From Chryseobacterium sp. 52 (lineage in GTDB: Bacteria; Bacteroidota; Bacteroidia; Flavobacteriales; Weeksellaceae), in NCBI RefSeq assembly GCF_002754245.1, contig NZ_PEEX01000001.1:1592001-1656000 (forward strand): 64,000 bases of DNA, written 5' to 3'. Made by a program: the position numbers and the translations under genes. The first letter of the stretch is position 1; each line of letters starts with the position of its first letter. The notes beneath the pieces were generated by a model. It was not told the origin of the DNA. It was given only the letters and a program-made list of their open reading frames with translations, and searched no databases. Positions 1 through 64,000 of the stretch are shown piece after piece.

Positions 1-645
1 GATCGTATAAAAAGTATAAGCCGCTGCCATAGAGCCTAAATAACTGGGATGAGAACCGTCGCCGGAATAGAGTTCCATAGAAGGATATTGCTGGCTGATT
101 GTTCTCCATACCTTTCCAACCGGAGAAATAATACTTTCATTAAGTTGCGCCATATCCATATACCGGCTGTAGATAAGATCGTCCATGCCTTCGTAGGTGC
201 ATACGGCAGTATTTCCGGCAGTACAGTTGGTCGCATCACCGGTTTTATAGCCCCATGTCATGAAAAATATTGGATTTCCACAGCCATTGGAGTTTTTGAT
301 TCTTTCAGCAAGCTGCTTTGCATAAGGATGCATTTCTGCCTGAATAAATGTATTGGGAAAGGACGGGATCTGGCTCTGTTCCTGAAGCACTACATAATCC
401 CAGTTGCCCTGGCTTATGGCTGAGGTTACAATAGGGTTTTCTGCATGCTGTTTGAGTCTTGCCCCTCCCTGTACATGACTTTGATGATCCAGTACATCCC
501 CTGTAGAAGCTGCTATGGATTGTATCAGTACCGGAAGATCATTAGTGTACGTATAGCTGTTTCCCACGAAGAAAACTTTTTTTGTGATCTGTCCAAAAAG
601 GAATGCAAAGGAAATTAAAAAGAAAAGGAGTAATGTTTTTTTCAT
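1..645 (-). CDS. SGNH/GDSL hydrolase-like secreted protein (DUF4886-like), 3' end cut by window
   Basis: The frame is open from an ATG at 645 to the left window edge, giving 215 residues without the C-terminus. It begins with a signal peptide (MKKTLLLFFLISFAFLFG). Near residues 26-31 it has VGNSYT, which fits block I of SGNH hydrolases with Asn in the GDS/GNS position, and near residue 198 DGSHPSYLG, which fits block V with the catalytic Asp-x-x-His pair. The middle part VVLQEQS resembles the DUF4886 group. A secreted esterase or carbohydrate deacylase is likely, substrate unknown. A T9SS sorting domain could follow outside the window. Confidence 0.72.
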   Translation of the reverse strand, partial: MKKTLLLFFLISFAFLFGQITKKVFFVGNSYTYTNDLPVLIQSIAASTGDVLDHQSHVQGGARLKQHAENPIVTSAISQGNWDYVVLQEQSQIPSFPNTFIQAEMHPYAKQLAERIKNSNGCGNPIFFMTWGYKTGDATNCTAGNTAVCTYEGMDDLIYSRYMDMAQLNESIISPVGKVWRTISQQYPSMELYSGDGSHPSYLGSMAAAYTFYTI

Positions 646-717
646 ATATTTAGGTTAAAGTGAATCTTACAAATATAAGTGTAATTGAATAGGAATTAAA
701 CAAACTGTTTTTATTGT

Positions 718-1560
718 ATGAAATTGATAAAAGATGTTAATATAATATTGAGAAATCCTGAAACAAGAGAATTTCTTGCTGATGCATTTTATGCTGAAAC
801 TAATGAGAAATTGCCGTTAGTGATCTTTGTTCACGGCTATAAAGGTTATAAGGATTGGGGCGCATGGAATTTGATGGCTGAAAAATTTTCAGAAGCCGGA
901 TTTTTCTTTGTGAAATTTAATTCTTCCCATAACGGAACTACTGTTGAAGATCCCCATAATTTTGCTGATCTGGAAGCTTTTGGAAATAATAATTATTCAA
1001 AAGAGCTTTCTGACCTTGGGGTTGTGATCGATCATTTTGTGAAAGATCCTAAAGTGGATGACCAGAAAATAATTCTGATCGGACACAGCAGAGGAGGAGG
1101 GATTTCTATTGTGAAAACATTTGAAGATGAAAGGATTAACGGGCTGATTACACTGGCAAGCGTAGATACTTTAGAACGTTTTCCACAAGACGAAGCCCTG
1201 GTAAACTGGAAAAAAGAAGGGGTATATTATGTGCTGAACGGGCGTACAAAACAGGAAATGCCTCACTACTATCAGTTTTATGAAGATTTTGAAAATAATA
1301 TTCACCGTTTTGATGTAGAAAGAGCTACAGAAATGGCAAAAGCATATGTACTTATTATTCATGGGACCCGTGACGAAAGTGTAGATGTGAAAAGTGCTGA
1401 GCATCTTCATATCCTGAACCCGAATTCAGAATTGTTTTTAGTAGAGAATGCAGATCATACTTTCGGATCAAAAGAACCCTGGACGGAAAAAGACCTTCCG
1501 GAACATCTGAATATCGTTACTGAAAAATGCATTGATTTTATTAATAAAAATATGAAATAA
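718..1560 (+). CDS. alpha/beta hydrolase
   Basis: A 280-residue cytoplasmic alpha/beta hydrolase without signal peptide. The oxyanion region is FVHGYKGYKDWG near residues 37-48, and the nucleophile elbow is GHSRGG at 122-127 (Ser124). The late acid and His are in HGTRDESV and ENADHTF. The layout resembles dienelactone hydrolase or acyl-peptidase-like serine hydrolases; the substrate cannot be told. It stands alone, divergent from the gene to its left, and is followed by the CKQHDC lipoprotein gene on the same strand. Confidence 0.82.
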   Translation: MKLIKDVNIILRNPETREFLADAFYAETNEKLPLVIFVHGYKGYKDWGAWNLMAEKFSEAGFFFVKFNSSHNGTTVEDPHNFADLEAFGNNNYSKELSDLGVVIDHFVKDPKVDDQKIILIGHSRGGGISIVKTFEDERINGLITLASVDTLERFPQDEALVNWKKEGVYYVLNGRTKQEMPHYYQFYEDFENNIHRFDVERATEMAKAYVLIIHGTRDESVDVKSAEHLHILNPNSELFLVENADHTFGSKEPWTEKDLPEHLNIVTEKCIDFINKNMK

Positions 1561-1625
1561 GCTTAATAATGGAATAAAATTTGAATATTGACGTTCTAAT
1601 TATTAATCACCATATTAAAATTATT

Positions 1626-2138
1626 ATGAAAAAATTAATTGTAAGCGCAATGGCGTTTTCATTATTTGCTGTGATCTCATGTAAAAAAGAAGTAAAAACT
1701 GATGGAACTGCTACCGGAACAGATTCAATGACGGTAACAGGCTCTAAAGATTCTTTAGCAGCACCCAGAACAGATTCGGTTTCTTCTCCTTCTGCTACGG
1801 CTTCCACAGATAATATCATTACTAAAAATGCAGGAAAATATCCTCACGATATTAAGTTATTTGAAGATAAAAGTTTTGCAGACCGAGTTAAAAAACTTGC
1901 CGGAGCACAATATGGTGAAATGCTTAAAAATTTCAACGTAGAAACTCCAATCGTATCTGAAAATGGAATCTATAAAGTAACAGGATGTAAGCAGCACGAC
2001 TGTCCGGGATATTCTACATCTATCTTCTATGATGCCAAGAATGATAATCTGAATGTGTCGATTGATAAGAACGGAAAAATAGCAGACTTTGCTGAAAAAG
2101 GTAAGATTACAGTTACAGACGCTTTAAAATCTAAATAA
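1626..2138 (+). CDS. lipoprotein with Ivy-like CKQHDC motif (possible lysozyme inhibitor)
   Basis: A 170-residue protein starting at the ATG at 1626, because the residues from there form a lipoprotein signal (MKKLIVSAMAFSLFAVISC with Cys as lipid site); an upstream TTG would spoil this signal. A Ser/Thr/Ala-rich linker runs to about residue 60. The C-terminal domain contains GCKQHDCPG near residues 120-128 followed by an FYD strand. Ivy-type inhibitors of C-type lysozyme carry a CKPHDC loop that plugs the enzyme active site, and this motif and its place in a beta strand context look alike. The function is inferred from that motif only. Confidence 0.5.
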   Translation: MKKLIVSAMAFSLFAVISCKKEVKTDGTATGTDSMTVTGSKDSLAAPRTDSVSSPSATASTDNIITKNAGKYPHDIKLFEDKSFADRVKKLAGAQYGEMLKNFNVETPIVSENGIYKVTGCKQHDCPGYSTSIFYDAKNDNLNVSIDKNGKIADFAEKGKITVTDALKSK

Positions 2139-2189
2139 AAAACGGGGTGATCAGTGGGGAATTTTAACGCTCCACCATTTTATAGGCAA

Positions 2190-2250
2190 TAAAATCCTTG
2201 CGCCTTTGGGATTTCCAACCCGAATTTTTTTGAACGCAAAGTTTTTAATA
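2190..2250. repeat. degenerate dispersed intergenic repeat word
   Basis: The gap 2139-2329 holds no gene. It contains a CCTTGCGCCTTTGGGATTTC-like phrase followed by GAACGCAAAG, a type of interspersed word also recognisable in other gaps of this window (around 13.0, 15.1, 20.6 and 31.2 kb). Confidence 0.4.
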
Positions 2251-2328
2251 TTCGTATTGCTTATTTAGGGAATCAAAGGATTAATCAACATGTTGATTTG
2301 ATGAAGCGAATAGTTAAGAAATAAATAA

Positions 2329-2357
2329 AAAAACCAGCCTGATTCAGGCTGGTTTTT
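2329..2357. terminator. bidirectional rho-independent terminator
   Basis: A near-perfect hairpin (AAACCAGCCTGA / TCAGGCTGGTTT, one-base loop) with A-run on the left and T-run on the right. It lies between the convergent lipoprotein gene and flavin reductase gene and can serve both. Confidence 0.85.
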
Positions 2358-2367
2358 ATTTTGTAAA

Positions 2368-3192
2368 TTATTGTATTGTTAAAAACGTCCAGGCTTCTTC
2401 AATTTTGCTTTGAAGGAGTAATTTCTGAGCATCCAGATGAATATTTTCATCCGCATAGAATTCTCCGGCAGGAAGTATTTCTACATTCGCAAGCATTCCC
2501 AGATCGTTTCCGGTAAATATTTTACTGTATTTGATAGAATCCGGCAGAAGATCAAACCCGATTCCTTTTGTTACCAAAGGTTTCGGAACCTCAAAAAGAC
2601 TGTTCTCATTGCTTCTGGAATACAGGTTACCGCCTAAACGGGCCACCATATCCAGTTTTTGCTGATCTAAATTTCCGGCTTCGTTCAGATATTCTTCCCT
2701 GATATGGATTTTCTGAACCTCACAGATCACAAGATTTCCTGCACCGCCCTGATCTCCGAGAGATTTCACTTCTAAAACTTTACATTCAAAGTTCACGGGA
2801 CATTCTTCAATCAGTTTGGGTTGTACCAGATCTGCATCTTTCATGGTCAATCCGGATTTGATGAATTCATTGATTCCGGTTTCATATTCTGTAGACGCTA
2901 AAGAGATCTGCTGTACGATGGGGAAATTTACGGTTCCGATCACTACTTCAGGAACTTCCAGAACATTTTCCAGTGTATGCTTCGTGGTATTGTCACGCAC
3001 TCTCCTCGATGGTGAAAAAATCAAAATCGGGGGAACGGTACTGAACATATTAAAAAAACTGAACGGAGATAAATTGATCGTTCCGTTTTTATCTACCGTA
3101 GATGCCAGAGCAATAGGACGCGGAGACACGGCGGTCTGCATGATGGTCTGAAGCTGTACGGGGGATAATTCGGATGGGATTACTGTTTTCAT
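2368..3192 (-). CDS. flavin reductase family protein (FMN-binding split barrel)
   Basis: A 274-residue protein. The first half has the split-barrel flavin reductase signature: SPRPIALASTVDKNGTINLS near residues 27-46, followed by FSFFNMFSTVPP and FSPSRRVRDNTTKHTLEN, where FMN is usually held. It probably reduces FMN or binds it for an unknown oxidoreductase reaction. It is the last gene of the leftward tyrosine-degradation cluster, separated from fumarylacetoacetase by the GxxExxY cassette, so a shared transcript is possible but not shown. Confidence 0.85.
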   Translation of the reverse strand: MKTVIPSELSPVQLQTIMQTAVSPRPIALASTVDKNGTINLSPFSFFNMFSTVPPILIFSPSRRVRDNTTKHTLENVLEVPEVVIGTVNFPIVQQISLASTEYETGINEFIKSGLTMKDADLVQPKLIEECPVNFECKVLEVKSLGDQGGAGNLVICEVQKIHIREEYLNEAGNLDQQKLDMVARLGGNLYSRSNENSLFEVPKPLVTKGIGFDLLPDSIKYSKIFTGNDLGMLANVEILPAGEFYADENIHLDAQKLLLQSKIEEAWTFLTIQ

Positions 3193-3203
3193 TGTTTATT
3201 ATT

Positions 3204-3223
3204 AACCACAAAAGTCACAAAAG
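3204..3223 (+). repeat. left arm of perfect 20-nt inverted repeat around GxxExxY gene
   Basis: AACCACAAAAGTCACAAAAG at 3204-3223 is repeated as the exact reverse complement at 3655-3674. It sits 11 bases upstream of the flavin reductase start and downstream of the GxxExxY stop. Confidence 0.9.
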
Positions 3224-3254
3224 TTTAAAAGTAAAATATCTGTTTTCTTTAAGT

Positions 3255-3635
3255 TCAAAAAAGCATATTGTAATATTTGTTTACAAAAGTTTCCTGTCCT
3301 TCGTGATAGAGATTCTTTACATTAAAATTCACTAAGATTCCTTTGGGCTTCTTCATTAAATTAATATAATTTAAAATTTGGGATCGGTGAATGTCATTGA
3401 ATTCTGCGACCGATTTTAATTCGACAACAATTAAATCTTCAAGTAAAAAATCACAGTTAATTTCTTTTCCTTTATAGATGACAGGAACTTTCAGTTCAGA
3501 TTTAAAATTAATGTTTTTTAATCTGAATTCTTCTTCTAAGCATTTATGGTACACACTTTCTAATAAGCCGGCGCCTGAAATTTTGTGAACTTCTATGCAG
3601 GCGCCGTTTATCTTGTATGTCAGATCAGTTAATAT
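3255..3635 (-). CDS. GxxExxY protein, start codon unclear (possibly defective)
   Basis: The GTG at 3554 would give 99 residues but would cut off the family's own motif. The same frame is open upstream to the fumarylacetoacetase stop at 3687 and encodes DLTYKINGACIEVHKISG then GLLESVY (the GxxExxY motif), all conserved family features. No ATG, GTG or TTG lies before this part; only ATA (3635) or CTG (3623) would do, while a nearby ATG in another frame stops after five codons. Downstream residues CDFLLEDLIVVELKSV resemble a PD-(D/E)xK nuclease fold core. Full length would be near 126 residues, usual for the family. Either a rare start codon or a frameshifted start. Cellular role is unknown. Confidence 0.65.
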   Translation of the reverse strand: MLTDLTYKINGACIEVHKISGAGLLESVYHKCLEEEFRLKNINFKSELKVPVIYKGKEINCDFLLEDLIVVELKSVAEFNDIHRSQILNYINLMKKPKGILVNFNVKNLYHEGQETFVNKYYNMLF

Positions 3636-3654
3636 GACTGTGTAATCATAAAAT

Positions 3655-3674
3655 CTTTTGTGACTTTTGTGGTT
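3655..3674 (-). repeat. right arm of perfect 20-nt inverted repeat around GxxExxY gene
   Basis: CTTTTGTGACTTTTGTGGTT on the + strand is the exact reverse complement of 3204-3223. It lies in the short gap between the fumarylacetoacetase stop codon and the GxxExxY coding part. Confidence 0.9.
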
Positions 3675-3686
3675 GAAGATGTGATA

Positions 3687-4934
3687 TTAAACCGTTGGAA
3701 TAATTTTCCCGGAAACTTCACCGAAACCTACTCTCACACCGTCTTTTTCAGCCCAGGCTTTCATCGTAACGGTATCGTTATCTTCAATGAATTTTCTTTC
3801 CTGACCGTCTTTTAACTGTAAAGGATTTTGTCCTCTCCAAGTCAGTTCCAGCATTGATCCGAAAGATTTTGGATCGCTTCCTGAAATGGTTCCGCTGGCA
3901 TAGAGATCTCCAACTTCCACATTACATCCGTTGGCTGTATGATGAGCTAATTGCTGAGTCATGTTCCAGTACATGAATTTATAATTACTTTCTGAAATCA
4001 GGTTTTCTTCACCATTTTCAGGTTGTAAATACACTTCAAGATTGATATCGTAATTTTTATCGCCTTCAAACTGAAGATATTCTAAAACTTCAGGATCCTG
4101 CTTTGGAGAAGCGGTTCTGAACGGTTCCAGTGCTTCAAGGGTAACCACCCATGGAGAAGCAGATGAGCCAAAGTTTTTACCAAGGAAAGGTCCTAGCGGA
4201 ACATATTCCCAAGCCTGGATATCTCTTGCTGACCAGTCGTTGAATACCACCATTCCAAAGATCGCTTCTTCAGCATCCTTAGTAGAAATACTTTCACCCA
4301 TCTCTGAGTTTCTGTTAAGGATAAAAGCCATTTCCAGTTCGAAATCCAGCTGCTTGCTTGGTCCGAAAAGTGGTTTTTCTGCATCTGCAGGTTTCGTCTG
4401 GCCTTTAGGACGGTTAATATCCGTTCCTGAAACTACGATGGAGGAAGCTCTTCCATGATAGCCTACCGGAAGGTGTTTCCAATTGGGAAGTAGAGCATTT
4501 TCCGGATCGCGGAACATTTTTCCTACGTTGGTGGCGTGTTCAATGCTGCTGTAAAAATCCGTGTAATTCGGGATGTGTACAGGCATCATCATTTTTACTT
4601 TATCCAGATCATAGAAAGCATCTGCAATGGTTTTTTCGTCTTTTGAAAGGGTTGAACCTTCCTGTAAGAGTTGCTGAATTCTGGTACGTACGGCATTGGT
4701 AACCGGTTTTCCCAGCTCGATAAACTCGTTGATGGTATAAGCTTCAAAAACATTGTCGTCTAATCCTTTAATATCTTCAAAGTACCCAAGATCGTACAGG
4801 GTGGCAAGATCAACGATCTGATCTCCGATTCTTGTACAGCATCCGATATACTCCTTGTTAAAAATGGTTACTCCGAAAGGAATATTATGTATGGAAAAGT
4901 CTGAATTCGAAGAATATTCTACAAATGATTTCAT
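3687..4934 (-). CDS. fahA: fumarylacetoacetase
   Basis: A 415-residue enzyme that splits 4-fumarylacetoacetate into fumarate and acetoacetate, the last step of tyrosine degradation. The N-terminal SH3-like domain is seen in FGVTIFN and GDQIVDLATL. The catalytic domain has HATNVGKMFRDPENALLPNW, GYHGRASSIVVSGT, then the metal-binding stretch DFELEMAF and FNDWSARDIQAWEYVPLGPF. The C-terminus ends with VRVGFGEVSGKI. The length matches the eukaryote-like family. It is read in the same direction as hpd and hmgA, which supply its substrate through homogentisate and maleylacetoacetate; no separate isomerase gene is visible here. Confidence 0.95.
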   Translation of the reverse strand: MKSFVEYSSNSDFSIHNIPFGVTIFNKEYIGCCTRIGDQIVDLATLYDLGYFEDIKGLDDNVFEAYTINEFIELGKPVTNAVRTRIQQLLQEGSTLSKDEKTIADAFYDLDKVKMMMPVHIPNYTDFYSSIEHATNVGKMFRDPENALLPNWKHLPVGYHGRASSIVVSGTDINRPKGQTKPADAEKPLFGPSKQLDFELEMAFILNRNSEMGESISTKDAEEAIFGMVVFNDWSARDIQAWEYVPLGPFLGKNFGSSASPWVVTLEALEPFRTASPKQDPEVLEYLQFEGDKNYDINLEVYLQPENGEENLISESNYKFMYWNMTQQLAHHTANGCNVEVGDLYASGTISGSDPKSFGSMLELTWRGQNPLQLKDGQERKFIEDNDTVTMKAWAEKDGVRVGFGEVSGKIIPTV

Positions 4935-5014
4935 AATTTTTTTTGGAATTAAATTAGGTGTAAGATAACAAATCTATGAAGTTCTGCTACGCTGATTGGC
5001 TCTCGAATGGGAAT

Positions 5015-5473
5015 TTATTTCTTTTTGGAATAAGAGGCTTCATCTATCCATCTGTCTTTTGTATTCACATCAATAAGATACAGGATGTCTTGCTGCTTGG
5101 TCAGCAGTAAAGTTTTAGTCACAGGCATCGGAACTTTTTTATTTTCAAGCTTATCTGCCCGCAGAGAAACAATGTTTTTTTTTCTGATGATATCTCCGGT
5201 AAACACGTTTGAACTGCTTTCTCCGGTAGCTTTATCATCAAAAACTTCTACGTATGTGGCTTCCTTTCCTTTAATAATAATAAAATCTCTTTCTGTGTGG
5301 TCTTCTGCATCTTTAATGAATACAAATTTCTTGTTGTCAATATTTACATTTTCAAGATGTTGGTTGATGCCTTTTCTTTCTTCCAGGCGGTTCAGGATTT
5401 CATTAAGGGTTCCATATTGAGCGTTAAGCCCCAAGGTTCCGAAAAATAAAATCCCAATAAAAAATTTTCTCAT
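5015..5473 (-). CDS. secreted protein of unknown function in the tyrosine cluster
   Basis: A 152-residue protein with a clear signal peptide (MRKFFIGILFFGTLGLNAQ). The mature part is short and highly charged, with a coiled-coil-like NEILNRLEERKGINQHLE near residues 24-41 and beta-rich segments after it. No known domain is recognised. It lies 80 bases upstream of fumarylacetoacetase and 46 bp downstream of the hpd terminator, so it likely has its own promoter and may be cotranscribed with fumarylacetoacetase. Confidence 0.7.
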   Translation of the reverse strand: MRKFFIGILFFGTLGLNAQYGTLNEILNRLEERKGINQHLENVNIDNKKFVFIKDAEDHTERDFIIIKGKEATYVEVFDDKATGESSSNVFTGDIIRKKNIVSLRADKLENKKVPMPVTKTLLLTKQQDILYLIDVNTKDRWIDEASYSKKK

Positions 5474-5504
5474 AATATGTGTTTTATAAATATGTGTTCT
5501 TATA

Positions 5505-5548
5505 AAAAAGTTTTGTCAAGACTTTTCATCCTGACAAAACTTTTTATT
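5505..5548 (-). terminator. terminator after hpd
   Basis: Hairpin AAAAAGTTTTGTCA / TGACAAAACTTTTT (5505-5517 with 5532-5545) immediately after the hpd stop codon on the minus strand. Confidence 0.8.
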
Positions 5549-5559
5549 CTATTGTAAAA

Positions 5560-6690
5560 TTAAAGATTTCCTCTTCTGTCTTGCTCTCTTTCCAGTGCTT
5601 CGAACAATGCTTTGAAGTTTCCGGCACCAAAACTCTGTGCACCGTGTCTTTCAATGATTTCGAAGAAAAGGGTAGGACGGTCTTCTACAGGCTTCGTAAA
5701 GATCTGAAGTAAGTATCCTTCTTCATCATGATCAATAAGGATGCCTAAGTCCTGTAATTTTTTAAGATCTTCGTCAATATGACCTACTCTTTCAGGAACC
5801 ATGTCATAATAAGCCTCTGGTGGAGCCGAAAGGAATTCTACACCCCGTTTCTTCAACTCGGTTACCGTATGGATGATATCTCTTGTAGCCACAGCGATGT
5901 GCTGTACGCCTTCTCCTTCATAGAAATCAAGATATTCTTCTACCTGAGATTTCTTTTTACCTTCTGCAGGCTCGTTGATCGGGAATTTTGCAAATCCGTT
6001 TCCGTTGGACATTACTTTAGACATCAATGCAGAATATTCTGTGTTGATCTGCTTGTCGTCAAAAGAAAGGATGTTTACAAAGCCCATTACTTTTTCGTAC
6101 CATTCTACGGTAGGAATCATTCTGTTCCAGTCTACGTTACCTACACAGTGGTCTACATATAATAAACCGGCTTCTTCAGGCTTGTAAGCACTTTCCATTT
6201 TTTCATATCCAGGCATGAAAGCACCTTTGTAATTTTTTCTTTCGATAAACATATGAATGGTTTCTCCATATGTATAAATTCCGGACATTCTTACCTCACC
6301 GTGCTCATCTGTTAAAGTAACAGGCTCCAGATATGGTTTTCCGCCTCTCTTAGTCGTTTCTTCAAAAGCGGCGTAAGCGTCATCTACCCAAAGTGCCAAA
6401 ACTTTCACTCCATCACCGTGTTTTTTTACGTGTTCGCTGATAGGTGAATCGGATTTAAGCCCTGTTGTTAATACCAATCTTATCTTCCCCTGTTGAAGAA
6501 CATAAGAAGCACGGTCTCTTACTCCTGTTTCAGGACCCGCATATGCTACAGACTGAAAACCGAAAGCGGTTTTGTAATAATGGGCAGCCTGTTTAGCATT
6601 TCCTACGTAAAACTCAATGTAATCTGTACCGTTGATCGGCAAAAAATTCTCAGCTTGAGCAATTTTTTCGGCAAATGTAAGTGTTGACAT
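5560..6690 (-). CDS. hpd: 4-hydroxyphenylpyruvate dioxygenase
   Basis: A 376-residue non-haem iron enzyme that turns 4-hydroxyphenylpyruvate into homogentisate. Two vicinal-oxygen-chelate domains are seen. The iron ligands fit DHCVGNV (His near 181), GVQHIAVAT (His near 260) and LFFEIIER (Glu near 344). The closing signature is RHGAQSFGAGNFKALFEALE. The start MSTLTFAEKIAQ is usual for the Bacteroidota enzyme. It makes the substrate of the homogentisate dioxygenase encoded in the same direction about 2.5 kb upstream. Confidence 0.96.
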   Translation of the reverse strand: MSTLTFAEKIAQAENFLPINGTDYIEFYVGNAKQAAHYYKTAFGFQSVAYAGPETGVRDRASYVLQQGKIRLVLTTGLKSDSPISEHVKKHGDGVKVLALWVDDAYAAFEETTKRGGKPYLEPVTLTDEHGEVRMSGIYTYGETIHMFIERKNYKGAFMPGYEKMESAYKPEEAGLLYVDHCVGNVDWNRMIPTVEWYEKVMGFVNILSFDDKQINTEYSALMSKVMSNGNGFAKFPINEPAEGKKKSQVEEYLDFYEGEGVQHIAVATRDIIHTVTELKKRGVEFLSAPPEAYYDMVPERVGHIDEDLKKLQDLGILIDHDEEGYLLQIFTKPVEDRPTLFFEIIERHGAQSFGAGNFKALFEALEREQDRRGNL

Positions 6691-6896
6691 ATTTCTATTT
6701 TTACTTTTATTTTAATGGTATGCAAATTACAAAAATCTTATAAATAGCGAAAGCATTGAAATAGATTCCTTGAAGATACTTAACATAAAGTTAAAGAAGA
6801 GTTCATTTAAGTATATTTAAGTTTCTTTATAATGAAACGGGTTCTCTATCTTTGATATTACAAAGAACAAGTGGAAAAAAAATATTTTCGAAACAG

Positions 6897-6930
6897 GAAA
6901 GCCGTAGAATTTCTACGGCTTTCTTTATTT
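6897..6930 (-). terminator. terminator after the 264-residue unknown gene
   Basis: Perfect 13-bp stem GAAAGCCGTAGAA / TTCTACGGCTTTC with a one-base loop, directly after the stop at 6925 on the minus strand. The rest of the gap 6691-6896 shows no gene and would hold the hpd promoter. Confidence 0.85.
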
Positions 6931-7719
6931 TTCAATTTCGAATTTCCTGTTTAGTCTTCCTGCATCGGGATTATAGTTATCCCAGATCTTCCATATATTA
7001 TCTATTTTACGGATAAAATAAATCTGGGTATTAAGCTGATTAACAAAATGTTCCTCTCCGGTTTCACCTACTTTGAATAAAAGATTCCAGAATTCCTGGG
7101 TTTCTAAAATTTTCTTATCAGGCTCATCCGTCACAAGATGGATATCAAAAACTTCATAATTTGAACGGTTATTTTTAGTCACCAGCTGAAAATCCCTCTC
7201 GCACAATTCTCTGCTGAATTGTGAAGTTCTTTCCAGAAATGGCGAATCATCAAATACAAGATCTTTAAAAAATTCCGTTTTGTGGTCCGGAAAATGTTTG
7301 TAAAATTCAAATGCAGTGGCACAATAATCATACACCATCTTTGTAAGAAATTCGAGATCGTCTCCCAATTCCTTCTCCTGATTTTTAAATTTTACAGATT
7401 GGATGTAGTCATTTAAATCTTTGTAACCCAGAAAAATACAGATTTTATCCAGTGTTTTCAGGAATCTGAGATCATTATGGGTTTTATCCTGATAGTCATT
7501 TTCAAAAAAACGCTGCAAAGTAACATGCGATATCGTATTTCCTATTTCAAATTTTTTTCCGCCTTTTAATTCTTCAGCGTCTGATAATTCATCTTTTATA
7601 ATTTCGGAAAGAATAATATAATGGCTTCTTTTCCATTCATTCACATTCCCCAAAACAGAATTCCTTACCTTCGAATGCTTTTCAACTTCTTCTCTTATCG
7701 AATTATATATAGTCTTCAA
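6925..7719 (-). CDS. hypothetical protein, possible N-terminal DNA-binding-like domain
   Basis: A 264-residue soluble protein with no signal peptide. Residues about 55-110 (ISHVTLQRFFENDYQD then FLKTLDKICIFLGYKDLNDYI) resemble a small helical domain seen at the N-terminus of some Bacteroidota signalling proteins, where a helix pair contacts DNA. The C-terminal half (VFDIHLVTDEPDK, IYFIRKIDNIWKIWDN) has a mixed alpha/beta look with a KIDNIWKIW strand pattern like NTF2-like folds. Neither assignment is firm. It lies between the CoA-transferase and hpd genes of the tyrosine cluster and has its own terminator, so it may be a separate unit. Confidence 0.6.
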   Translation of the reverse strand: MKTIYNSIREEVEKHSKVRNSVLGNVNEWKRSHYIILSEIIKDELSDAEELKGGKKFEIGNTISHVTLQRFFENDYQDKTHNDLRFLKTLDKICIFLGYKDLNDYIQSVKFKNQEKELGDDLEFLTKMVYDYCATAFEFYKHFPDHKTEFFKDLVFDDSPFLERTSQFSRELCERDFQLVTKNNRSNYEVFDIHLVTDEPDKKILETQEFWNLLFKVGETGEEHFVNQLNTQIYFIRKIDNIWKIWDNYNPDAGRLNRKFEIEK

Positions 7720-7857
7720 TTTCCTTGGTTTTGAATGAGTTTATCAAAAACACTGCCAAAATGTTAAATTTTTTTTAAGATTTGTTAGCCTTTGTTACCT
7801 ATTTTTCTATTTTGTTTAAGAGAAATATCGGTAAAAAAAGCTTTAAAAACGATATTT

Positions 7858-9132
7858 CTAATGTTTAAATCTCTCGTAAGCAGCTCTTTCCAGCATTTCT
7901 CTGTCATCAGGATGCGCGATGCTGATCAGCTCCTGAGCCCTCTGGCGAAGATTTTTACCATATAAATAAGCGGTACCATATTCTGTCACGACATAGTGAA
8001 TGTGTCCTCTTGTGGTAACCACACCGGCTCCCTGTTTAAGAAAAGGAACGATCCTTGAAATTCCCTTTTTGGTTCTTGATGTGATCGCAATAATTGGTTT
8101 TCCGTCTTCACTTAAAGCTGCCCCTCTCATAAAATCCATCTGGCCTCCGATTCCGCTGTACTGTAATGTTCCGATAGAATCTGCACATACCTGTCCTGTA
8201 AGATCTATTTCAATAGCAGAGTTGATGGCGACCATCTTTTTATTTCTCATGATATTGATCGGGAAGTTCACATCACTTACGTCTTTAAAATCAAAAACAG
8301 TATTGTCATCTACATAATCATACAGTTTTCTGGTTCCGAAACAAAAACTTGTGATTGTTTTATTATCATTGTAACCTTTGTATTTGTTGTTAATAACATC
8401 ATTCTGAATCAGATCAATCACTCCGTCACTTAACATTTCCGTGTGTATTCCAAGATCTTTGTGATTGGTTAGGCATTTCAAAACGGCATCAGGAATTGTT
8501 CCGATACCCATTTGAAGAGTCGATCTGTCATCAATCAGTTCAGCCACATTCTTACCGACAAGCATTTCCTCAGGACCCACTTTTGAACCATAATCTACAG
8601 TAGGAAGTTCCTCTTCATGCCATACCAGTTTATGAATTCTACTGATATGGATCATTCCGTCTCCGTGAGTTCTTGGCATCAGTGGATTTACAATAGCAAC
8701 GATAAGTTTTGCTGTATCTACTGCTGCTCTTGCGATGTCTACAGAAGTTCCAAGCGTACAGAAACCATGTCTGTCCGGTGGAGAAACGGTCACTAAAGCC
8801 ACATCCAGCGGTAATATATTTTTTCTGAATAAGATTGGGATTTCGCTTAAAAAAATAGGGACATAATCCCCATTTTCAGAATTAACAGCGTTTCTTACCG
8901 GAGTAGAAACAAATAGTGAGTTGACAAAAAAGTTGTCTTTATATTCCGGTTTTGCAATCTCTATGTTTCCTTGTTGGGTAATAGAAACCATTTCTACATT
9001 TTCCAGACGGTGAGACTGTCTTGCCAATTCATCAATAAGATAATTGGGAGTACATGCACTTCCGTGGAAAAATACGCGGTTTCCGCTTTTTACAGTATAT
9101 ATTGCTTCTTCTGCACTAATATAATTGTACAT
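7858..9132 (-). CDS. acetyl-CoA hydrolase/transferase family protein
   Basis: A 424-residue CoA-transferase of the acetyl-CoA hydrolase / 4-hydroxybutyrate CoA-transferase type. The start is the ATG at 9132 (MYNYISAEEAIYTVKSG), since a longer start at 9207 would overlap hmgA and add non-conserved residues. Visible family motifs are VFFHGSACTPNYL, the LVTVSPPDRHGFCTLGTSVD segment, GIGTIPDAVL, and HTEMLSDGVIDL, which holds the catalytic Glu that forms the CoA thioester, and GQVCADSIG. It lies 26 bp after hmgA and is likely cotranscribed. It might activate acetoacetate or acetate from the pathway, but this is inferred from position. Confidence 0.87.
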   Translation of the reverse strand: MYNYISAEEAIYTVKSGNRVFFHGSACTPNYLIDELARQSHRLENVEMVSITQQGNIEIAKPEYKDNFFVNSLFVSTPVRNAVNSENGDYVPIFLSEIPILFRKNILPLDVALVTVSPPDRHGFCTLGTSVDIARAAVDTAKLIVAIVNPLMPRTHGDGMIHISRIHKLVWHEEELPTVDYGSKVGPEEMLVGKNVAELIDDRSTLQMGIGTIPDAVLKCLTNHKDLGIHTEMLSDGVIDLIQNDVINNKYKGYNDNKTITSFCFGTRKLYDYVDDNTVFDFKDVSDVNFPINIMRNKKMVAINSAIEIDLTGQVCADSIGTLQYSGIGGQMDFMRGAALSEDGKPIIAITSRTKKGISRIVPFLKQGAGVVTTRGHIHYVVTEYGTAYLYGKNLRQRAQELISIAHPDDREMLERAAYERFKH

Positions 9133-9158
9133 AATGAAATTTTTTATGAATGAATTTT

Positions 9159-10346
9159 TTACTCCTGAGAACGGTCTTCCATGGTTTTGTCTGATTCTTC
9201 CAGCCATGAAGTTTTGTATGAAGGATCTTCCACTTTTAAAGCTTCTTCCGTAATTTTTAAAGGACGGAACGGATCTACCATTACAGCATACTCTTCAGTG
9301 AATTTTTTACCGATACTTCTTTCCATAGCTCCCGGGTGAGGTCCGTGTACGATTCCTCCCGGATGTAGGGTAAAATCCATCAGGTCGATATGATTACGGC
9401 TCATGAAGTCTCCCTCCGTATAGAATAGAACCTCATCAGAATCAATATTAGAGTGGTTGTAAGGCGCCGGAATAGCCATTGGATGATAATCATACATTCT
9501 TGCACAGAATGAGCAGACTACAAAATTATGACCTTCAAAATTCTGGTGTACCGGAGGCGGTTGGTGAATTCTCCCTGTGATTGGTTCAAAGTTTTTGATA
9601 TTGAATTTATAAGGGTAAAAATAACCGTCCCAACCTACAACATCAAAAGGATGGGTTGCATAGATAAAATCTGTGATCTGGTTTTCTTTTTTTACTTTAA
9701 TCAAAAATTCCCCTTTTTCATCTTTAGGTTCTTTGAAAACCGGTGCAATCATATCTCTTTCGCAGAACGGTGAGTGCTCCAGAAGCTGTCCGAATTCATT
9801 TCTGTAGCGTTTTGGAGTATAGATAGGAGAGTGGCTCTCAAGTACGAAAAATACAGTGTCATCAGATTTCAGTTCCACCTGATAGATGGTTCCTCTCGGG
9901 ATAATAAGATAATCACCCGTAACAAATTCCAGGTCACCGACAAAAGTTTTCAGAACTCCGGTTCCGTTATGAACGTATAAAAGTTCGTCGCATTCTGCAT
10001 TTTTGTAGAAATAATCCATAGACTTTCTGGGTTTTGCCAATCCCATTTTCAGGTCATTGTTCATCAGAAGGATCTTTCTGCTGTCCATAAAATCATCTTC
10101 GGGCGTTACATTCATTCCCTTGAACATTCTTGGCGCAATATTTTTTTCTACCGCAATCTTTGGAGTCACATCTTTCGGTACTCCAATCGATTTGATTTGT
10201 GTAGGTCGGTGAGTATGGTAGAGCAGCGATGAGATTCCGTGAAAGCCTTCTGTTCCGAAAAGCTGTTCATAGTAAAATTTGTCTTCCGGCGATTTGAAAA
10301 TCGTATGTCTTTTCTGTGGGATGTTTCCCGCTTGATGATATCTCAT
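9159..10346 (-). CDS. hmgA: homogentisate 1,2-dioxygenase
   Basis: A 395-residue cupin-fold iron dioxygenase that opens the ring of homogentisate to maleylacetoacetate. The start MRYHQAGNIPQKRHTIF and the region GTGVLKTFVGDLEFVTGDYL then IPRGTIYQVEL are typical. The C-terminal metal region HPGGIVHGPHPGAMERSIG is intact. It opens the leftward transcript and is divergent from a TonB receptor gene. A TAnnTTTG-type -7 box is seen on the minus strand at 10369-10376. Confidence 0.94.
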   Translation of the reverse strand: MRYHQAGNIPQKRHTIFKSPEDKFYYEQLFGTEGFHGISSLLYHTHRPTQIKSIGVPKDVTPKIAVEKNIAPRMFKGMNVTPEDDFMDSRKILLMNNDLKMGLAKPRKSMDYFYKNAECDELLYVHNGTGVLKTFVGDLEFVTGDYLIIPRGTIYQVELKSDDTVFFVLESHSPIYTPKRYRNEFGQLLEHSPFCERDMIAPVFKEPKDEKGEFLIKVKKENQITDFIYATHPFDVVGWDGYFYPYKFNIKNFEPITGRIHQPPPVHQNFEGHNFVVCSFCARMYDYHPMAIPAPYNHSNIDSDEVLFYTEGDFMSRNHIDLMDFTLHPGGIVHGPHPGAMERSIGKKFTEEYAVMVDPFRPLKITEEALKVEDPSYKTSWLEESDKTMEDRSQE

Positions 10347-10418
10347 TTTACCTTTATATGTAGTTTCTCAAATTTAATAAATTTTCGTGAATTGATTCTA
10401 ACAACATTTATCATGGTG

Positions 10419-10459
10419 TTTGGTAATTCAAAAATAATTGTTAGATTTGTCTAACAATT
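10419..10459 (+). promoter_or_regulatory. TonB receptor promoter with overlapping inverted repeat
   Basis: TTTG (10419-10422) and TAGATTTG (10442-10449) are 19 bp apart, a good Bacteroidota -33/-7 pair. A 9-bp inverted repeat AATTGTTAG / CTAACAATT (10436-10444, 10451-10459) surrounds the -7 box and looks like a repressor site. A further CTAACAA half-site is at 10398-10404 towards hmgA. Confidence 0.65.
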
Positions 10460-10467
10460 TTAATTTC

Positions 10468-12537
10468 ATGAAGCGAATACTATTTTCTACTGTCCTTTTA
10501 TCCTCTTATTGTTTTTCTCAGGAGACGGACAGTCTGAGTTTACAACAACATATAAAAACCGATTCCACAACAGTTTCCAAAGCAAAAATAACGACCAGTA
10601 ATATTGAAGATGTTGTCATTACCGGAACGATAAAACCTACAAGCAGATCAAAAAGCCCGGTAGCCGTTGAGATCTACAGTCAGAAATTTTTCCAGAAAAA
10701 TCCAACACCGAGTATTTTTGAAGCCATTGCAATGGTGAATGGCGTAAAACCACAGTTGAACTGTTCGGTCTGCAACACAGGAGATATTCATATCAATGGT
10801 CTTGAAGGACCTTACACGATGATTCTGATTGATGGAATGCCTATTGTAAGTTCTCTTTCTACAGTGTACGGATTGAGCGGAATTCCGAACAGTCTTGTAG
10901 ACAGGATTGAGGTCGTAAAAGGTCCGGCTTCTTCTATTTACGGTTCTGAAGCAATGGGTGGAGTGATCAACATTATCACTAAAAATGCACTTACAGCTCC
11001 GAAATTGAGTGTTGACTTGATGACAAGCACATGGAGTGAGAATAATTTTGATCTTGCTACAAAATTTAATGTTGGGAAGAATGCAGCCTCTTTATTAAGC
11101 TTAAACTATTTCAGTTTTAAAGAAAAGATAGACCGGAACAAAGACAACTTTACAGATGCTGCATTGCAAAGCAGAGTTTCAATTTTTAATAAATGGAATT
11201 TTCAAAGAAAAGAAAACCGTCAGGCAAGTTTTGCAATGAGGTATTTATACGAAGACCGTTTCGGTGGCGAAATGCAGTGGAACCGATCTCACCGTGGAAG
11301 TGGTGATGTATATGGAGAAAGTATTTATACCAACAGAGCAGAAGTTTTTGGACTCTATCAATGGCCTTTAAAAGAATATATCGTTACCCAGTTCTCTTAC
11401 AATTATCATGATCAGAACTCTTTTTATGGCAGTAATCCGTATAATGCACTTCAGAAAGTAGCTTTTGCACAGACCTATTGGAGTAAAAAGCTGGGAAAAC
11501 ATGACATAACAAGTGGAGTGACTTTCAAAAGAACTTTTTATGATGACAATACGCCCGGAACTTTATCCGGAGACGGAGTCACCAATGAACCGATGAAGTC
11601 GCCGATCTGGGGAGCTTTTGTTCAGGATCAGTGGGAAATTAATGATAAAAATACTTTACTGGTCGGCTATCGTTTTGATTATGACAAGATTCATCATGAA
11701 GTACATTCGCCCAGATTTGCATGGAAATTTTCCCCGAATCCTTATCATACGCTTAGGTTTAATTTCGGAACAGGATTCAGAGTGGTGAATCTGTTTACGG
11801 AAGACCACGCTGCTTTGACAGGTTCACGTGAAGTATTGATCAAGTCGGATCTGAAGCCTGAAAGATCAGTCAACGGAAACCTGAACTATATCTGGAAAAT
11901 TCCGGTGGGAAGCCGTTTGCTGCAACTTGATGCCTCTGCATTTTATACCTATTTCAGCAATAAGATTGTCGGTGATTTTGATACAGACCCGGATAAAATT
12001 ATTTATGATAACCTTCATGGATATGGGATTTCAAGAGGGGCCTCAATGAATGTGGATTTCAGTTTCAGCTTTCCTTTGAGTGTTAATTTAGGAGTGACCT
12101 ATCTGGATGTTTATCAAAAATTTGACGGGGAAAATAAAAAATCACAGCAGCTGCATGCCCCGAAATGGAGCGGAACCTACAATCTGACTTATAAGTTCCC
12201 TAATAATCTGACGGTAGATTTTACAGGACAGTTCTACGGACCGATGAGGCTTCCGGTACTTCCTAATGACTACCGCCCGGAATATTCACCCTTCTATTCT
12301 TTGGCTAATATTCAGGTTTCAAAAAGCTTTAAATCAGGTTTTGAGGTCTATTGCGGGATTAAAAACCTGTTCAATTTTACCCCGAAAGATCCTTTGATGA
12401 GGCCGTTTGACCCGTTTGATAAATCTGTTGATGACCCGGTAAGCAACCCTAACCATTATACTTTTGATACGACATACGGCTATGCGCCGATGCAGAGAAT
12501 CAGAGGATTTCTGGGAATAAAATATACTTTGAAATGA
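10468..12537 (+). CDS. TonB-dependent outer membrane receptor
   Basis: A 689-residue receptor starting at ATG 10468 (MKRILFSTVLLSSYCFSQ signal peptide); the longer TTG start would run through the promoter. After a linker comes the TonB-box-like EDVVITGT, then the plug with ILIDGMPIV, VDRIEVVKGPASSIYGSEAM and GGVINIITK. The remainder is a 22-strand-type barrel ending in GIKYTLK. The plug has a Cys pair at residues 99 and 102 (CSVC). The transported substrate is not known. The next gene, a thioredoxin-like protein, overlaps by four bases, which suggests coupled translation and a shared role, perhaps redox handling of a metal or of the Cys pair. Confidence 0.92.
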   Translation: MKRILFSTVLLSSYCFSQETDSLSLQQHIKTDSTTVSKAKITTSNIEDVVITGTIKPTSRSKSPVAVEIYSQKFFQKNPTPSIFEAIAMVNGVKPQLNCSVCNTGDIHINGLEGPYTMILIDGMPIVSSLSTVYGLSGIPNSLVDRIEVVKGPASSIYGSEAMGGVINIITKNALTAPKLSVDLMTSTWSENNFDLATKFNVGKNAASLLSLNYFSFKEKIDRNKDNFTDAALQSRVSIFNKWNFQRKENRQASFAMRYLYEDRFGGEMQWNRSHRGSGDVYGESIYTNRAEVFGLYQWPLKEYIVTQFSYNYHDQNSFYGSNPYNALQKVAFAQTYWSKKLGKHDITSGVTFKRTFYDDNTPGTLSGDGVTNEPMKSPIWGAFVQDQWEINDKNTLLVGYRFDYDKIHHEVHSPRFAWKFSPNPYHTLRFNFGTGFRVVNLFTEDHAALTGSREVLIKSDLKPERSVNGNLNYIWKIPVGSRLLQLDASAFYTYFSNKIVGDFDTDPDKIIYDNLHGYGISRGASMNVDFSFSFPLSVNLGVTYLDVYQKFDGENKKSQQLHAPKWSGTYNLTYKFPNNLTVDFTGQFYGPMRLPVLPNDYRPEYSPFYSLANIQVSKSFKSGFEVYCGIKNLFNFTPKDPLMRPFDPFDKSVDDPVSNPNHYTFDTTYGYAPMQRIRGFLGIKYTLK

Positions 12538-12995
12538 AAACTTTTATTTTATTTTTAATGTTAGTGCCTTGTTTTTGTCTGTCTCAGATGAAGACAGGCA
12601 CTTTTTCTGATCTTGAAATTTTGATGAAAGAAGATCCGAGACCGATTATCATCCATTTATACACAGACTGGTGCTCAGTTTGTAAAATGGAAAAGTATAC
12701 CCTAAATAAAGATCAGGCGACTGTTGATCTGATCAATGAACATTTTTATATGGTCAGTTTTGAAGCTGAAAAAACAAAGGAAAAGATACAGTTTCAGGGA
12801 AAGGAATTTGAATATCTGCCCAATGGAAACTCCGGAATCCATGAACTGGCTCTGGCTTTGTCTAAAAATAAAAACCAGCCTGTATATCCGTTGTGGATTG
12901 TTTTGGATAAAAATCAAAAGCTCATGTATTATCATGAAGGCATCATTACTCCTGAAAAGATAAAGCAGAAACTTTTGGAAATTTCTGCTTTGTAA
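12534..12995 (+). CDS. periplasmic thioredoxin family protein
   Basis: A 153-residue protein with signal peptide (MKTFILFLMLVPCFCLSQ) and a thioredoxin fold. The redox motif is WCSVCK near residues 46-51, preceded by IIIHLYTDW. The cis-Pro region is YPLWIVLDKNQK. This layout is that of DUF255/thioredoxin-7-like periplasmic reductants. Its ATG overlaps the receptor stop codon (ATGA), so the two are one transcript. The receptor carries its own CxxC in the plug, and the two proteins might interact; that is inference. Confidence 0.87.
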   Translation: MKTFILFLMLVPCFCLSQMKTGTFSDLEILMKEDPRPIIIHLYTDWCSVCKMEKYTLNKDQATVDLINEHFYMVSFEAEKTKEKIQFQGKEFEYLPNGNSGIHELALALSKNKNQPVYPLWIVLDKNQKLMYYHEGIITPEKIKQKLLEISAL

Positions 12996-12999
12996 CTAA

Positions 13000-13124
13000 T
13001 GTTCTTTTGCCGGTTTACGCAAAGGCATAAAATTATTTTCATAACCCTTGTCATTGGAAGGACGGAGGAATGAAACAATCTCTGAAGGTAATTGAGTACA
13101 TATAAGATGGCTTTACCTAAAGGT
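13000..13124. repeat. remnant of dispersed intergenic repeats
   Basis: The short gap between the convergent thioredoxin and cupin genes contains TTTACGCAAAGGCATAAAA and GGACGGAGGAATGAAACAATC, phrases of the kind found scattered in Chryseobacterium-like intergenic DNA. No gene or clear terminator is seen in it. Confidence 0.4.
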
Positions 13125-13595
13125 TCAATTTTCGGCATCAATCAAAATTGCCAGTTGAATGCATGGCTCACCGGATCGGTTGCTCCAGGCATGATTAGTT
13201 CCTCTTTGAATAACAATATCGCCCGGTTTAAGAAGTGTTTCCCCTTCTTCCATGATCAGATAGAGCTCTCCCGAAAGAATAATAATGTAATCCAGAGTTT
13301 GAGTTTGGTGCATCATCGGATGAGGTTCTCCGGTTTTGAATTCAACGCCAAGATCTTTATCAGGTGGAATGATCACATAGCGGAAATAGGTTCCGTTTTC
13401 AGGAGTCTGTGGAAATCCTGTGTTGGGAATTCTTGTTTCAAAATTTAATGCAGCCGGCATTTTCTGCGTATTCCAGATATCCGAAATGATTAGGCCCGGA
13501 AGATGTTCTACTGCATTTTCAGTCTGCTGATCTTCAATAATGACTGATTTTCCGTTTTTAATTCCTGTTACGACGCGTCTGGGGATTTTATTCAT
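13125..13595 (-). CDS. cupin domain-containing protein
   Basis: A 156-residue single-cupin protein. The two cupin motifs are GEPHPMMHQTQTLDYIIIL with GELYLIMEEGE (motif 1) and PGDIVIQRGTNHAWSN (motif 2), with His and Glu for a metal site. It follows the MDR oxidoreductase gene with a gap of three bases, so both are likely one operon controlled by the divergent HxlR-type regulator. The substrate is unknown; a small aromatic or aldehyde compound would fit the neighbours. Confidence 0.85.
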   Translation of the reverse strand: MNKIPRRVVTGIKNGKSVIIEDQQTENAVEHLPGLIISDIWNTQKMPAALNFETRIPNTGFPQTPENGTYFRYVIIPPDKDLGVEFKTGEPHPMMHQTQTLDYIIILSGELYLIMEEGETLLKPGDIVIQRGTNHAWSNRSGEPCIQLAILIDAEN

Positions 13596-13598
13596 CTG

Positions 13599-14588
13599 TT
13601 AATGTTTCATGATAAGTTTATGACCTTGGGTCTGATTGTTTTTAAGCATAGAATGAGCTTTTAAAACAGTGTCTAAAGAAAGGTTTCCTATGTTTTTATA
13701 ATTGGGTGGACTGATTGTTCCGTTTTCAATAAGTTTCGAAATTTCATCTAAACTTCCTTTGTAGTATTGATAATCTTTGTTCATGCTGTAGGAATAGTTG
13801 GAAATATTCATAATCACGGTTCCTTTATTGAAAAGGGTTTCGTGGGCGTCTTTTGTGACCAAAGCTGTTACATCTGCATATGTTCCGTTTATTTTTAAAA
13901 CATCCGCAGTGATTTCTGACATATAGTTTCCTACGAGATCAATTCCGAAGTCGAAAGATTGATTCTCATTGGCTTTTAAAAGATTTTCTTTAAGGTTTTC
14001 TTCTTTATAATTAATGATCTGATGGCTTTTTAACCCTAATTCCAGAAGAATCTGTCTGTTTTCTTCACTTCCGACAGTAGCTACAATTTTCTGAAAATGA
14101 TTGGTTATTAAAAATTTGATTACAAAAGAACCGACGCCACCTGTTGCGCCCGTTACCAGAACAGTATCATCATTTTTTAGTTTTAGGCGTCTGAAAATCT
14201 GGAGCGCTGTAAGTCCGGCTGATGGAATGGCAGCGGCCTGTTCGAAAGAAATACTTTTAGGTTTAAATGCAACAATAGCATCAGGGACAGCAATGTATTC
14301 AGCATAAGAGCCATTACTTCCCATAGATCCGCTTCCGCAGTATACTTCGTCTCCGATATTGAATTGATGGACATCTGCTCCTTTCTCAACAACAATTCCC
14401 GAAATTTCCCGACCTAAAACAGGTGATTTAAGAAGTTTCCGTTCCAGTTCGTTCTCAATCATCTGATAATCGATAGGATTAAAACCGCTGGCTTTGATCT
14501 GGATTAAAACTTCATGACTTTTCGGGTGAGGTTTTTCAATTTCAGCTTGTTTAAGCTGAAAATTTTCATTTAATATAATGGCTTTCAT
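13599..14588 (-). CDS. zinc-independent-looking MDR alcohol dehydrogenase / quinone oxidoreductase
   Basis: A 329-residue medium-chain dehydrogenase/reductase. The N-terminal GroES-like part has KASGFNPIDYQMIE and GREISGIVVEKG, and the Rossmann part has VLVTGATGGVGSFVIKFL near residues 140-157 for NADPH. The Cys/His set for catalytic zinc is not evident, as in quinone-oxidoreductase-like members. It likely reduces a quinone or enone. It heads an operon with the cupin gene and is divergent from an HxlR regulator; the shared gap holds palindromic operator-like sites. Confidence 0.85.
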   Translation of the reverse strand: MKAIILNENFQLKQAEIEKPHPKSHEVLIQIKASGFNPIDYQMIENELERKLLKSPVLGREISGIVVEKGADVHQFNIGDEVYCGSGSMGSNGSYAEYIAVPDAIVAFKPKSISFEQAAAIPSAGLTALQIFRRLKLKNDDTVLVTGATGGVGSFVIKFLITNHFQKIVATVGSEENRQILLELGLKSHQIINYKEENLKENLLKANENQSFDFGIDLVGNYMSEITADVLKINGTYADVTALVTKDAHETLFNKGTVIMNISNYSYSMNKDYQYYKGSLDEISKLIENGTISPPNYKNIGNLSLDTVLKAHSMLKNNQTQGHKLIMKH

Positions 14589-14637
14589 AAGAGTAATTTG
14601 ATAGACAAATGTAAATAGAGAATAGTTTATATTTGCT

Positions 14638-14665
14638 ACTAGTTAACTATTGGTAACTAGTTACC
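14638..14665. promoter_or_regulatory. palindromic operator between MDR and HxlR genes
   Basis: A perfect 14-bp palindrome GGTAACTAGTTACC (14652-14665) and a related 10-bp one TAGTTAACTA (14640-14649) lie side by side just upstream of the HxlR gene. HxlR-family regulators often bind such sites to control the divergent redox gene and themselves; the binding here is inferred. Confidence 0.6.
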
Positions 14666-14679
14666 TTAATGAAACTATT

Positions 14680-15057
14680 ATGGCAAAAATTATAGAAAAC
14701 GGAATAGAAAGAGAGGCAAGCTGCACAGAAGAACTGTTTGCCATGCGTGACAGCCTGGATGTTCTGGGCGGAAAATGGAAGCTGATGATCTTACGATATC
14801 TTACCAACAGGCCAGACCAGCAGATCCACTTCAAAAAATTAGAACGTGGGATTGACGGGATTTCAGCAAAAATGCTGAGTAAAGAACTGAAAGAACTTGA
14901 AATCAATCTTCTCATTACAAGAAAGATTCAGGATACAAAACCAATTACTGTTGTTTATGCCGTGACAGAATACGGAAAATCGGTATTTCCGGTAACCGAA
15001 ACATTAGTAAAATGGGGAATTATTCATCGGGAGAAGATCAAAGAATCGATGGGTTGA
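14680..15057 (+). CDS. HxlR-type winged-helix transcriptional regulator
   Basis: A 125-residue regulator. The start at ATG 14680 (MAKIIENGIEREASC) is chosen because the operator palindromes lie just before it; an upstream TTG would translate the operator. The family signature is LDVLGGKWKLMILRYL near residues 25-40, followed by FKKLERGIDGISAKMLSKEL (recognition helix) and a wing ending VVYAVTEYGKSVFP. Cys15 stands in the usual N-terminal place of redox- or quinone-sensing members. It likely senses electrophiles and controls the divergent oxidoreductase/cupin pair. Confidence 0.88.
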   Translation: MAKIIENGIEREASCTEELFAMRDSLDVLGGKWKLMILRYLTNRPDQQIHFKKLERGIDGISAKMLSKELKELEINLLITRKIQDTKPITVVYAVTEYGKSVFPVTETLVKWGIIHREKIKESMG

Positions 15058-15072
15058 TTTGATTTAAAGATT

Positions 15073-15170
15073 TTCCCACAGGATGAATTATTCTTTCACA
15101 ATAAAAATCTGTGTCATCTGTGGGAATATAAAATTGTATAAGTTGGATCAACGAAAAGCTTTGTGTCTTC
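15073..15170. repeat. dispersed intergenic repeat words, partly inverted
   Basis: TTCCCACAG (15073-15081) and CTGTGGGAA (15118-15126) form a 9-bp inverted repeat, and AATCTGTGTCATCTGTGGG and GCTTTGTGTCTTCGCGATT follow. These resemble the CACAAAAGTCACAAAAG and CGCAGATTTCACAGATGACG phrases elsewhere in the window. Confidence 0.5.
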
Positions 15171-15197
15171 GCGATTAACAACAGTATCCTTAAAGAT

Positions 15198-15587
15198 TTA
15201 TCTCTGTAAAAGTTGAAAAAAATTACTCAAAACTACAGCAATAATCGCCAGTATCGCTGGCAATGCCTGTACAAAAAAGATCTTCTTTGTTGCTGAAATA
15301 GCTCCATAAATTCCGGCAATCGCCACACAACTCAGGAAAAATAGAGCAACATTGGTTTGCCACTTTGGATCTTCAATTAGAAGTGACCAGATCAGTCCTG
15401 CCGCAAGAAAACCATTATAAAGTCCCTGGTTGGCAGCAAGACCTTTAGTGGGTTTAAACATTTCCGCCGGCAATGCCGCTTTAAATACTTCTTTTCCTTT
15501 GGTTTCCCAGGCGAACATTTCCATCCACAGGATATAAATATGTTCCAGCGCAACGATGGCGATCAGGATTTTAGCAACAAGTTCCAT
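15198..15587 (-). CDS. DUF1304 family membrane protein
   Basis: A 129-residue integral membrane protein with four predicted helices. The family start MELVAKILIAIVALEHIYILWMEMF shows the conserved EH-x-Y-I-x-x-x-E pattern, followed by NQGLYNGFLAAGL and AGIYGAIS. The function of DUF1304 proteins is not known. It is divergent from a Crp/Fnr-type regulator 66 bp away. Confidence 0.85.
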   Translation of the reverse strand: MELVAKILIAIVALEHIYILWMEMFAWETKGKEVFKAALPAEMFKPTKGLAANQGLYNGFLAAGLIWSLLIEDPKWQTNVALFFLSCVAIAGIYGAISATKKIFFVQALPAILAIIAVVLSNFFQLLQR

Positions 15588-15653
15588 GATTTAATTTTTT
15601 TGACATTGTAAAACTAAAAAAATAAAGTTAAGTTTGATTACTCAATTGCAAAG

Positions 15654-16226
15654 ATGGATAATTTCAAAGCACATTTAAATAAATTTATCACAGTTACAGA
15701 CGAAGAATATGCTTCTATATTTTCTTTTTTTCAGGAGATAGAAGTGAAAAAAAAACAGAATCTGATGCTTCACGGTGAAATCTGCAGATCGATGTATTTT
15801 GTTTCTGTGGGCTGTCTGAGAAAGTTTTTTGTGAATAAAAAAGGAACAGAGCAGACTACGGAATTTGCAATAGAAAACTGGTGGATCACAGATACATTTG
15901 CGTTTGAGAGACAGATCAAGTCAGATTTTTGTATTCAGGCTGTTGAGCACTCTACAATTTTTGTTATCACTCTTGCGCAGCAGGAACTTTTACTGCAAAA
16001 ACATCCGGCAATGGAACGGTATTTCAGGATGATTTATCAGAGAGCATCTGCTGCTTCCGAAAAACGGATCCGTTATCTGTATGAGATGTCCAGAGAAGAA
16101 TTTTATGTGCATTTCAGTACATTGTATCCCTGGTTTATCCAAAGAATCCCGCAGTATTTAATTGCTTCCTATTTAAACCTTACTCCGGAATATCTGAGTG
16201 AAATCAGAGCGAAATTACGTTCTTAA
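15654..16226 (+). CDS. Crp/Fnr family transcriptional regulator
   Basis: A 190-residue regulator with an N-terminal cyclic-nucleotide-binding-type barrel (LMLHGEICRSMYFVSVGCLR near residues 38-57) and a C-terminal winged helix (PQYLIASYLNLTPEYLSEIR). The barrel lacks an obvious cAMP-binding Arg-Ser pattern, which is usual for this Bacteroidota group. It is followed by DoxX and AhpD-like genes on the same strand and may control them. Confidence 0.85.
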   Translation: MDNFKAHLNKFITVTDEEYASIFSFFQEIEVKKKQNLMLHGEICRSMYFVSVGCLRKFFVNKKGTEQTTEFAIENWWITDTFAFERQIKSDFCIQAVEHSTIFVITLAQQELLLQKHPAMERYFRMIYQRASAASEKRIRYLYEMSREEFYVHFSTLYPWFIQRIPQYLIASYLNLTPEYLSEIRAKLRS

Positions 16227-16268
16227 ACCAGTTTAAGATTTTTACCAAATATAAGTCGGAGATTTGCC

Positions 16269-16718
16269 ATGTTATTAAAAAGCAATATCATGACAGACAA
16301 AAATATTCATTTTCCGCAGTTATTTTTAAGGCTTGCCATTTCTGTGACCATGCTTTCTGCAGTAGCAGACAGATTTGGCTTCTGGGGGGCAAATTCTGCA
16401 TGGGGAAACTGGACCAACTTTGAAATATATACCCGAAAACTTACTTTTTTCCTACCGGAAAGTTTAAGTATATTTTCCGCTTATACTGCAACATTTTTTG
16501 AAGTACTTTTTCCATTAATGCTGCTTTTGGGATTTAAAACCAGAATTGGAGCTTATGGAGCGGGCTTTCTTTTGCTAATTTTTGCAATATCGATGACGAT
16601 AGCACTGGGAGCTAAAGCGCCACTTGATTTTTCTGTCTGGGTGGGAAGTGCAGGAGCATTTTTATTGGCTGTTCAGCCGAAATATTTTTTTAGTATAGAT
16701 CATTTAACCAATAAATAA
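16269..16718 (+). CDS. DoxX family membrane protein
   Basis: A 149-residue protein with four membrane helices: LFLRLAISVTMLSAVADRFG near residues 17-36, ATFFEVLFPLMLLLGFKTRIG, AGFLLLIFAISMTIALG and FLLAVQPKYFFSIDHL. This is the DoxX/DoxD-like layout. An in-frame ATG at 16290 is an alternative start. A GGAG stands 8 bases before the first ATG, so 16269 is kept. It likely acts in membrane redox or stress response with the AhpD-like product 8 bases downstream. Confidence 0.84.
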   Translation: MLLKSNIMTDKNIHFPQLFLRLAISVTMLSAVADRFGFWGANSAWGNWTNFEIYTRKLTFFLPESLSIFSAYTATFFEVLFPLMLLLGFKTRIGAYGAGFLLLIFAISMTIALGAKAPLDFSVWVGSAGAFLLAVQPKYFFSIDHLTNK

Positions 16719-16725
16719 TAATAGT

Positions 16726-17169
16726 ATGAGCGCAAGATTAAATATTGCCACAGTAGATTCAGCTGCTTACAAAGCGATGTTGGGACTGGAAGGATACCTT
16801 CAGACCATTTCATTAAACCACATTCAAAAGGAATTAATTAAAATCAGAGCTTCGCAGATCAATAAATGTGCTTTCTGTCTTGATATGCACACAAAAGATG
16901 CGATCAAATATGGAGAGACCACTCAAAGAATTTTCATTCTTGAAGGATGGAGAGAAGCGAAAGAGTTTTTCACGGAAGAAGAGCAGTCTCTTTTGGCAAT
17001 GACGGAAGAAATCACCCTGATCAGCCATCAAGGTCTTACGGAAGAAACTTTCCAAAAGGCAAAACAGCATTTTGATGATGCACAGATAGCCCAGATCATT
17101 ATGGCTATTGTAACGATCAATGCATGGAATAGAATTGCAGTAAGTACACACTTGCCAGTTGCAAAATAG
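16726..17169 (+). CDS. carboxymuconolactone decarboxylase / AhpD-like protein
   Basis: A 147-residue all-helical protein of the AhpD-like group. The redox motif CAFCLDMHTKDA near residues 47-58 shows the CxxC-x3-H pattern used for alkyl hydroperoxide reduction. The N-terminus LNIATVDSAAYKAMLGLEGYL is family-typical. It probably protects against peroxides or electrophiles. It follows the DoxX gene closely and is closed by a strong terminator. Confidence 0.88.
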   Translation: MSARLNIATVDSAAYKAMLGLEGYLQTISLNHIQKELIKIRASQINKCAFCLDMHTKDAIKYGETTQRIFILEGWREAKEFFTEEEQSLLAMTEEITLISHQGLTEETFQKAKQHFDDAQIAQIIMAIVTINAWNRIAVSTHLPVAK

Positions 17170-17193
17170 TTTTCCGTTTAAAGTTATTTACTG

Positions 17194-17230
17194 AAAAGAT
17201 CCTTCCAGACTGGAAGGATCTTTTGTTTTG
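17194..17230 (+). terminator. terminator after the AhpD-like gene
   Basis: Perfect 14-bp stem AAAAGATCCTTCCA / TGGAAGGATCTTTT with a GAC loop followed by T-rich DNA. Confidence 0.9.
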
Positions 17231-17367
17231 CTGTTATTGATTTTGTATTTCAAGAAGTTATTTTTTAAAGAAATAAATGAGAGTATCGCTTTTTTTTTAA
17301 TTAATTCTGATGCTATTTGTAACATTTTTGACATTTTACTACTAACTGGACAAATCAATAAAAAAAT

Positions 17368-19464
17368 ATGAAAAAAACAACTACACTTATTAAAGCTTTA
17401 GCTTTTACCTTATCTGTTGGTTTTGCTCCGCTTGTTTTAGTCAATGCGCAGGATAAAAAAACAGTAATTTCAGTTAAAGATTTACCCAAAATTTCTATCT
17501 CTTCAGCAATGGGGAATTTTTATGCAAGTTTTAACGGGCAGCAAATTCCGACAGACTTTTTAATGGACAATTTAAAAAAATGGTTAGGAACGGACAGTAA
17601 TCATACTTTTGAATTCGTAAGTGCTAAAACAGATGATCTGGGAATCAAACATTCTGTTTTTCAGCATTACTATAAAAATGTAAAAGTAGCTGATGAATTA
17701 CTATTAATCCATGAAAAAGATGGGAAAGTAACTTATGTAAACGGAGAGTTAACGGCAAATATTAACCTGACCATTCAGCAGCCAATTACCAAAGCAGAAG
17801 TTGAAAATATTGTAAATGTTGATTTGAGAAAGGCTGATGTAACCTTTTCAGATTTTGAGCAGGTGATTACAAAAATATATGCCGGGGAAAGAGTAGATCT
17901 GTATTCGGTTTCTCAGATAGATGCTTTGTCTCTGAAAACTTTACAGGGATATATGTATTATATAGATAACGGAACTAAGAAGGTTGTAAAGAAATTAGAA
18001 AAAATTCATCATCATAATGTAGCGCCTGCTGTTAAAACGATTTCTATTGCTAAAAAATCAGCTGTAGGTATTACTCCTTTAGTAACCCCATTATTGGATA
18101 CTCAGTCCACAAGTGCAACCTATTATAAAGGGAACCAGCAGATTACAGTAGATTCTTACAACGGAGCCTATCGTTTGAAAGATAACACCAGAAATATCCA
18201 TACGCTTGACGGCACGGGATGGGATGGGAGCGGAAGCCCGGCCACCGGACTTACAGGGACTATAAATGAATATACCAATAGTACAGCCAATTATACAGCA
18301 GCAGCTACAAAGCCTGCTGTAGAAGTCCATTGGGCTATGAAAACTGCCCATGATTATTACGTCAATATTCATAATCGAAATTCTTATGATGGCAGCGGAT
18401 CAATCATCAGAAATTACTATAATATCAATTTTAATACTCCCAATACCCCAATTGACGGTACTAATGCCGCTGCAATTGACCAGCAGGGTATTGTAGCAAT
18501 GGTATACGGAAGCGGACTGTATCAGGGACAGGCAGGATATTTTGGTCCTATTGTCGGAATAGATGTAGCAGGACATGAATATTCTCACCTGATGGTAAGC
18601 AGGACGGCAAATTTAGCATATCAGAGAGAATCAGGAGCTCTAAATGAATCTTTTGCAGATATTTTTGGTACTGCTATAGAATTCTACTCCAATGTAAATC
18701 CGAACTGGACAATTGCAGAGGGAATTCCTAATGCGGCATTGGGAGCTACTTATTTCAGAGATATGTCTAACCCAAATGCAGGATCGGCTCAGATCGGAGG
18801 GAAACAACCGGATACTTATCAGGGAACCTATTGGCTGGATGCGTCCGGCACTTGTGTACCGAATGGTATTCCAAATGATCCTGCCAACAATGACAACTGT
18901 GGGGTACACAAAAATAGCGGAGTTGGAAACTATTGGTTCTACCTGCTTTCCCAGGGAGGGTCGGGAACTAATGATAAAGGAACTGCATTTAATGTTACTG
19001 GAATTACCATCCAGAAAGCAGAAAAAATTGCGTTCAGAACTTTGACGACTTACCTGACGGCAAACAGTGGCTATATTAATGCTTATGATCAGTCAAAACA
19101 GGCCGCTATTGATCTTTATGGTGTAGGATCGAACGAATTACAGCAGGTAGTAAATGCCTGGTGCGCTGTAGGAGTAGGCAATTGTGCCAACTTGTTAGCG
19201 GTTGATGAAGCCACCAAATCTGATCTTCAAAATATTAAAATCTATCCTAATCCTGCTACTAACGGACAGTTTACTATTGAGTCCGGTATTAAAGGAAATG
19301 CAGACTATGAAATATATGATCTTTCGGGTAAATTGATCAAGTCAGCTGAAAAACTGGTAAAAGGAATCAATAAAGTAAACGGTAATGGAATACAGTCAGG
19401 AGTTTATTTGGTAAAAATAAATGCAGACGGAAATGTTATTTCGAAAAAAATTGTCGTTAAGTAA
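17368..19464 (+). CDS. M4-family metallopeptidase with T9SS sorting domain
   Basis: A 698-residue secreted zinc protease. After a signal peptide (ending NAQ at residue 28) comes an FTP/PepSY-type propeptide to about residue 230. The catalytic domain has HEYSH at 403-407 and the third ligand in GALNESFADIFG (Glu427), then GVHKNSGVGNYWFYLL holding the catalytic His. The last 80 residues (IYPNPATNGQFTIES, ending GVYLVKINADGNVISKKIVV) are a type A T9SS C-terminal sorting domain, so it should leave the cell through type IX secretion. It probably degrades external proteins. Confidence 0.94.
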   Translation: MKKTTTLIKALAFTLSVGFAPLVLVNAQDKKTVISVKDLPKISISSAMGNFYASFNGQQIPTDFLMDNLKKWLGTDSNHTFEFVSAKTDDLGIKHSVFQHYYKNVKVADELLLIHEKDGKVTYVNGELTANINLTIQQPITKAEVENIVNVDLRKADVTFSDFEQVITKIYAGERVDLYSVSQIDALSLKTLQGYMYYIDNGTKKVVKKLEKIHHHNVAPAVKTISIAKKSAVGITPLVTPLLDTQSTSATYYKGNQQITVDSYNGAYRLKDNTRNIHTLDGTGWDGSGSPATGLTGTINEYTNSTANYTAAATKPAVEVHWAMKTAHDYYVNIHNRNSYDGSGSIIRNYYNINFNTPNTPIDGTNAAAIDQQGIVAMVYGSGLYQGQAGYFGPIVGIDVAGHEYSHLMVSRTANLAYQRESGALNESFADIFGTAIEFYSNVNPNWTIAEGIPNAALGATYFRDMSNPNAGSAQIGGKQPDTYQGTYWLDASGTCVPNGIPNDPANNDNCGVHKNSGVGNYWFYLLSQGGSGTNDKGTAFNVTGITIQKAEKIAFRTLTTYLTANSGYINAYDQSKQAAIDLYGVGSNELQQVVNAWCAVGVGNCANLLAVDEATKSDLQNIKIYPNPATNGQFTIESGIKGNADYEIYDLSGKLIKSAEKLVKGINKVNGNGIQSGVYLVKINADGNVISKKIVVK

Positions 19465-19485
19465 TTTAATTTAATAGTTTTCATA

Positions 19486-19527
19486 AAAAGAATCCGTCTC
19501 ACGATTGTCTGTGAGACGGATTTTTAT
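19486..19527 (+). terminator. terminator after the M4 peptidase gene
   Basis: Stem AATCCGTCTCAC / GTGAGACGGATT (19491-19502, 19511-19522) followed by TTT. It also faces the aldo/keto reductase stop from the other side. Confidence 0.9.
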
Positions 19528-19536
19528 GTTTAATAC

Positions 19537-20520
19537 TTAAATTTCGCTTAGCGCTGTATTAATGAAATTCAGTTCATCCTGAGAAAGATCTATTGATATT
19601 GCTTTGGCATTTTCAATAGCCTGTTGAGCATTTCTGGCTCCTGCTAACACTACTGTGATGGCCGGCTGTAATGTAGTCCATCTTAATACTAGCTGTGAAA
19701 GGGAAGCTCCTTTATCCTTTGCAATAGGTTCTATTTTTTCTAAGAAATTTTTTACTTTGTTTAAATCAAACTGAGAAAAATAACCATTTCTGTGGTCGTT
19801 GTCTTTCAATTTATCTTCTTTGAAATATTTTCCGGTCAGAAGACCTCTTTCCATCGGGCTGTACACAATAATACCAGAATTGTTTTCGAGAGAATAAGGA
19901 ACAAGATCGCTTTCAATAGTACGGTTCAGCATGCTGTAAGAAACCTGGTTACTGGCCAAATGCAGTGTTCTGCTGGCTTCCTGCATCTGAGGAACCGAAT
20001 AATTGCTGACTCCTGCGGCAAGAACTTTTCCCTGCTGAATCAGAAGTTCCATCGCTTCCATCGTTTCGCAAATGGGTGTTGTGCTGTCCGGCCAGTGAAG
20101 CTGTAAAAGATCAATATAATCTGTTCCCAGTCTTTTTAAACTTTCTTCTACCTCTTTGATGATGTTGGATTTCGAAGCGTATTTATAAATGGGAATGGTT
20201 TTGCCTTCATCATCAGCATCGAAGAAAAATTCTCCTTTTCCCTGATTGCTTCCGTCCCAAACCAATCCGAATTTGGTTAATAACTGAATTTTTGAACGGT
20301 CTTTTCCTTTAATTGCCTCTCCAATCATCTCTTCGCTAAGCCCGAATCCGTAGAAAGGCGCTGTATCAATAGAGGTGACCCCGTGGTCCAGAGAAGCGTG
20401 AATTGAATTGATGGAATCCTGTTTTTCATTGCCGCCCCACATATTTCCTCCGATAGCGAATGCTCCGTGAGTAATTGCAGACAGTTCAAGTTCCGTATTT
20501 CCTAATTTTCTGTATTCCAT
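19537..20520 (-). CDS. aldo/keto reductase
   Basis: A 327-residue AKR. The start is the ATG at 20520 (MEYRKLGNTELELSAITHG); the longer frame to 20598 merely translates a dispersed repeat. The catalytic tetrad fits Asp and Tyr in SIDTAPFYGFG, Lys in LLTKFGL and His in LLQLHWPD. The NADPH-binding tail has IYSPMERGLLTGKYF and VLAGARNAQQ. The group includes general stress AKRs acting on aldehydes. The substrate is unknown. Confidence 0.92.
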   Translation of the reverse strand: MEYRKLGNTELELSAITHGAFAIGGNMWGGNEKQDSINSIHASLDHGVTSIDTAPFYGFGLSEEMIGEAIKGKDRSKIQLLTKFGLVWDGSNQGKGEFFFDADDEGKTIPIYKYASKSNIIKEVEESLKRLGTDYIDLLQLHWPDSTTPICETMEAMELLIQQGKVLAAGVSNYSVPQMQEASRTLHLASNQVSYSMLNRTIESDLVPYSLENNSGIIVYSPMERGLLTGKYFKEDKLKDNDHRNGYFSQFDLNKVKNFLEKIEPIAKDKGASLSQLVLRWTTLQPAITVVLAGARNAQQAIENAKAISIDLSQDELNFINTALSEI

Positions 20521-20556
20521 TTTTTGTTTTGACTGTTTATTATGAAAATTTTTATT

Positions 20557-20600
20557 GCTCGCAGATTTCACAGATGACGCAGATTTTTTCGTCAACACAA
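20557..20600. repeat. dispersed intergenic repeat word
   Basis: GCTCGCAGATTTCACAGATG followed by ACGCAGATTTTTTCGTCAAC lies just upstream of the aldo/keto reductase. The CTCGCAGATTT core also begins the inverted repeat at 31239, and the CACAGATGAC part resembles 15106-15126. The rest of the gap to 20705 has no gene; 20672-20690 (GCTTTTGTGCCTAAATAAC) is another such phrase. Confidence 0.55.
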
Positions 20601-20705
20601 TAAAAATATTTGATTTTTTAAAGAACTTCTGTGATCTTATTTACAAAGCCATTCAACTTCAAATAGCCTAATTGTTATAAAGCTTTTGTGCCTAAATAAC
20701 TCTGA

Positions 20706-21458
20706 TTATTTATTAAGTTCTTTTAAGATGGCTTCACCCACACTTTTTGCAGACTGAGGATTCTGTCCCGTGATCACTCTCTGGTCAGTTACCACATGAT
20801 TCTGCCAAAGTCCTGATTTTTCAAATTTTGCACCTCTTTCTTTCAGTTTGTCTTCCAGAAGAAAAGGAACTACTTGGGTTAATTTTACTTCTGCTTCTTC
20901 CTCATTGGTGAAAGCATTGATCTTTTTGCCATCTACTAAATATTGTCCGTTGTTGAGTTTAATATTGACCAAACCTGCCGGACCATGACATACGGCTGCT
21001 ACGATACCGCCATTTTCATAAATTTTTGAAGCAATAGTTGCCAGTTCAGTATTGTCTGCAAAGTCCCACATTGCACCGTGACCTCCGGCATAGAAAACAG
21101 TACTGTAATCACCTGGATTCACCTGAGACGGCTTTAGAGAATGATCAATTTTATTTTTGTATTCTTTGTTCTCCCAGAACTCTTTGTTCACAGGATCTTT
21201 TAAATCAAAGCCATCTACAGGAGGAGTTCCGCCTTTTGGACTTACAAAATCAATTTCATAACCTGCTTTGTAAAGAACTTCCCACGGGTGAGAAACTTCG
21301 CCTAAATAATATCCGGTATCTTCTCCGGTGTTTCCTTTCTTGTCATGACTGGTCACGACAAATAAAATTTTCTTTTTCATATGTTTAGATTTTTGGTGTT
21401 GTGCCTGAATACATCCTATGGTAAAAAGGGTTAAAAATAAAAATGCTAATTTTTTCAT
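20706..21458 (-). CDS. DJ-1/PfpI (Hsp31-like) family protein
   Basis: A 250-residue class I glutamine-amidotransferase-like protein. The start is the ATG at 21458, which opens a signal peptide (MKKLAFLFLTLFTIGCIQAQ); a later ATG at 21380 would give a cytoplasmic form. Key residues are in YAGGHGAMWDFADN and the nucleophile elbow AAVCHGPAGLV near residues 150-160, with the Cys-His pair. It resembles Hsp31-like glyoxalase III / deglycase proteins. It is the last gene of a four-gene redox operon. Confidence 0.87.
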   Translation of the reverse strand: MKKLAFLFLTLFTIGCIQAQHQKSKHMKKKILFVVTSHDKKGNTGEDTGYYLGEVSHPWEVLYKAGYEIDFVSPKGGTPPVDGFDLKDPVNKEFWENKEYKNKIDHSLKPSQVNPGDYSTVFYAGGHGAMWDFADNTELATIASKIYENGGIVAAVCHGPAGLVNIKLNNGQYLVDGKKINAFTNEEEAEVKLTQVVPFLLEDKLKERGAKFEKSGLWQNHVVTDQRVITGQNPQSAKSVGEAILKELNK

Positions 21459-21459
21459 A

Positions 21460-21747
21460 TTAGAGAATATGGGTGGTATAGATTTGTGGTTTTTCCTGTA
21501 GTTTTTCGTCAATGATAGCACCGAAAGCCTGAATATAAGCCTGCTGGTTATGCTGTGCCAGTCCTTCTTCCTTCTTCCAGATTTCGTAGAAGATAAACTG
21601 GTTTTTATCTTCAATTCCCTGGTGAAGGCTGTAGCGTTCACATGCCTCTTCTTTTCTGGTTTCTCTTACCATATTCTGAAGGATTTCCAGTACTTCTGCC
21701 TGATGTTCTTCTTTAGTTTTTATAACGGCTGTAAGGTATATTTTCAT
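21460..21747 (-). CDS. putative quinol monooxygenase (ABM domain)
   Basis: A 95-residue ferredoxin-like protein. YLTAVIKTKEEHQAEVLEIL near residues 3-22 and the ACERYSLHQGIEDKNQFIFY segment with a following EIWKKEEGLAQH are typical for YgiN-like antibiotic-biosynthesis-monooxygenase dimers. It probably acts on quinols or small aromatics without cofactor. It is between SDR (15 bp) and DJ-1 (1 bp) genes in an evident operon. In E. coli YgiN and MdaB act on quinones, and an MdaB-like gene starts this operon. Confidence 0.88.
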   Translation of the reverse strand: MKIYLTAVIKTKEEHQAEVLEILQNMVRETRKEEACERYSLHQGIEDKNQFIFYEIWKKEEGLAQHNQQAYIQAFGAIIDEKLQEKPQIYTTHIL

Positions 21748-21762
21748 AGTAAATACTTAAAA

Positions 21763-22647
21763 TTAAATAAAATTTTCAATAGAGGTATGCTGAGGTTTCC
21801 ATCCCAGTTCTGTTTTTGCTTTGTCAGAATTACATACACTGCTGGAAGCAAATCCAAAATATCCGCCTGCGGGACCAAAGGTATTTACGGCTTCCTGTAC
21901 GCTGACAGACTGTGCGGGCTGTAAATGATAGTTCCGGCTTATGTTTTCTGCCAGATTTTTGATCGTTGAAGAACCGTTTTCTGCATAATAAAGAGAACCT
22001 GCTTTTGCTTTTTCCAAGGCGAGTACATACAGATCTGCCAGATCCTCAACATGCAGGTTTGACCATCTGTTTTCTCCCGGTCCAAAATAGGCTCCAAAGC
22101 CTTTTTTCTTAGAAAAATTAATTAAAGCCGGAAGCTGAATGCTGTCTTTTTTTAAGCCTGAACCAGTTCCATATACCATGGTAGGCACAATGACGATACT
22201 TCTTATATTCTTTTTAGCAGATTGAAGAACATAATTGTTGATTAATACTCTTGAAGCCATTTCCAGTCTTGGATGTAACGGAATATCTTCCGTAAAAACA
22301 AAATCATTTTTTTCTCCATTCTCTTTTCCTCCAAAAATAGCTGAACCAGAAGTGAAAATAAAAGTTTTGCCACTCCCTTCAAGTGCATTGATAAGGCTGT
22401 CTACCGCGTAGGCATCATCTGCAGAATCTGCGGTGTGGATAATGGCATCTGCCTGAGAAACAGCTGATCTTAAAACAGCTTCATCATGTATATTTCCTAT
22501 GATGGTTTCAATTCCCGATTCTTCTAAGTCTTTTGCAGCGGCCTCATTACGAATGAGTCCCATTACACGATAGTTTCTTTCCAATAACTTCTTGGCCACC
22601 GTGCCACCGATATATCCGGTAATTCCTGTTATTAATACTTTTTTCAT
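21763..22647 (-). CDS. NAD-dependent epimerase/dehydratase family protein (SDR)
   Basis: A 294-residue atypical/extended SDR. The Rossmann motif is ITGITGYIGGTVAKKLL at residues 6-22 and the NADP region VMGLIRNEAAA. The TSGSAIFGG and IVIVPTMVYGTGSG segments are typical, though the usual catalytic Tyr-x-x-x-Lys is not evident. It overlaps the MdaB-like gene by four bases, so translation is coupled. It may reduce or bind a stress metabolite. Confidence 0.88.
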   Translation of the reverse strand: MKKVLITGITGYIGGTVAKKLLERNYRVMGLIRNEAAAKDLEESGIETIIGNIHDEAVLRSAVSQADAIIHTADSADDAYAVDSLINALEGSGKTFIFTSGSAIFGGKENGEKNDFVFTEDIPLHPRLEMASRVLINNYVLQSAKKNIRSIVIVPTMVYGTGSGLKKDSIQLPALINFSKKKGFGAYFGPGENRWSNLHVEDLADLYVLALEKAKAGSLYYAENGSSTIKNLAENISRNYHLQPAQSVSVQEAVNTFGPAGGYFGFASSSVCNSDKAKTELGWKPQHTSIENFI

Positions 22648-23261
22648 GATACGAATTGTGGCTTAAACTCTTTTTCAAAAACATATTCAAGATGCTCTCT
22701 GTAAAGTTTCATATCGCGTTCTATATTGGCATTTTTCTCTACATCATGAAAGTGGAAACTCTCCATTTTTTCTAAAGAAACAAAGGCATTCATTCTATGG
22801 AAACCAAATAGCGGTCCATTATCTACACTGGTTTCATTAAAGAATTCTCCAGGAAGTGTAAAAGCTGTTTCGGGTGCATTCCAGCTTGTGGTCACCATAT
22901 ATTTTCTTCCGCCCAGCATTCCTCCGGTTCCGTAATTGATTTTCGGATTTTCTGCCGTTCTTCCGTCGCTCATATAAATTCCTTTGGCATGTCCTGCCGT
23001 GAAAACTTCGTCAATATATTTTTTAAAGCCGTTTGGAAGCTGGAACCACCAGATAGGAGTGTGGTAAATAATCACATCTGCCCAAACAAATTTTTTCACC
23101 TCTTCATCCTTGTCGAAGCCTTCTGAAACCTGAGTTGTTTTTACCTCTACATTGTTAAATTTTTTAAGTACTTCTAATGTATTTTGTGCAATCGTGTCGT
23201 TATATTTTCCTCCGGAATGTCCAAAATTTTGCCCTCCGTTGATGATTAATACTTTTTTCAT
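22644..23261 (-). CDS. MdaB-like NAD(P)H:quinone oxidoreductase
   Basis: A 205-residue flavodoxin-fold protein. The start KKVLIINGGQNFGHSGGKYNDTIAQ, the FAD-side VIYHTPIWWFQLPNGFKKYI and the NGPLFGFHRMNAF segment match MdaB (modulator of drug activity B). It likely reduces quinones by two electrons with FAD. It heads the four-gene operon mdaB-SDR-ABM-DJ1, whose members all fit quinone or carbonyl stress. Confidence 0.88.
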   Translation of the reverse strand: MKKVLIINGGQNFGHSGGKYNDTIAQNTLEVLKKFNNVEVKTTQVSEGFDKDEEVKKFVWADVIIYHTPIWWFQLPNGFKKYIDEVFTAGHAKGIYMSDGRTAENPKINYGTGGMLGGRKYMVTTSWNAPETAFTLPGEFFNETSVDNGPLFGFHRMNAFVSLEKMESFHFHDVEKNANIERDMKLYREHLEYVFEKEFKPQFVS

Positions 23262-23288
23262 TTTTATGAATGTTTAAATTTTATGATG

Positions 23289-23359
23289 CAAAGTTAGCCT
23301 GCTGTATTGTATAATAAAAATAGGATGATTTATAATTAACTATCAGAATAATGATAGTT
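23289..23359 (-). promoter_or_regulatory. candidate promoter and operator of the redox operon
   Basis: On the minus strand TAACTTTG (23289-23296) fits a -7 box 28 bases before the MdaB-like start. An 8-bp inverted repeat AACTATCA / TGATAGTT (23338-23345, 23352-23359) lies upstream and is a possible regulator site. A + strand -7 box TAAATTTG is at 23423-23430 for the phosphoesterase gene. Confidence 0.45.
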
Positions 23360-23449
23360 TTGATTTTGTTATTTATGTGAAATGTCATACTGTTTGTTAG
23401 TTCCGTTTTCAGGTCTCTCCTGTAAATTTGTTTACTAAATTGAAGGATA

Positions 23450-24196
23450 ATGATACAGATTGCAGTTTTTAGCGATGTGCATGGGAATCTTCCTGCGCTG
23501 AATGCAGTACTTGAGGATATGGAAAAAAGAGGAATTCACCAGAAGTTCTGTCTTGGTGATCTGGTAGATTTTGCGCCCTGGGGGAATGAAGTAACCGAAA
23601 AAATAAAAGCTCTGAATATTCCTTGTCTCATGGGAAACCATGATGAAAGAATTGCTTTTGATATTCCTGTAGTTCCATTATCCAAGCATTCAGAAGAAGA
23701 AACAAATGCAAGATTCATTGCTATTGATCATTCTAAAAAGTATATTACAGAAGAGAACAAAAAATTTTTATCAGAACTTCCTTTTCATTTAAAACTAAAC
23801 TATAAAATAGGAGAGAAGCATTGGAATATCCAGCTTGTTCATTCAGGTCTAGCGAGTAATGATACTTATCTTTATGAATCAGAGAATGATGAGGTTTTCG
23901 CTGATATGCTGAGAGAATCCCAATCTGATATTGTTGTGATGGGACATACCCATTTGTCATTTAAAAAACCTTTTGGAAATAACAGATGGGCTATTAATTG
24001 TGGTTCTGTAGGCCGTTCCAAAGAAGAAAACCGTTTGGCTTCCTATCTTATTCTGACAATGGGCGAAGAGCAGATTTCCCCGGAGATTGTACAGATAGAA
24101 TATCCACTTGAAGAAACTGTCCGTGCAATCGGGAAAAGTGATATTCCTGATTACTATGCTGCTTTTTTGAGGAACGAAAAAGTATCTGCATCATAA
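23450..24196 (+). CDS. calcineurin-like metallophosphoesterase
   Basis: A 248-residue protein with all metal motifs of the family: FSDVHGNLPALNAVL near residues 7-21, GDLVDFAPWGN, GNHDERIAF, LVHSG and GHTHLSF. It is like the YfcE/YodA-type phosphodiesterases. The substrate is not known. It is divergent from the redox operon and followed by a membrane-linked AraC regulator on the same strand. Confidence 0.92.
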   Translation: MIQIAVFSDVHGNLPALNAVLEDMEKRGIHQKFCLGDLVDFAPWGNEVTEKIKALNIPCLMGNHDERIAFDIPVVPLSKHSEEETNARFIAIDHSKKYITEENKKFLSELPFHLKLNYKIGEKHWNIQLVHSGLASNDTYLYESENDEVFADMLRESQSDIVVMGHTHLSFKKPFGNNRWAINCGSVGRSKEENRLASYLILTMGEEQISPEIVQIEYPLEETVRAIGKSDIPDYYAAFLRNEKVSAS

Positions 24197-24277
24197 TCGT
24201 CTTATAAAATATTTGAAAATAAGGAAGGGAAATACTTTCTAGACGACGATGTAAAAAGTGTGAAATAGCCTGTTGTA

Positions 24278-25450
24278 ATGAGTATTGTTATTTATCACTT
24301 ATATCCTATTTTTGTAAAAAAACTAATGGATAAACTGAATTTTCTGGAAGTTATTGCAGCGATTGCCGTTTTTATATCGCTGTTGCTTGCTGTATTTTTA
24401 TTAACGGTAAAAACAGAAAGGAAACTGGAAAACAGATTATTTGCCGCTTTCCTTATCATTAATGCCATTGATATCAGCGGACTTTTTATGCATTATTTTG
24501 TGGATAGCTACAACGTGAAAACGTTCAAAATATCTGCTTACTTATTAGTAATGCCTCTTTTCTATCTGTATGTTAATGCGGTTTGTTATTCAGATTTTAC
24601 CTTAAGAAGAAAGCACTTACTGCATCTTATGCCTTTCATTGTTGTCAATTTAATTCTAGTTCCAAGGCTTTATCTTGCGGAAGGTGTCGCTAAAGAATAT
24701 TTCTTTAAACATATGTGGAACTCCCCTGAAATGTTTTTCTATCAAATGATTGCGGAACTACAGTATTTCTTTTATATCGTTGGCATATTCATGATACTCA
24801 AAAAATACAGGAAGATTTATCTTGAAAATTACACTAATCCGAACACCTTATTATACAAATGGCTTTTTCAGCTTACAATCATTTTCCTATTCATCCATGT
24901 ATGTATTATTTTTAAAAATATAATACGATATACAGCTTACAAGGATCTATTTATCTGGATACATATTGTGGCGGGAGCTTCTTTTTTATTGGCTGCCTGC
25001 TGGTTTATATTAAAGGCATTAAATTATCCTGAGCTTTTTCGAAGAATTGATTCTACGTTACAGCTGACAAAAGAATTTGCTGAGATTCCTGAAAATGAAA
25101 ATAAAACGGACGAAACAAAAGATATTCAGATCGAACAACTTAAAAATTTCATGGTTGAAAAGGAACCCTTTTTAGAGCCGTCATTAACGATTCAGGAATT
25201 GGCTGGTCAGGTGGGAATTCCGGTCCGTGAATTGTCTGTGTTAATCAACCATCATATGAATCAGCATTTTTTTGATTTTGTGAATGAATACCGCATTAAA
25301 AAAGCAATGACTCTTCTGAAAGATCCTTCAAAAAAAGAACATACAGTGCTGGAAATTCTATATGAAGTGGGATTTAATTCAAAATCATCTTTTCATACTT
25401 CATTTAAAAAATATACGCATCAAACACCAACGGTTTTTAGAAATAGTTGA
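24278..25450 (+). CDS. AraC-type regulator with N-terminal membrane domain
   Basis: A 390-residue protein. Residues 1 to about 255 hold seven or so hydrophobic helices (for example IAAIAVFISLLLAVFLLTV and AYLLVMPLFYLYVNAV), and residues 285-388 form an AraC-type double helix-turn-helix (LTIQELAGQVGIPVRELSVL and VLEILYEVGFNSKSSFHTSF). An in-frame ATG at 24326 could be the start. Membrane-bound AraC proteins of this type are common in Flavobacteria and likely sense an external cue. Target genes are not known; the hydrolase and serine hydrolase genes behind it are candidates. Confidence 0.9.
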   Translation: MSIVIYHLYPIFVKKLMDKLNFLEVIAAIAVFISLLLAVFLLTVKTERKLENRLFAAFLIINAIDISGLFMHYFVDSYNVKTFKISAYLLVMPLFYLYVNAVCYSDFTLRRKHLLHLMPFIVVNLILVPRLYLAEGVAKEYFFKHMWNSPEMFFYQMIAELQYFFYIVGIFMILKKYRKIYLENYTNPNTLLYKWLFQLTIIFLFIHVCIIFKNIIRYTAYKDLFIWIHIVAGASFLLAACWFILKALNYPELFRRIDSTLQLTKEFAEIPENENKTDETKDIQIEQLKNFMVEKEPFLEPSLTIQELAGQVGIPVRELSVLINHHMNQHFFDFVNEYRIKKAMTLLKDPSKKEHTVLEILYEVGFNSKSSFHTSFKKYTHQTPTVFRNS

Positions 25451-25609
25451 TTTATAGTTAATTGTAAATACTCGAACTTTGATTTGTAGAAATTCGTACT
25501 CATTTTATTCGTTAAAATGAGTACGACTTTTTTTACACGGACTTTTTTCAAAATTCTCTACAGCATATTTGCATCAGATTATGAATGTCAAATTAAAATT
25601 TTAGAAATC

Positions 25610-26545
25610 ATGAAAAAAGCAACTCTTTTTATTTTTTTACTGTTATCAGTATTGAGTCTGGCACAATTACAAACCGTAAAAATAGACACTCTTTTAACCG
25701 TAGAAATTGGCGGAATAAAACAGGCGATAGAAATTAAAACAGATGATTCTAACAAGCCGATACTTCTTTTTTTATCAGGCGGCCCCGGAAGTTCTATGAT
25801 TAAGGGTGCAGGCTCTTTTACTCATATTTTAAAAAATAAATTTACGATTGTTCAGTGGGATCAGAGAGATGCCGGAAAAACATTAGCCTTAAATCCTTCC
25901 CCTATTCAACCTTCAGTGGAACTTATGGGAAAAGATACGTATGAAGTTATTAATTTCCTGCTCAAGAAGCTGAACCAGAAAAAGCTTTATTTATTAGGCA
26001 GCTCCTGGGGAAATGCTTTAGGCTTTTATATGGTTAGAAATCATCCTGAATTATTACATGCTTATTATGCTGTGAATCCGGTAATCAGTCAGCTGGCAAG
26101 CGAGAAGGAATTGCTTAAAACATTAAAAACTCATTTTAAAGACAACGCTGTTGCCATGGAAGAATTGGAAAAAGTAAATTTTCCTTTTACCAGTGACGAA
26201 CATATGTTCTATTTAAGAAAGTGGCTTTTTTACAAAGATGGTAAGGAATATGTAACCTCTGATGATTTCAAAAAGGGCTTTCTTCAATGGTCAAAAACAT
26301 GGTCACCTGCATGGAACGAAGTCATGAAAATTGATTTACCAAAAACGTTAAAGAAAGTCGACTGCCCAGTTTATTTTTTCGTGGGTAAAAACGATATACA
26401 AACTTTAACGTCTATAACAAAAAGATATTATGATCAATTGAAAGCCCCAAAGAAAGATTTATTTATGTTTGAAAACTCGGGGCATCAAATTCATAAAGAT
26501 GAATCAGAAAAGTTCCAAAATACAATCATTCAAACATTAGATTAA
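25610..26545 (+). CDS. secreted alpha/beta hydrolase, prolyl aminopeptidase-like
   Basis: A 311-residue protein with signal peptide (MKKATLFIFLLLSVLSLAQ); the start at 25610 is chosen over 25517 for this reason. The oxyanion motif FLSGGPGSSM resembles the HGGPG of S33 peptidases, VQWDQRDAGKT matches their WDQRGxGxS with two changes, and GSSWGNALG is the nucleophile elbow. The His is in ENSGHQIHKD. It may cleave N-terminal residues or small esters in the periplasm. It is followed by a class C beta-lactamase-like gene 26 bp downstream. Confidence 0.85.
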   Translation: MKKATLFIFLLLSVLSLAQLQTVKIDTLLTVEIGGIKQAIEIKTDDSNKPILLFLSGGPGSSMIKGAGSFTHILKNKFTIVQWDQRDAGKTLALNPSPIQPSVELMGKDTYEVINFLLKKLNQKKLYLLGSSWGNALGFYMVRNHPELLHAYYAVNPVISQLASEKELLKTLKTHFKDNAVAMEELEKVNFPFTSDEHMFYLRKWLFYKDGKEYVTSDDFKKGFLQWSKTWSPAWNEVMKIDLPKTLKKVDCPVYFFVGKNDIQTLTSITKRYYDQLKAPKKDLFMFENSGHQIHKDESEKFQNTIIQTLD

Positions 26546-26571
26546 TACATTTCAATTAAACCTTAGAAACC

Positions 26572-27696
26572 ATGAAAAAAATAAGCCTTTTAGCTTTATC
26601 TGTATACTCAGTATTTTGTTTAGCGCAACAATCATTAAAAGAAAAAATCAATCTTCAATCTATTGTCGACAATGCTGCTCAGAAGATGGTGGAAAAACCA
26701 TTGATTAATGCAGTCTCCATCGGAATCGTTTATCAGGGGCAGGAATATATCGGACATTATGGTGAACTGGAAAAAGGAAAAGCCAATCTGCCAACTGATC
26801 AAACCATCTATGAAATTGGGTCATTGAGTAAAACATTTACAGGAACATTAGTTGCAAAAGCGGTGTTGGATAAAAAACTACGTCTTGAGGATCCTGTTCA
26901 AAAGTATTTATCTGAGGATTATCCTAATTTAAAATTTAATAACCATCCCGTTCTTATAAAAGATCTGGTGACGCATACCAGCGGATTACCCTCTATGCTG
27001 CCTTTACCTATCAATCAGTTTTTTAAAGATTTCACCAATAAAAAAACGCCTGAAAACATTAATAATGCGTTGAAAAATTACACTCAAAAAGATTTTTTAA
27101 GAGATTTGCATACCATTAAAATCGATACGATTCCGGGATATAAATTCTCCTATTCAAATGCAGGAATTGAATTATTGAGTGCCGTATTGGAAAAAGTATA
27201 TCAGAAAAAGTTTGAGGTTATATTAAAAGAATATTTAGCTCAACATATTCAGATGAAAAACACGACTATTACGCTGACAAAAAAAGAAGAAGAAAATCTT
27301 GCAGTAGGTTACCATTATAATTATAACGACATAACAATAAAAATGCCTGCATTATCCTGGGGTTCATCCGGCAATATAAAAAGCACCCTTCCGGACATGA
27401 TGAAATATCTTACCTATCAGTTGAAAGACAATCCCGAAATTGCAGAATCTCATCAGCCATTGGTGAAAGTTAATGAGACATTCAGCTCAGGATATGCCTG
27501 GAGAGTCATTAAAGATGAAAAATTAGGGTTATACTATAAGCATCACGGTGGAGTTTTTCGTGCACAATGTTTCATCAGTATCATTCCGAAATATAATCTG
27601 GGCGTCTTTATTATAACCAACCAGAGTGGTACAAACACGGCAAAAGATATGCAGGATACATTAAATGAAATATTTGAAAAGTTATCAGTATTATAA
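26572..27696 (+). CDS. serine hydrolase of the class C beta-lactamase family
   Basis: A 374-residue protein with signal peptide (ending CLAQ at residue 19). The SxxK motif is SLSK at 84-87, the Tyr-x-Asn motif is YSNAG near residue 197 and the third motif is HHGGV near 324, so the catalytic set is complete. The length and LVTHTSGLPSM fit beta-lactamase-like penicillin-binding or esterase proteins. Whether it hydrolyses beta-lactams cannot be told from sequence. It is probably cotranscribed with the upstream hydrolase. Confidence 0.88.
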   Translation: MKKISLLALSVYSVFCLAQQSLKEKINLQSIVDNAAQKMVEKPLINAVSIGIVYQGQEYIGHYGELEKGKANLPTDQTIYEIGSLSKTFTGTLVAKAVLDKKLRLEDPVQKYLSEDYPNLKFNNHPVLIKDLVTHTSGLPSMLPLPINQFFKDFTNKKTPENINNALKNYTQKDFLRDLHTIKIDTIPGYKFSYSNAGIELLSAVLEKVYQKKFEVILKEYLAQHIQMKNTTITLTKKEEENLAVGYHYNYNDITIKMPALSWGSSGNIKSTLPDMMKYLTYQLKDNPEIAESHQPLVKVNETFSSGYAWRVIKDEKLGLYYKHHGGVFRAQCFISIIPKYNLGVFIITNQSGTNTAKDMQDTLNEIFEKLSVL

Positions 27697-27737
27697 TTAT
27701 TTTGTAATTTTGTATCAGAATATTTATAATTAAAGTT

Positions 27738-28658
27738 ATGGTCAATCTAGAATGGTACCGCACTTTTAAAGCGATATACAAAACCGGAACCCTCACGGGG
27801 GCAGCAGATTCTCTGTTCATTTCCCAACCCGGTGTAAGCCTTCACTTAAGTTCATTGGAAGCTTATGTAGGATATAAATTGTTTGACAGAACCGGGCGGA
27901 AAATGATCCCCACCGAAAGAGGAAAAGTATTATTTAATGCTGTTTCCGAGCCTATTTCAAAGTTGGAAGATGTAGAGAAAAATTTCCAGAAATCTACAGA
28001 AAAACTAACGCCTACAATCAGTGTGGGAATGTGTTTTGAAACGTTTCAGACTACGTTGGAGCAGTATGTTTCCACGTTACCTTTTAATCTTATCATCAGT
28101 TTTGGAGAATATCCTGAAATGCTGGATCAATTGGATAAAGGAATTTTGGACCTGATCATTACCCCGAAAAAAGGAGTGTCTCCCAATATTGAACATGAAG
28201 CATTTTCTTCTGAACAAATCATTCTGGTAGGTGGAAAAGATGTGGATAGAGAAAGTTTTAAACAAACACTTAAAACCAAAGGGGTAGAACATATTAAGGA
28301 ATGGCTGAAACAGGAAAAATGGTACGGAACAACAGGTGATATGGAACATCTTTTTCAGTTCTGGATCATGAATTTCGGACATAAACCGAATTTCCGCCCT
28401 AATTATATTGTTCCGAATTTAAACTCAATCATCCGATGTTTAAAAGGAGGAACCGGTTTGGCTGTTATCCCTAATTTCTTATGTAAAAACGAAATAGCAA
28501 GCGGAGACATTCAAATGATCTGGGAAGGGGAGAAGAAGCTTGAAAATACCCTGTATTTCGGGTGTAGAAAAAAAACAAACTATCAGTCTGAGATTGATCA
28601 TATCAAAGGATTGTTTCGACAGGTGATGAGTAAAGTTGAAACTCCAGTTAATTCATGA
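27738..28658 (+). CDS. LysR family transcriptional regulator
   Basis: A 306-residue regulator. The winged helix at residues 1-60 has FKAIYKTGTLTGAADSLFIS and QPGVSLHLSSLEAYVG, and the rest is the two-lobed effector-binding domain (LILGGKD-like IILVGGKD, GTGLAVIPNFL). The effector is unknown. The following acetyltransferase gene overlaps by four bases, which suggests coupled expression. Confidence 0.92.
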   Translation: MVNLEWYRTFKAIYKTGTLTGAADSLFISQPGVSLHLSSLEAYVGYKLFDRTGRKMIPTERGKVLFNAVSEPISKLEDVEKNFQKSTEKLTPTISVGMCFETFQTTLEQYVSTLPFNLIISFGEYPEMLDQLDKGILDLIITPKKGVSPNIEHEAFSSEQIILVGGKDVDRESFKQTLKTKGVEHIKEWLKQEKWYGTTGDMEHLFQFWIMNFGHKPNFRPNYIVPNLNSIIRCLKGGTGLAVIPNFLCKNEIASGDIQMIWEGEKKLENTLYFGCRKKTNYQSEIDHIKGLFRQVMSKVETPVNS

Positions 28659-29182
28659 TAAAAAAAATTATAGAAACGGAGAGGCTTTTACTTCGGGAAT
28701 TAGTGATAAACGATGCAGAAAGTTTTTATGAACTTAATCTTAATCCTAATGTTATAAAATATACTGGGAATTTACCATTTGCGACTATCGAAGAAGCCAG
28801 ACATTTTTTGCAGCATTATAAAGACTACCAGAAAAATGGGTATGGAAGATGGGCTGTGATTAATAAATCGGATCATGAATTTTTAGGATGGTGTGGTTTA
28901 AAGTATGATGAAACAACCGGTGAAACGGATATAGGCTTTAGATTTTTTGAAAAATACTGGAGCAAAGGTTTTGCCACAGAAAGTGCAAAGGCCTGTCTGA
29001 TGTATGGATTTGAAAAATTAAACCTGGAGAAAATTATCGGAAGGGCTATGTCTGCTAATATTGCATCTATAAGAGTATTAGAGAAAATGGGTCTCAGGTT
29101 TGAAAAAGATTTTGATTTTGACGGATACAAAGGGGTCGTATACACAATTGAAAAAGCTGAAGCACCAGCTTTTAAATTTTAA
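28655..29182 (+). CDS. GNAT family N-acetyltransferase (RimJ/RimL-like)
   Basis: A 175-residue acetyltransferase. ETERLLLRELVINDAESFYEL near residues 6-26 and the acetyl-CoA pocket FFEKYWSKGFATESAKACL with AMSANIASIRVLEKMGL are typical for RimJ/RimL-type GNATs, which acetylate protein N-termini or small amines. It overlaps the LysR gene (ATGA). Its stop codon overlaps that of the convergent acetyltransferase gene through a shared TTAA. Confidence 0.9.
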   Translation: MIKKIIETERLLLRELVINDAESFYELNLNPNVIKYTGNLPFATIEEARHFLQHYKDYQKNGYGRWAVINKSDHEFLGWCGLKYDETTGETDIGFRFFEKYWSKGFATESAKACLMYGFEKLNLEKIIGRAMSANIASIRVLEKMGLRFEKDFDFDGYKGVVYTIEKAEAPAFKF

Positions 29183-29643
29183 GGAATCAAAAATTCCAAT
29201 ATGATCATGTCGCGCATTTGTAATCCGTTTTCATAAATGGGGGATGGGTAATTTTCTATAAAAAAATCTTTACGCATTCCCTTTTTTATAAAACCATTCT
29301 TTTCGTAGAATCTGATCTGCTGAAATCCGGTATCTGAAGTTCCTGCAATCAAAGTAGCATAATCATTTTCCTTAGCTATTTCTTTTGCCTTATTGATCAG
29401 AATACTTCCGATTCCCTGGTTTCTGAAACTTTCAGTGACGGCCATGTTTTTGATCTCTAATTCTGTAGTATTGTTTGGATGCAGAGCGATGACAGCAATA
29501 TCCTGAGCCTGATGATTTAAAAGATAAATATCACAATCAGAAATATAGGTGTTGATGGCTTCAACAGTTTCGTCCGCAAGCAGCAGCAATTCATACGGAA
29601 CAGCCGAACCGGAATGAATCTTATTAAAAGTGAATTTCTCCAT
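29179..29643 (-). CDS. GNAT family N-acetyltransferase
   Basis: A 154-residue acetyltransferase. The acetyl-CoA binding motif is ESFRNQGIGSILINKAKEIA near residues 71-90, followed by AGTSDTGFQQIRFYEKNGF. The substrate is not known. It is the second gene of a leftward pair with a one-base gap after another GNAT gene, and convergent with a third one. Confidence 0.9.
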   Translation of the reverse strand: MEKFTFNKIHSGSAVPYELLLLADETVEAINTYISDCDIYLLNHQAQDIAVIALHPNNTTELEIKNMAVTESFRNQGIGSILINKAKEIAKENDYATLIAGTSDTGFQQIRFYEKNGFIKKGMRKDFFIENYPSPIYENGLQMRDMIILEFLIP

Positions 29644-29644
29644 T

Positions 29645-30079
29645 TTACAGACTCATATGAATGATAGGATAGTCTTTTCCTGAACCATCCTTTTCCGATC
29701 TTCCGATTTTTTTAAAGCCCATTTTTTCATAAAAACCAATAGCCTGGGGATTCTGTTCATTCACATCCACCTTGGTCAGCCCTGTTTTCTCCTTCATAAA
29801 TTCATACAGCTTTTTGCCATAACCTTTTCCCCGGGTATCATTATGGATGAAAAGCATTTCCAGATTCCCATCAGCTACAGAAGCAAAACCTTCACTTTTA
29901 TCATTCTCAATTATTAAATAGACTTCCAGATTCGGAAGATAATCTCCGGGGATTGCTTCTTTGAAATACATAAAATCTGCTTCAGCAAGGAAGTCATGGG
30001 TGGCTTGGACAGCAGATTCCCAGATCTCCATTATTCTCGGATAATCTTCAGCCTGCGCCAATCTGATAAAGTGTGACAT
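29645..30079 (-). CDS. GNAT family N-acetyltransferase
   Basis: A 144-residue acetyltransferase. The start is the ATG at 30079 (MSHFIRLAQAEDYPRIMEIW), which matches the usual N-terminus; the frame to 30175 only adds unrelated residues. The pocket is HNDTRGKGYGKKLYEFMKE and the tail NPQAIGFYEKMGFKKIGR. It resembles YjaB/PhnO-like small-molecule acetyltransferases. It heads a two-gene GNAT operon. Confidence 0.88.
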   Translation of the reverse strand: MSHFIRLAQAEDYPRIMEIWESAVQATHDFLAEADFMYFKEAIPGDYLPNLEVYLIIENDKSEGFASVADGNLEMLFIHNDTRGKGYGKKLYEFMKEKTGLTKVDVNEQNPQAIGFYEKMGFKKIGRSEKDGSGKDYPIIHMSL

Positions 30080-30354
30080 TGTATTGAATTTCCTGCAAAA
30101 ATAAGGAAAATTGATTCTCCTCTGCATACTTAAAGCTTTCAATGGATCAGGTAAAACTTTGTGCTGAATAGTCATAAGTGAAGTTGGATATACTGCCTCA
30201 CTGTTAAATCAATCTCTTGTTTTGGGAGTGTGAAAATTTCTGTTAAAGTTGTTTAAATACTCTAAAAACAGTAAAATTGGTAAGCCAAAATCCCAAATTT
30301 TTATCGCAAATTTGTTAGGCTTTACATTCATATTAAACATTAAATTAAAGAATT

Positions 30355-31230
30355 ATGCAAAAGAAAACATACACAGGGCAGCCTGTAGTAACATTAAATA
30401 ATGGGGTGGATATTCCTGCTTTAGGGTTTGGAGTCTGGCAGATGGAAAATCTGGAAGAATGTGAAAAAGCTGTGATCAAAGCCATCCATACAGGATACAG
30501 AATGATTGATACGGCAGCTATTTACCAGAACGAAACAGCAGTAGGTCAGGCAGTGAAAGACAGTGGTGTTAGCAGAGACGAGCTGTTTATTACCTCAAAA
30601 GTCTGGGTTCAGGATCATGGCTACGAACAGGCAAAAAAAGCATTTCAAAGAACAGTAGACAGACTGCAGATGGATTATCTGGATATGTACCTTATCCATT
30701 GGCCGTATGGAGATTTTCTGGGAACCTGGAAAGCTTTGGAGGAACTGTATAGCGAAGGAAAGATCAAAGCGATTGGCGTGTGCAACTTTACAGTGGAGAA
30801 ATTAGAAGAATTAAAAGCCAGTTCAACGGTTCTTCCGGTAATCAACCAGATTGAACTTCATCCGGTGTTCCAGCAGAAAGAACTGCAGGAGTATGACCGG
30901 GAAAATAATATCGTAACGCAGCCATGGAGTCCGCTTGGCAATGGAAATGCAGACCTTTTAAACAATTCCCAGTTAAAAGCTATTGCTGAAAAATATAATA
31001 AAACCGTAGCTCAGGTGATTTTAAGATGGCATCTGCAGGAAGGATTTGTTGTCATTCCGAAGTCTGTAACGCCTTCCAGAATTGAAGAAAACTTTAATGT
31101 TTTTGATTTTGAACTGACTGAGGATGAACTGAACATCGTTCGTTCTTTAGATACGGGAAAAAGATTATTCTTTGATCCTAAAGATCCTGAGTGGGAACAG
31201 AAGATGCTGAAAGCTGTAGCAGATATTTAA
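30355..31230 (+). CDS. aldo/keto reductase (2,5-diketo-gluconate reductase type)
   Basis: A 291-residue AKR5-type enzyme. The tetrad fits Asp and Tyr in MIDTAAIYQNE, Lys in FITSKVWVQDHG and His in LIHWPYGD. The coenzyme tail VVIPKSVTPSRIEENFNVFD is typical for NADPH use. The N-terminus VVTLNNGVDIPALGFGVWQM is family-standard. It probably reduces methylglyoxal, other aldehydes or diketo sugars. It ends with a hairpin built from a dispersed repeat. Confidence 0.93.
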   Translation: MQKKTYTGQPVVTLNNGVDIPALGFGVWQMENLEECEKAVIKAIHTGYRMIDTAAIYQNETAVGQAVKDSGVSRDELFITSKVWVQDHGYEQAKKAFQRTVDRLQMDYLDMYLIHWPYGDFLGTWKALEELYSEGKIKAIGVCNFTVEKLEELKASSTVLPVINQIELHPVFQQKELQEYDRENNIVTQPWSPLGNGNADLLNNSQLKAIAEKYNKTVAQVILRWHLQEGFVVIPKSVTPSRIEENFNVFDFELTEDELNIVRSLDTGKRLFFDPKDPEWEQKMLKAVADI

Positions 31231-31238
31231 TAGTATAT

Positions 31239-31303
31239 CTCTCGCAGATTTAGTTGATGTTTTTTTAAACACAGATATCTGCTCAATCTGCGAGAGTTTT
31301 TTT
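31239..31303 (+). terminator. terminator built from a dispersed inverted repeat
   Basis: CTCTCGCAGATT (31239-31250) and AATCTGCGAGAG (31285-31296) form a perfect 12-bp stem followed by seven T. The same CTCGCAGATTT word occurs at 20558, so a mobile intergenic repeat seems to serve as terminator here. Confidence 0.75.
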
Positions 31304-31323
31304 AAGACTTTATATAAATAACC

Positions 31324-32028
31324 ATGACTGCATCACAATTCATAGAAAAGCTATCGACTTTCAGAAATGATCAAGAAATTGATAAGGTGGAAAAGTTTTT
31401 CAAAGGAAATGACCGGGTTACACAACATTTCGGAGTGAAATTCGGGGATGTTTTTAATACCGCAAAAGAGTTTTCTTCGATGTCACTGGAAGAGATTGAT
31501 AAACTCCTGGATAACGATTTTTATGAAGTGAGAATGGGGGCGGTGAGCATTATGGATTTCCAGGCCGCTAACAAAAAAACGTCTGAAGAAAAGAAAAAAG
31601 AACTTTTTGATCTGTATTTAAATCGGCATGACCGTTTAAACAACTGGGATTTTGTAGATCGTGGAGCATGCCATATCATTGGCGAATATTTAATTGACAA
31701 ACCAAGAGATATTTTATATCAGCTGGCTGAATCTGAAGACCCCTGGGAAAGAAGAACAGCAGTGGTAAGTACCCATGCTTTTATCAGGAAAAATGATACG
31801 GAAGATACCTTTAAGATCGCAGAAATCCTTGTTCATGATTCCAATGAGCTGGTCAATAAAGCTGTTGGAAGCTGGATCAGAGAAGCCGGAAAGAAAAATC
31901 CCAAAAGACTGAACCATTTTCTGGATCAATATGTAGAAACAATGTCTGTTGCTACATTTTCTTACGCAATAGAAAAGCTTGATCCCGAAACGAAAAAGCA
32001 CTACAAAGAACTCCGTAAGAAAAGGTAA
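31324..32028 (+). CDS. DNA alkylation repair protein (AlkD-like)
   Basis: A 234-residue HEAT-like repeat protein. DNDFYEVRMGAVSIMDFQA, NNWDFVDRGACHIIGEYL and WERRTAVVSTHAFIR near residues 63-165 match the AlkD/AlkC-type glycosylase fold that removes alkylated bases, with the aromatic and Asp residues of the active face in the NWDFVD stretch. It stands alone between an aldo/keto reductase and nitronate monooxygenase. Confidence 0.88.
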   Translation: MTASQFIEKLSTFRNDQEIDKVEKFFKGNDRVTQHFGVKFGDVFNTAKEFSSMSLEEIDKLLDNDFYEVRMGAVSIMDFQAANKKTSEEKKKELFDLYLNRHDRLNNWDFVDRGACHIIGEYLIDKPRDILYQLAESEDPWERRTAVVSTHAFIRKNDTEDTFKIAEILVHDSNELVNKAVGSWIREAGKKNPKRLNHFLDQYVETMSVATFSYAIEKLDPETKKHYKELRKKR

Positions 32029-32121
32029 TTCTTTCAGGAGACCTCTTGTGTGAGTAATATCATACCGTATAAGGCATTGTATTTCATCTGTTTTACGTAA
32101 ATTTTAGTTAAAATAATTCTT

Positions 32122-33183
32122 ATGTTCTGGACGGATACCATCAGCAAAAGATTAAAGATAAAATACCCTGTCATTCAGGCTCCGATGTTCGGAGTAAGCA
32201 CTCCTCAGATGGTTGCTGCTGCTTCAGGAACAGGATGTCTGGGATCACTGGCATTAGCCGACCTTTCAGCCGATCAGTCAATTGAATTGATCCGGGAAAC
32301 CAAAAAACTGACTGATCAGCCATTTGCTGCCAATATTTTCGTACATCAAATACCGGAAATTACCGATGCTCTGAAAGAAAAATTTCTTAAAACCCAACAG
32401 TTTATCACCCGGCTGGCAAAAGACAATCATATTGACGTTACGCTTCCAAACCTTGAAGATATTAAGATAAGCAGTTATCATGAGCAAATAGATGGTATTA
32501 TTGAAGAAGGCTGTAAAATATTGAGTTTTACTTTCGGAAATCCGGACGATAAAAGCATCCAAAAGCTGAAAGAAAACGGAGTTGTTCTCATTGGGACATG
32601 TACTTCGGTTGAAGAGGCTTTAATTCTTGAGAAATCAGGAATCGATATGATCAGCGTGCAGGGAATTGAAGCCGGAGGGCACAGAGGAAGTTTCGAGGCT
32701 GAAAATATTCCGATGATAGGAGGAATGTCTCTGCTTTCTGAGGTTTTTGATCATGTAAAAGTTCCCCTGATCTATGCCGGAGGAATTTATAACGGAAGGA
32801 CTTTAAGAGCCGCAAAAGAACTTGGAGCCCAAGGGTTTCAGGTCGGAAGTATTTTGTTGGGATCTAAAGAAAGTGCATTGCAGCCATTCGAAAAAGAAAG
32901 GCTGAACCAGGCCGTGGAAAAAGATATTATACTGACAAGAAGCTTTTCAGGGCGATATGCAAGGGGGATTAAAAATAAATTTATTGAAAACCTCGAAGAT
33001 TCTGAATATATCTTGCCCTATCCATATCAGAATAAACTGACCAATGAACTGCGCCGTATTTCAAAGACTTTACACAATACAGATTTTGTGGGGATTTGGG
33101 CAGGACAGTCTATTCATGAGTACAGTGCATTGTCTACAGAAAATATTCTGAAAAATCTCATAGCCGGAGCAGAAGATTATTAG
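32122..33183 (+). CDS. nitronate monooxygenase
   Basis: A 353-residue FMN enzyme that oxidises nitronates such as propionate 3-nitronate. The TIM-barrel motifs are QAPMFGVSTPQMVAAASGTG near residues 19-38, IEAGGHRGSF (catalytic His region), PLIYAGGIYNGRTLRAAKEL and GAQGFQVGSILLGSKES (FMN phosphate). Its length is normal. No operon partner is clear. Confidence 0.93.
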   Translation: MFWTDTISKRLKIKYPVIQAPMFGVSTPQMVAAASGTGCLGSLALADLSADQSIELIRETKKLTDQPFAANIFVHQIPEITDALKEKFLKTQQFITRLAKDNHIDVTLPNLEDIKISSYHEQIDGIIEEGCKILSFTFGNPDDKSIQKLKENGVVLIGTCTSVEEALILEKSGIDMISVQGIEAGGHRGSFEAENIPMIGGMSLLSEVFDHVKVPLIYAGGIYNGRTLRAAKELGAQGFQVGSILLGSKESALQPFEKERLNQAVEKDIILTRSFSGRYARGIKNKFIENLEDSEYILPYPYQNKLTNELRRISKTLHNTDFVGIWAGQSIHEYSALSTENILKNLIAGAEDY

Positions 33184-33231
33184 AGGGAATTATCCTAATT
33201 TTACAGGCTGAAAAGAATTAAAAACGTAATT

Positions 33232-33675
33232 ATGAAAAAAATACTTTTGCCGTTGGCTCTGTTCGCTATTATGGGATGTAACGGGCATGATGAGGACCGG
33301 GAAGATGATCAGCCGACAATGAAAGGAATGTGGAAAATGAATAAAGTAGAAGCGTACAAGTCTTCTATAAAGCAAACAGAAACAAAGATTTCAACCGGAT
33401 GCAGCGCAGAAAATACCCATGAATTCAGATCAGCGGATATGACGACCGTTAACTATGCCAAACAGAATAATGAATGCGCTCCGTACGAAACGGTGACAAG
33501 GAAATATACATACGACCAAAAGACCAAAAAATTCTGGTATGAAGGTGAGCAGGATTATCCTTACATAGTTTCTCAGTTAACATCCGTAAGTATGATATTC
33601 GAAAGTAATGGGGATAATATTGATGGAGACGGCAAGAATGATGTTGTTAAATATTATTTTGATAGAATTAAATAA
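33232..33675 (+). CDS. lipoprotein of unknown function
   Basis: A 147-residue protein with a lipoprotein signal (MKKILLPLALFAIMGCNG, Cys16). The mature part has MKGMWKMNKVEAYKS, TFEFR-like ENTHEFRSADMTTV and a C-terminal DGDGKNDVVKYYFDR, arranged like small lipocalin-like lipoproteins of Bacteroidota. Two Cys residues (near 63 and 83) could form a disulfide. The function is unknown. Confidence 0.75.
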   Translation: MKKILLPLALFAIMGCNGHDEDREDDQPTMKGMWKMNKVEAYKSSIKQTETKISTGCSAENTHEFRSADMTTVNYAKQNNECAPYETVTRKYTYDQKTKKFWYEGEQDYPYIVSQLTSVSMIFESNGDNIDGDGKNDVVKYYFDRIK

Positions 33676-33679
33676 AAAT

Positions 33680-33718
33680 AAAAAAACTCCTTTCAGCTAG
33701 ACTGAAAGTAGTTTTTTT
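33680..33718. terminator. bidirectional terminator
   Basis: AAAAAACTCCTTTCAG / CTGAAAGTAGTTTTTT, one inner mismatch, between the lipoprotein gene and the convergent mpl gene. Confidence 0.75.
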
Positions 33719-33747
33719 ATGTCTGAGAAAATCTGCTGTTTTCTAAT

Positions 33748-35085
33748 TTATTTCGTCAGATCCAGGCCTCCGAAATTTCCGGAGCTCATCATGAGGAAAA
33801 CGCCCTGAGCTTTGTCTAAAGTATTCCAGTATGCATGAAGATCTTCAGCACGGGTAAATACTTTTAAAGTATCATTTTTGAACTTTTCTTTAATAAATTC
33901 CGGTGAGATAGGTTCCATTCTTTTGATCTTTAAGGCATCTTCAGAATAGAAAACGACAGCTTCATCCAAACCATCCATGGCGTGATCATACTGCTCTAAA
34001 AAGACAGGATTTAAACTTGAATAGGTATGAAGCTCAAGAAAGCCATACTTCTTTTCCTTTTTAAACTGCTCACAGAAAGCCTTAACAGCAGCCTTTACTT
34101 TGCTGGGTGCATGGGCAAAATCTTTATACAGCGTTCCTTTATCTTCTCTTTCTACTTTTTCAAGACGTTTGGAAGCTCCTTTAAAGCTCATAATGGCTTC
34201 GTAGAAATCTTCATCCATAATGCCTAGCGTGTGGCAAATATGTCTTGCGCCCTCCAGATTCAGTAGGTTATGAGCTCCAAAAACAGAAAGAGGAACATCT
34301 CCCATTTCGGTTTTTAAGTAAACCTGTCCGTTTGTGATTTCGTATTCAGGGGTTTTGTAAGGAATTTTTCTGAAGTAATTTTCAGCGGCTTCCACTACTT
34401 TTACCACCTCTGCATCTTCTTCATTGTATACCAGAACACCACCTGCAGTGATGCTGGCAACGAATTTTCTGAACTGATCTATATAATCGTCAAATGTCTT
34501 GAATACATTGATGTGGTCCCATGCAATACCGCTCAATAAAGCAATATTTGGCTGATACAGAAGAAACTTTGAACGAAGATCGATGGGAGAGGAAAGATAT
34601 TCATCCCCTTCCAATACCATAAAATCGTTGTCCTGAGTAAGTTTTACCATACAATCAAAACCTTCCAGCTGTGCACCCACCATAAAATCCACCTCTTTCC
34701 GGTGAAAATTCAGGACATGAAGAATCATGGAAGTAATCGTTGTTTTACCGTGTGATCCGGCGATAACCACTCTTGTTTTGGTTTTTGACTGTTCGTAAAG
34801 AAATTCAGGATAGGAATAAATTTTTAAACCCAGCTCTTTTGCTCTTGCCAGTTCAGGATTATCCTGATGTGCATGCATTCCAAGGATAATAGCATCAATA
34901 TCTGCTGTGATTTTTTCCGGGAACCAGCCCATTTCCTGAGGCAGAATTCCTTTCTTTTCCAGTCTGGATTTTGAAGGCTCAAAAATAGCATCATCCGAAC
35001 CTGTCACCTGATATCCTTTGTCTTTTAACGCAATAGCAAGATTATGCATGGCGCTGCCGCCGATTGCAATGAAATGGGTTTTCAA
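33748..35085 (-). CDS. mpl: UDP-N-acetylmuramate:L-alanyl-gamma-D-glutamyl-meso-diaminopimelate ligase (Mpl-type Mur ligase)
   Basis: A 445-residue Mur ligase that recycles murein tripeptide onto UDP-MurNAc. The N-terminal Rossmann part is IGGSAMHNLAIALKDKGYQV near residues 8-27; the ATP loop is GSHGKTTITSMIL near residues 110-122; later motifs are LEGDEY and DFAHAPSKVKAAV. The MHNLA start and the HAP motif are more Mpl-like than MurC-like. It precedes a lipoprotein gene on the same strand by six bases. Confidence 0.88.
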   Translation of the reverse strand: MKTHFIAIGGSAMHNLAIALKDKGYQVTGSDDAIFEPSKSRLEKKGILPQEMGWFPEKITADIDAIILGMHAHQDNPELARAKELGLKIYSYPEFLYEQSKTKTRVVIAGSHGKTTITSMILHVLNFHRKEVDFMVGAQLEGFDCMVKLTQDNDFMVLEGDEYLSSPIDLRSKFLLYQPNIALLSGIAWDHINVFKTFDDYIDQFRKFVASITAGGVLVYNEEDAEVVKVVEAAENYFRKIPYKTPEYEITNGQVYLKTEMGDVPLSVFGAHNLLNLEGARHICHTLGIMDEDFYEAIMSFKGASKRLEKVEREDKGTLYKDFAHAPSKVKAAVKAFCEQFKKEKKYGFLELHTYSSLNPVFLEQYDHAMDGLDEAVVFYSEDALKIKRMEPISPEFIKEKFKNDTLKVFTRAEDLHAYWNTLDKAQGVFLMMSSGNFGGLDLTK

Positions 35086-35091
35086 TTGTAT

Positions 35092-35529
35092 TTACTGTTT
35101 TTTTACATTATTATTGATGATCTCCTGAAACGCATTCAGAATATTGTTCCAGTTCGTCTTAAAGTTCGGCATCATTAAGCTGGCATCTGTCTTGCTGCCT
35201 TCATTCGGGCCTTTCTTTATATTGATAGCGGTGGTAACATTATCATACAGTTTTTTGCGGTCTTCCTCTATTCTTCTGAAATTGTTTTGAGAAAGCGTTT
35301 GGTCCAGTTTTTTCAGATCTTCATTCGAAATTTTGAAATCCTGTTTGTGCTTTTTCCCCTGGCTTTCAATAGAATAATGTGCATTGTTGCCTTTGATCAG
35401 CAGATTTTCGTACATGGGAGTAGTCCCTCCGCTTTTGGAATAGCTTATATCAAAATCTGAGTATACTTTCTGACTGTTACACGAAACTAATACTATGACC
35501 GCGAATAAGATCCCTAATATTTTGTTCAT
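35092..35529 (-). CDS. lipoprotein of unknown function
   Basis: A 145-residue protein with a lipoprotein signal (MNKILGILFAVIVLVSCNS, Cys17). The mature part SDFDISYSKSGGTTPMYENL resembles small conserved envelope proteins of Flavobacteria, with a coil DLKKLDQTLSQNNFRRIEED near residues 79-98. Its stop lies six bases before the mpl start region in transcription order (acyltransferase, lipoprotein, mpl), suggesting one operon. Confidence 0.75.
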   Translation of the reverse strand: MNKILGILFAVIVLVSCNSQKVYSDFDISYSKSGGTTPMYENLLIKGNNAHYSIESQGKKHKQDFKISNEDLKKLDQTLSQNNFRRIEEDRKKLYDNVTTAINIKKGPNEGSKTDASLMMPNFKTNWNNILNAFQEIINNNVKKQ

Positions 35530-35543
35530 AATTTTTACTTCCT

Positions 35544-36350
35544 TTAATTATTTGAATCCTTTTGTTCTAACTTTTTAGCTTTAAGTTCTTCATCATAATT
35601 GTGCAGTACATTGAAGTCTTCGGTCTGCTCAATGGCAGTCATAATCTTCAATAAGATTTCAGGCGCTTTTTCATTGTCGTAATCTATGTCCAGAGGTGCT
35701 TTGAATTCCATGGTAGGTTTTACGCCTGTAACCTTTACACGGAGACCTTTCTTGTCAAATGCCCTTCTGAAACCATTAATTTTGATAGGAATCACAATAG
35801 GGCGCTGATTTTTGACCAGTTTGGCTGTACCTCTTCGTCCTTGTGCAAAAGCAGATGTAGTACCCTGAGGGAAAGTAGCTACCCAGCCATTGTCCAAGGC
35901 TTTCATGATATTGTCAACTTCGGTAAGGTCTACCATTCTGTTGACGTTTTTACCTTCTGCTCTCCAGGTTCTTTTTACTGTGACAGCCCCTGCGATCTTG
36001 AAGATCTTTGGAAGAATTCCTTTATTCATGGTTTCTTCGGCTGCTACATAATAGAAATCGATCTTTGGGTTGAGCAGATAGATCGGGTTTTTAATAGTAT
36101 CCAGATATCCATTGTTTACAGCACAGAATGCATGATACATTGCTGCTACATCTGCAAAGTAGGTTTGATGATTACATACAAAAAGCACATTGGAATCCGG
36201 AAGATCCACAAGGTGTTCTGTACCGGTTATCTTCAGTTTATTAAAGCCGTTGAACCTTCTGTAGGATACAATTCCTAAAATAAAAATGATTAACCTTTTT
36301 AAAAAATAAGGTGTTCCGAATGCATCGGTGAAAATATTCTTCTTCGCCAT
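35544..36350 (-). CDS. 1-acyl-sn-glycerol-3-phosphate acyltransferase family protein
   Basis: A 268-residue PlsC-type membrane-associated enzyme that adds an acyl chain to lysophosphatidate or a related lipid. The motif I region is VCNHQTYFADVAAM near residues 55-68; here five residues separate His and Asp, while the textbook motif has four. Motif III is FPQGTTSAFAQGRRG near residues 160-174, and PIVIPIKINGFRRAF is motif IV. It is read together with the lipoprotein and mpl genes and preceded by a Nudix gene 27 bp upstream. Confidence 0.85.
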   Translation of the reverse strand: MAKKNIFTDAFGTPYFLKRLIIFILGIVSYRRFNGFNKLKITGTEHLVDLPDSNVLFVCNHQTYFADVAAMYHAFCAVNNGYLDTIKNPIYLLNPKIDFYYVAAEETMNKGILPKIFKIAGAVTVKRTWRAEGKNVNRMVDLTEVDNIMKALDNGWVATFPQGTTSAFAQGRRGTAKLVKNQRPIVIPIKINGFRRAFDKKGLRVKVTGVKPTMEFKAPLDIDYDNEKAPEILLKIMTAIEQTEDFNVLHNYDEELKAKKLEQKDSNN

Positions 36351-36377
36351 TTCTCAATTAAACACGGTAATGCAAAG

Positions 36378-37007
36378 TTACATTTTTTTCAGCAACTGGC
36401 TAAACTCGCTCAATATCATTGCTGTAGCCCCCCAGATAATATATCCATTGAAATTAATGACCGGAACTTCATGTCCGGCAGCACCCGGAAGTGCCATCAT
36501 TTCGGGATTATCAGGAAGACTGAGGAAAGAAGTAATAGGAAATTCTATAGTTTCTACCGCTTCACTCTGCTGAAGAACGAAAAGCGGATTCTTTTTAGTA
36601 TACGAAATATAGGGATAGACATAAAAATTACTCGGTGGAACATAGATCGGGGACATCTCCCTGATTACCCTGATGTAATGCTTGTCTATTCCAATTTCTT
36701 CCGAAGTCTCACGAACGGCAGTTTCAGCGAAATCTCTGTCCATTTCTTCACGCTTGCCACCTGGCAGGGAGATTTGTCCGCTGTGCCTGTCATGTTCATT
36801 GATTGTTCTTTGAATCAAAGGGAAATACCATTCATTGTCTTTTAAATAAAGGACAATATTAACGGCTGCAAATTTTGGATTTTTTGCCAAGATTTCATCA
36901 TAGGTAAATACAGGTCGGGAAGGAGGTGAAAATACCCCGTGGGCATTTGTTCCGGGCAGTGTTACATTTGTTATTTTCCTCAATAAATCTTTTCCAAAAC
37001 TTTCCAT
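36378..37007 (-). CDS. Nudix hydrolase, CoA pyrophosphatase type
   Basis: A 209-residue Nudix protein. The Nudix box spans LPGGKREEMDRDFAETAV and RETSEEIGID near residues 82-107, with the catalytic Arg-Glu-x-x-Glu-Glu. The preceding LIQRTINEHDRHSGQISLPG is the UPF0035 signature of CoA pyrophosphatases, which cleave CoA and its derivatives. It starts the leftward group with the acyltransferase gene. Confidence 0.9.
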   Translation of the reverse strand: MESFGKDLLRKITNVTLPGTNAHGVFSPPSRPVFTYDEILAKNPKFAAVNIVLYLKDNEWYFPLIQRTINEHDRHSGQISLPGGKREEMDRDFAETAVRETSEEIGIDKHYIRVIREMSPIYVPPSNFYVYPYISYTKKNPLFVLQQSEAVETIEFPITSFLSLPDNPEMMALPGAAGHEVPVINFNGYIIWGATAMILSEFSQLLKKM

Positions 37008-37183
37008 AGCTCAAATTTAGCAATATATCCTGAAGAAAAGAATAGCCATTAACATTAATTAACCATTGGTGGAGAATTAAAAAAAATTAATGAGTAAAAA
37101 GACTGAAGAATGTATAGATTGTAATGCTTGCGAAATTTTAATATAGAAAAATTAGAGTTATTTTGTTGTTTTATGTGGAATAT

Positions 37184-37329
37184 ACGGTGATTACGTACCG
37201 TGTTTTCACCTAACTGAAATACATGATTCGCAGAAAACGGTAAACCGTTACATCCAAAACGGTAAACCGTGATTTTTTAAATTTACACTTTAGCCGTGGT
37301 TTTTCATTTTGGTTTAGCATATACCTTTG
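37184..37329 (+). promoter_or_regulatory. curli-like operon control region with tandem palindromes
   Basis: ACGGTAAACCGT, a perfect 12-bp palindrome, occurs at 37237-37248 and 37259-37270, 22 bp apart. A split copy ACGGT-8-ACCGT is at 37184-37201. The 13-mer AAACCGTGATTTT (37264-37276) is repeated at 38260-38272 before the second gene. A TACCTTTG -7-like box is at 37322-37329, and TAAATTTA at 37278-37285 is another option. The rest of the gap 37008-37360 has no gene. Confidence 0.6.
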
Positions 37330-37360
37330 TCATACTATTAACCAATTAATTTTTACCAAG

Positions 37361-38179
37361 ATGAAAAACTTTATTACAGGTGTATTTACACTAATGGCCA
37401 TGAGTTTCAGCTTCGCACAATCAAACATTGATGTTACTGCCCAGATCGGAAACTTAAATACTGCTACTGTTGACCAGACAGGTCTTTTAAACATTAACTC
37501 CCTGACTCAGGATGGAAACCGTAACACAGCGGATATTGATCAGGTAGGTGTGCTGAACATTAATACTGCTGAAAGTATCGGTAACAGAAACTCAATTGAT
37601 GTAGACCAAACAGGTCTGGGAAATACCAACGATGTAAGCCAAATGGGAAACAGAAACTCTGCGGTAACCTGGCAGCTTGGTGCATTTAACTCTACAGAAC
37701 AGACTCAGATAGGAAGAAGAAATGAAACATCTTCTGTACAGTTGGGTATAGGAAATGGTGTTGTGCAATATCAGGATGGAAGAAGAAATGATGCTTCTGC
37801 TATTCAGGTAGGTAATGGTAACGATGCTTATCAGATCCAGCTTGGAAGAAGAAATGATGCAAGTGGTCTTCAGATAGGTAACGCTAACCTTTTGGTACAA
37901 TATCAGGATGGTGATGACAACAGTGCAACACACGATCAGTTAGGAAATAACAATGTTGCTGCTTCTGTACAGGTGGGTGATGATAATACGGCTATAGGAG
38001 TTCAGGTTGGAAACGGAAACCAATTATATCAATTCCAAATAGGAGATTCCAATACTGCAGTTGACGTTCAGATGGGTAATAACAACTTTACCTGGGTAGC
38101 CCAAAGCGGAGATTCTCACATTCATGTAGGAACTCAAATGGGTAACGGAAACTCAATGGTGGTGAACCAATCTAATTAA
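37361..38179 (+). CDS. curlin-repeat amyloid subunit (CsgA-like)
   Basis: A 272-residue secreted fibre subunit. After a 20-residue signal peptide (MKNFITGVFTLMAMSFSFAQ) and seven residues, residues 28-269 are 22 consecutive 11-residue units of the form Q-x-G-x-x-N-x5 with no insertion or deletion; only unit 5 begins with Ser. E. coli CsgA has five units of about 22 residues, each equal to two of these. The protein should fold as a long cross-beta solenoid with Gln/Asn ladders and assemble outside the cell. The genes behind it encode the matching export factors. It is followed by a hairpin that may weaken read-through, so this gene could be expressed more than the rest. Confidence 0.92.
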   Translation: MKNFITGVFTLMAMSFSFAQSNIDVTAQIGNLNTATVDQTGLLNINSLTQDGNRNTADIDQVGVLNINTAESIGNRNSIDVDQTGLGNTNDVSQMGNRNSAVTWQLGAFNSTEQTQIGRRNETSSVQLGIGNGVVQYQDGRRNDASAIQVGNGNDAYQIQLGRRNDASGLQIGNANLLVQYQDGDDNSATHDQLGNNNVAASVQVGDDNTAIGVQVGNGNQLYQFQIGDSNTAVDVQMGNNNFTWVAQSGDSHIHVGTQMGNGNSMVVNQSN

Positions 38180-38202
38180 TTCTATGTACTGTAAACTACA
38201 AT

Positions 38203-38238
38203 AAAAAGGAGAAGCTGCACAGTTTTCTCCTTTTTAGA
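38203..38238 (+). terminator. terminator or attenuator after the CsgA-like gene
   Basis: AAAAAGGAGAA / TTCTCCTTTTT (38203-38213, 38225-38235) lies between the two curlin genes. A weak terminator here would give more transcript of the main subunit. Confidence 0.75.
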
Positions 38239-38259
38239 TTGAACAATAAATATACCCGG

Positions 38260-38279
38260 AAACCGTGATTTTATATTTG
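38260..38279 (+). promoter_or_regulatory. second promoter inside the curli-like locus
   Basis: AAACCGTGATTTT (38260-38272), identical to the csgA-upstream copy, runs directly into a TATATTTG -7 box (38272-38279), 61 bases before the ATG of the minor subunit gene. Confidence 0.55.
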
Positions 38280-38340
38280 TACCTGCTGGGTGTGTTTTTC
38301 CAGATACTCTATTCATGTACCTTTATTAAAAATTAATACC

Positions 38341-38739
38341 ATGTTGAAACTGGGATGGGGTGCCTTTACACTTTTCGCAGTACTGAGCGTGAAAGCGCAA
38401 CAGATAGACTGGGACAAGATCAACAGCAGTACTGTTCTTAATCTTATTACAAGACAGCAGACAGAACAGGGGTTTTATGGCTCCAATATAATTCAGATGG
38501 GAGATCATAATAATGCAGAGCTTTCCCTTAATGCTAAGACCAATATTGCCATACAACAGCTTGGGGATTATAATACGCTTTATTTTATCAATTCATTTAC
38601 GGATAAAGAAACCAAAACTGCCGTTACTGCACAGGGAAATAACAATATCATTGATATCACCGGAAGCAACAGTATCTCAGACGGAATGCAGATCAATGTA
38701 AAAGGTGACAACAAAACCATTTTCATGAGAAATTATTAA
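38341..38739 (+). CDS. minor curlin-like subunit (CsgB-like)
   Basis: A 132-residue secreted protein. The start at ATG 38341 opens a signal peptide (MLKLGWGAFTLFAVLSVKAQ); an upstream ATG at 38290 would add residues from the promoter. The mature part has about four imperfect curlin units: IQMGDHNNAE, QQLGDYNTLY, TAQGNNNIID and NVKGDNKTIF. The short and irregular repeat set, and the place between the main subunit and csgE, fit a nucleator like CsgB. This role is inferred. Confidence 0.72.
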   Translation: MLKLGWGAFTLFAVLSVKAQQIDWDKINSSTVLNLITRQQTEQGFYGSNIIQMGDHNNAELSLNAKTNIAIQQLGDYNTLYFINSFTDKETKTAVTAQGNNNIIDITGSNSISDGMQINVKGDNKTIFMRNY

Positions 38740-38746
38740 AACACAC

Positions 38747-39481
38747 GTGATGAAACTTTTATATTCCTTGAGTCTGTGCACTTTATTTATCTTCCTGTCT
38801 TCAATGGTTGATGGGCAGGAAGATAAAAAAGTGAACGCCAGGATAGAAAGCAGCATCCTTGAAAATCAGATCAAACTGAAAGCGGTGATCACCAATAATA
38901 CTCCCGTTTATAAAGAACTGAATTATCTCTTGATTTCCATAAAAAAAGGAAGTGCCGGAAACCTTTCCAATAACCGGCAGAGCGGTAAATTTTCCATCAA
39001 TCCTAATGAAGTAAAAATTTTGTCTGAGATCAATGTCAATCTTGAACAGAAAGATGCTCTGAAAGCTTTCCTTTATGTACGGGATGAGGAAACCCAAAAA
39101 CTCATCGCCAAAGACAGTCTTGAACTTAACAGTGATCTGTTTAAAAAGAAAACAGCCAAGGTAGAAGAGGATGCTGTTTTTGAATTGAAAGGACTGACGA
39201 TTGATGAGACTAAAACAAAGGTCGGAAAAGACTTCTATGATCTTTTTTATCTTCAGTACAGTCAGCTTTCCGATAAAAGCAGCGGAGCAATTACCGTTTC
39301 TGAACTTCCTCTTCGCGGAACCAGTGGCCAGATCAGCATCCAGATCGATGACAAAGTTATTTACAGTTTTATGACCAATCCCAATGAAGATTATTTGAAA
39401 GAACAGCTGGCAGCCAGCCTAAAATATATCAAAGAATTTAATATAAAGAAAAACCTCATTAAAAATGAATTTATCTACTAA
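38747..39481 (+). CDS. csgE: CsgE with extra N-terminal CsgC/CsgH-like domain
   Basis: A 244-residue periplasmic protein. After the signal peptide (to about residue 23) residues 26-130 form a beta-sandwich-like domain (RIESSILENQIKLKAVITNN, SGKFSINPNEVKIL) like the CsgC/CsgH amyloid-control proteins. Residues about 143-235 match CsgE: ELKGLTIDETKTKVGKDFYD, GAITVSELPLRGTSGQI and VIYSFMTNPNEDYLKEQ. CsgE caps the CsgG channel and passes subunits to it. E. coli CsgE is about half this length. The gene follows the minor subunit by seven bases. Confidence 0.87.
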   Translation: MMKLLYSLSLCTLFIFLSSMVDGQEDKKVNARIESSILENQIKLKAVITNNTPVYKELNYLLISIKKGSAGNLSNNRQSGKFSINPNEVKILSEINVNLEQKDALKAFLYVRDEETQKLIAKDSLELNSDLFKKKTAKVEEDAVFELKGLTIDETKTKVGKDFYDLFYLQYSQLSDKSSGAITVSELPLRGTSGQISIQIDDKVIYSFMTNPNEDYLKEQLAASLKYIKEFNIKKNLIKNEFIY

Positions 39482-39492
39482 AAACGTCCGCC

Positions 39493-39903
39493 ATGAAAAC
39501 TTTTATCATTATTTTGACCTTTATTGCGGGTATTTTCTCAGGAAAATCTCAGCAACTCGTTTATAAGCCCATCAATCCGGCATTCGGAGGTGATACTTTT
39601 AATTACCAGTGGCTTTTAAGTTCAGCAAATGCTCAGAATCAGTTTGACGAAAAAGATGATTACAGCAACTTGCTCGATAGCGTTAATTCTCTAGATAGCT
39701 TCAGTCAGAGCCTCAACAGGCAGATACTGAGTGAACTGTCCAGGAAATTGTTTGAAGATCAGTTCGGGGAGGGCAGTTTAAAGCCCGGAAATTATCTTTT
39801 CGGATCGCTTTATCTGCAGATCACTACTACAGCCCAGGGACTTTTGATCAATATTTTGGATACCAGTTCAGGCGATCAGTCCGAGATCGTGATTCCAAAA
39901 TAA
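39493..39903 (+). CDS. csgF: curli assembly protein CsgF
   Basis: A 136-residue secreted protein. Right after the signal peptide (ending SGKSQ) stands QQLVYKPINPAFGGDTFNYQ, the conserved N-terminal segment with NPxFGGxxxN that in E. coli CsgF lodges in the CsgG pore, followed by WLLSSANAQNQF. It should couple export to nucleation at the cell surface. The gene lies between csgE (11 bp) and csgG (25 bp). Confidence 0.93.
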   Translation: MKTFIIILTFIAGIFSGKSQQLVYKPINPAFGGDTFNYQWLLSSANAQNQFDEKDDYSNLLDSVNSLDSFSQSLNRQILSELSRKLFEDQFGEGSLKPGNYLFGSLYLQITTTAQGLLINILDTSSGDQSEIVIPK

Positions 39904-39928
39904 AAAATAACTAAAAACCAGACTTACC

Positions 39929-41293
39929 ATGAGAACTTACACTTACACCAGAATTTTTTTCTGTACGTTCCTGCTATGTTTAATGCAGGCCTGCAGTTCA
40001 ATGCTGGGTCTTCCTTCCGATCCTGAAAGATCCACCATGGGAGAACTCACCCCCTCTACTGCGGAATTGAAGAGCCTTCCTCTTCCCAATGAAAAAATCG
40101 TCATAGGCGTCTACAAATTCAGAGACCAGACCGGCCAGTATAAACCGTCAGAAAACGGAAATAACTGGAGTACGGCTGTTCCGCAGGGAACCACAACCAT
40201 TTTAATCAAAGCGCTTGAAGACAGCCGGTGGTTTATCCCTATCGAAAGAGAAAATATTGCCAATCTTTTAAACGAAAGACAGATCATCCGGTCCACAAGA
40301 CAGGAATACATGAAAGATGCCGATAAAACCAGCCAATCCCTTCCACCTCTTCTGTATGCAGGAATCCTTCTGGAAGGAGGCGTGATCTCTTATGACAGCA
40401 ATGTCATGACCGGAGGGCTCGGAGCCAGATACTTCGGGATCGGGGCTTCTACACAGTACCGTCAGGATAGGATTACCATTTATCTGCGGGCTGTTTCTAC
40501 CCTTAACGGCGAAATTCTTAAAACCGTGTACATCTCCAAAACGATCCTTTCCACCAGCGTAAACGGAAGCTTTTTCAGATATATTGATACAGAAAGATTG
40601 CTGGAAGCAGAGGTGGGACTTACTCAGAATGAGCCTGTGCAGCTTGCTGTAACTGAAGCAATAGAGAAAGCAGTAAGATCTTTAATTATCGAAGGGATCA
40701 GGGATAAAATATGGGGAAAATCCTCAGAAAATTTAACAGGATATCAGGCTCTGATCAGTGATTATAATAAAGAGCAGGAAGATAATGTAGGCAGAACAGT
40801 AGGCAATAAGTTTCCTGAGAACTACAGACAGAAAATTTCCTTTTTTGCGAATATAGAAGCTCAAAAGATTAAAGATGATTATGTAAATCCTAAAATGAAT
40901 GCCGGAGGAAAGCTGGGAATCAAATATTTTATAAATCCCAATTTCAATATTGAAGCCAGCGGCAGTTATTTCACTTTAGAGAATAAAAATATTATTAAAA
41001 GAAACTACATTGTTCCCGAGCTCAATCTCGAATTTCTTTTGTTCCCGAAATACAGATTCAGTCCATACGTATACGGTGGAATGGGAGCAATGTTCTCAAA
41101 ATATAAGCCTCAGTATAAAGGGCAGGTCGGTGGCGGGCTGGAATACATGATTGGAAATAACACTGCAATCCGGGCTTCATCACAATACGATATAGGTTTT
41201 AGAGACAACTGGGAAGGGTTGGTGAACGGAAAAAGAAAAGACCAGGCACTCCGCTTTGCCATTGGAATCAATTTTTACCTTGGAAACAAATAA
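39929..41293 (+). CDS. csgG: curli secretion channel CsgG with C-terminal barrel-like extension
   Basis: A 454-residue outer membrane lipoprotein (lipobox LMQAC, Cys22). Residues about 50-262 match CsgG closely, for example KIVIGVYKFRDQTGQYKP, STAVPQGTTTILIKALEDSR, WFIPIERENIANLLNERQII. The pore-constriction loop reads SENGNNWST against YPASNFST in E. coli, one residue longer. E. coli CsgG ends near residue 277; here about 180 more residues follow, with beta-strands such as GGKLGIKYFINPNFNIEASG and YGGMGAMFSKY and the final ALRFAIGINFYLGNK, like an eight-stranded OmpA/OmpW-type barrel. The nonamer would thus carry nine extra barrels or plugs. Confidence 0.93.
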   Translation: MRTYTYTRIFFCTFLLCLMQACSSMLGLPSDPERSTMGELTPSTAELKSLPLPNEKIVIGVYKFRDQTGQYKPSENGNNWSTAVPQGTTTILIKALEDSRWFIPIERENIANLLNERQIIRSTRQEYMKDADKTSQSLPPLLYAGILLEGGVISYDSNVMTGGLGARYFGIGASTQYRQDRITIYLRAVSTLNGEILKTVYISKTILSTSVNGSFFRYIDTERLLEAEVGLTQNEPVQLAVTEAIEKAVRSLIIEGIRDKIWGKSSENLTGYQALISDYNKEQEDNVGRTVGNKFPENYRQKISFFANIEAQKIKDDYVNPKMNAGGKLGIKYFINPNFNIEASGSYFTLENKNIIKRNYIVPELNLEFLLFPKYRFSPYVYGGMGAMFSKYKPQYKGQVGGGLEYMIGNNTAIRASSQYDIGFRDNWEGLVNGKRKDQALRFAIGINFYLGNK

Positions 41294-41304
41294 AAACATG
41301 AACT

Positions 41305-42816
41305 ATGAAAACTTTAATCAAAATACTCAGCATATTCATCCTTACTTTTTGTCTGTTTTCATGTGATGAAGAACTTGTAGAACAGGCTCAGACAGGAATA
41401 TTGAAAGGAAAGGTGGTGAAAAGAGGGACTAATGTGCCTATTTCTAATGTGAAGATTTTTACAGCACCTACGACACAGACGGTTTTCAGCGCTACAGACG
41501 GTACATTTGAAATTGCCGCCATGCCCATAGGAAATTATTCCGTGAAGGCCGAACTCTCAGGGTATATCACCAATTTTCAGGGTGTTAATATGCAAAATGA
41601 AAACCAGGTGGTCACCGTGGTTTTTGAAATGGACGATGATGAATCACTTAATTCCCCTCCTTCTGCACCGCAGCTGCTAAGTCCGGTAGACAATGCGGTG
41701 AACCAGCCATTAAACGTGGAGCTGACATGGACAGCAACTGATCCCGATACGGCTGATGTTTTAAAATATAGTTTAACAATTAAGAATAACCTCGATACTC
41801 AAGTTATTCAGGTTAATGATTTGACGGCGAAACATTATTCGCTTTCAAATCTGAAGTTTGGTGTTAGTTACTTCTGGCAGGTGTCTGTTTCGGACGGCAT
41901 TCACCCGCCAGTTTTAAGTTTAATCAGTAAGTTTACAACCAATACGGTTCCGGCAAACCGTTACCATTATGTACAGAAACAGAACGGTAATTTTGTGATC
42001 ATGTCGAGCGATGCACAGGGAAACAGTTTTCAGTTTACCAATGCATCCTACAACAGCTGGAGACCCCGAAAAAATAATAATGCCGGGCTCATCGCATTTC
42101 TGCGGACCGAAGGCGGAAGTACCCATATTTATACCGCAAATCCTGATGGATCTAATCCCTTTAAGGTAACCACGGTACCTGCAGCAGGTTTTAATAATTA
42201 TGAAATGGATTTTGCATGGAGCACAAACGGTCAGGAAATTCTCTATTCGAATTTCAATAAACTATACAGGATCAATAAAGACGGCAGCGGACTGACTCTG
42301 GTGTATACAACTCCGGATGGAAGCATGATCTCTGAATGCGACTGGAGCTATGATGGAAGCAGGATTGCTTTAAAAACAAATGATTACAGCGGATATACTA
42401 CAAAGATCTATATTATTGATATGACAGGAAGTATTTTGAAAACCATTCTGTCAGGCTCTCCGGGAGCTTCAGGCGGGCTTAATTTCTCTGTAGACGGACA
42501 AATGCTTGTCTTTACCAGAGATGTTTCAGGATATCAGGATGGAAGCGGTAATTATCGCCAGCTTGATTCCCATATTTTTATCTATAATATAACAAACGAT
42601 ACGGTATATGATATTTCTACGGAAAGCGAAAAACCACTGGGAACAAACGATCTTGATCCGAGATTTTCACCCAATAATGCACAGGTAATCTTTATGAATA
42701 CCTCCAATGATAATATATCGCAGAAAAATGTAATGGTCATTGATCTCAACAGTACCATGACCGATCTTTCGAGAGCTTCTCTTTTCAGTAACGGAGAGAT
42801 GCCGGATTATGAGTAG
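41305..42816 (+). CDS. lipoprotein with CarboxypepD_reg, FN3-like and TolB-like propeller domains
   Basis: A 503-residue lipoprotein (MKTLIKILSIFILTFCLFSC, Cys20). Residues 32-105 are a carboxypeptidase-regulatory beta-sandwich (LKGKVVKRGTNVPISNVKIF). Residues 120-213 resemble a fibronectin type III domain (LLSPVDNAVNQPLNVELTW). Residues 225-500 hold propeller repeats of the TolB/PD40 kind (HIYTANPDGSNPFKVT, LYRINKDGSGLTLVY, SYDGSRIALKTNDYSG, DPRFSPNNAQVIFM). It follows csgG by 11 bp and ends the operon, so it probably serves the fibre or its anchoring, although no such Csg protein is known from E. coli. Confidence 0.82.
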   Translation: MKTLIKILSIFILTFCLFSCDEELVEQAQTGILKGKVVKRGTNVPISNVKIFTAPTTQTVFSATDGTFEIAAMPIGNYSVKAELSGYITNFQGVNMQNENQVVTVVFEMDDDESLNSPPSAPQLLSPVDNAVNQPLNVELTWTATDPDTADVLKYSLTIKNNLDTQVIQVNDLTAKHYSLSNLKFGVSYFWQVSVSDGIHPPVLSLISKFTTNTVPANRYHYVQKQNGNFVIMSSDAQGNSFQFTNASYNSWRPRKNNNAGLIAFLRTEGGSTHIYTANPDGSNPFKVTTVPAAGFNNYEMDFAWSTNGQEILYSNFNKLYRINKDGSGLTLVYTTPDGSMISECDWSYDGSRIALKTNDYSGYTTKIYIIDMTGSILKTILSGSPGASGGLNFSVDGQMLVFTRDVSGYQDGSGNYRQLDSHIFIYNITNDTVYDISTESEKPLGTNDLDPRFSPNNAQVIFMNTSNDNISQKNVMVIDLNSTMTDLSRASLFSNGEMPDYE

Positions 42817-42839
42817 GGAAGAATAATAAATCAATGGTG

Positions 42840-42873
42840 AATGGTCAATTATCAATTTAGATAATTGACCATT
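42840..42873. terminator. hairpin after the curli-like operon
   Basis: AATGGTCAATTAT / ATAATTGACCATT is a perfect 13-bp stem 24 bases after the last stop codon of the operon. It lacks a good T-run, so it may be a processing or repeat element rather than a classic terminator. The remaining gap to 43040 has no gene. Confidence 0.6.
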
Positions 42874-43043
42874 GACTTATATGGGTGTTTCGAGTTACGG
42901 GGTAAAGGGGTGTATGAATTTTTCAGGGTTAGAAGATACTGGATGCGTATTGATTATGCTGACTTATTGTGAAAACATTTTGAGATCAAGCCTTTATCAT
43001 CTGAAAACTGATCATTTACTTGCGAGCAAAATTCACTATTGAC

Positions 43044-43101
43044 TTCGATTAACCTCAAAAAATCCAAACCGGAAGGTTTGGATTTTTTGAGGTTAATCGA
43101 A
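43044..43101 (-). terminator. strong 27-bp hairpin terminator
   Basis: A perfect 27-bp stem (43044-43070 with 43075-43101) with a GGAA loop and T-rich arm, placed 12 bases after the stop of the LuxR-type gene on the minus strand. It can also stop transcripts coming from the curli side. Confidence 0.85.
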
Positions 43102-43112
43102 ATTGGTTTTCA

Positions 43113-43763
43113 TCAGTCAATAATGTGGTTTTCTAAGGCGTATTTTACAATTCCTACGGAATTTTTTGCGTTTAATTTTAAAAGAATTCTTTTGCGGTGG
43201 GTTTCTACGGTATTGATACTTATAAAAAGTTTTTCAGAAATATCTTTGCTGCTGAAACCGTCGCATATCAGTTTAAGGATCTCCATTTCTCTGCGCGTAA
43301 GCGGCTCTTTGATGTGAGGGTTAGGTTTTCCTTCCTCACTGCTGATAAAGTTGATCATTCTTTCCTTTGCATTGTCGCAGATGTAGATCTCGTTCAAAAG
43401 CAGAGCATTGATAGACTTTAGGAATTCATCGTATCTGCTGTTTTTGTCAAGATAGCTTTTTATGCCTTTGTTAAAAAGCTTCCGGATGTCAATCATATCA
43501 TAACTACTGCCTATGACAATAATTTTGATTCCTTTGTTTTTGGCGGTAATGTCTTCTACAAGTCTGAAAATGTCTGTAAGCATCAGCATATTGGAGCTTA
43601 AAACCAGAATTTCAGGAGGGTCTTCTTTTAATTGTTCAAATAAGGGTTCATAAGAATTACAAATGTCAATCGTGTTAAAAATTTTGCTCTGGGAGAGCAA
43701 TTTTGATAAACCTTCTGTATAGAGTAGTGGTTCATCAAAAAAGGTTAATCTCGGTTTCATCAT
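43113..43763 (-). CDS. LuxR/NarL-type regulator with atypical receiver domain
   Basis: A 216-residue regulator. The N-terminal receiver-like domain starts PRLTFFDEPLLYTEGLSKLL, but the phospho-acceptor strand reads PEILVLSSNM, with Ser where Asp is needed; the Thr/Ser (IVIGSS) and Lys (SYLDKNS) positions are kept. The C-terminal HTH is LTRREMEILKLICDGFSSKD then LFISINTVETHRKRILLKLN. It is probably controlled without phosphorylation. It is convergent with the curli-like operon, and CsgD of E. coli is also a LuxR-type protein with an atypical receiver, so it is a candidate curli regulator. Confidence 0.85.
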   Translation of the reverse strand: MMKPRLTFFDEPLLYTEGLSKLLSQSKIFNTIDICNSYEPLFEQLKEDPPEILVLSSNMLMLTDIFRLVEDITAKNKGIKIIVIGSSYDMIDIRKLFNKGIKSYLDKNSRYDEFLKSINALLLNEIYICDNAKERMINFISSEEGKPNPHIKEPLTRREMEILKLICDGFSSKDISEKLFISINTVETHRKRILLKLNAKNSVGIVKYALENHIID

Positions 43764-43988
43764 GGTTAGTTTTGTTTATATAAAAATATAAAAAAATCTT
43801 TACATTTTACATAAAAATAACAATTAATTGTAATTTATTACGTAATAAATGATTATAAAAACGAAATTTTATTGATTATTTGATAAATAATTCTCTTGTC
43901 GTGGAGTTTTGAATGATAATTTTAGAGTTATCATAGTTAAAACTCAATATTAGTAGGCTTTTTTGTGGAATTAAATTTATAATAAAAA

Positions 43989-44459
43989 TTATTTAACTAA
44001 CGCAGTAGGGATATGTTTTACCGGAAAATTCACCGATTGGGCAATAAAACAAAATTGACCTGCTTTATGATGAAGTTCCTTTGCTTTTTCAATCATTGAT
44101 GCTTCTGCTACAGTAACAACCGGGTGCAAGGTGACAGAGGTGAAATGCCCGCTTCCATTAGCTGTTTCAGTCATAATTCCGGTAGCTTCATCCGTATAGT
44201 CGGTGACAATGACACCTTCCTCGGAGCAGAAATGGAGATACCAGAGCATGTGGCAGGAAGAAAGTGAAGATAAAAACAGATCTTCCGGATTGTGCCTGGT
44301 TGCATCTCCACGGAATGCGGGATCAGAAGAGGCCTCAATAAGCGGCTTATTTTCAATATTGATGGTATGGCTCCTTTCATAATTTCTGTAGCTGCTGGTG
44401 CCTGTTCCTTTGTTTCCTGTCCAATGAATGGTGGTTTTGTAGTGGTGTTCTTTGCTCAT
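43989..44459 (-). CDS. OsmC family protein
   Basis: A 156-residue OsmC/Ohr-like peroxidase. The first Cys is in LFLSSLSSCHMLWYLHFCSE near residue 69 and a second Cys follows ten positions later (LHFCSEEG), a spacing as in YhfA-type OsmC proteins. The C-terminal HHKAGQFCFIAQSVNFPV is family-typical. It likely removes organic hydroperoxides. The gap 43764-43988 upstream of the LuxR gene has no gene and is very AT-rich. Confidence 0.9.
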   Translation of the reverse strand: MSKEHHYKTTIHWTGNKGTGTSSYRNYERSHTINIENKPLIEASSDPAFRGDATRHNPEDLFLSSLSSCHMLWYLHFCSEEGVIVTDYTDEATGIMTETANGSGHFTSVTLHPVVTVAEASMIEKAKELHHKAGQFCFIAQSVNFPVKHIPTALVK

Positions 44460-44493
44460 TCTGTAAATTTATTTTGTTTAAGCCTGAAAACAA

Positions 44494-44533
44494 AAAAAGT
44501 ATTTACTTAAATTTTAAGCAAATACTTTTTTAA
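44494..44533 (-). terminator. terminator after the delta-60 repeat protein gene
   Basis: AAAAAGTATTTACTTAA / TTAAGCAAATACTTTTT with one mismatch (44494-44510, 44514-44530), flanked by A/T-runs. Confidence 0.75.
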
Positions 44534-44557
44534 ATCAAATTTATGAAGTTCTATTTT

Positions 44558-45964
44558 TTAATTCTTGATCAGTTTTTTTGTTGAAATTTTCCCGTTCTCA
44601 AACGTTACTTTTGCGATGTAGATCCCTTTTGGTAGTCCGGAAATGTTTGAATTATTTTCTTTGACGATTTTTACAAGCTTTCCTTCCCCGGAATAGATCT
44701 CAATTTTGCTTATTTTTTCTTTTGTACTGAAAGTTAAATTTTGCTTAACAGGATTTTCGAAAGAAATACCGGTATTAATTTTTGTGACATCCGTTGTGGA
44801 TAATGTAGTATTATTAAGCAGATATTTTACAATAAATCCACTTCCATTTACGACAATATTATTGTTATTGATAGTCATTTCCTCAATTGAGTATACACTG
44901 GATGTTTCTGAATAATAACCAAAGCTGGAATCTACCGAACCATTTTGATTAAGTCTTGAAATAAAATAAGTAGGTGTAAAATCTCCTTCACCATTTCCAC
45001 CAATATAATAATAACCATTTTTTTCAACAATGCTTTGAATCCATGCACCTCCATTCATACCGGAATATGCTTGTAAGTTGTAATTAAACGTGTTATCAAG
45101 ACTTCCATCAGGATTTATTCTGAAAATTTCATCATTTTGGTTTGAGTAAACAATCTTGTTATTACTGTCTATCATTGCAGCGCCGGCATAACCCAGGTTA
45201 AAAGTCATTTGTAAAGTACCATTATTCCCAAAGCTTGTTATCGGCTGTCCTTCTGAATTAAATTTTTTAATGATACCATTAAGATTATTAGCGTCATTGA
45301 TATTAGAAATTGTAATGATGTTGGATTGATTATCAGTTAATACGAATGTTCCATTTACCGGATTCCCGGCTGTGACTACAGAACCGTTATCGCCAAAAGT
45401 AGTATCAACACTTCCATTGGTATTGATCCTGTAAATGTGATGCGAGGCTGTATTATTTGGACCTGAAATCATACCATGAACAATTATTTTGCCATTCTGT
45501 TGTAGAAGAAGCCCATAAGAACGGACATTTATATCACTGCTAATCGGGGGAATTATTGAAATACCACCTGTTCCAAAAGTAGGATCCAATTGGCCGTTTG
45601 GAAATATTCTGTAGATTATACCTCCCGTATTGTTGTAACCAAAAATGATTAGTTTTCCGTCTGTCTGTATTTTTAATTGATTTTGAAGAGTAAAATAGGG
45701 TAACTGAATCGTTCCGTTGTTCCCAAAAGTTGGATCTGGCATTCCATTGGGAGTAAGTCTGATTAAAAAAGATTCGTTACTATTTGGAGCACTGTAAGAT
45801 GAATAAATCCGGCCGACAGAATCTTGAGCCATTGACCAGGTATAATACATACCATTACCATAATCATAAATTCCGTTCGAAGCAAAAGTGGGGTCTTTAG
45901 AGATAATTTGCGCAAAAGCAGTCTGTACTGCAAGAAGCAGCACAAGAAATAAATTTTTTATCAT
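44558..45964 (-). CDS. delta-60 repeat surface protein with T9SS sorting domain
   Basis: A 468-residue secreted protein. After the signal peptide (MIKNLFLVLLLAVQTAFAQ) it has about seven delta-60 propeller repeats marked by DPTFGNNGTI, DPTFGTGGISI, DTTFGDNGS, TSFGNNGTL, DNTFNYN and DSSFGYY, each with a Gln/Asn-rich blade. The last 75 residues (ENPVKQNLTFS, ending GIYIAKVTFENGKISTKKLI) are a type A T9SS sorting domain. It should be surface-exposed; the ligand is unknown. Confidence 0.9.
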   Translation of the reverse strand: MIKNLFLVLLLAVQTAFAQIISKDPTFASNGIYDYGNGMYYTWSMAQDSVGRIYSSYSAPNSNESFLIRLTPNGMPDPTFGNNGTIQLPYFTLQNQLKIQTDGKLIIFGYNNTGGIIYRIFPNGQLDPTFGTGGISIIPPISSDINVRSYGLLLQQNGKIIVHGMISGPNNTASHHIYRINTNGSVDTTFGDNGSVVTAGNPVNGTFVLTDNQSNIITISNINDANNLNGIIKKFNSEGQPITSFGNNGTLQMTFNLGYAGAAMIDSNNKIVYSNQNDEIFRINPDGSLDNTFNYNLQAYSGMNGGAWIQSIVEKNGYYYIGGNGEGDFTPTYFISRLNQNGSVDSSFGYYSETSSVYSIEEMTINNNNIVVNGSGFIVKYLLNNTTLSTTDVTKINTGISFENPVKQNLTFSTKEKISKIEIYSGEGKLVKIVKENNSNISGLPKGIYIAKVTFENGKISTKKLIKN

Positions 45965-46000
45965 TTTTAGGTGTGTTTTAAGATGGCAAATATAATAAAA

Positions 46001-46027
46001 AAACCTCCGGAATTGCTCTGGAGGTTT
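46001..46027 (-). terminator. terminator after the ribonuclease gene
   Basis: AAACCTCC / GGAGGTTT hairpin right after the stop at 46038 on the minus strand. Confidence 0.65.
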
Positions 46028-46037
46028 AAATTTTGTT

Positions 46038-47597
46038 TTAATTAGAAAATTCTATCAATTCTTCTTTTTTCGAATTGTAAATCTTGTATTCTAAATATTT
46101 AAAAGAATCTCTTGGGATGATGGTTACCCATTTTTTGTATTTGATAAACCATTTCATCTGGATACTTTTGATGCCTTTAGTAAGGTAGGCTTCCACGAAA
46201 GGATGTACGTGCAGGAAAATCTTTCCTTTATCCTTTTGTATAATATTTCTGATGGTTTCTTCCATCCTTTCCACGATCACAATAGGAGCTACAATTTCTC
46301 CGTCTTTGTTCGGGTTTTCTTCTTTGGTCTCGATCTGCTTTTCCGGACGGTTTCTTTGTCTGGTGATCTGGATCAGTCCAAATTTGCTTGGTGGAAGAAT
46401 TTTGTGACGTGCTTTGTCACGTTTCATTTCTTCTTTCAGATGTTCAAACAGATCCCTTCTGTGTTCGGGGTTCTGCATATCGATGAAGTCGATTACAATG
46501 ATGCCTCCCATATCTCGGAGACGCAGTTGTCTGGCAATTTCAGTAGCTGCCATTTTGTTCACGTTAAGTGCGTGTTCTTTGTTGGCTGCATTTCCGGTGG
46601 TAATGTTGTTCCCGGAGTTGACGTCGATGACGTGAAGGGCTTCTGTGTGTTCTATCACGAGGTAAGCACCTTTTGAACTTGGAATATTAACGTGTTTTCC
46701 AAAACTCTGTTTGAGTTGTTTTTCAACGTTATAATATTCGAGAAGAGGAATGTGTGAATTGTAAAACTGGACAATATTCTTTTTTTCAGGGGCGATGACC
46801 TCCACATAGTTGGTCATTTCATCTACCATTTGCTCATCATCACAGATGATACTCACGAAATCCTGGTTGAAATTGTCTCTTAGAATAGCTGAAGCTTTGT
46901 CTTCTTCGCTTAAAACTCTTGCCGGAACTTTACTTTTCTGAATGTTTCTGAATGTACTTTCCCATTTTTGGATCAGCTGATTCATATCATTGTGAAGGTC
47001 TGCTACTTTTTTTCCTTCCGCAACTGTTCTTATGATCACTCCGAAACCTTCTGGTTTGATGCTGTCAATAAGGGTTTTCAATCTCTCTTTTTCCTCAGTC
47101 GTTCTGATTTTTTTGGAAATGGAAACTTTGTTGTCGAAAGGGATCAGGACCAGAAAACGTCCTGTCAGAGAAATCTGGGTAGAGATTCTGGGACCTTTTG
47201 TAGAAATGGGTTCTTTGGTGATCTGAAGCAGAACAAGATCATCTTTTACAATGACTTTTTCTACCGTTCCGTTTTTGTCTATTTCGGGTTGTATCTCGAA
47301 ATTTTTTAAGCTTGAAGTGCTCTGTTTTTTAGAAATAGTATCTTTTAAAAACTTTTTATAAGTGAGATACTGTGGTCCAAGATCCTGATAATGCAGAAAC
47401 GCATCCTTATCGTACCCAATGTTTACGAATGCGGCATTCAGGTTTGGGGCCAGTTTTTTTACTCTTCCTACAAACAGATCTCCAACTATAAATTCGCTTT
47501 TGTCCTCTTGCTCATGAAGTTCACATAGTCTTCCGTCTTCCAGCAGTGCAATCTTTGTAAGATCATCTTCATGCGAAACTATTAGTTCTTTCTTCAT
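46038..47597 (-). CDS. rng: ribonuclease E/G family protein (RNase G)
   Basis: A 519-residue endoribonuclease for rRNA and mRNA processing. Residues 35-130 are an S1 RNA-binding domain (VGDLFVGRVKKLAPNLNAAF, VNIGYDKDAFLHYQDL). The catalytic core has VIDVNSGN and GGIIVIDFIDM with the two Asp metal ligands, and RNRPEKQ. The length and lack of a long C-terminal scaffold favour RNase G. It lies upstream of nothing on its own strand up to the small AURKAIP1-like gene 230 bp away. Confidence 0.93.
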   Translation of the reverse strand: MKKELIVSHEDDLTKIALLEDGRLCELHEQEDKSEFIVGDLFVGRVKKLAPNLNAAFVNIGYDKDAFLHYQDLGPQYLTYKKFLKDTISKKQSTSSLKNFEIQPEIDKNGTVEKVIVKDDLVLLQITKEPISTKGPRISTQISLTGRFLVLIPFDNKVSISKKIRTTEEKERLKTLIDSIKPEGFGVIIRTVAEGKKVADLHNDMNQLIQKWESTFRNIQKSKVPARVLSEEDKASAILRDNFNQDFVSIICDDEQMVDEMTNYVEVIAPEKKNIVQFYNSHIPLLEYYNVEKQLKQSFGKHVNIPSSKGAYLVIEHTEALHVIDVNSGNNITTGNAANKEHALNVNKMAATEIARQLRLRDMGGIIVIDFIDMQNPEHRRDLFEHLKEEMKRDKARHKILPPSKFGLIQITRQRNRPEKQIETKEENPNKDGEIVAPIVIVERMEETIRNIIQKDKGKIFLHVHPFVEAYLTKGIKSIQMKWFIKYKKWVTIIPRDSFKYLEYKIYNSKKEELIEFSN

Positions 47598-47830
47598 TTT
47601 GTTATAAGATAAAAATTATTAAGATTATAGGAAACAGGCGTATTTTTTAGCAGATAAATAATATTAAATATAAGAATTTAGAATGAAATTGCTCTATCTT
47701 TTTAAAAATATCTGCAAAAGCTGTTGGTCCCCCGGAATCTTATAGTTGCAAACAAAAATATAGTCGGTGAACTTTAAAAAATTAAAACCACCAACTATAT
47801 TGTTATATTGTAAATCTCGAGAAAAAGAGA

Positions 47831-47920
47831 TTATTTTTTCTTATGTCTGTTTGCTCTTCTTCTTTTCTTTCTCTTGTGAGTTGCAACCTTGTGTCTTTTT
47901 CTTTTCTTTCCGCTTGGCAT
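47831..47920 (-). CDS. AURKAIP1/COX24-domain small basic protein, likely ribosomal (bS22-like)
   Basis: A 29-residue ORF too short for usual gene finding: MPSGKKRKRHKVATHKRKKR followed by RRANRHKKK. Its Lys/Arg/His-rich sequence is nearly the same in all Bacteroidota I know and matches the AURKAIP1/COX24 domain, which in mitochondria and as bS22 in mycobacteria binds the small ribosomal subunit. A ribosome role is inferred. It stands between rng and the HU gene, all on the minus strand. Confidence 0.85.
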   Translation of the reverse strand: MPSGKKRKRHKVATHKRKKRRRANRHKKK

Positions 47921-47963
47921 AATTTTAAATTTTTTAGTAACTAGTTAATATTCAGTTAATGTT

Positions 47964-48254
47964 TTATTTTACTGCGACTTTAGTTTTTACTTTCTCAACA
48001 AAAGATTTTGAAGGTTTGAAAGCAGGAATGTTATGAGCAGGAATCTCAATAGCAGTGTTCTTAGAAATATTTCTTCCTGTTTTAGCAGCTCTTGTTTTAA
48101 TGATAAAAGATCCAAAACCTCTTAGATAAACGTTATCCCCATTATACATAGAAGTCCTGATCTCCTGCATAAAAGCTTCTACAACTTTCTGTGTTTCATT
48201 CTTTTCTGTTCCCAACTTATTTGAGATGGTGTTTACCAATTCTGCCTTTGTCAT
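47964..48254 (-). CDS. HU family DNA-binding protein
   Basis: A 96-residue histone-like protein. TKAELVNTISNKLGTEKNET, the RGFGSFIIKTRAAKTGRN beta-arm region and AIEIPAHNIPAFKPSKSFVE follow the HU/IHF pattern; the beta-arm tip has IPAHNIPAF with the Pro that kinks DNA. It shapes the nucleoid. The C-terminal tail KVKTKVAVK is slightly longer than in E. coli HU. Confidence 0.95.
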   Translation of the reverse strand: MTKAELVNTISNKLGTEKNETQKVVEAFMQEIRTSMYNGDNVYLRGFGSFIIKTRAAKTGRNISKNTAIEIPAHNIPAFKPSKSFVEKVKTKVAVK

Positions 48255-48392
48255 TTCCTTTTTTAATTTTAAATTTTAGGTGTGCAAATTTAGTTAAAAA
48301 AATTGAATACTAGCAAATTAGTGGCAAAATATTTTTGTTTAAATAGTTGGAGTTTTTATGTTTACTCTATATTAAGATTGTATTAAATCTTC

Positions 48393-49064
48393 CTACATGC
48401 TCGAATTGTAGTAGCCATTTTCCACGCAGAAACGGATAAGATGGAGTTTTGTCTTCAGTCCAAGTTTTTCAGTAAGCCTGTTGATATACGTGTCTATGGT
48501 GCGTGCGCTCAGGTTCAGTTTTTCCGCAATTTCCTTGTTGCTGTAGCCTTCATAGCAGAATTTCATCAACTGAATCTCAGTAGGATTGAGCTCTTCCTGA
48601 CCCTTCTTTTGCCTTTCCATATAGTTCTGTACAGCCAGTGGCTGTTGTTCCCATTCTTTAGAATATTTTTCATAATCGAAACCTTCAGAAGCAATGCTGC
48701 CTTTGATAATATCTTTTATAATCGTACTCTTTTTCTGACAGTAGTAGATGTTGGGGACTTTAGAAAGAATCTCTGCCATATCTTCCTGATACGTATTGGA
48801 ATAAGTGACAATAGGAGTTTCTGTATTGTTTTTTCTGATATATTTTATAGCCTCTATCCCGCTTAATACAGGCATAAACAGCTCTATAATAAACACATCT
48901 TCCTGCCTCCTGTAGATTCTGTTCACAAGCTCATGCCCGTTGTTGCAGTCATTCAGAAGCATATAGAAGGGGTTTTCCATAAGGGTTTTGACCATGATCT
49001 TCTTGAAGTAGAAGTCACTGTCTGCTATAGAAAATCGCACTGTATTAGATAATAATTTACTCAC
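48393..49064 (-). CDS. LuxR/NarL-type regulator with Glu in the phospho-acceptor place
   Basis: A 223-residue regulator. Its receiver domain begins VRFSIADSDFYFKKIMVKTL, and the strand that should carry the phosphorylated Asp reads DVFIIELFMPVLSGIEAIKY, with Glu in that spot; Glu can mimic a phosphorylated state. The HTH is LNPTEIQLMKFCYEGYSNKE and LNLSARTIDTYINRLTEKL. It is divergent from the type VI operon (180 bp gap), so it is a natural candidate regulator of it. The tandem GTAGnnnnnCTAC sites before the tssD genes could be its target; this is inference. Confidence 0.87.
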   Translation of the reverse strand: MSKLLSNTVRFSIADSDFYFKKIMVKTLMENPFYMLLNDCNNGHELVNRIYRRQEDVFIIELFMPVLSGIEAIKYIRKNNTETPIVTYSNTYQEDMAEILSKVPNIYYCQKKSTIIKDIIKGSIASEGFDYEKYSKEWEQQPLAVQNYMERQKKGQEELNPTEIQLMKFCYEGYSNKEIAEKLNLSARTIDTYINRLTEKLGLKTKLHLIRFCVENGYYNSSM

Positions 49065-49152
49065 TTTTAATATCGATTTGGTGTCTGATATTTAAAATTC
49101 AGAGGCCTAATTTATGAAAAACTTATGAAAGTGGAAATTAAACTTAGGTTAA

Positions 49153-49168
49153 TTAGGGTTTTCCCTAA
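49153..49168. promoter_or_regulatory. small inverted repeat upstream of tssO
   Basis: TTAGGG-TTTT-CCCTAA lies in the 180-base gap between the divergent LuxR-type gene and tssO, about 77 bases before the tssO start. It may be a regulator site; no clear -7 box is seen near it. Confidence 0.35.
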
Positions 49169-49244
49169 ATTGCACTGGGGAAAATACGTATTGTGCATAA
49201 ATTTTTTTTTTTATATTTTCACAGGCCAAACAAATTGCAAAAAT

Positions 49245-49778
49245 ATGTCTTCTAATAGAGAAAAAAAATTGAACAAATCCGATGTCAGAATAGGCATTTG
49301 GAAGTTTATTCTGTCTTTTGCCGTTCTGTCCGTGGTGTCTTTTCTATGTTTATTTCTCTTTTTTAAAAGCTACAGTATACAGAGAGAGGGAATAACCAGA
49401 CAAGCGGATGCCTATAAAGAGCTGATGCTTCGAAGCGATGTTCTTAAGGCTCAGATCGATAAGGTTTTTGATCAGATGAACCAGCTTAAGATTAATAAGG
49501 TGGAGAATGATATGTTCCTCAGAACCAGAATTATGGATGATGTAAGAGAGGTGCAGAATATTATGGGAAAAGACAGTATTGATAATTTCAAGCACTATGC
49601 TGTTTTGATGAAACAGATACGCCCTATGCTGACTTTGAAAAATGATATTATACAGGAAGAATACAATAAGAAGATTGTCGTAAGGGATCTTCAGGAATGT
49701 ATGGATAAAGTAGGAAAAGCTAACAATCAGCTTAAAAAAGATCCTACAAGAAACTTTACAGGAAGAAAAAGAAGATAA
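49245..49778 (+). CDS. tssO: type VI secretion protein TssO
   Basis: A 177-residue inner-membrane protein of the Bacteroidota type VI system. The start at ATG 49245 (MSSNREKKLNKSDVRIG) gives a short cytoplasmic basic head, one membrane helix (FILSFAVLSVVSFLCLFLFF near residues 22-41) and a coiled-coil periplasmic part (DAYKELMLRSDVLKAQIDKV) with a basic tail. TssO is found only in subtype iii systems, where TssN/O/P/Q/R replace TssJ/L/M. It leads the operon tssO, tssO-like, PKD gene, tssR. Confidence 0.82.
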   Translation: MSSNREKKLNKSDVRIGIWKFILSFAVLSVVSFLCLFLFFKSYSIQREGITRQADAYKELMLRSDVLKAQIDKVFDQMNQLKINKVENDMFLRTRIMDDVREVQNIMGKDSIDNFKHYAVLMKQIRPMLTLKNDIIQEEYNKKIVVRDLQECMDKVGKANNQLKKDPTRNFTGRKRR

Positions 49779-49793
49779 TTAAAAAGAAAACAT

Positions 49794-50318
49794 ATGCAGG
49801 GACATATTACACTATCTAAAAAAGAAAGACATTATCAGTTCCTTTATCTGATACTGATGCTTGTAGCCGCTATGATATTCCTGGGGATTATCTTTTTAAA
49901 AGGATTTGATTCTCCATTCTCAGACGAAGACGTTAGAGGATTACAGAATCTTGAACAAAAAGCAGCTTTTGAAAGCCAGCAAAAAATCCTACAGCCTGTA
50001 ATGGACAGTACCTATACCATGATCAGCAAGATTTCAGATAAATCTCCGGAGCCTTTTGTAGAGGATAATATCATTAACGGCGTTAATGGTCTGGCAAGTC
50101 ATTTTCATGGAAACGATGTGATGGATATCAGGAAGGATGGGTATTCTCAGATTTCCAAATTCTATAAAATGTATTTTGATGACAAAAAAGTTATTTCTAC
50201 GACTTCAGAAGATATAAAAAGATTTCAGAAAGAGGTGGAAGATTGCAGAATTGGTTTTAAAAGCAAGCAGGATCATCTCTATGAAAGAGAAAATGCATTA
50301 AGGGCAAGGACCCAGTAA
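49794..50318 (+). CDS. type VI secretion TssO-like membrane protein
   Basis: A 174-residue protein built like the preceding one: short head KKERHYQFLYL, one membrane helix (LILMLVAAMIFLGIIFLKGF near residues 19-38) and a helical periplasmic domain ending in EDCRIGFKSKQDHLYEREN. It is 15 bases after tssO and likely a paralog that forms part of the same membrane complex. Whether it is formally TssO or TssP cannot be settled here. Confidence 0.72.
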   Translation: MQGHITLSKKERHYQFLYLILMLVAAMIFLGIIFLKGFDSPFSDEDVRGLQNLEQKAAFESQQKILQPVMDSTYTMISKISDKSPEPFVEDNIINGVNGLASHFHGNDVMDIRKDGYSQISKFYKMYFDDKKVISTTSEDIKRFQKEVEDCRIGFKSKQDHLYERENALRARTQ

Positions 50319-50364
50319 TCAAAGAAATAAACAAAAGGAATAAAACACATCACAATTATTAACT

Positions 50365-51273
50365 ATGAATTATTTTCAAAAAAACAAAAAGAACATTATT
50401 ATTGGTGTTATCGCAACGCTGCTCATTGCGGCACTCGTTGCGTTATGGCTACAGAAAAAAGTGATCCATTCTGCCGATGATATTGTAGGAGTAGTCTATC
50501 CTTCCTCATTGTCTGTAGGAGATACCCTTTTATTTGAGGATAAAACCCAGTTTGCAAAAACCAAGAGATGGAATTTTGGAGATGGGAGAACCTCTGATAA
50601 AAACACAGGGATCCACTTTTATGATAAACCGGGATATTATTCGGTAAGTTTGATTATTGATAATAAGTATACCAAGACATTTCCTGTCATGGTTTCTGCA
50701 AGATATCAAAAGTCAAAAGATAGTACAAAGACCGCTGCGACCATAGAAGCTGTAACACAGGCTATGCAGAATGAAAATGTACAGTTCCGTGCTGTTTCAG
50801 ATGCAGGAAAATTTGCATGGAAGTTTGGCGAAACAGGAAATACAGATGCCAAAGAGAAAATGGCTATTTACTCGTATAAAAAACCGGGAGACTACCGTGT
50901 TACTTTATATACAGACGAAAGCGAGGAACCTGTTTATCACATGATCAAGATTCTTCCGGCCTACAATTCTTTACAGGAAGATGAAGTAGCAGTAGAAGAT
51001 TCTTATAAAAAAATCGATGACGATTTCAAATACCACTTGCAGCAGATTGCTAACGGAAACAGTTTTAATATGCATTATAACTACCTTCTGAGAACGTATC
51101 TGTGTAACAACGAAAATACAGTGGTAAAAGTGAGTGACAGCAAAGCGAATAACTTCTATATGTACTGTGCAGGACTTCAGTTTGACAAAAACATTGTCAT
51201 CCAGAGTGTAAAAGTAAACTTAGATGATACACAGAACTGTGTAACAAAAGTAGATATAAACCAAAGCAAATAA
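50365..51273 (+). CDS. PKD-domain type VI secretion protein, probably TssP
   Basis: A 302-residue protein with one N-terminal membrane helix (NIIIGVIATLLIAALVALWL near residues 10-29) and a periplasmic part. Residues about 55-110 are a PKD fold (KRWNFGDGRTSDKNTGIHFY, GYYSVSLII) and a second copy follows at 148-195 (KFAWKFGETGNTDAKEKMAI). The C-terminal 100 residues (DDDFKYHLQQIANGNSFNMH) are of unknown fold with three Cys. Between TssO-like and TssR genes, it fits TssP of subtype iii systems. Confidence 0.72.
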   Translation: MNYFQKNKKNIIIGVIATLLIAALVALWLQKKVIHSADDIVGVVYPSSLSVGDTLLFEDKTQFAKTKRWNFGDGRTSDKNTGIHFYDKPGYYSVSLIIDNKYTKTFPVMVSARYQKSKDSTKTAATIEAVTQAMQNENVQFRAVSDAGKFAWKFGETGNTDAKEKMAIYSYKKPGDYRVTLYTDESEEPVYHMIKILPAYNSLQEDEVAVEDSYKKIDDDFKYHLQQIANGNSFNMHYNYLLRTYLCNNENTVVKVSDSKANNFYMYCAGLQFDKNIVIQSVKVNLDDTQNCVTKVDINQSK

Positions 51274-51322
51274 TAATATCTGGCATACCCGGATGTACAC
51301 CAATCATAAAAGATAAAATAGG

Positions 51323-53722
51323 ATGAAAAATAAATTTCCTCTAGCAGCATATTATATAGGATTATCAGTATTATTAACGAGCTGTCAGGTAAAGCTGCCC
51401 TCTAAAAGAACTCCTGAGCCGTCGCAGTACGGGCAGTTAGACAACTCACCGGTAGTGAACGGATACCCTAAAAAATCGGTTCCGTGGATCGTTATTTCAG
51501 ATAGATCCAGAAATACGGCATATCTTGATAAAAGTGACGAAAAGTCTTACAAAGAAGTTAAGTTTCTGGAGCCTTTGATGGTTCTGAAACATAGAGACGG
51601 AATGGTGAAGATAGCGGAATATATTCCGGATGCTTTAATGAAAAAAGTTTCTTCCAAATCCATTAAAACCTATGGCTGGATACCGGAATCAGACCTTCTT
51701 CTATGGAATAATTCTTTAAAAAGCGAAAAGACAGGTTACCCTGTAAGAGTAGCTGTAGTTCCGAACAACAGCGAAGTGATCCGAAGTGCTGAAAGATACT
51801 ACAAGAATGATTCTATTATAGTGTTCAACTCACCAAGTCTTGTGGAAGAAGCCAATGTGAAAATTCCAAACGGACAGATGGTATACGTCTATAAACAGGC
51901 GGAAAACAATAAACGATTTTTGGTAGGTAAAAAACCTTCTATTGATATAGACAGCATCAGTACGAACCTTTACGGATGGGTAGATTCAAATGTAATCTCT
52001 GCATGGGGGGAACGTTCTGCTATAAAACTGAAAAATGACACAAAGGTTACTGAATCTGATTTAGGGATTCATGAAGGATATCCGGGTGCAGCAGATTCAG
52101 ATAGCAAAACAGCAATTCTTTTAATTGATACTCATAAGAGGACACCTCTGGAAAATATTTATCCGGTAACGTTAGCATTAAATGAAGCTCCAACACCAGA
52201 TTCCAAAACAAAATATTTTACCAATATTCTTGACTACAGCAAAAATTACGTATCCAATGTTCTTGGGGATAAAATTTTATTTGACCGTTATAGAGAGATT
52301 ACGGAAAGAGATAAAAATATAAACATTGTTTTTGCTTTGGATGTAAGTGCTCCCAATGCACCTTATGCTCCCATCGTAAAATCTCTTCTTCAAGATTTGC
52401 AGCTTAGATTTGAGAAACCTTCTTATTTTAACGGAGTAAAATACGGCGTTGTTTTGTATAAAAATAACCCGTGCGGGGAGAATGTTCTGGCTTCTAATTT
52501 AAGTACAGATTACAGCAAGATCACCGCATTTATTGACGATAGGACGAATGAAATGAACTGTGCGAGCAACAGTGGCTACCAACCGGTAGGTGAGGCGCTT
52601 ACGGCTGCAGGAAATCTTCTTTCAAATGTTCCGGATGAAACCAATATTGTGGTAACGATAGGTACTTCTGCCAACCAGAGCGGAAATATGTACAATGTGA
52701 TCAGTTCTCTTACACAGGCACAGGCCAGAGTAATCATGTTCCAAACCAGTGCAAGATCAGCTGATACATACAATGATTTTGTACTGATGGCTGAAAATGT
52801 GGTAACCAATACGGCAAAAAATATTGCTGAACTTAAGAAGGAGAAAATCGTCGACCAGAATGATGTTCTTACTAAAAATAATTTCAGTCTTGTGGAAGGT
52901 GATGCCGGATTTTTCTCGTTAGATTATCCAAAGCAGAGTATGTCTCAGGGATTTGTTATTTTCCCTAAAAAAGGTGATGTTACAATGCCTGGTTATCTGA
53001 AAAAGTCTGTAGACAGTCTTATTTCACAGGTTACTTTAGACAACCAAACCATCGATCGGGCGCTTAATAAATATTTCCATTCTACAGTAGGAGCAGGAAG
53101 AACAGATGTGGATCTGAAATACAAATATCTGTTCCCAGGTCTTACCAATCCTGTTTCTGCAGGAATTGCGGCACAGCTTATCAACTATGGAAATCCGTTC
53201 CTTGTAAAAGGATATATTCCGAAAGATTTGAAAGATGTCAAACCAAATATAGAAAAAGGAATTCTTATCTCTGAAACAGAATATGATAACCTGAAGAATT
53301 TCTATACTGAAGTTTATCTGAAGACCGATCCGGAAAAAGCAAGTTTTAGCCAGTCCAGAGCGATTAAAGAGTATATCAGACTCCTGAAAAAGTATAATCC
53401 TACCTTAAAATTCCTTGATAAGTCTGAACTGTATGAGAAACCAATGTCTTACGCAGTAGGATTGAGTACAGGTTTTGATAACTCCGAAGAGGAGTTGATG
53501 TCAAAATACAAACTGAAAGGATGGAAAAAACCTAAAATCGTTTTAAAGGAAAGAGTAAGAAAGTATTTCAAAGACTATAAAGTTTTGGCAGAGAGAATGC
53601 TGAACCACAGAAAAAATCCTGCGGTGAAGATTCAGCAGAACGGGCAGACTTTCTATTGGTTGAATGAATATTTCATGCCTACCACGCAGACTGTCGAAGA
53701 GCCGGAATACACAAAACATTAA
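51323..53722 (+). CDS. tssR: type VI secretion lipoprotein TssR
   Basis: A 799-residue lipoprotein (MKNKFPLAAYYIGLSVLLTSC, Cys21). The first 250 residues have SH3-like segments (YGWIPESDLLLW, LYGWVDSNVISAWGE). Residues about 330-500 form a von Willebrand A-like domain beginning NIVFALDVSAPNAPYAPIVK, with NIVVTIGTSANQSGN near 443; the MIDAS motif is incomplete (DVSAP). The C-terminal part ends with NGQTFYWLNEYFMP. TssR is specific to Bacteroidota systems and probably links the membrane complex to the outer membrane. It closes the first type VI operon before a terminator. Confidence 0.88.
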   Translation: MKNKFPLAAYYIGLSVLLTSCQVKLPSKRTPEPSQYGQLDNSPVVNGYPKKSVPWIVISDRSRNTAYLDKSDEKSYKEVKFLEPLMVLKHRDGMVKIAEYIPDALMKKVSSKSIKTYGWIPESDLLLWNNSLKSEKTGYPVRVAVVPNNSEVIRSAERYYKNDSIIVFNSPSLVEEANVKIPNGQMVYVYKQAENNKRFLVGKKPSIDIDSISTNLYGWVDSNVISAWGERSAIKLKNDTKVTESDLGIHEGYPGAADSDSKTAILLIDTHKRTPLENIYPVTLALNEAPTPDSKTKYFTNILDYSKNYVSNVLGDKILFDRYREITERDKNINIVFALDVSAPNAPYAPIVKSLLQDLQLRFEKPSYFNGVKYGVVLYKNNPCGENVLASNLSTDYSKITAFIDDRTNEMNCASNSGYQPVGEALTAAGNLLSNVPDETNIVVTIGTSANQSGNMYNVISSLTQAQARVIMFQTSARSADTYNDFVLMAENVVTNTAKNIAELKKEKIVDQNDVLTKNNFSLVEGDAGFFSLDYPKQSMSQGFVIFPKKGDVTMPGYLKKSVDSLISQVTLDNQTIDRALNKYFHSTVGAGRTDVDLKYKYLFPGLTNPVSAGIAAQLINYGNPFLVKGYIPKDLKDVKPNIEKGILISETEYDNLKNFYTEVYLKTDPEKASFSQSRAIKEYIRLLKKYNPTLKFLDKSELYEKPMSYAVGLSTGFDNSEEELMSKYKLKGWKKPKIVLKERVRKYFKDYKVLAERMLNHRKNPAVKIQQNGQTFYWLNEYFMPTTQTVEEPEYTKH

Positions 53723-53741
53723 TAACTCATTACATCATATC

Positions 53742-53770
53742 AAAAGCAGAAGGAATACTTCTGCTTTTTT
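53742..53770 (+). terminator. terminator after tssR
   Basis: AAAAGCAGAAG / CTTCTGCTTTT (53742-53752, 53758-53768) and a T-run. The rest of 53771-54093 has no gene; TTAAGTGTAAAA at 54004-54015 is shared with the tssD2 upstream region (58564-58575). Confidence 0.85.
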
Positions 53771-54093
53771 TGTGTTTTAAAAACAGAGCCAGAATTACAA
53801 TGTGAGGCTGTTATTTTTCAATGGAAAATTTTCCTTCGCAAGTCAATTGTAACATTTTTAAAGAGTTAAAATACAAAGGCTCTGAATTAAGATACCAGGC
53901 AAAAATATAAAGTGCATATTTTTAAACACCCGTCCATTTGAATTCTTAAAACAGACATTTAAAAATCCGAAAATAATCCCCTAAAAATGATTCTATTTCT
54001 CAGTTAAGTGTAAAATACCCTTATTTTCACATAGATACGGATAATTGTAAACCTCTTTCTGGTGAATCCTGACAGAGATTTTTAAATCTATAA

Positions 54094-54186
54094 TCGTAGA
54101 ATTACTACAAAAAGTCGTAGAACTACTACAAAATTTCAGATTTATATTCAAATACTTTTGAAATAGAAATAAGCGTTCTATATTTG
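54094..54186 (+). promoter_or_regulatory. tssD1 promoter with tandem 15-mer activator-like sites
   Basis: TCGTAGAATTACTAC (54094-54108) and TCGTAGAACTACTAC (54115-54129) are 21 bp apart. A TATATTTG -7 box is at 54179-54186, 64 bp from the second 15-mer start, and TTTG at 54157-54160 is the -33 candidate, 18 bp before it. Confidence 0.72.
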
Positions 54187-54237
54187 TTAAACAATCACCA
54201 CATCACAAAATATTAATAACAGTTAAAATTTACAATC

Positions 54238-54642
54238 ATGGCTGGAAACTCAAGAGGAATCTTAAAGTTCAATGGCGGAGAAGGGCAGAAACTGTTGAAA
54301 CTGAAATACAGTGTATCAAGATCTACAGATGTTTCAGGACGCGTAGCATCAGATCCTTCCAACGCATTGGTTAAAATTACAGTAGAAGCTACTGAGAAAT
54401 CGGACATTCTGGAAAGCTTACTGAACGGAAAATATAAGCCTACAACAGGAGAAGTTACTTTTAACAAATCTCATGAAGAAGGAACGCTTATCACTTTAAA
54501 CTGGGAAAACGGATATGTGATCCAGCATCAGGTAAGTTTCGATGCGATAGACGAAAACAGTATGCTGATCAGTTTTGTAATAAGCGCAGAAACAATTGAC
54601 TTTGGTACCTCCAAATACAACGGAGCATGGCCATCTAAATAA
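54238..54642 (+). CDS. tssD: type VI secretion tube protein TssD (Hcp), copy 1
   Basis: A 134-residue Hcp-like tube protein. The start MAGNSRGILKFNGGEGQKLL and the core VSRSTDVSGRVASDPSNALV are those of Bacteroidota TssD proteins. Hexamers stack to the inner tube pushed out by the sheath. It differs from the two later copies at more than 20 positions (for example TIDFGTSKYNGAW at the end), so it may have a separate role or effector. It has its own promoter and terminator. Confidence 0.92.
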   Translation: MAGNSRGILKFNGGEGQKLLKLKYSVSRSTDVSGRVASDPSNALVKITVEATEKSDILESLLNGKYKPTTGEVTFNKSHEEGTLITLNWENGYVIQHQVSFDAIDENSMLISFVISAETIDFGTSKYNGAWPSK

Positions 54643-54671
54643 GACACACTATTACACATCAACATTCATAG

Positions 54672-54704
54672 AAAAAGACTGTCCTTTAAAAGACAGTCTT
54701 TTTT
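54672..54704 (+). terminator. terminator after tssD1
   Basis: AAAAGACTGTC / GACAGTCTTTT with an 8-base loop and T-run. Confidence 0.88.
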
Positions 54705-54863
54705 GCCTGATGTGCAATACCTGCTTTGGGTAAGTGAAATGTGAATTTTATTCTGAAAAGCATCAGATTGATATTTTTTATCTTTAATACATCCAAACAT
54801 AAAAATAGTTGAAATTGATCAGGTCACATAAAATCACCACCAAAAAACTTATTACTTCTCTAA

Positions 54864-54919
54864 TCAAAGAATTACTATCTTTATGCCTACATACATTTTG
54901 CATAAAAAAGATATATTTG
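54864..54919 (+). promoter_or_regulatory. candidate tssH promoter
   Basis: TATATTTG at 54912-54919 is a -7 box 87 bases before tssH. TCAAAGAATTACTAT at 54864-54878 matches the tssD 15-mer at 12 of 15 bases but in a single copy and at a different distance (48 bp). The gap 54705-54863 shows nothing else. Confidence 0.45.
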
Positions 54920-55005
54920 TAAAAATGTATCTTTTGACAGATACCACCAAATAATCTGATAAAACTAAAAAGAACACAGACATATTAATATTAGAAAAAT
55001 TATAA

Positions 55006-57501
55006 ATGGGAGTACTAGTAACCAACGAAACAGTAAAACAGCTATTTCATATTGCTCAGTCGATAGCGAAAGAAAATTATAATGCAACATATGGCGGGCC
55101 ACATATTTTACAGGCCTTAATGCATAAAGATATCGGTCTTAATGAATTTTTGAAAAGTATTGATAAAGATCCGGGCTACTTTTATGAATGGGCAGATGTC
55201 CGCATTGAAGATTATCCAAAGACTGCCCATCTTCCCGATGAGGTAGGACAGGATGATGCTATAGACACTCTTGTAGAAGAAGCCGATGATATCCGCCTGA
55301 AATTGGGACTGGATGAAATTACACCCATCTGTATCCTTACAGCGATTGTAAAACCTCAGGTGGTTTTTTCCCTTCAGCAATTGAAATCACTTCCGCTGAG
55401 AGAACATGAAATTTTCAATTTATATAGAAAAGATACCCCTTTTGCAGTATCTGAAGACGGAGATTTTTCTTCACTTTTTTCAAACGGATCAGATTTTACA
55501 GACTCATCCTTTCCTTCCATCAAAAGTTACTGTGTAGACAGAACGGCACAGGCGAGAAAAGGCGATCTTGAAAACATTATAGGAAGAGATAAAGAGCTTA
55601 GAATGCTCGTTGAGATTCTTTGCCGAAGAAGCAAACCCAATGTCATTATTATTGGGGAACCCGGGGTAGGAAAAACAGCTTTGGTAGAAGGTTTTGCTAC
55701 AGAAATTACCAAAGGAAATGTTCCCGAAATGCTTAAAAATGCAACCCTTCTCGAACTGGACACAGGAGCACTATTGGCCGGAACTTCTTATAAAGGAGAA
55801 ATTGAAGACCGCCTGAAAAAAGTAATCAATGAATGTAAAAAAATTGAAAAAGCAGTGCTTTTCATTGATGAAATTCATACCCTTTTAGATCCGAAAGGAA
55901 GCATTGGAAACGTAGCCAATCTTCTCAAGCCGGAGTTGGCAAGAGGAGAAATTACCGTGATTGGCGCTACAACACAGGAAGAATACAGAAAGATTATTGA
56001 ACCGGAACAGGCTTTCAACCGTCGTTTTGAAGTTCTTACAGTGAATGAACCGGACGAACAGACCTGTGTGAAAATGATTGATGTCCTTCTTGATGGGTAC
56101 AAAAAACACCACGGTATAGAAGTTGAAAAAAACTCTATTCCCGAATGTGTCCGTCTGGCAAAAAGATATGCAAAAGGTAAAAAATTACCCGATGCAGCGA
56201 TTGACTTGTTAGACAGAACCATGGCCGCAATTAAAATGCTGGATGAACTTTCTGAAAAAGAACTTGCAAGCTGGAAAGAAACCTATGAAGGTATTTTAAA
56301 AGAAGAATTTACAGACAGCAAAGACCAGGCGAATGAGCTCATCTGGAACTATAATCTTCTGAGAGATAAAATAAGCCCGATTCTTTGGGGATCATTAAGC
56401 GAGCAGCCTGCGATTGACAACTCTATGCCAGTGGATCAGATCCATAAAATTATAGATGATACCTACGCAGAACTTGTACAGCATGCAGCCACAAAAAGAG
56501 AAAAAGTAGACCGTTTAGAGCTGGCAGCAGTGATGGCGGCAAAAACCAATATTCCTATCGGAAAAATCCAGGCTCAGGAAAAAGAAAAACTCCTGAATAT
56601 GGAATCCATGCTGTTGAACAGAGTAGTAGGTCAGGACCATGCTTTAAAAATTCTGTCCGATGCCATTGTTGAAAACCGAAGCGGATTGAATAAGCCGGGG
56701 CAACCTATCGGGTCATTCTTCCTTCTGGGACCTACCGGAACTGGGAAAACCGAGCTGGCAAAATCTATGGCAGAACTTCTTTTCAACGACGAGAAAGCCA
56801 TGGTACGTTTTGATATGTCCGAATTTAAAGAAGAGCATTCCGCAGCATTACTATACGGAGCGCCTCCGGGCTATGTAGGGTATGAAGAGGGAGGAATGTT
56901 GGTGAATAAGATCAGACAGCAACCGTATACCGTTGTTTTATTTGATGAAATTGAAAAAGCCCACCATTCTGTTTTTGATGTATTCCTGCAGATCATGGAC
57001 GAAGGTAAAGTCCATGACAAACTGGGGAAAGAAGGTGATTTCAGCAATGCCCTGATATTGTTTACTTCAAATATTGGAAGCGAAGAAATCGTAAAACAGT
57101 TTGAAGAAGGAAAAGTTCCGGAATCCTCCTCTTTGATGCAGATTATGTCGGGTTCAGGACGATTCAGACCGGAGTTTTTAGCGAGAATCACAGAGATTAT
57201 TCCTTTTGCACCTATCACGGAATCTATTGCCGAAAGAATTTTCAATATCCAGCTTAAATCACTTCATACATCACTTACAAGACTGGGAATGGCGTTGAAG
57301 ATCAGTGATGAAGCAGTTAAAAACCTTGCATTGGGAGGATTCAGCAGCAAATACGGAGCAAGACAGATTTCCGGAGTCATTCGTTCACAGCTGGCAAGAC
57401 CCATCTCTAAAATGATCGTAAGAGAGGAAGTGAAATCCGGACAGACACTCCATGTAGACTGGAACAGTGAAGAAGAAAAAATAAACTGGAAAGTAGATTA
57501 A
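55006..57501 (+). CDS. tssH: type VI secretion ATPase TssH (ClpV)
   Basis: An 831-residue Clp/HSP100 protein that takes apart the contracted sheath. The N-terminal Clp repeat domain spans residues 1-150 (YGGPHILQALMHKD). The first AAA+ module has Walker A GEPGVGKT at 217-224 and Walker B VLFIDEIHTLL; the second has GPTGTGKT at 575-582 and VVLFDEIEKAHH, with arginine finger region GSGRFRPEFLARI. A helical insertion lies between them. It is close in length to ClpB; the place among tssD and tssR genes gives the TssH call. The sheath genes are not in the window. Confidence 0.92.
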   Translation: MGVLVTNETVKQLFHIAQSIAKENYNATYGGPHILQALMHKDIGLNEFLKSIDKDPGYFYEWADVRIEDYPKTAHLPDEVGQDDAIDTLVEEADDIRLKLGLDEITPICILTAIVKPQVVFSLQQLKSLPLREHEIFNLYRKDTPFAVSEDGDFSSLFSNGSDFTDSSFPSIKSYCVDRTAQARKGDLENIIGRDKELRMLVEILCRRSKPNVIIIGEPGVGKTALVEGFATEITKGNVPEMLKNATLLELDTGALLAGTSYKGEIEDRLKKVINECKKIEKAVLFIDEIHTLLDPKGSIGNVANLLKPELARGEITVIGATTQEEYRKIIEPEQAFNRRFEVLTVNEPDEQTCVKMIDVLLDGYKKHHGIEVEKNSIPECVRLAKRYAKGKKLPDAAIDLLDRTMAAIKMLDELSEKELASWKETYEGILKEEFTDSKDQANELIWNYNLLRDKISPILWGSLSEQPAIDNSMPVDQIHKIIDDTYAELVQHAATKREKVDRLELAAVMAAKTNIPIGKIQAQEKEKLLNMESMLLNRVVGQDHALKILSDAIVENRSGLNKPGQPIGSFFLLGPTGTGKTELAKSMAELLFNDEKAMVRFDMSEFKEEHSAALLYGAPPGYVGYEEGGMLVNKIRQQPYTVVLFDEIEKAHHSVFDVFLQIMDEGKVHDKLGKEGDFSNALILFTSNIGSEEIVKQFEEGKVPESSSLMQIMSGSGRFRPEFLARITEIIPFAPITESIAERIFNIQLKSLHTSLTRLGMALKISDEAVKNLALGGFSSKYGARQISGVIRSQLARPISKMIVREEVKSGQTLHVDWNSEEEKINWKVD

Positions 57502-57512
57502 TAATAAAAGCG

Positions 57513-57547
57513 AAGGGCAGATCTGCAAAAACTCATCTGCCTTTTTG
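57513..57547 (+). terminator. hairpin after tssH
   Basis: GGCAGAT / ATCTGCC with flanking A and T (57516-57522, 57535-57541), just before the transglycosylase gene. It may lower, not stop, read-through. Confidence 0.6.
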
Positions 57548-57565
57548 CAATATAAATATTTAAAA

Positions 57566-58435
57566 ATGAAAACCGTATTCAAAAATATCTTTACAGGACT
57601 CATGCTGGCAGGGACTTTTGTAACGATGAACGGACAGTTTCTTGCTGCTTCTGATACCTCGGAAAGCAGTGTGAAAAAGTATACGAATATCATCAATGCC
57701 AATAAAGAGATCGTTGAATTTATCGAATATTCATTGGTACAGAAAGGCATCCCTAAGCACCTCAGAAATCTTGCTCTGATTGAGTCGCATTTTAACAGGA
57801 ATATTACCTCGGGAGCCGGTGCAGTGGGAATATGGCAGTTTATGACCGCCCATGCCAACCAATACGGGCTTACAGAGCAGAACCGTACAGATGTCTATAA
57901 AAGTACCAAAATAGCAGTAATTTCACTGGCGAATCTCTATAAAAAATATGGAGACTGGATTACTGTAGTGGCAGCTTATAACTGTGGCGAAGGAAATATT
58001 GCTAAAGCCATGCAGGCTGCGGGTTCTACCCAGTACCACGTATTTTCAAAATATCTGCCAGGAGAAACCATTAATCATGTTAAAAAATACCTCAATGCAT
58101 GTTATGCCACCGGCGAGCTTGAAAGTGTTTTAAATAACTATAATTCTTCAAGGATTAATAAAGTATTCTTTACAGAAGGAGGAAGCCGTAAAAACAGTGA
58201 TTCACCTTTGCAGGAGACAGAAATTAATGCAGGCTTTAATCTCGATGTTATTGCTGATGAGCTGGATGTAGAGGTGACTGAAATCCTTGCCTGGAACCCC
58301 GGAATTGTAGAAGAACTTCAGAAAAAGGGCGAAAGTCCTCTTTATCTTCCTACAGATCTGATGCCCGACTTTCTTCTAAGGAAAAATAAGATCCTTTCCC
58401 GTTCTATAAAAGAAGGAAGCCGTATGCAGCAGTAA
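57566..58435 (+). CDS. lytic transglycosylase with LysM domain, type VI-linked
   Basis: A 289-residue periplasmic enzyme. The start ATG 57566 opens the signal peptide (MKTVFKNIFTGLMLAGTFVT). The SLT domain has LALIESHFN with the catalytic Glu, GAVGIWQFMTAHANQYGL and VVAAYNCGEGNIAKAMQAAG at residues about 75-170. The C-terminal residues 205-255 are a LysM repeat (NLDVIADELDVEVTEILAWN). It cuts peptidoglycan glycan strands and probably opens room for the secretion apparatus; its place between tssH and tssD supports this. Confidence 0.9.
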   Translation: MKTVFKNIFTGLMLAGTFVTMNGQFLAASDTSESSVKKYTNIINANKEIVEFIEYSLVQKGIPKHLRNLALIESHFNRNITSGAGAVGIWQFMTAHANQYGLTEQNRTDVYKSTKIAVISLANLYKKYGDWITVVAAYNCGEGNIAKAMQAAGSTQYHVFSKYLPGETINHVKKYLNACYATGELESVLNNYNSSRINKVFFTEGGSRKNSDSPLQETEINAGFNLDVIADELDVEVTEILAWNPGIVEELQKKGESPLYLPTDLMPDFLLRKNKILSRSIKEGSRMQQ

Positions 58436-58462
58436 GCCCTGAATACGAAGAAAAAAACTTAG

Positions 58463-58490
58463 AGCCGTACATTTTGTAACGGCTTTTTTT
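58463..58490 (+). terminator. terminator after the transglycosylase gene
   Basis: AGCCGT / ACGGCT with T-run (58463-58468, 58479-58484). The rest of the gap to 58654 has no gene but holds TTAAGTGTAAAA, shared with tssD1. Confidence 0.75.
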
Positions 58491-58654
58491 ATGATCAATA
58501 TGAGTGAATTAAATGCTGAAAATACGCTGATTTGTCTTTGAAAAAAATCATAATATATCTCTTTTAAGTGTAAAAAAATAACGGTGTATAAGCCTTTTGC
58601 ATGTTTTTAATTAGCTTTAATTCAGTATTTTGTGTTTTTGATGTAAATCTATTG

Positions 58655-58747
58655 TCGTAGAATTACTACATCAAATCGTAGAATTACTACAAATTTTCAG
58701 ATTTATATTCAAAAGCTTTTTTATCAAAATACGGCGTTATATATTTG
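58655..58747 (+). promoter_or_regulatory. tssD2 promoter with tandem 15-mer activator-like sites
   Basis: TCGTAGAATTACTAC at 58655-58669 and again at 58676-58690, 21 bp apart, and TATATTTG at 58740-58747, 64 bp from the second start, exactly as at tssD1. Confidence 0.72.
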
Positions 58748-58800
58748 CTCTGTAATCAATCACTAAATCACAAAATATTAACAATTAAAATTTACAAATC

Positions 58801-59211
58801 ATGGCAGCAAATTCAAGAGGAATCTTAAAATTCAACAACGGAGGAGAGCAAAAATTATTAAAGCTTAACTACAGCGTATCAAGATCTACAGACGTTTCAG
58901 GACGTGTAGCATCAGATCCTTCTAATGCTCTTATCAAAGTGACAGTAGAAGCTACTGAAAAATCTGACATCCTTGAAAGCTTATTGAACGGAAAATATAA
59001 GCCTACAACAGGAGAAGTAACTTTCAACAAATCTCACGAAGAAGGTACATTAACTACCTTGAAATGGGAGAACGGATATGTAATTCAACACGAAGTAGAC
59101 TTCGATGCTGTAGATGAAAACAGTATGCTGATCAGTTTCGTAATAAGCGCAGAGGTGATCACTCTTGGTAACTCTGAGTACCGCGGAATGTGGCCTTTAG
59201 ACGGTAAATAA
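58801..59211 (+). CDS. tssD: type VI secretion tube protein TssD (Hcp), copy 2
   Basis: A 136-residue Hcp-like protein. It shares the conserved core with copy 1 and is almost identical to copy 3; apart from two changes (DAVDEN against DAIDSN) only the C-terminal four residues LDGK differ. Such pairs may be a recent duplication, perhaps to raise dose or to mix subunits. It has its own promoter and a very strong terminator. Confidence 0.92.
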   Translation: MAANSRGILKFNNGGEQKLLKLNYSVSRSTDVSGRVASDPSNALIKVTVEATEKSDILESLLNGKYKPTTGEVTFNKSHEEGTLTTLKWENGYVIQHEVDFDAVDENSMLISFVISAEVITLGNSEYRGMWPLDGK

Positions 59212-59244
59212 TCTGAACAATCATCTTAGTAAAAATAAATTGGT

Positions 59245-59287
59245 ACAGAATAGTATATTCGCAAGAATATACTATTCTGTTTTTTTG
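59245..59287 (+). terminator. strong terminator after tssD2
   Basis: Perfect 16-bp stem ACAGAATAGTATATTC / GAATATACTATTCTGT with a GCAA tetraloop and seven T. The following 59288-59644 has no recognisable gene. Confidence 0.92.
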
Positions 59288-59644
59288 TGGTTTCTGCCGG
59301 AGGAAACGCAAATAATAATCCTTTCGAAGTTCTTATATTGCTTTATTCTTCGTACCCTTAATATCTGGATATTTTTCTGAAAATGTAATAATAAATCGGA
59401 CTGAAAATGCTGATACTTCCAGCATCAGTGTAACAGCAGAATTTTAAAAATTAAGTAGAAGAAAAGCACATTTTTACATCTTGTTTACTGTGTGGTCTCT
59501 TTTTCTTATTTAAACTTAGAAGGATGGTTTTTATAAATACAATTTATGTCCCATAACGGTGTGAAATAATGGCTTTCAATGATCTTAAAAATAACAGTAA
59601 ACCTTTTATAGATAGTAGCTTAAAGCATTATGTTAAATCAAAAG

Positions 59645-59737
59645 TCGTAGAATTACTACATCAAATCGTAGTATTACTACAATATTTCAGATTTGTATCT
59701 AAAAACTTTTTCCTTACCCCTATCGGGTCTATCTTTG
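59645..59737 (+). promoter_or_regulatory. tssD3 promoter with tandem 15-mer activator-like sites
   Basis: TCGTAGAATTACTAC at 59645-59659 and TCGTAGTATTACTAC at 59666-59680, 21 bp apart, and TATCTTTG at 59730-59737, 64 bp from the second start, exactly as at tssD1 and tssD2. The rest of the region differs. Confidence 0.72.
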
Positions 59738-59791
59738 TTCTGTAATCAATCACTAATCACAACATTATATAACAATTAAAAATCACCAATC

Positions 59792-60196
59792 ATGGCAGCA
59801 AATTCAAGAGGAATCTTAAAATTCAACAACGGAGGAGAGCAAAAATTATTAAAGCTTAATTATAGCGTATCAAGATCTACAGACGTTTCAGGACGTGTAG
59901 CATCAGATCCTTCTAACGCTCTTATCAAAGTTACAGTAGAAGCTACTGAGAAATCAGATATCTTAGAAAGTTTATTGAACGGAAAATATAAGCCTACAAC
60001 AGGAGAAGTTACTTTCAATAAATCTCACGAAGAAGGTACATTAACTACCTTGAAATGGGAGAACGGATATGTAATCCAGCACGAAGTAGACTTCGATGCA
60101 ATTGACAGCAACAGTATGTTGATCAGCTTCGTAATAAGCGCAGAGGTGATCACTCTTGGTAACTCTGAGTACCGTGGAATGTGGCCGGGAGCTTAA
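59792..60196 (+). CDS. tssD: type VI secretion tube protein TssD (Hcp), copy 3
   Basis: A 134-residue Hcp-like protein, nearly the same as copy 2 in protein and DNA up to residue 131 and then ending GA. The core VSRSTDVSGRVASDPSNALI and HEEGTLTTLKWENGYVIQHE are unchanged. It stands last in the type VI block. It has its own promoter and terminator, so all three tube genes are single-gene units. Confidence 0.92.
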   Translation: MAANSRGILKFNNGGEQKLLKLNYSVSRSTDVSGRVASDPSNALIKVTVEATEKSDILESLLNGKYKPTTGEVTFNKSHEEGTLTTLKWENGYVIQHEVDFDAIDSNSMLISFVISAEVITLGNSEYRGMWPGA

Positions 60197-60235
60197 TGAA
60201 TGAGACCCAAGTCTTTTAATGAAAATAACATCAAG

Positions 60236-60270
60236 ACAGAATAGCAGAAATGCTATTCTGTTTTTTTTAT
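60236..60270 (+). terminator. terminator after tssD3
   Basis: Perfect 11-bp stem ACAGAATAGCA / TGCTATTCTGT with GAAA loop and T-run; its first nine bases equal those of the tssD2 terminator stem. Confidence 0.9.
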
Positions 60271-60370
60271 GGTTTCTTTTGAATCTTTTTGATACATCTT
60301 TAGCTCATAATTCATAATTTATAATTCATAAAACATTCCTATTTTCTTATATTTGTTCATTATAGACATT

Positions 60371-63208
60371 ATGGACGCAACACAAGATAAAAGACTCTTT
60401 CTTATCGATGCTTATGCAATGATATTCAGAGGATATTACGCATTGATCAGGAATCCGAGACTCACCAGTACAGGTCTGGATACCTCTGCTATTTTTGGTT
60501 TCACCAATTCCTTGATAGAATTGATCAGAAGAGAAAAGCCATCCCATCTGGCCGTTGTTTTTGATGTAGGAAGGGCGAGTGTAAGAACAGATGATTATGC
60601 AGATTACAAAGCCAACAGAAGCGAGACTCCTGAAGCCATCAAAATTGCGGTTCCATACATTCATAGAATTTTGGAGGCTATGCATATTCCCAATTTAGGG
60701 GTAGAAGGTTATGAAGCAGATGATGTCATAGGAACGATTGCCTGCAAAGCTGAAAAAGAAGGCTATACCACTTTCATGGTAACACCGGATAAAGATTTTG
60801 CCCAGCTGGTTACAGATAAGATCAAAATCTATAAACCTAGTTTAAAAGGAAGTGATATTGAGATCCTGGGAGTAGAAGAAATAAAAGCAAAATACGAAAT
60901 TGAAGACCCAAAACAGGTAATCGATTTCCTTGCGATGATGGGTGATGCTGTAGATAATATACCGGGACTGGATGGGGTAGGAGAGAAAACGGCCATGAAA
61001 TACCTTAAAGAATTCGGAAATATCGAAACACTCCTTGCCAATACGGATAAACTGAAAGGAAAGCTGAAAGAAAAAGTGGAGGCTTCTGCAGAACGCGGAA
61101 TTTTATCAAAAAAATTAGCCACCATCATCTGTGATGTACCCATAGAATTTCATCAGGAACAATACGATCTTGATATACCGGATTTCGAAAAGGTAAAAGA
61201 AGTTTTCGAAGAAATTGAATTCAGAAGACTCTACGAAAATCTGTACAGAGCATTCGCTTCTTCAGCACCTGCAGAAACAGGAGTTGTAAAAGATGTTGAG
61301 GCTAAACAGGCCTCCGTAGCCTCCGAAGTAAAAGGACAGGTAATGCAGCTGGATTTGTTTGCCAATTTTGAAGAACTGGATCAGGCAACCTCTACCAAAT
61401 CCTCCATCGAGCAGAATGACCATCTTTACCAGTTTGTGGATAATCCGAAAGCACAGAAAGTATTGGTCAATAACTTATTAAAACAGAAAACAGTATGTTT
61501 TGATACAGAAACCACCTCATTGAATGAGCTGGAAGCTGAACTTGTCGGAATGAGTTTTTCCTATAAAAAAGGCTTAGCTTATTATATCCCTTTATCGGAG
61601 AACAGAGACGAAGTGCTGCAGACCCTGGAAATTTTCAGACCGTTTTTTGAAAAAGAAGACCTTCTGAAAATAGCACATAATTTAAAATTCGATTATAAAA
61701 TCTTACAACAGTACGATATTACGGTAAAAGGCGCCATGTTTGATACCATGATTGCCCATTATCTGCTGAATCCGGACGGAAGACACGGTATGGACTATCT
61801 TTCCGAGGTCTATCTGAATTATAAACCGGTTTCCATTGAAACCATTATTGGAAAAAAAGGTAAAAATCAAGGGACTTTCAGAGATGCAGACCTGAGAACA
61901 CAAACTGATTACGCTGCAGAAGATGCCGACGTAACTTTCCAGTTGTACGAACTTTTTGCCCCACAATTAAAAAAAGAAAATTTAGAAGATCTTTTCTTCA
62001 ATATAGAAATGCCTCTGATGGAAGTTCTGGCTAAAATGGAACTCTCAGGAATCTCATTAGATGAAAAATGGCTGGCACAGGAAAGCATCGATCTGGAAAA
62101 TGATTTGAGACAACTGGAAACCACCATTTTTGAACTTTCAGGAGAAGAATTCAATATGAATTCGCCAAAACAGCTTGGAGAGATCCTGTTTGAAAAAATG
62201 CAGCTGGATCCTAAAGCCAAGAAAACAAAAACCGGACAGTATGCTACTTCAGAAGATGTGCTTCAGAAGCTTTCTTCAAAACATGAGATTATTAAGCATA
62301 TTCTGGAATACAGAACCTATCAGAAATTAAAATCCACTTATGTAGATGCACTGCCTTCGCAGATCGATAAGAAAGACAGCAGGGTACATACTAATTTCTC
62401 CCAGACAACGGCTGCTACAGGCCGTCTGGCAAGTGTTAACCCCAATCTTCAGAACATCCCGATCAGAACACTTCGTGGACAGCAGATCAGAGGAGCTTTT
62501 GTTTCAGGAGAAGGGAAAAAGATTATCTCCGCTGATTACTCGCAAATTGAACTTCGTTTGATTGCCGAGATTTCAGGAGAAGAGAATATGATTAAAGCTT
62601 TTCAGGATGGAGAAGATATCCACGCTTCAACAGCGGCAAAATTGTTTAAAATTCCTTTGGAAGAAGTTTCCAAAACACAGAGAAGCCAGGCAAAAACAGT
62701 CAATTTTGGAATTATCTATGGACAGGGTGCATTTGCATTGGCAGAGCAGACCGGAATGTCCAGAAGCGAAGCCAAACAGATGATCGAAGCCTATTTTGAA
62801 ACCTATCCGAAATTAAAGGAATATATGGCAGAGCAGGTAAGCAAAGCCCGTCAGATAGGATATGTGGAAACTATTTTAGGAAGAAAACGCCATTTGAAAG
62901 ATATCAATTCCAATAATTTCGTCGTAAGAGGACATGCCGAAAGAAATGCCGTGAATGCACCGGTTCAGGGAAGTGCGGCAGATGTTGTAAAGCTGGCAAT
63001 GATTAAGATCAATAAAGAGCTGGAAGTACAGCAGTTAAAAACTAAAATGCTTCTTCAGGTACATGACGAATTGGTGTTTGAATCTCCAATAGATGAGATT
63101 GAAGCAGCTTCAAAATTAATCAAAACCGAAATGGAGAGTGCTTTGGAAACAAAAGTACCCTTATTGGTAGAAGTGGGAGTCGGTAATAACTGGCTGGAAG
63201 CCCATTGA
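60371..63208 (+). CDS. polA: DNA polymerase I
   Basis: A 945-residue repair and Okazaki-fragment polymerase; the ATG at 60371 (MDATQDKRLFLIDAYAMIFR) is used rather than an upstream TTG. Residues 1-290 are the 5' nuclease (VVFDVGRASVRTDDY, EGYEADDVIG, TPDKDFAQLV). Residues about 340-530 are a proofreading 3'-5' exonuclease with all acidic motifs kept (VCFDTETTSLNE, IAHNLKFDYKIL, YAAEDADVTFQL). The polymerase part has DYSQIELRLIAEISGE, KTVNFGIIYGQGA and VHDELVFE. Nothing ties it to the type VI genes; it marks the locus end. Confidence 0.97.
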   Translation: MDATQDKRLFLIDAYAMIFRGYYALIRNPRLTSTGLDTSAIFGFTNSLIELIRREKPSHLAVVFDVGRASVRTDDYADYKANRSETPEAIKIAVPYIHRILEAMHIPNLGVEGYEADDVIGTIACKAEKEGYTTFMVTPDKDFAQLVTDKIKIYKPSLKGSDIEILGVEEIKAKYEIEDPKQVIDFLAMMGDAVDNIPGLDGVGEKTAMKYLKEFGNIETLLANTDKLKGKLKEKVEASAERGILSKKLATIICDVPIEFHQEQYDLDIPDFEKVKEVFEEIEFRRLYENLYRAFASSAPAETGVVKDVEAKQASVASEVKGQVMQLDLFANFEELDQATSTKSSIEQNDHLYQFVDNPKAQKVLVNNLLKQKTVCFDTETTSLNELEAELVGMSFSYKKGLAYYIPLSENRDEVLQTLEIFRPFFEKEDLLKIAHNLKFDYKILQQYDITVKGAMFDTMIAHYLLNPDGRHGMDYLSEVYLNYKPVSIETIIGKKGKNQGTFRDADLRTQTDYAAEDADVTFQLYELFAPQLKKENLEDLFFNIEMPLMEVLAKMELSGISLDEKWLAQESIDLENDLRQLETTIFELSGEEFNMNSPKQLGEILFEKMQLDPKAKKTKTGQYATSEDVLQKLSSKHEIIKHILEYRTYQKLKSTYVDALPSQIDKKDSRVHTNFSQTTAATGRLASVNPNLQNIPIRTLRGQQIRGAFVSGEGKKIISADYSQIELRLIAEISGEENMIKAFQDGEDIHASTAAKLFKIPLEEVSKTQRSQAKTVNFGIIYGQGAFALAEQTGMSRSEAKQMIEAYFETYPKLKEYMAEQVSKARQIGYVETILGRKRHLKDINSNNFVVRGHAERNAVNAPVQGSAADVVKLAMIKINKELEVQQLKTKMLLQVHDELVFESPIDEIEAASKLIKTEMESALETKVPLLVEVGVGNNWLEAH

Positions 63209-63231
63209 TAAAATAATACAGAACAAAAAAT

Positions 63232-63259
63232 AAGGTGGGTTTTTAAACTCACCTTTTTT
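63232..63259 (+). terminator. terminator after polA
   Basis: AAGGTGGGTTT / AAACTCACCTT with one mismatch and T-run. 63260-63435 holds no gene. Confidence 0.78.
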
Positions 63260-63435
63260 ACTACACATTTTAATAATAATTTTTCATCTCATTGATTTTA
63301 TCTTCGTCTTTTTTAAGGTCTGTGTATCAAGATATCGATAATTCATCTTCATGAATACCTGATAAAGATATAAAGTATAAAATTTCTGTGAAATACTACT
63401 TTTGTGGTAATTTTTAATGAAATAAAAAGAAATAT

Positions 63436-64000
63436 TTATTCTCCTACAGAATCATATAGCTTCCGTATAATCTCTTCCGGAGAAGTTTTTTCAAATAAAT
63501 ACCGTTCTTTTTTAAGATGGGAGGTCTTAGATTCTGAGGGCATTTCTTCCTCCATGGTATTCACGGTCTCATGTACCACTTTTCCTTTCATAGGTTCGTA
63601 ATACAGTGCCGAGTGAGAGCCCGCTCCCATATTATAAGTCTCAATATAAGTCAGGATGAGGTCGCCATTTAGGTATTTAAACTTACTGAATTGATTTCCG
63701 TACGGTCCAATATCATACAGGTTAATATTCAGTTCACCTTTTTCTATGGAAATATCTTCAGGGTCATGCATCTTATATCCGGCTTCATTGTATTCATCCG
63801 GCAATACAGTATCTGAGATTTTATCAAGGCGATAAGTTGTATCTGTATTTTTTAAAAGGATCAGCATTTTTCTTCCCGCAAGAGTATCCTCTTTTTTTCT
63901 GATCACAAGAGCAACATCTGAAATTCCGTCCTGATTAAGATCTCCTTCTGCATCATACTGAATTTCATAGCCGTCAGGAACCAGATCAGAAGGTTTTTTT
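63436..64000 (-). CDS. hypothetical protein with EF-hand-like/VCBS-like segment, 5' end cut by window
   Basis: The frame stays open to the right edge, so the start lies outside; at least 188 residues are visible. A GTG at 63906 is not the real start, since upstream residues DGYEIQYDAEGDLNQDGISD and VALVIRKKED continue the domain. The GDLNQDGISD stretch resembles the calcium-loop-like repeats of FG-GAP/VCBS proteins. Later residues include YNEAGYKMHDPEDISIEKGE and YNMGAGSHSALYYEPMKGKV. Such proteins are common secreted proteins of Chryseobacterium; the role is unknown. Confidence 0.7.
   Translation of the reverse strand, partial: KKPSDLVPDGYEIQYDAEGDLNQDGISDVALVIRKKEDTLAGRKMLILLKNTDTTYRLDKISDTVLPDEYNEAGYKMHDPEDISIEKGELNINLYDIGPYGNQFSKFKYLNGDLILTYIETYNMGAGSHSALYYEPMKGKVVHETVNTMEEEMPSESKTSHLKKERYLFEKTSPEEIIRKLYDSVGE

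Follow-up and report, generated by a model that had tools for sequence, protein, structure and literature searches.

A putative operator with fixed spacing to the promoter precedes tube, spike and linked type VI secretion genes in Chryseobacterium and has a LuxR-type candidate regulator

Introduction

In two known systems, a regulator encoded within a type VI secretion system (T6SS) cluster acts on tube and spike genes together. The RpoN/Sfa2 system of the Pseudomonas aeruginosa H2-T6SS is described as joining the machine genes and scattered vgrG islands through a cluster-encoded regulator, using sigma-54 and an enhancer-binding protein (PMC8855297), and Vibrio cholerae VasH, a sigma-54 activator, is a cluster-encoded activator of hcp and vgrG (PMC3482179). 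The T6SSiii of Bacteroidota is described in Chryseobacterium as divided among as many as four, sometimes five, loci, with tssD and tssI co-localising; the term "LuxR" is absent from the main text of that paper (PMC10781749). A literature search of titles and the starts of abstracts, with most subscription papers and all preprints outside its range, returned no description of the operator or regulator treated here or of a coordination of the scattered loci.

We analysed a 64,000-nucleotide stretch of the Chryseobacterium sp. 52 genome (the window), whose T6SS genes belong to T6SSiii (PMC10781749), an assignment that rests on TssD, TssO and TssR, recognised by PF17642, PF17561 and TssR models. 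A sequence-only reading of this DNA had proposed that one dedicated regulator, possibly a LuxR-type protein encoded nearby, drives all tube genes from paired sites.

Results

The window carries three tssD genes on the forward strand, tssD1 (54238..54642), which encodes the Hcp tube protein, tssD2 (58801..59211) and tssD3 (59792..60196), all matching PF17642. Among them lies a gene for an AAA/ClpB-type ATPase (55006..57501, forward strand), called tssH from its domains and place, and the T6SS membrane-complex genes at 49125..53722 (forward strand) encode two TssO-family proteins, a PKD-domain protein and TssR. The claim that each tssD is preceded by two 15-mers with starts 21 bp apart held to the base: the distal and proximal copies lie, on the forward strand, at 54094..54108 (TCGTAGAATTACTAC) and 54115..54129 for tssD1, at 58655..58669 and 58676..58690 for tssD2, and at 59645..59659 and 59666..59680 for tssD3, the last being the perfect dyad GTAGTATTACTAC. 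Four of these six 15-mers are exactly TCGTAGAATTACTAC and two have one mismatch. Equally exact was the distance of 64 bp from the start of the proximal 15-mer to a TAnnTTTG box, the Bacteroidota sigma-A promoter -7 element, in all three promoters (forward-strand boxes TATATTTG at 54179..54186, TATATTTG at 58740..58747 and TATCTTTG at 59730..59737). Unlike the sigma-54-dependent RpoN/Sfa2 system (PMC8855297), the three promoters contain no -24/-12 element of the form GG-N10-GC. The further statement that other upstream sequence differs stood for the region upstream of the pair, where 56 to 77 of 199 positions (28 to 39%) are identical between copies, but failed for the 49 bp between site and box, where 29 to 36 of 49 are.

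At up to three mismatches the 15-mer matched the window 10 times against 1.36 expected from shuffles, and none of 100 shuffles reached 10. No 15-mer stands in front of the membrane-complex genes at 49125..53722. A match at 54864 before tssH (three mismatches) was set aside, being 48 bp from a TATATTTG and having no similar 15-mer 21 bp away, as was the palindrome CCGTAGAATTTCTACGG at 6902-6916, which resembles the operator core, lies between genes with T-rich sequence after it and looks like a terminator hairpin. A search of the whole 5.3-Mb genome for the pair GTAGN5CTAC-N8-GTAGN5CTAC, allowing up to three mismatches, found the three window places alone to match without mismatch, the next best having two.

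In front of all six tssD genes of the genome stands a 15-mer, with 123 to 126 bp from its start to the start codon. Three have pairs, one has a single perfect copy (4339116), and two have single copies with one or two changes, both of them preceded by a second palindrome, CCTAACnnnTGTTAG. This palindrome has three exact matches in the genome, two of them at tssD, and possibly serves a second factor; it abuts the single 15-mer directly at G000:C1:4040727 and 5167506. A pattern that joins the 15-mer to TAnnTTTG across 49 bp, at up to two mismatches, occurs at eight places in the genome, namely five tssD and three standalone vgrG promoters; at the sixth tssD the distance, counted from sequence, is 63 bp. 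At up to three mismatches there were nine matches, the ninth being the distal site of tssD3, against six for a reversed-pattern control that covers this threshold as a whole, with no split at two. One genome match, at 1341919, was set aside since it lies inside a long open frame on the opposite strand. By their coordinates, the six vgrG genes comprise the three standalone ones and three just after site-bearing tssD genes; the standalone genes have one site each, with the boxes TAAATTTC, TAACTTAG and TATATTTC all exactly at 64 bp.

Across the genus, the site (at least 11 of 13 core positions) was present in 112 of 112 distinct tssD upstreams of this type. These comprise the window and loci L012-L061 and L222-L301, with TssD sharing at least 60% identity with that of the window; genes with lower identity, a match starting after residue 5, no nearby ATG or less than 260 bp to the locus end were left out. 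The distance from site to TAnnTTTG is 64 bp in 107, 63 bp in two, and 62, 38 and 15 bp once each, and all 112 have a box no more than 110 bp beyond the proximal site (at 63-64 bp in 109). The pair is the commonest arrangement on the 21-bp grid without being universal (89 pairs, 4 triples, 19 singles), and 11 of the 19 single-site upstreams (11 of the 112) have the palindrome CCTAACnnnTGTTAG (or CGTTAG) before the single 15-mer. In an alignment of the 93 promoters with at least two sites, information was high over both 15-mers, the box and a T-run about 20 bp before it, at the place expected for the -33 element; some bases just 3' of the proximal site are conserved too, and most positions upstream of the pair are without high information.

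When 80 Chryseobacterium loci kept from 130 (1.56 Mb) were searched at 13 or more of 15 positions, the motif gave 137 matches and its reversed form 11. As many as 117 of the 137 lie no more than 400 bp upstream of tssD and 20 lie elsewhere, and the spacing is 21 bp in all 61 site pairs separated by less than 120 bp. At this threshold no 15-mer precedes the LuxR-type gene or tssO in the 80 loci. Six of the 20 other sites were inspected and 14 were judged from position alone. In L222, L226, L236 and L288 the 15-mers and box are kept in the position of tssD1, but the stretch up to the next gene holds no intact open frame of 70 residues or more; the L287 site is the opposite strand of the palindromic site preceding tssD1, and the L256 site falls within coding sequence. 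A second, distant TssD type (identity about 20 to 37%; L062-L080), found in some Chryseobacterium (L070, L071, L072, L074) and in other genera, has no 15-mer before it, the best scores being 8 to 10 of 15.

The exact pattern TCGTAGNANTACKAC occurred 232 times in 36 Chryseobacterium genomes against 23 times for the reversed pattern, and once against four times across 23 genomes from the order's other families. Among the matches listed, at least 149 exact Chryseobacterium sites in 24 genomes were recovered, 117 of them directly upstream of tssD, and at least 75 of the 98 tssD genes listed for these genomes have an exact site among them. The other 32 listed sites, one of which is a vgrG site of the Chryseobacterium sp. 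52 genome, divide into 26 with a TAnnTT box at 64 bp (one via its proximal partner) and six without (L345, L350, L357, L362, L363, L368), counted as non-members. Twelve of the boxed sites precede vgrG; five precede tssH with no tssD match in between; three precede Imm51-type genes (Pfam-tested in L351 alone, the rest recognised by eye); one (L343) precedes the gene that follows Imm51 in L351; one (L364) occupies the tssD1 position, an Imm51-like gene lying farther along; two precede a 348-residue open reading frame that matches no Pfam family and, in the one tested (L344), has DUF4280 behind it; and two are at contig ends. Outside the genus, a single exact site in G047 (L370) is without a box and was discarded. 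In four loci the first intact gene behind the promoter is tssH, so the gene set is not strictly one of consumable parts.

Some of these vgrG promoters have full TATCTTTG boxes (L346, L349, L369). In L344, L352, L353 and L356, TATATTGC occupies the box position of some vgrG and DUF4280-type promoters, and others have TATATTGG; the Flavobacterium psychrophilum motif SM5, TAnnTTGY, is similar to the TATATTGC boxes (PMC9723704). A 164-residue protein recurs behind a 15-mer promoter in L343 (633-1127; no Pfam match for this copy) and L351 (951-1445), once behind Imm51 and once without it.

Judged by the genes that follow it, the 15-mer looks like an operator for T6SS projectile genes, that is, tube, spike and linked modules. 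The proposal of one dedicated regulator driving all tube genes fits in part, since 6 of 6 tssD genes of this genome and 112 of 112 distinct upstreams of this tssD type in the genus carry the site, but the presence of this architecture before vgrG and other modules makes it too narrow; it also does not extend to the distant TssD type, which is without the site. The operator is shared by tssD and vgrG, and one regulator may act on both, as VasH and Sfa2 do on hcp and scattered vgrG.

The site also precedes tssD in the genera g42, g45, g46, g40, g28, g26, g49 and g24, in two distance classes. The box lies at about 63 to 67 bp in g42, g46 and two g45 genomes, and at 37 bp in g28, g26, g49, g24 and another g45 genome (read as 40 where the script took an overlapping register). 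Five g40 tssD upstreams have the site and no TAnnTTTG, with TAATTTAG at 63 bp in those re-inspected. Before vgrG, the g45 loci L179, L181, L196 and L198 have TAAATTTG at 37 or 38 bp instead of 64, L192 has a box at 65 bp, and no convincing site was seen in L177, L178, L184 and L200. In G223 and G182 tssD sites lie 63 bp from the box and vgrG sites 37-38 bp, so that both geometries occur within one genome. No close site was found before tssD of G185 (L103, L118) and one G182 gene (L082); sites about 326 bp before tssD in G185 (L190) and 191 bp before it in G182 (L207) have a box at 64 or 63 bp. When at most 20 kb of sequence surrounding the LuxR-type gene or tssD was searched in 16 genomes, most relaxed sites precede tssD, in counts that include doubles from overlapping or opposite-strand readings, and in G084 one site precedes a DUF4280 gene with its box at 63 bp. 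Because 112 of 112 genus upstreams carry the site, 107 of them at 64 bp, and it is retained in other genera at a distance of about 64 or 37 bp, its conservation is more than chance or recent duplication.

The gene at 48393..49064 (reverse strand) encodes a candidate regulator with a receiver domain (PF00072, 36.2 bits) and a LuxR-type GerE helix-turn-helix (PF00196, 53.9 bits), both above cut-off. We chose 42 genomes, 22 with this tssD type and 20 without; an ortholog scoring above 300 bits is present in 21, exactly the 21 that have tssR. In each of the nine genera having tssR, loci were found in which the LuxR-type gene stands beside T6SS genes. At 13 of 13 loci examined outside the genus it lies ahead of the tssO-tssR genes and in their orientation (from 16 such genomes with an ortholog; the first tssO went undetected in two of the 13), and it is divergent from them in the window and in two compared Chryseobacterium loci. 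This co-occurrence with tssR and the adjacency at the locus give the proposed candidate strong circumstantial support. No sensor kinase was found among the open reading frames scanned in L208 and L219, and the 10 scanned in L219, five of them without Pfam match, included no other recognisable regulator; L208 has an AraC-type gene about 2 kb from the LuxR-type gene. A database search with the protein returned 348 relatives at E 1e-25, the names shown for the 120 listed being generic ones for regulators, and among 25 of 63 NCBIfam matches listed it reached no cut-off. Elsewhere in the window, curli genes (curlin repeats, CsgE, CsgG) occupy 37361-43763, with a second LuxR-type gene (43113-43763) beside them.

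The protein has the domain order of NarL/FixJ-type regulators (EvgA, NarL, VraR), and its best PDB sequence match is EvgA. Unlike these regulators, its family does not keep a conserved phospho-acceptor Asp: the position, which aligns with an Asp of EvgA, is E in five of the 21 orthologs (all Chryseobacterium), N in 13, S in two and D in one (G223). Because the residue is mostly E, N or S, ordinary Asp phosphorylation is suggested not to be the switch of this protein. One genome, G148, carries a tssD with the 15-mer and three vgrG genes but has no LuxR ortholog, tssR or close tssH, its best TssH-like matches being about 40% identical compared with 76 to 77% in its congeners G177 and G184. The site there outlives the candidate, though the G148 T6SS looks decayed or orphan. 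In G186, which has no TssD, a partial 76-bit LuxR match contains internal stop codons.

Discussion

From the sites, their spacing and conservation, the genes behind them and the co-occurrence observed here, we infer that the LuxR-type protein encoded at 48393-49064 is most likely the factor that binds the shared T6SS projectile operator and activates from it. A dyad the size of the 15-mer suits a LuxR-type dimer. One dimer would sit on each dyad, so that paired sites would hold two dimers on the same face of the DNA, and these would contact RNA polymerase at a sigma-A promoter. The arrangement would differ from that of VasH in pairing a receiver and LuxR-type helix-turn-helix protein with sigma-A type boxes (PMC3482179). 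With the box at -12 to -5, where the -7 boxes of F. psychrophilum lie (PMC9723704), the dyad centres would fall near -68 (second copy -89) in the 64-bp class and near -41 in the 37-bp class. The former geometry, just upstream of the core promoter, would fit class-I-like activation and the latter class-II-like activation; judged from position alone, the factor would be an activator.

The chief competing account, which we regard as improbable but worth serious attention, is that operator and regulon are real and that the binder is another factor encoded elsewhere, with the LuxR-type gene serving a different promoter. Any T6SS core gene co-occurs with the T6SS, as tssR does and probably every other, so co-occurrence does not single out the LuxR-type gene; that gene and its neighbours carry no 15-mer, and the tssD of G148 keeps its site without the LuxR-type gene. 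Weighing on the other side are the position of the gene beside T6SS genes in all nine genera with tssR, the failure to recognise a further regulator among 10 scanned open reading frames of L219 (five without Pfam match), and the fit of dyad size to a LuxR-type dimer. A repressor, or a factor that represses or activates depending on conditions, with tandem phasing for cooperative repression, is a minor prospect. The position of the sites taken by itself is compatible with repression, but in 107 of 112 cases the proximal 15-mer stands upstream of the core promoter, with 49 bp between its end and the -7 box.

Much less probable is that the similarity was merely inherited, either because tssD was duplicated together with its promoter or because a promoter cassette spread, regulatory constraint playing no part. 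The window offers some ground for it in the close paralogues tssD2 and tssD3 (98% over 132 residues), in the identities between site and box of its three copies, and in the vgrG promoter at 3899039, which by eye shares some site-to-box flanks; against this, the flanks upstream of the three pairs are dissimilar, information in the 93 promoters is high in the 15-mers and box and not at most positions upstream of the pair, although some bases just 3' of the proximal site are conserved as well, and other genera keep the site at a different box distance. We give slightly less credence still to palindromes acting through RNA or DNA structure or recombination and not as protein operators. The 15-mers are palindromic, and the palindrome at 6902, which resembles them, has the look of a terminator hairpin with T after it; yet the 15-mers are phased at 21 bp, and in each of the three promoters they precede the box and hence stand outside the predicted transcript.

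Taking the LuxR-type protein as the preferred factor, a larger and more tentative step, which may well not hold, is that in Chryseobacterium and related genera a pseudo-receiver LuxR-type protein not switched by ordinary Asp phosphorylation controls the consumed parts (tube, spike, DUF4280 tip and linked effector and immunity modules) apart from the reusable sheath, baseplate and membrane complex, the number of phased operators and box quality helping to set the tube-to-spike ratio. Additional sites and better boxes may raise transcript levels, which would suit the many tube subunits needed per spike. Such a strength code fits the vgrG promoters of the Chryseobacterium sp. 52 genome, but the full TATCTTTG boxes of vgrG promoters in other genomes, together with the three single-site tssD genes of this one, argue against a simple form of it.

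Beyond T6SSiii as described, a common operator would connect its split loci, and the scattered Chryseobacterium T6SS loci (PMC10781749) gain a testable regulon and a candidate regulator. The operator motif also finds vgrG, DUF4280 and immunity modules through their promoters. Together, these results suggest that one T6SS-encoded regulator would probably replenish the used-up tube and spike parts together, and that cells may control the ammunition apart from the gun.
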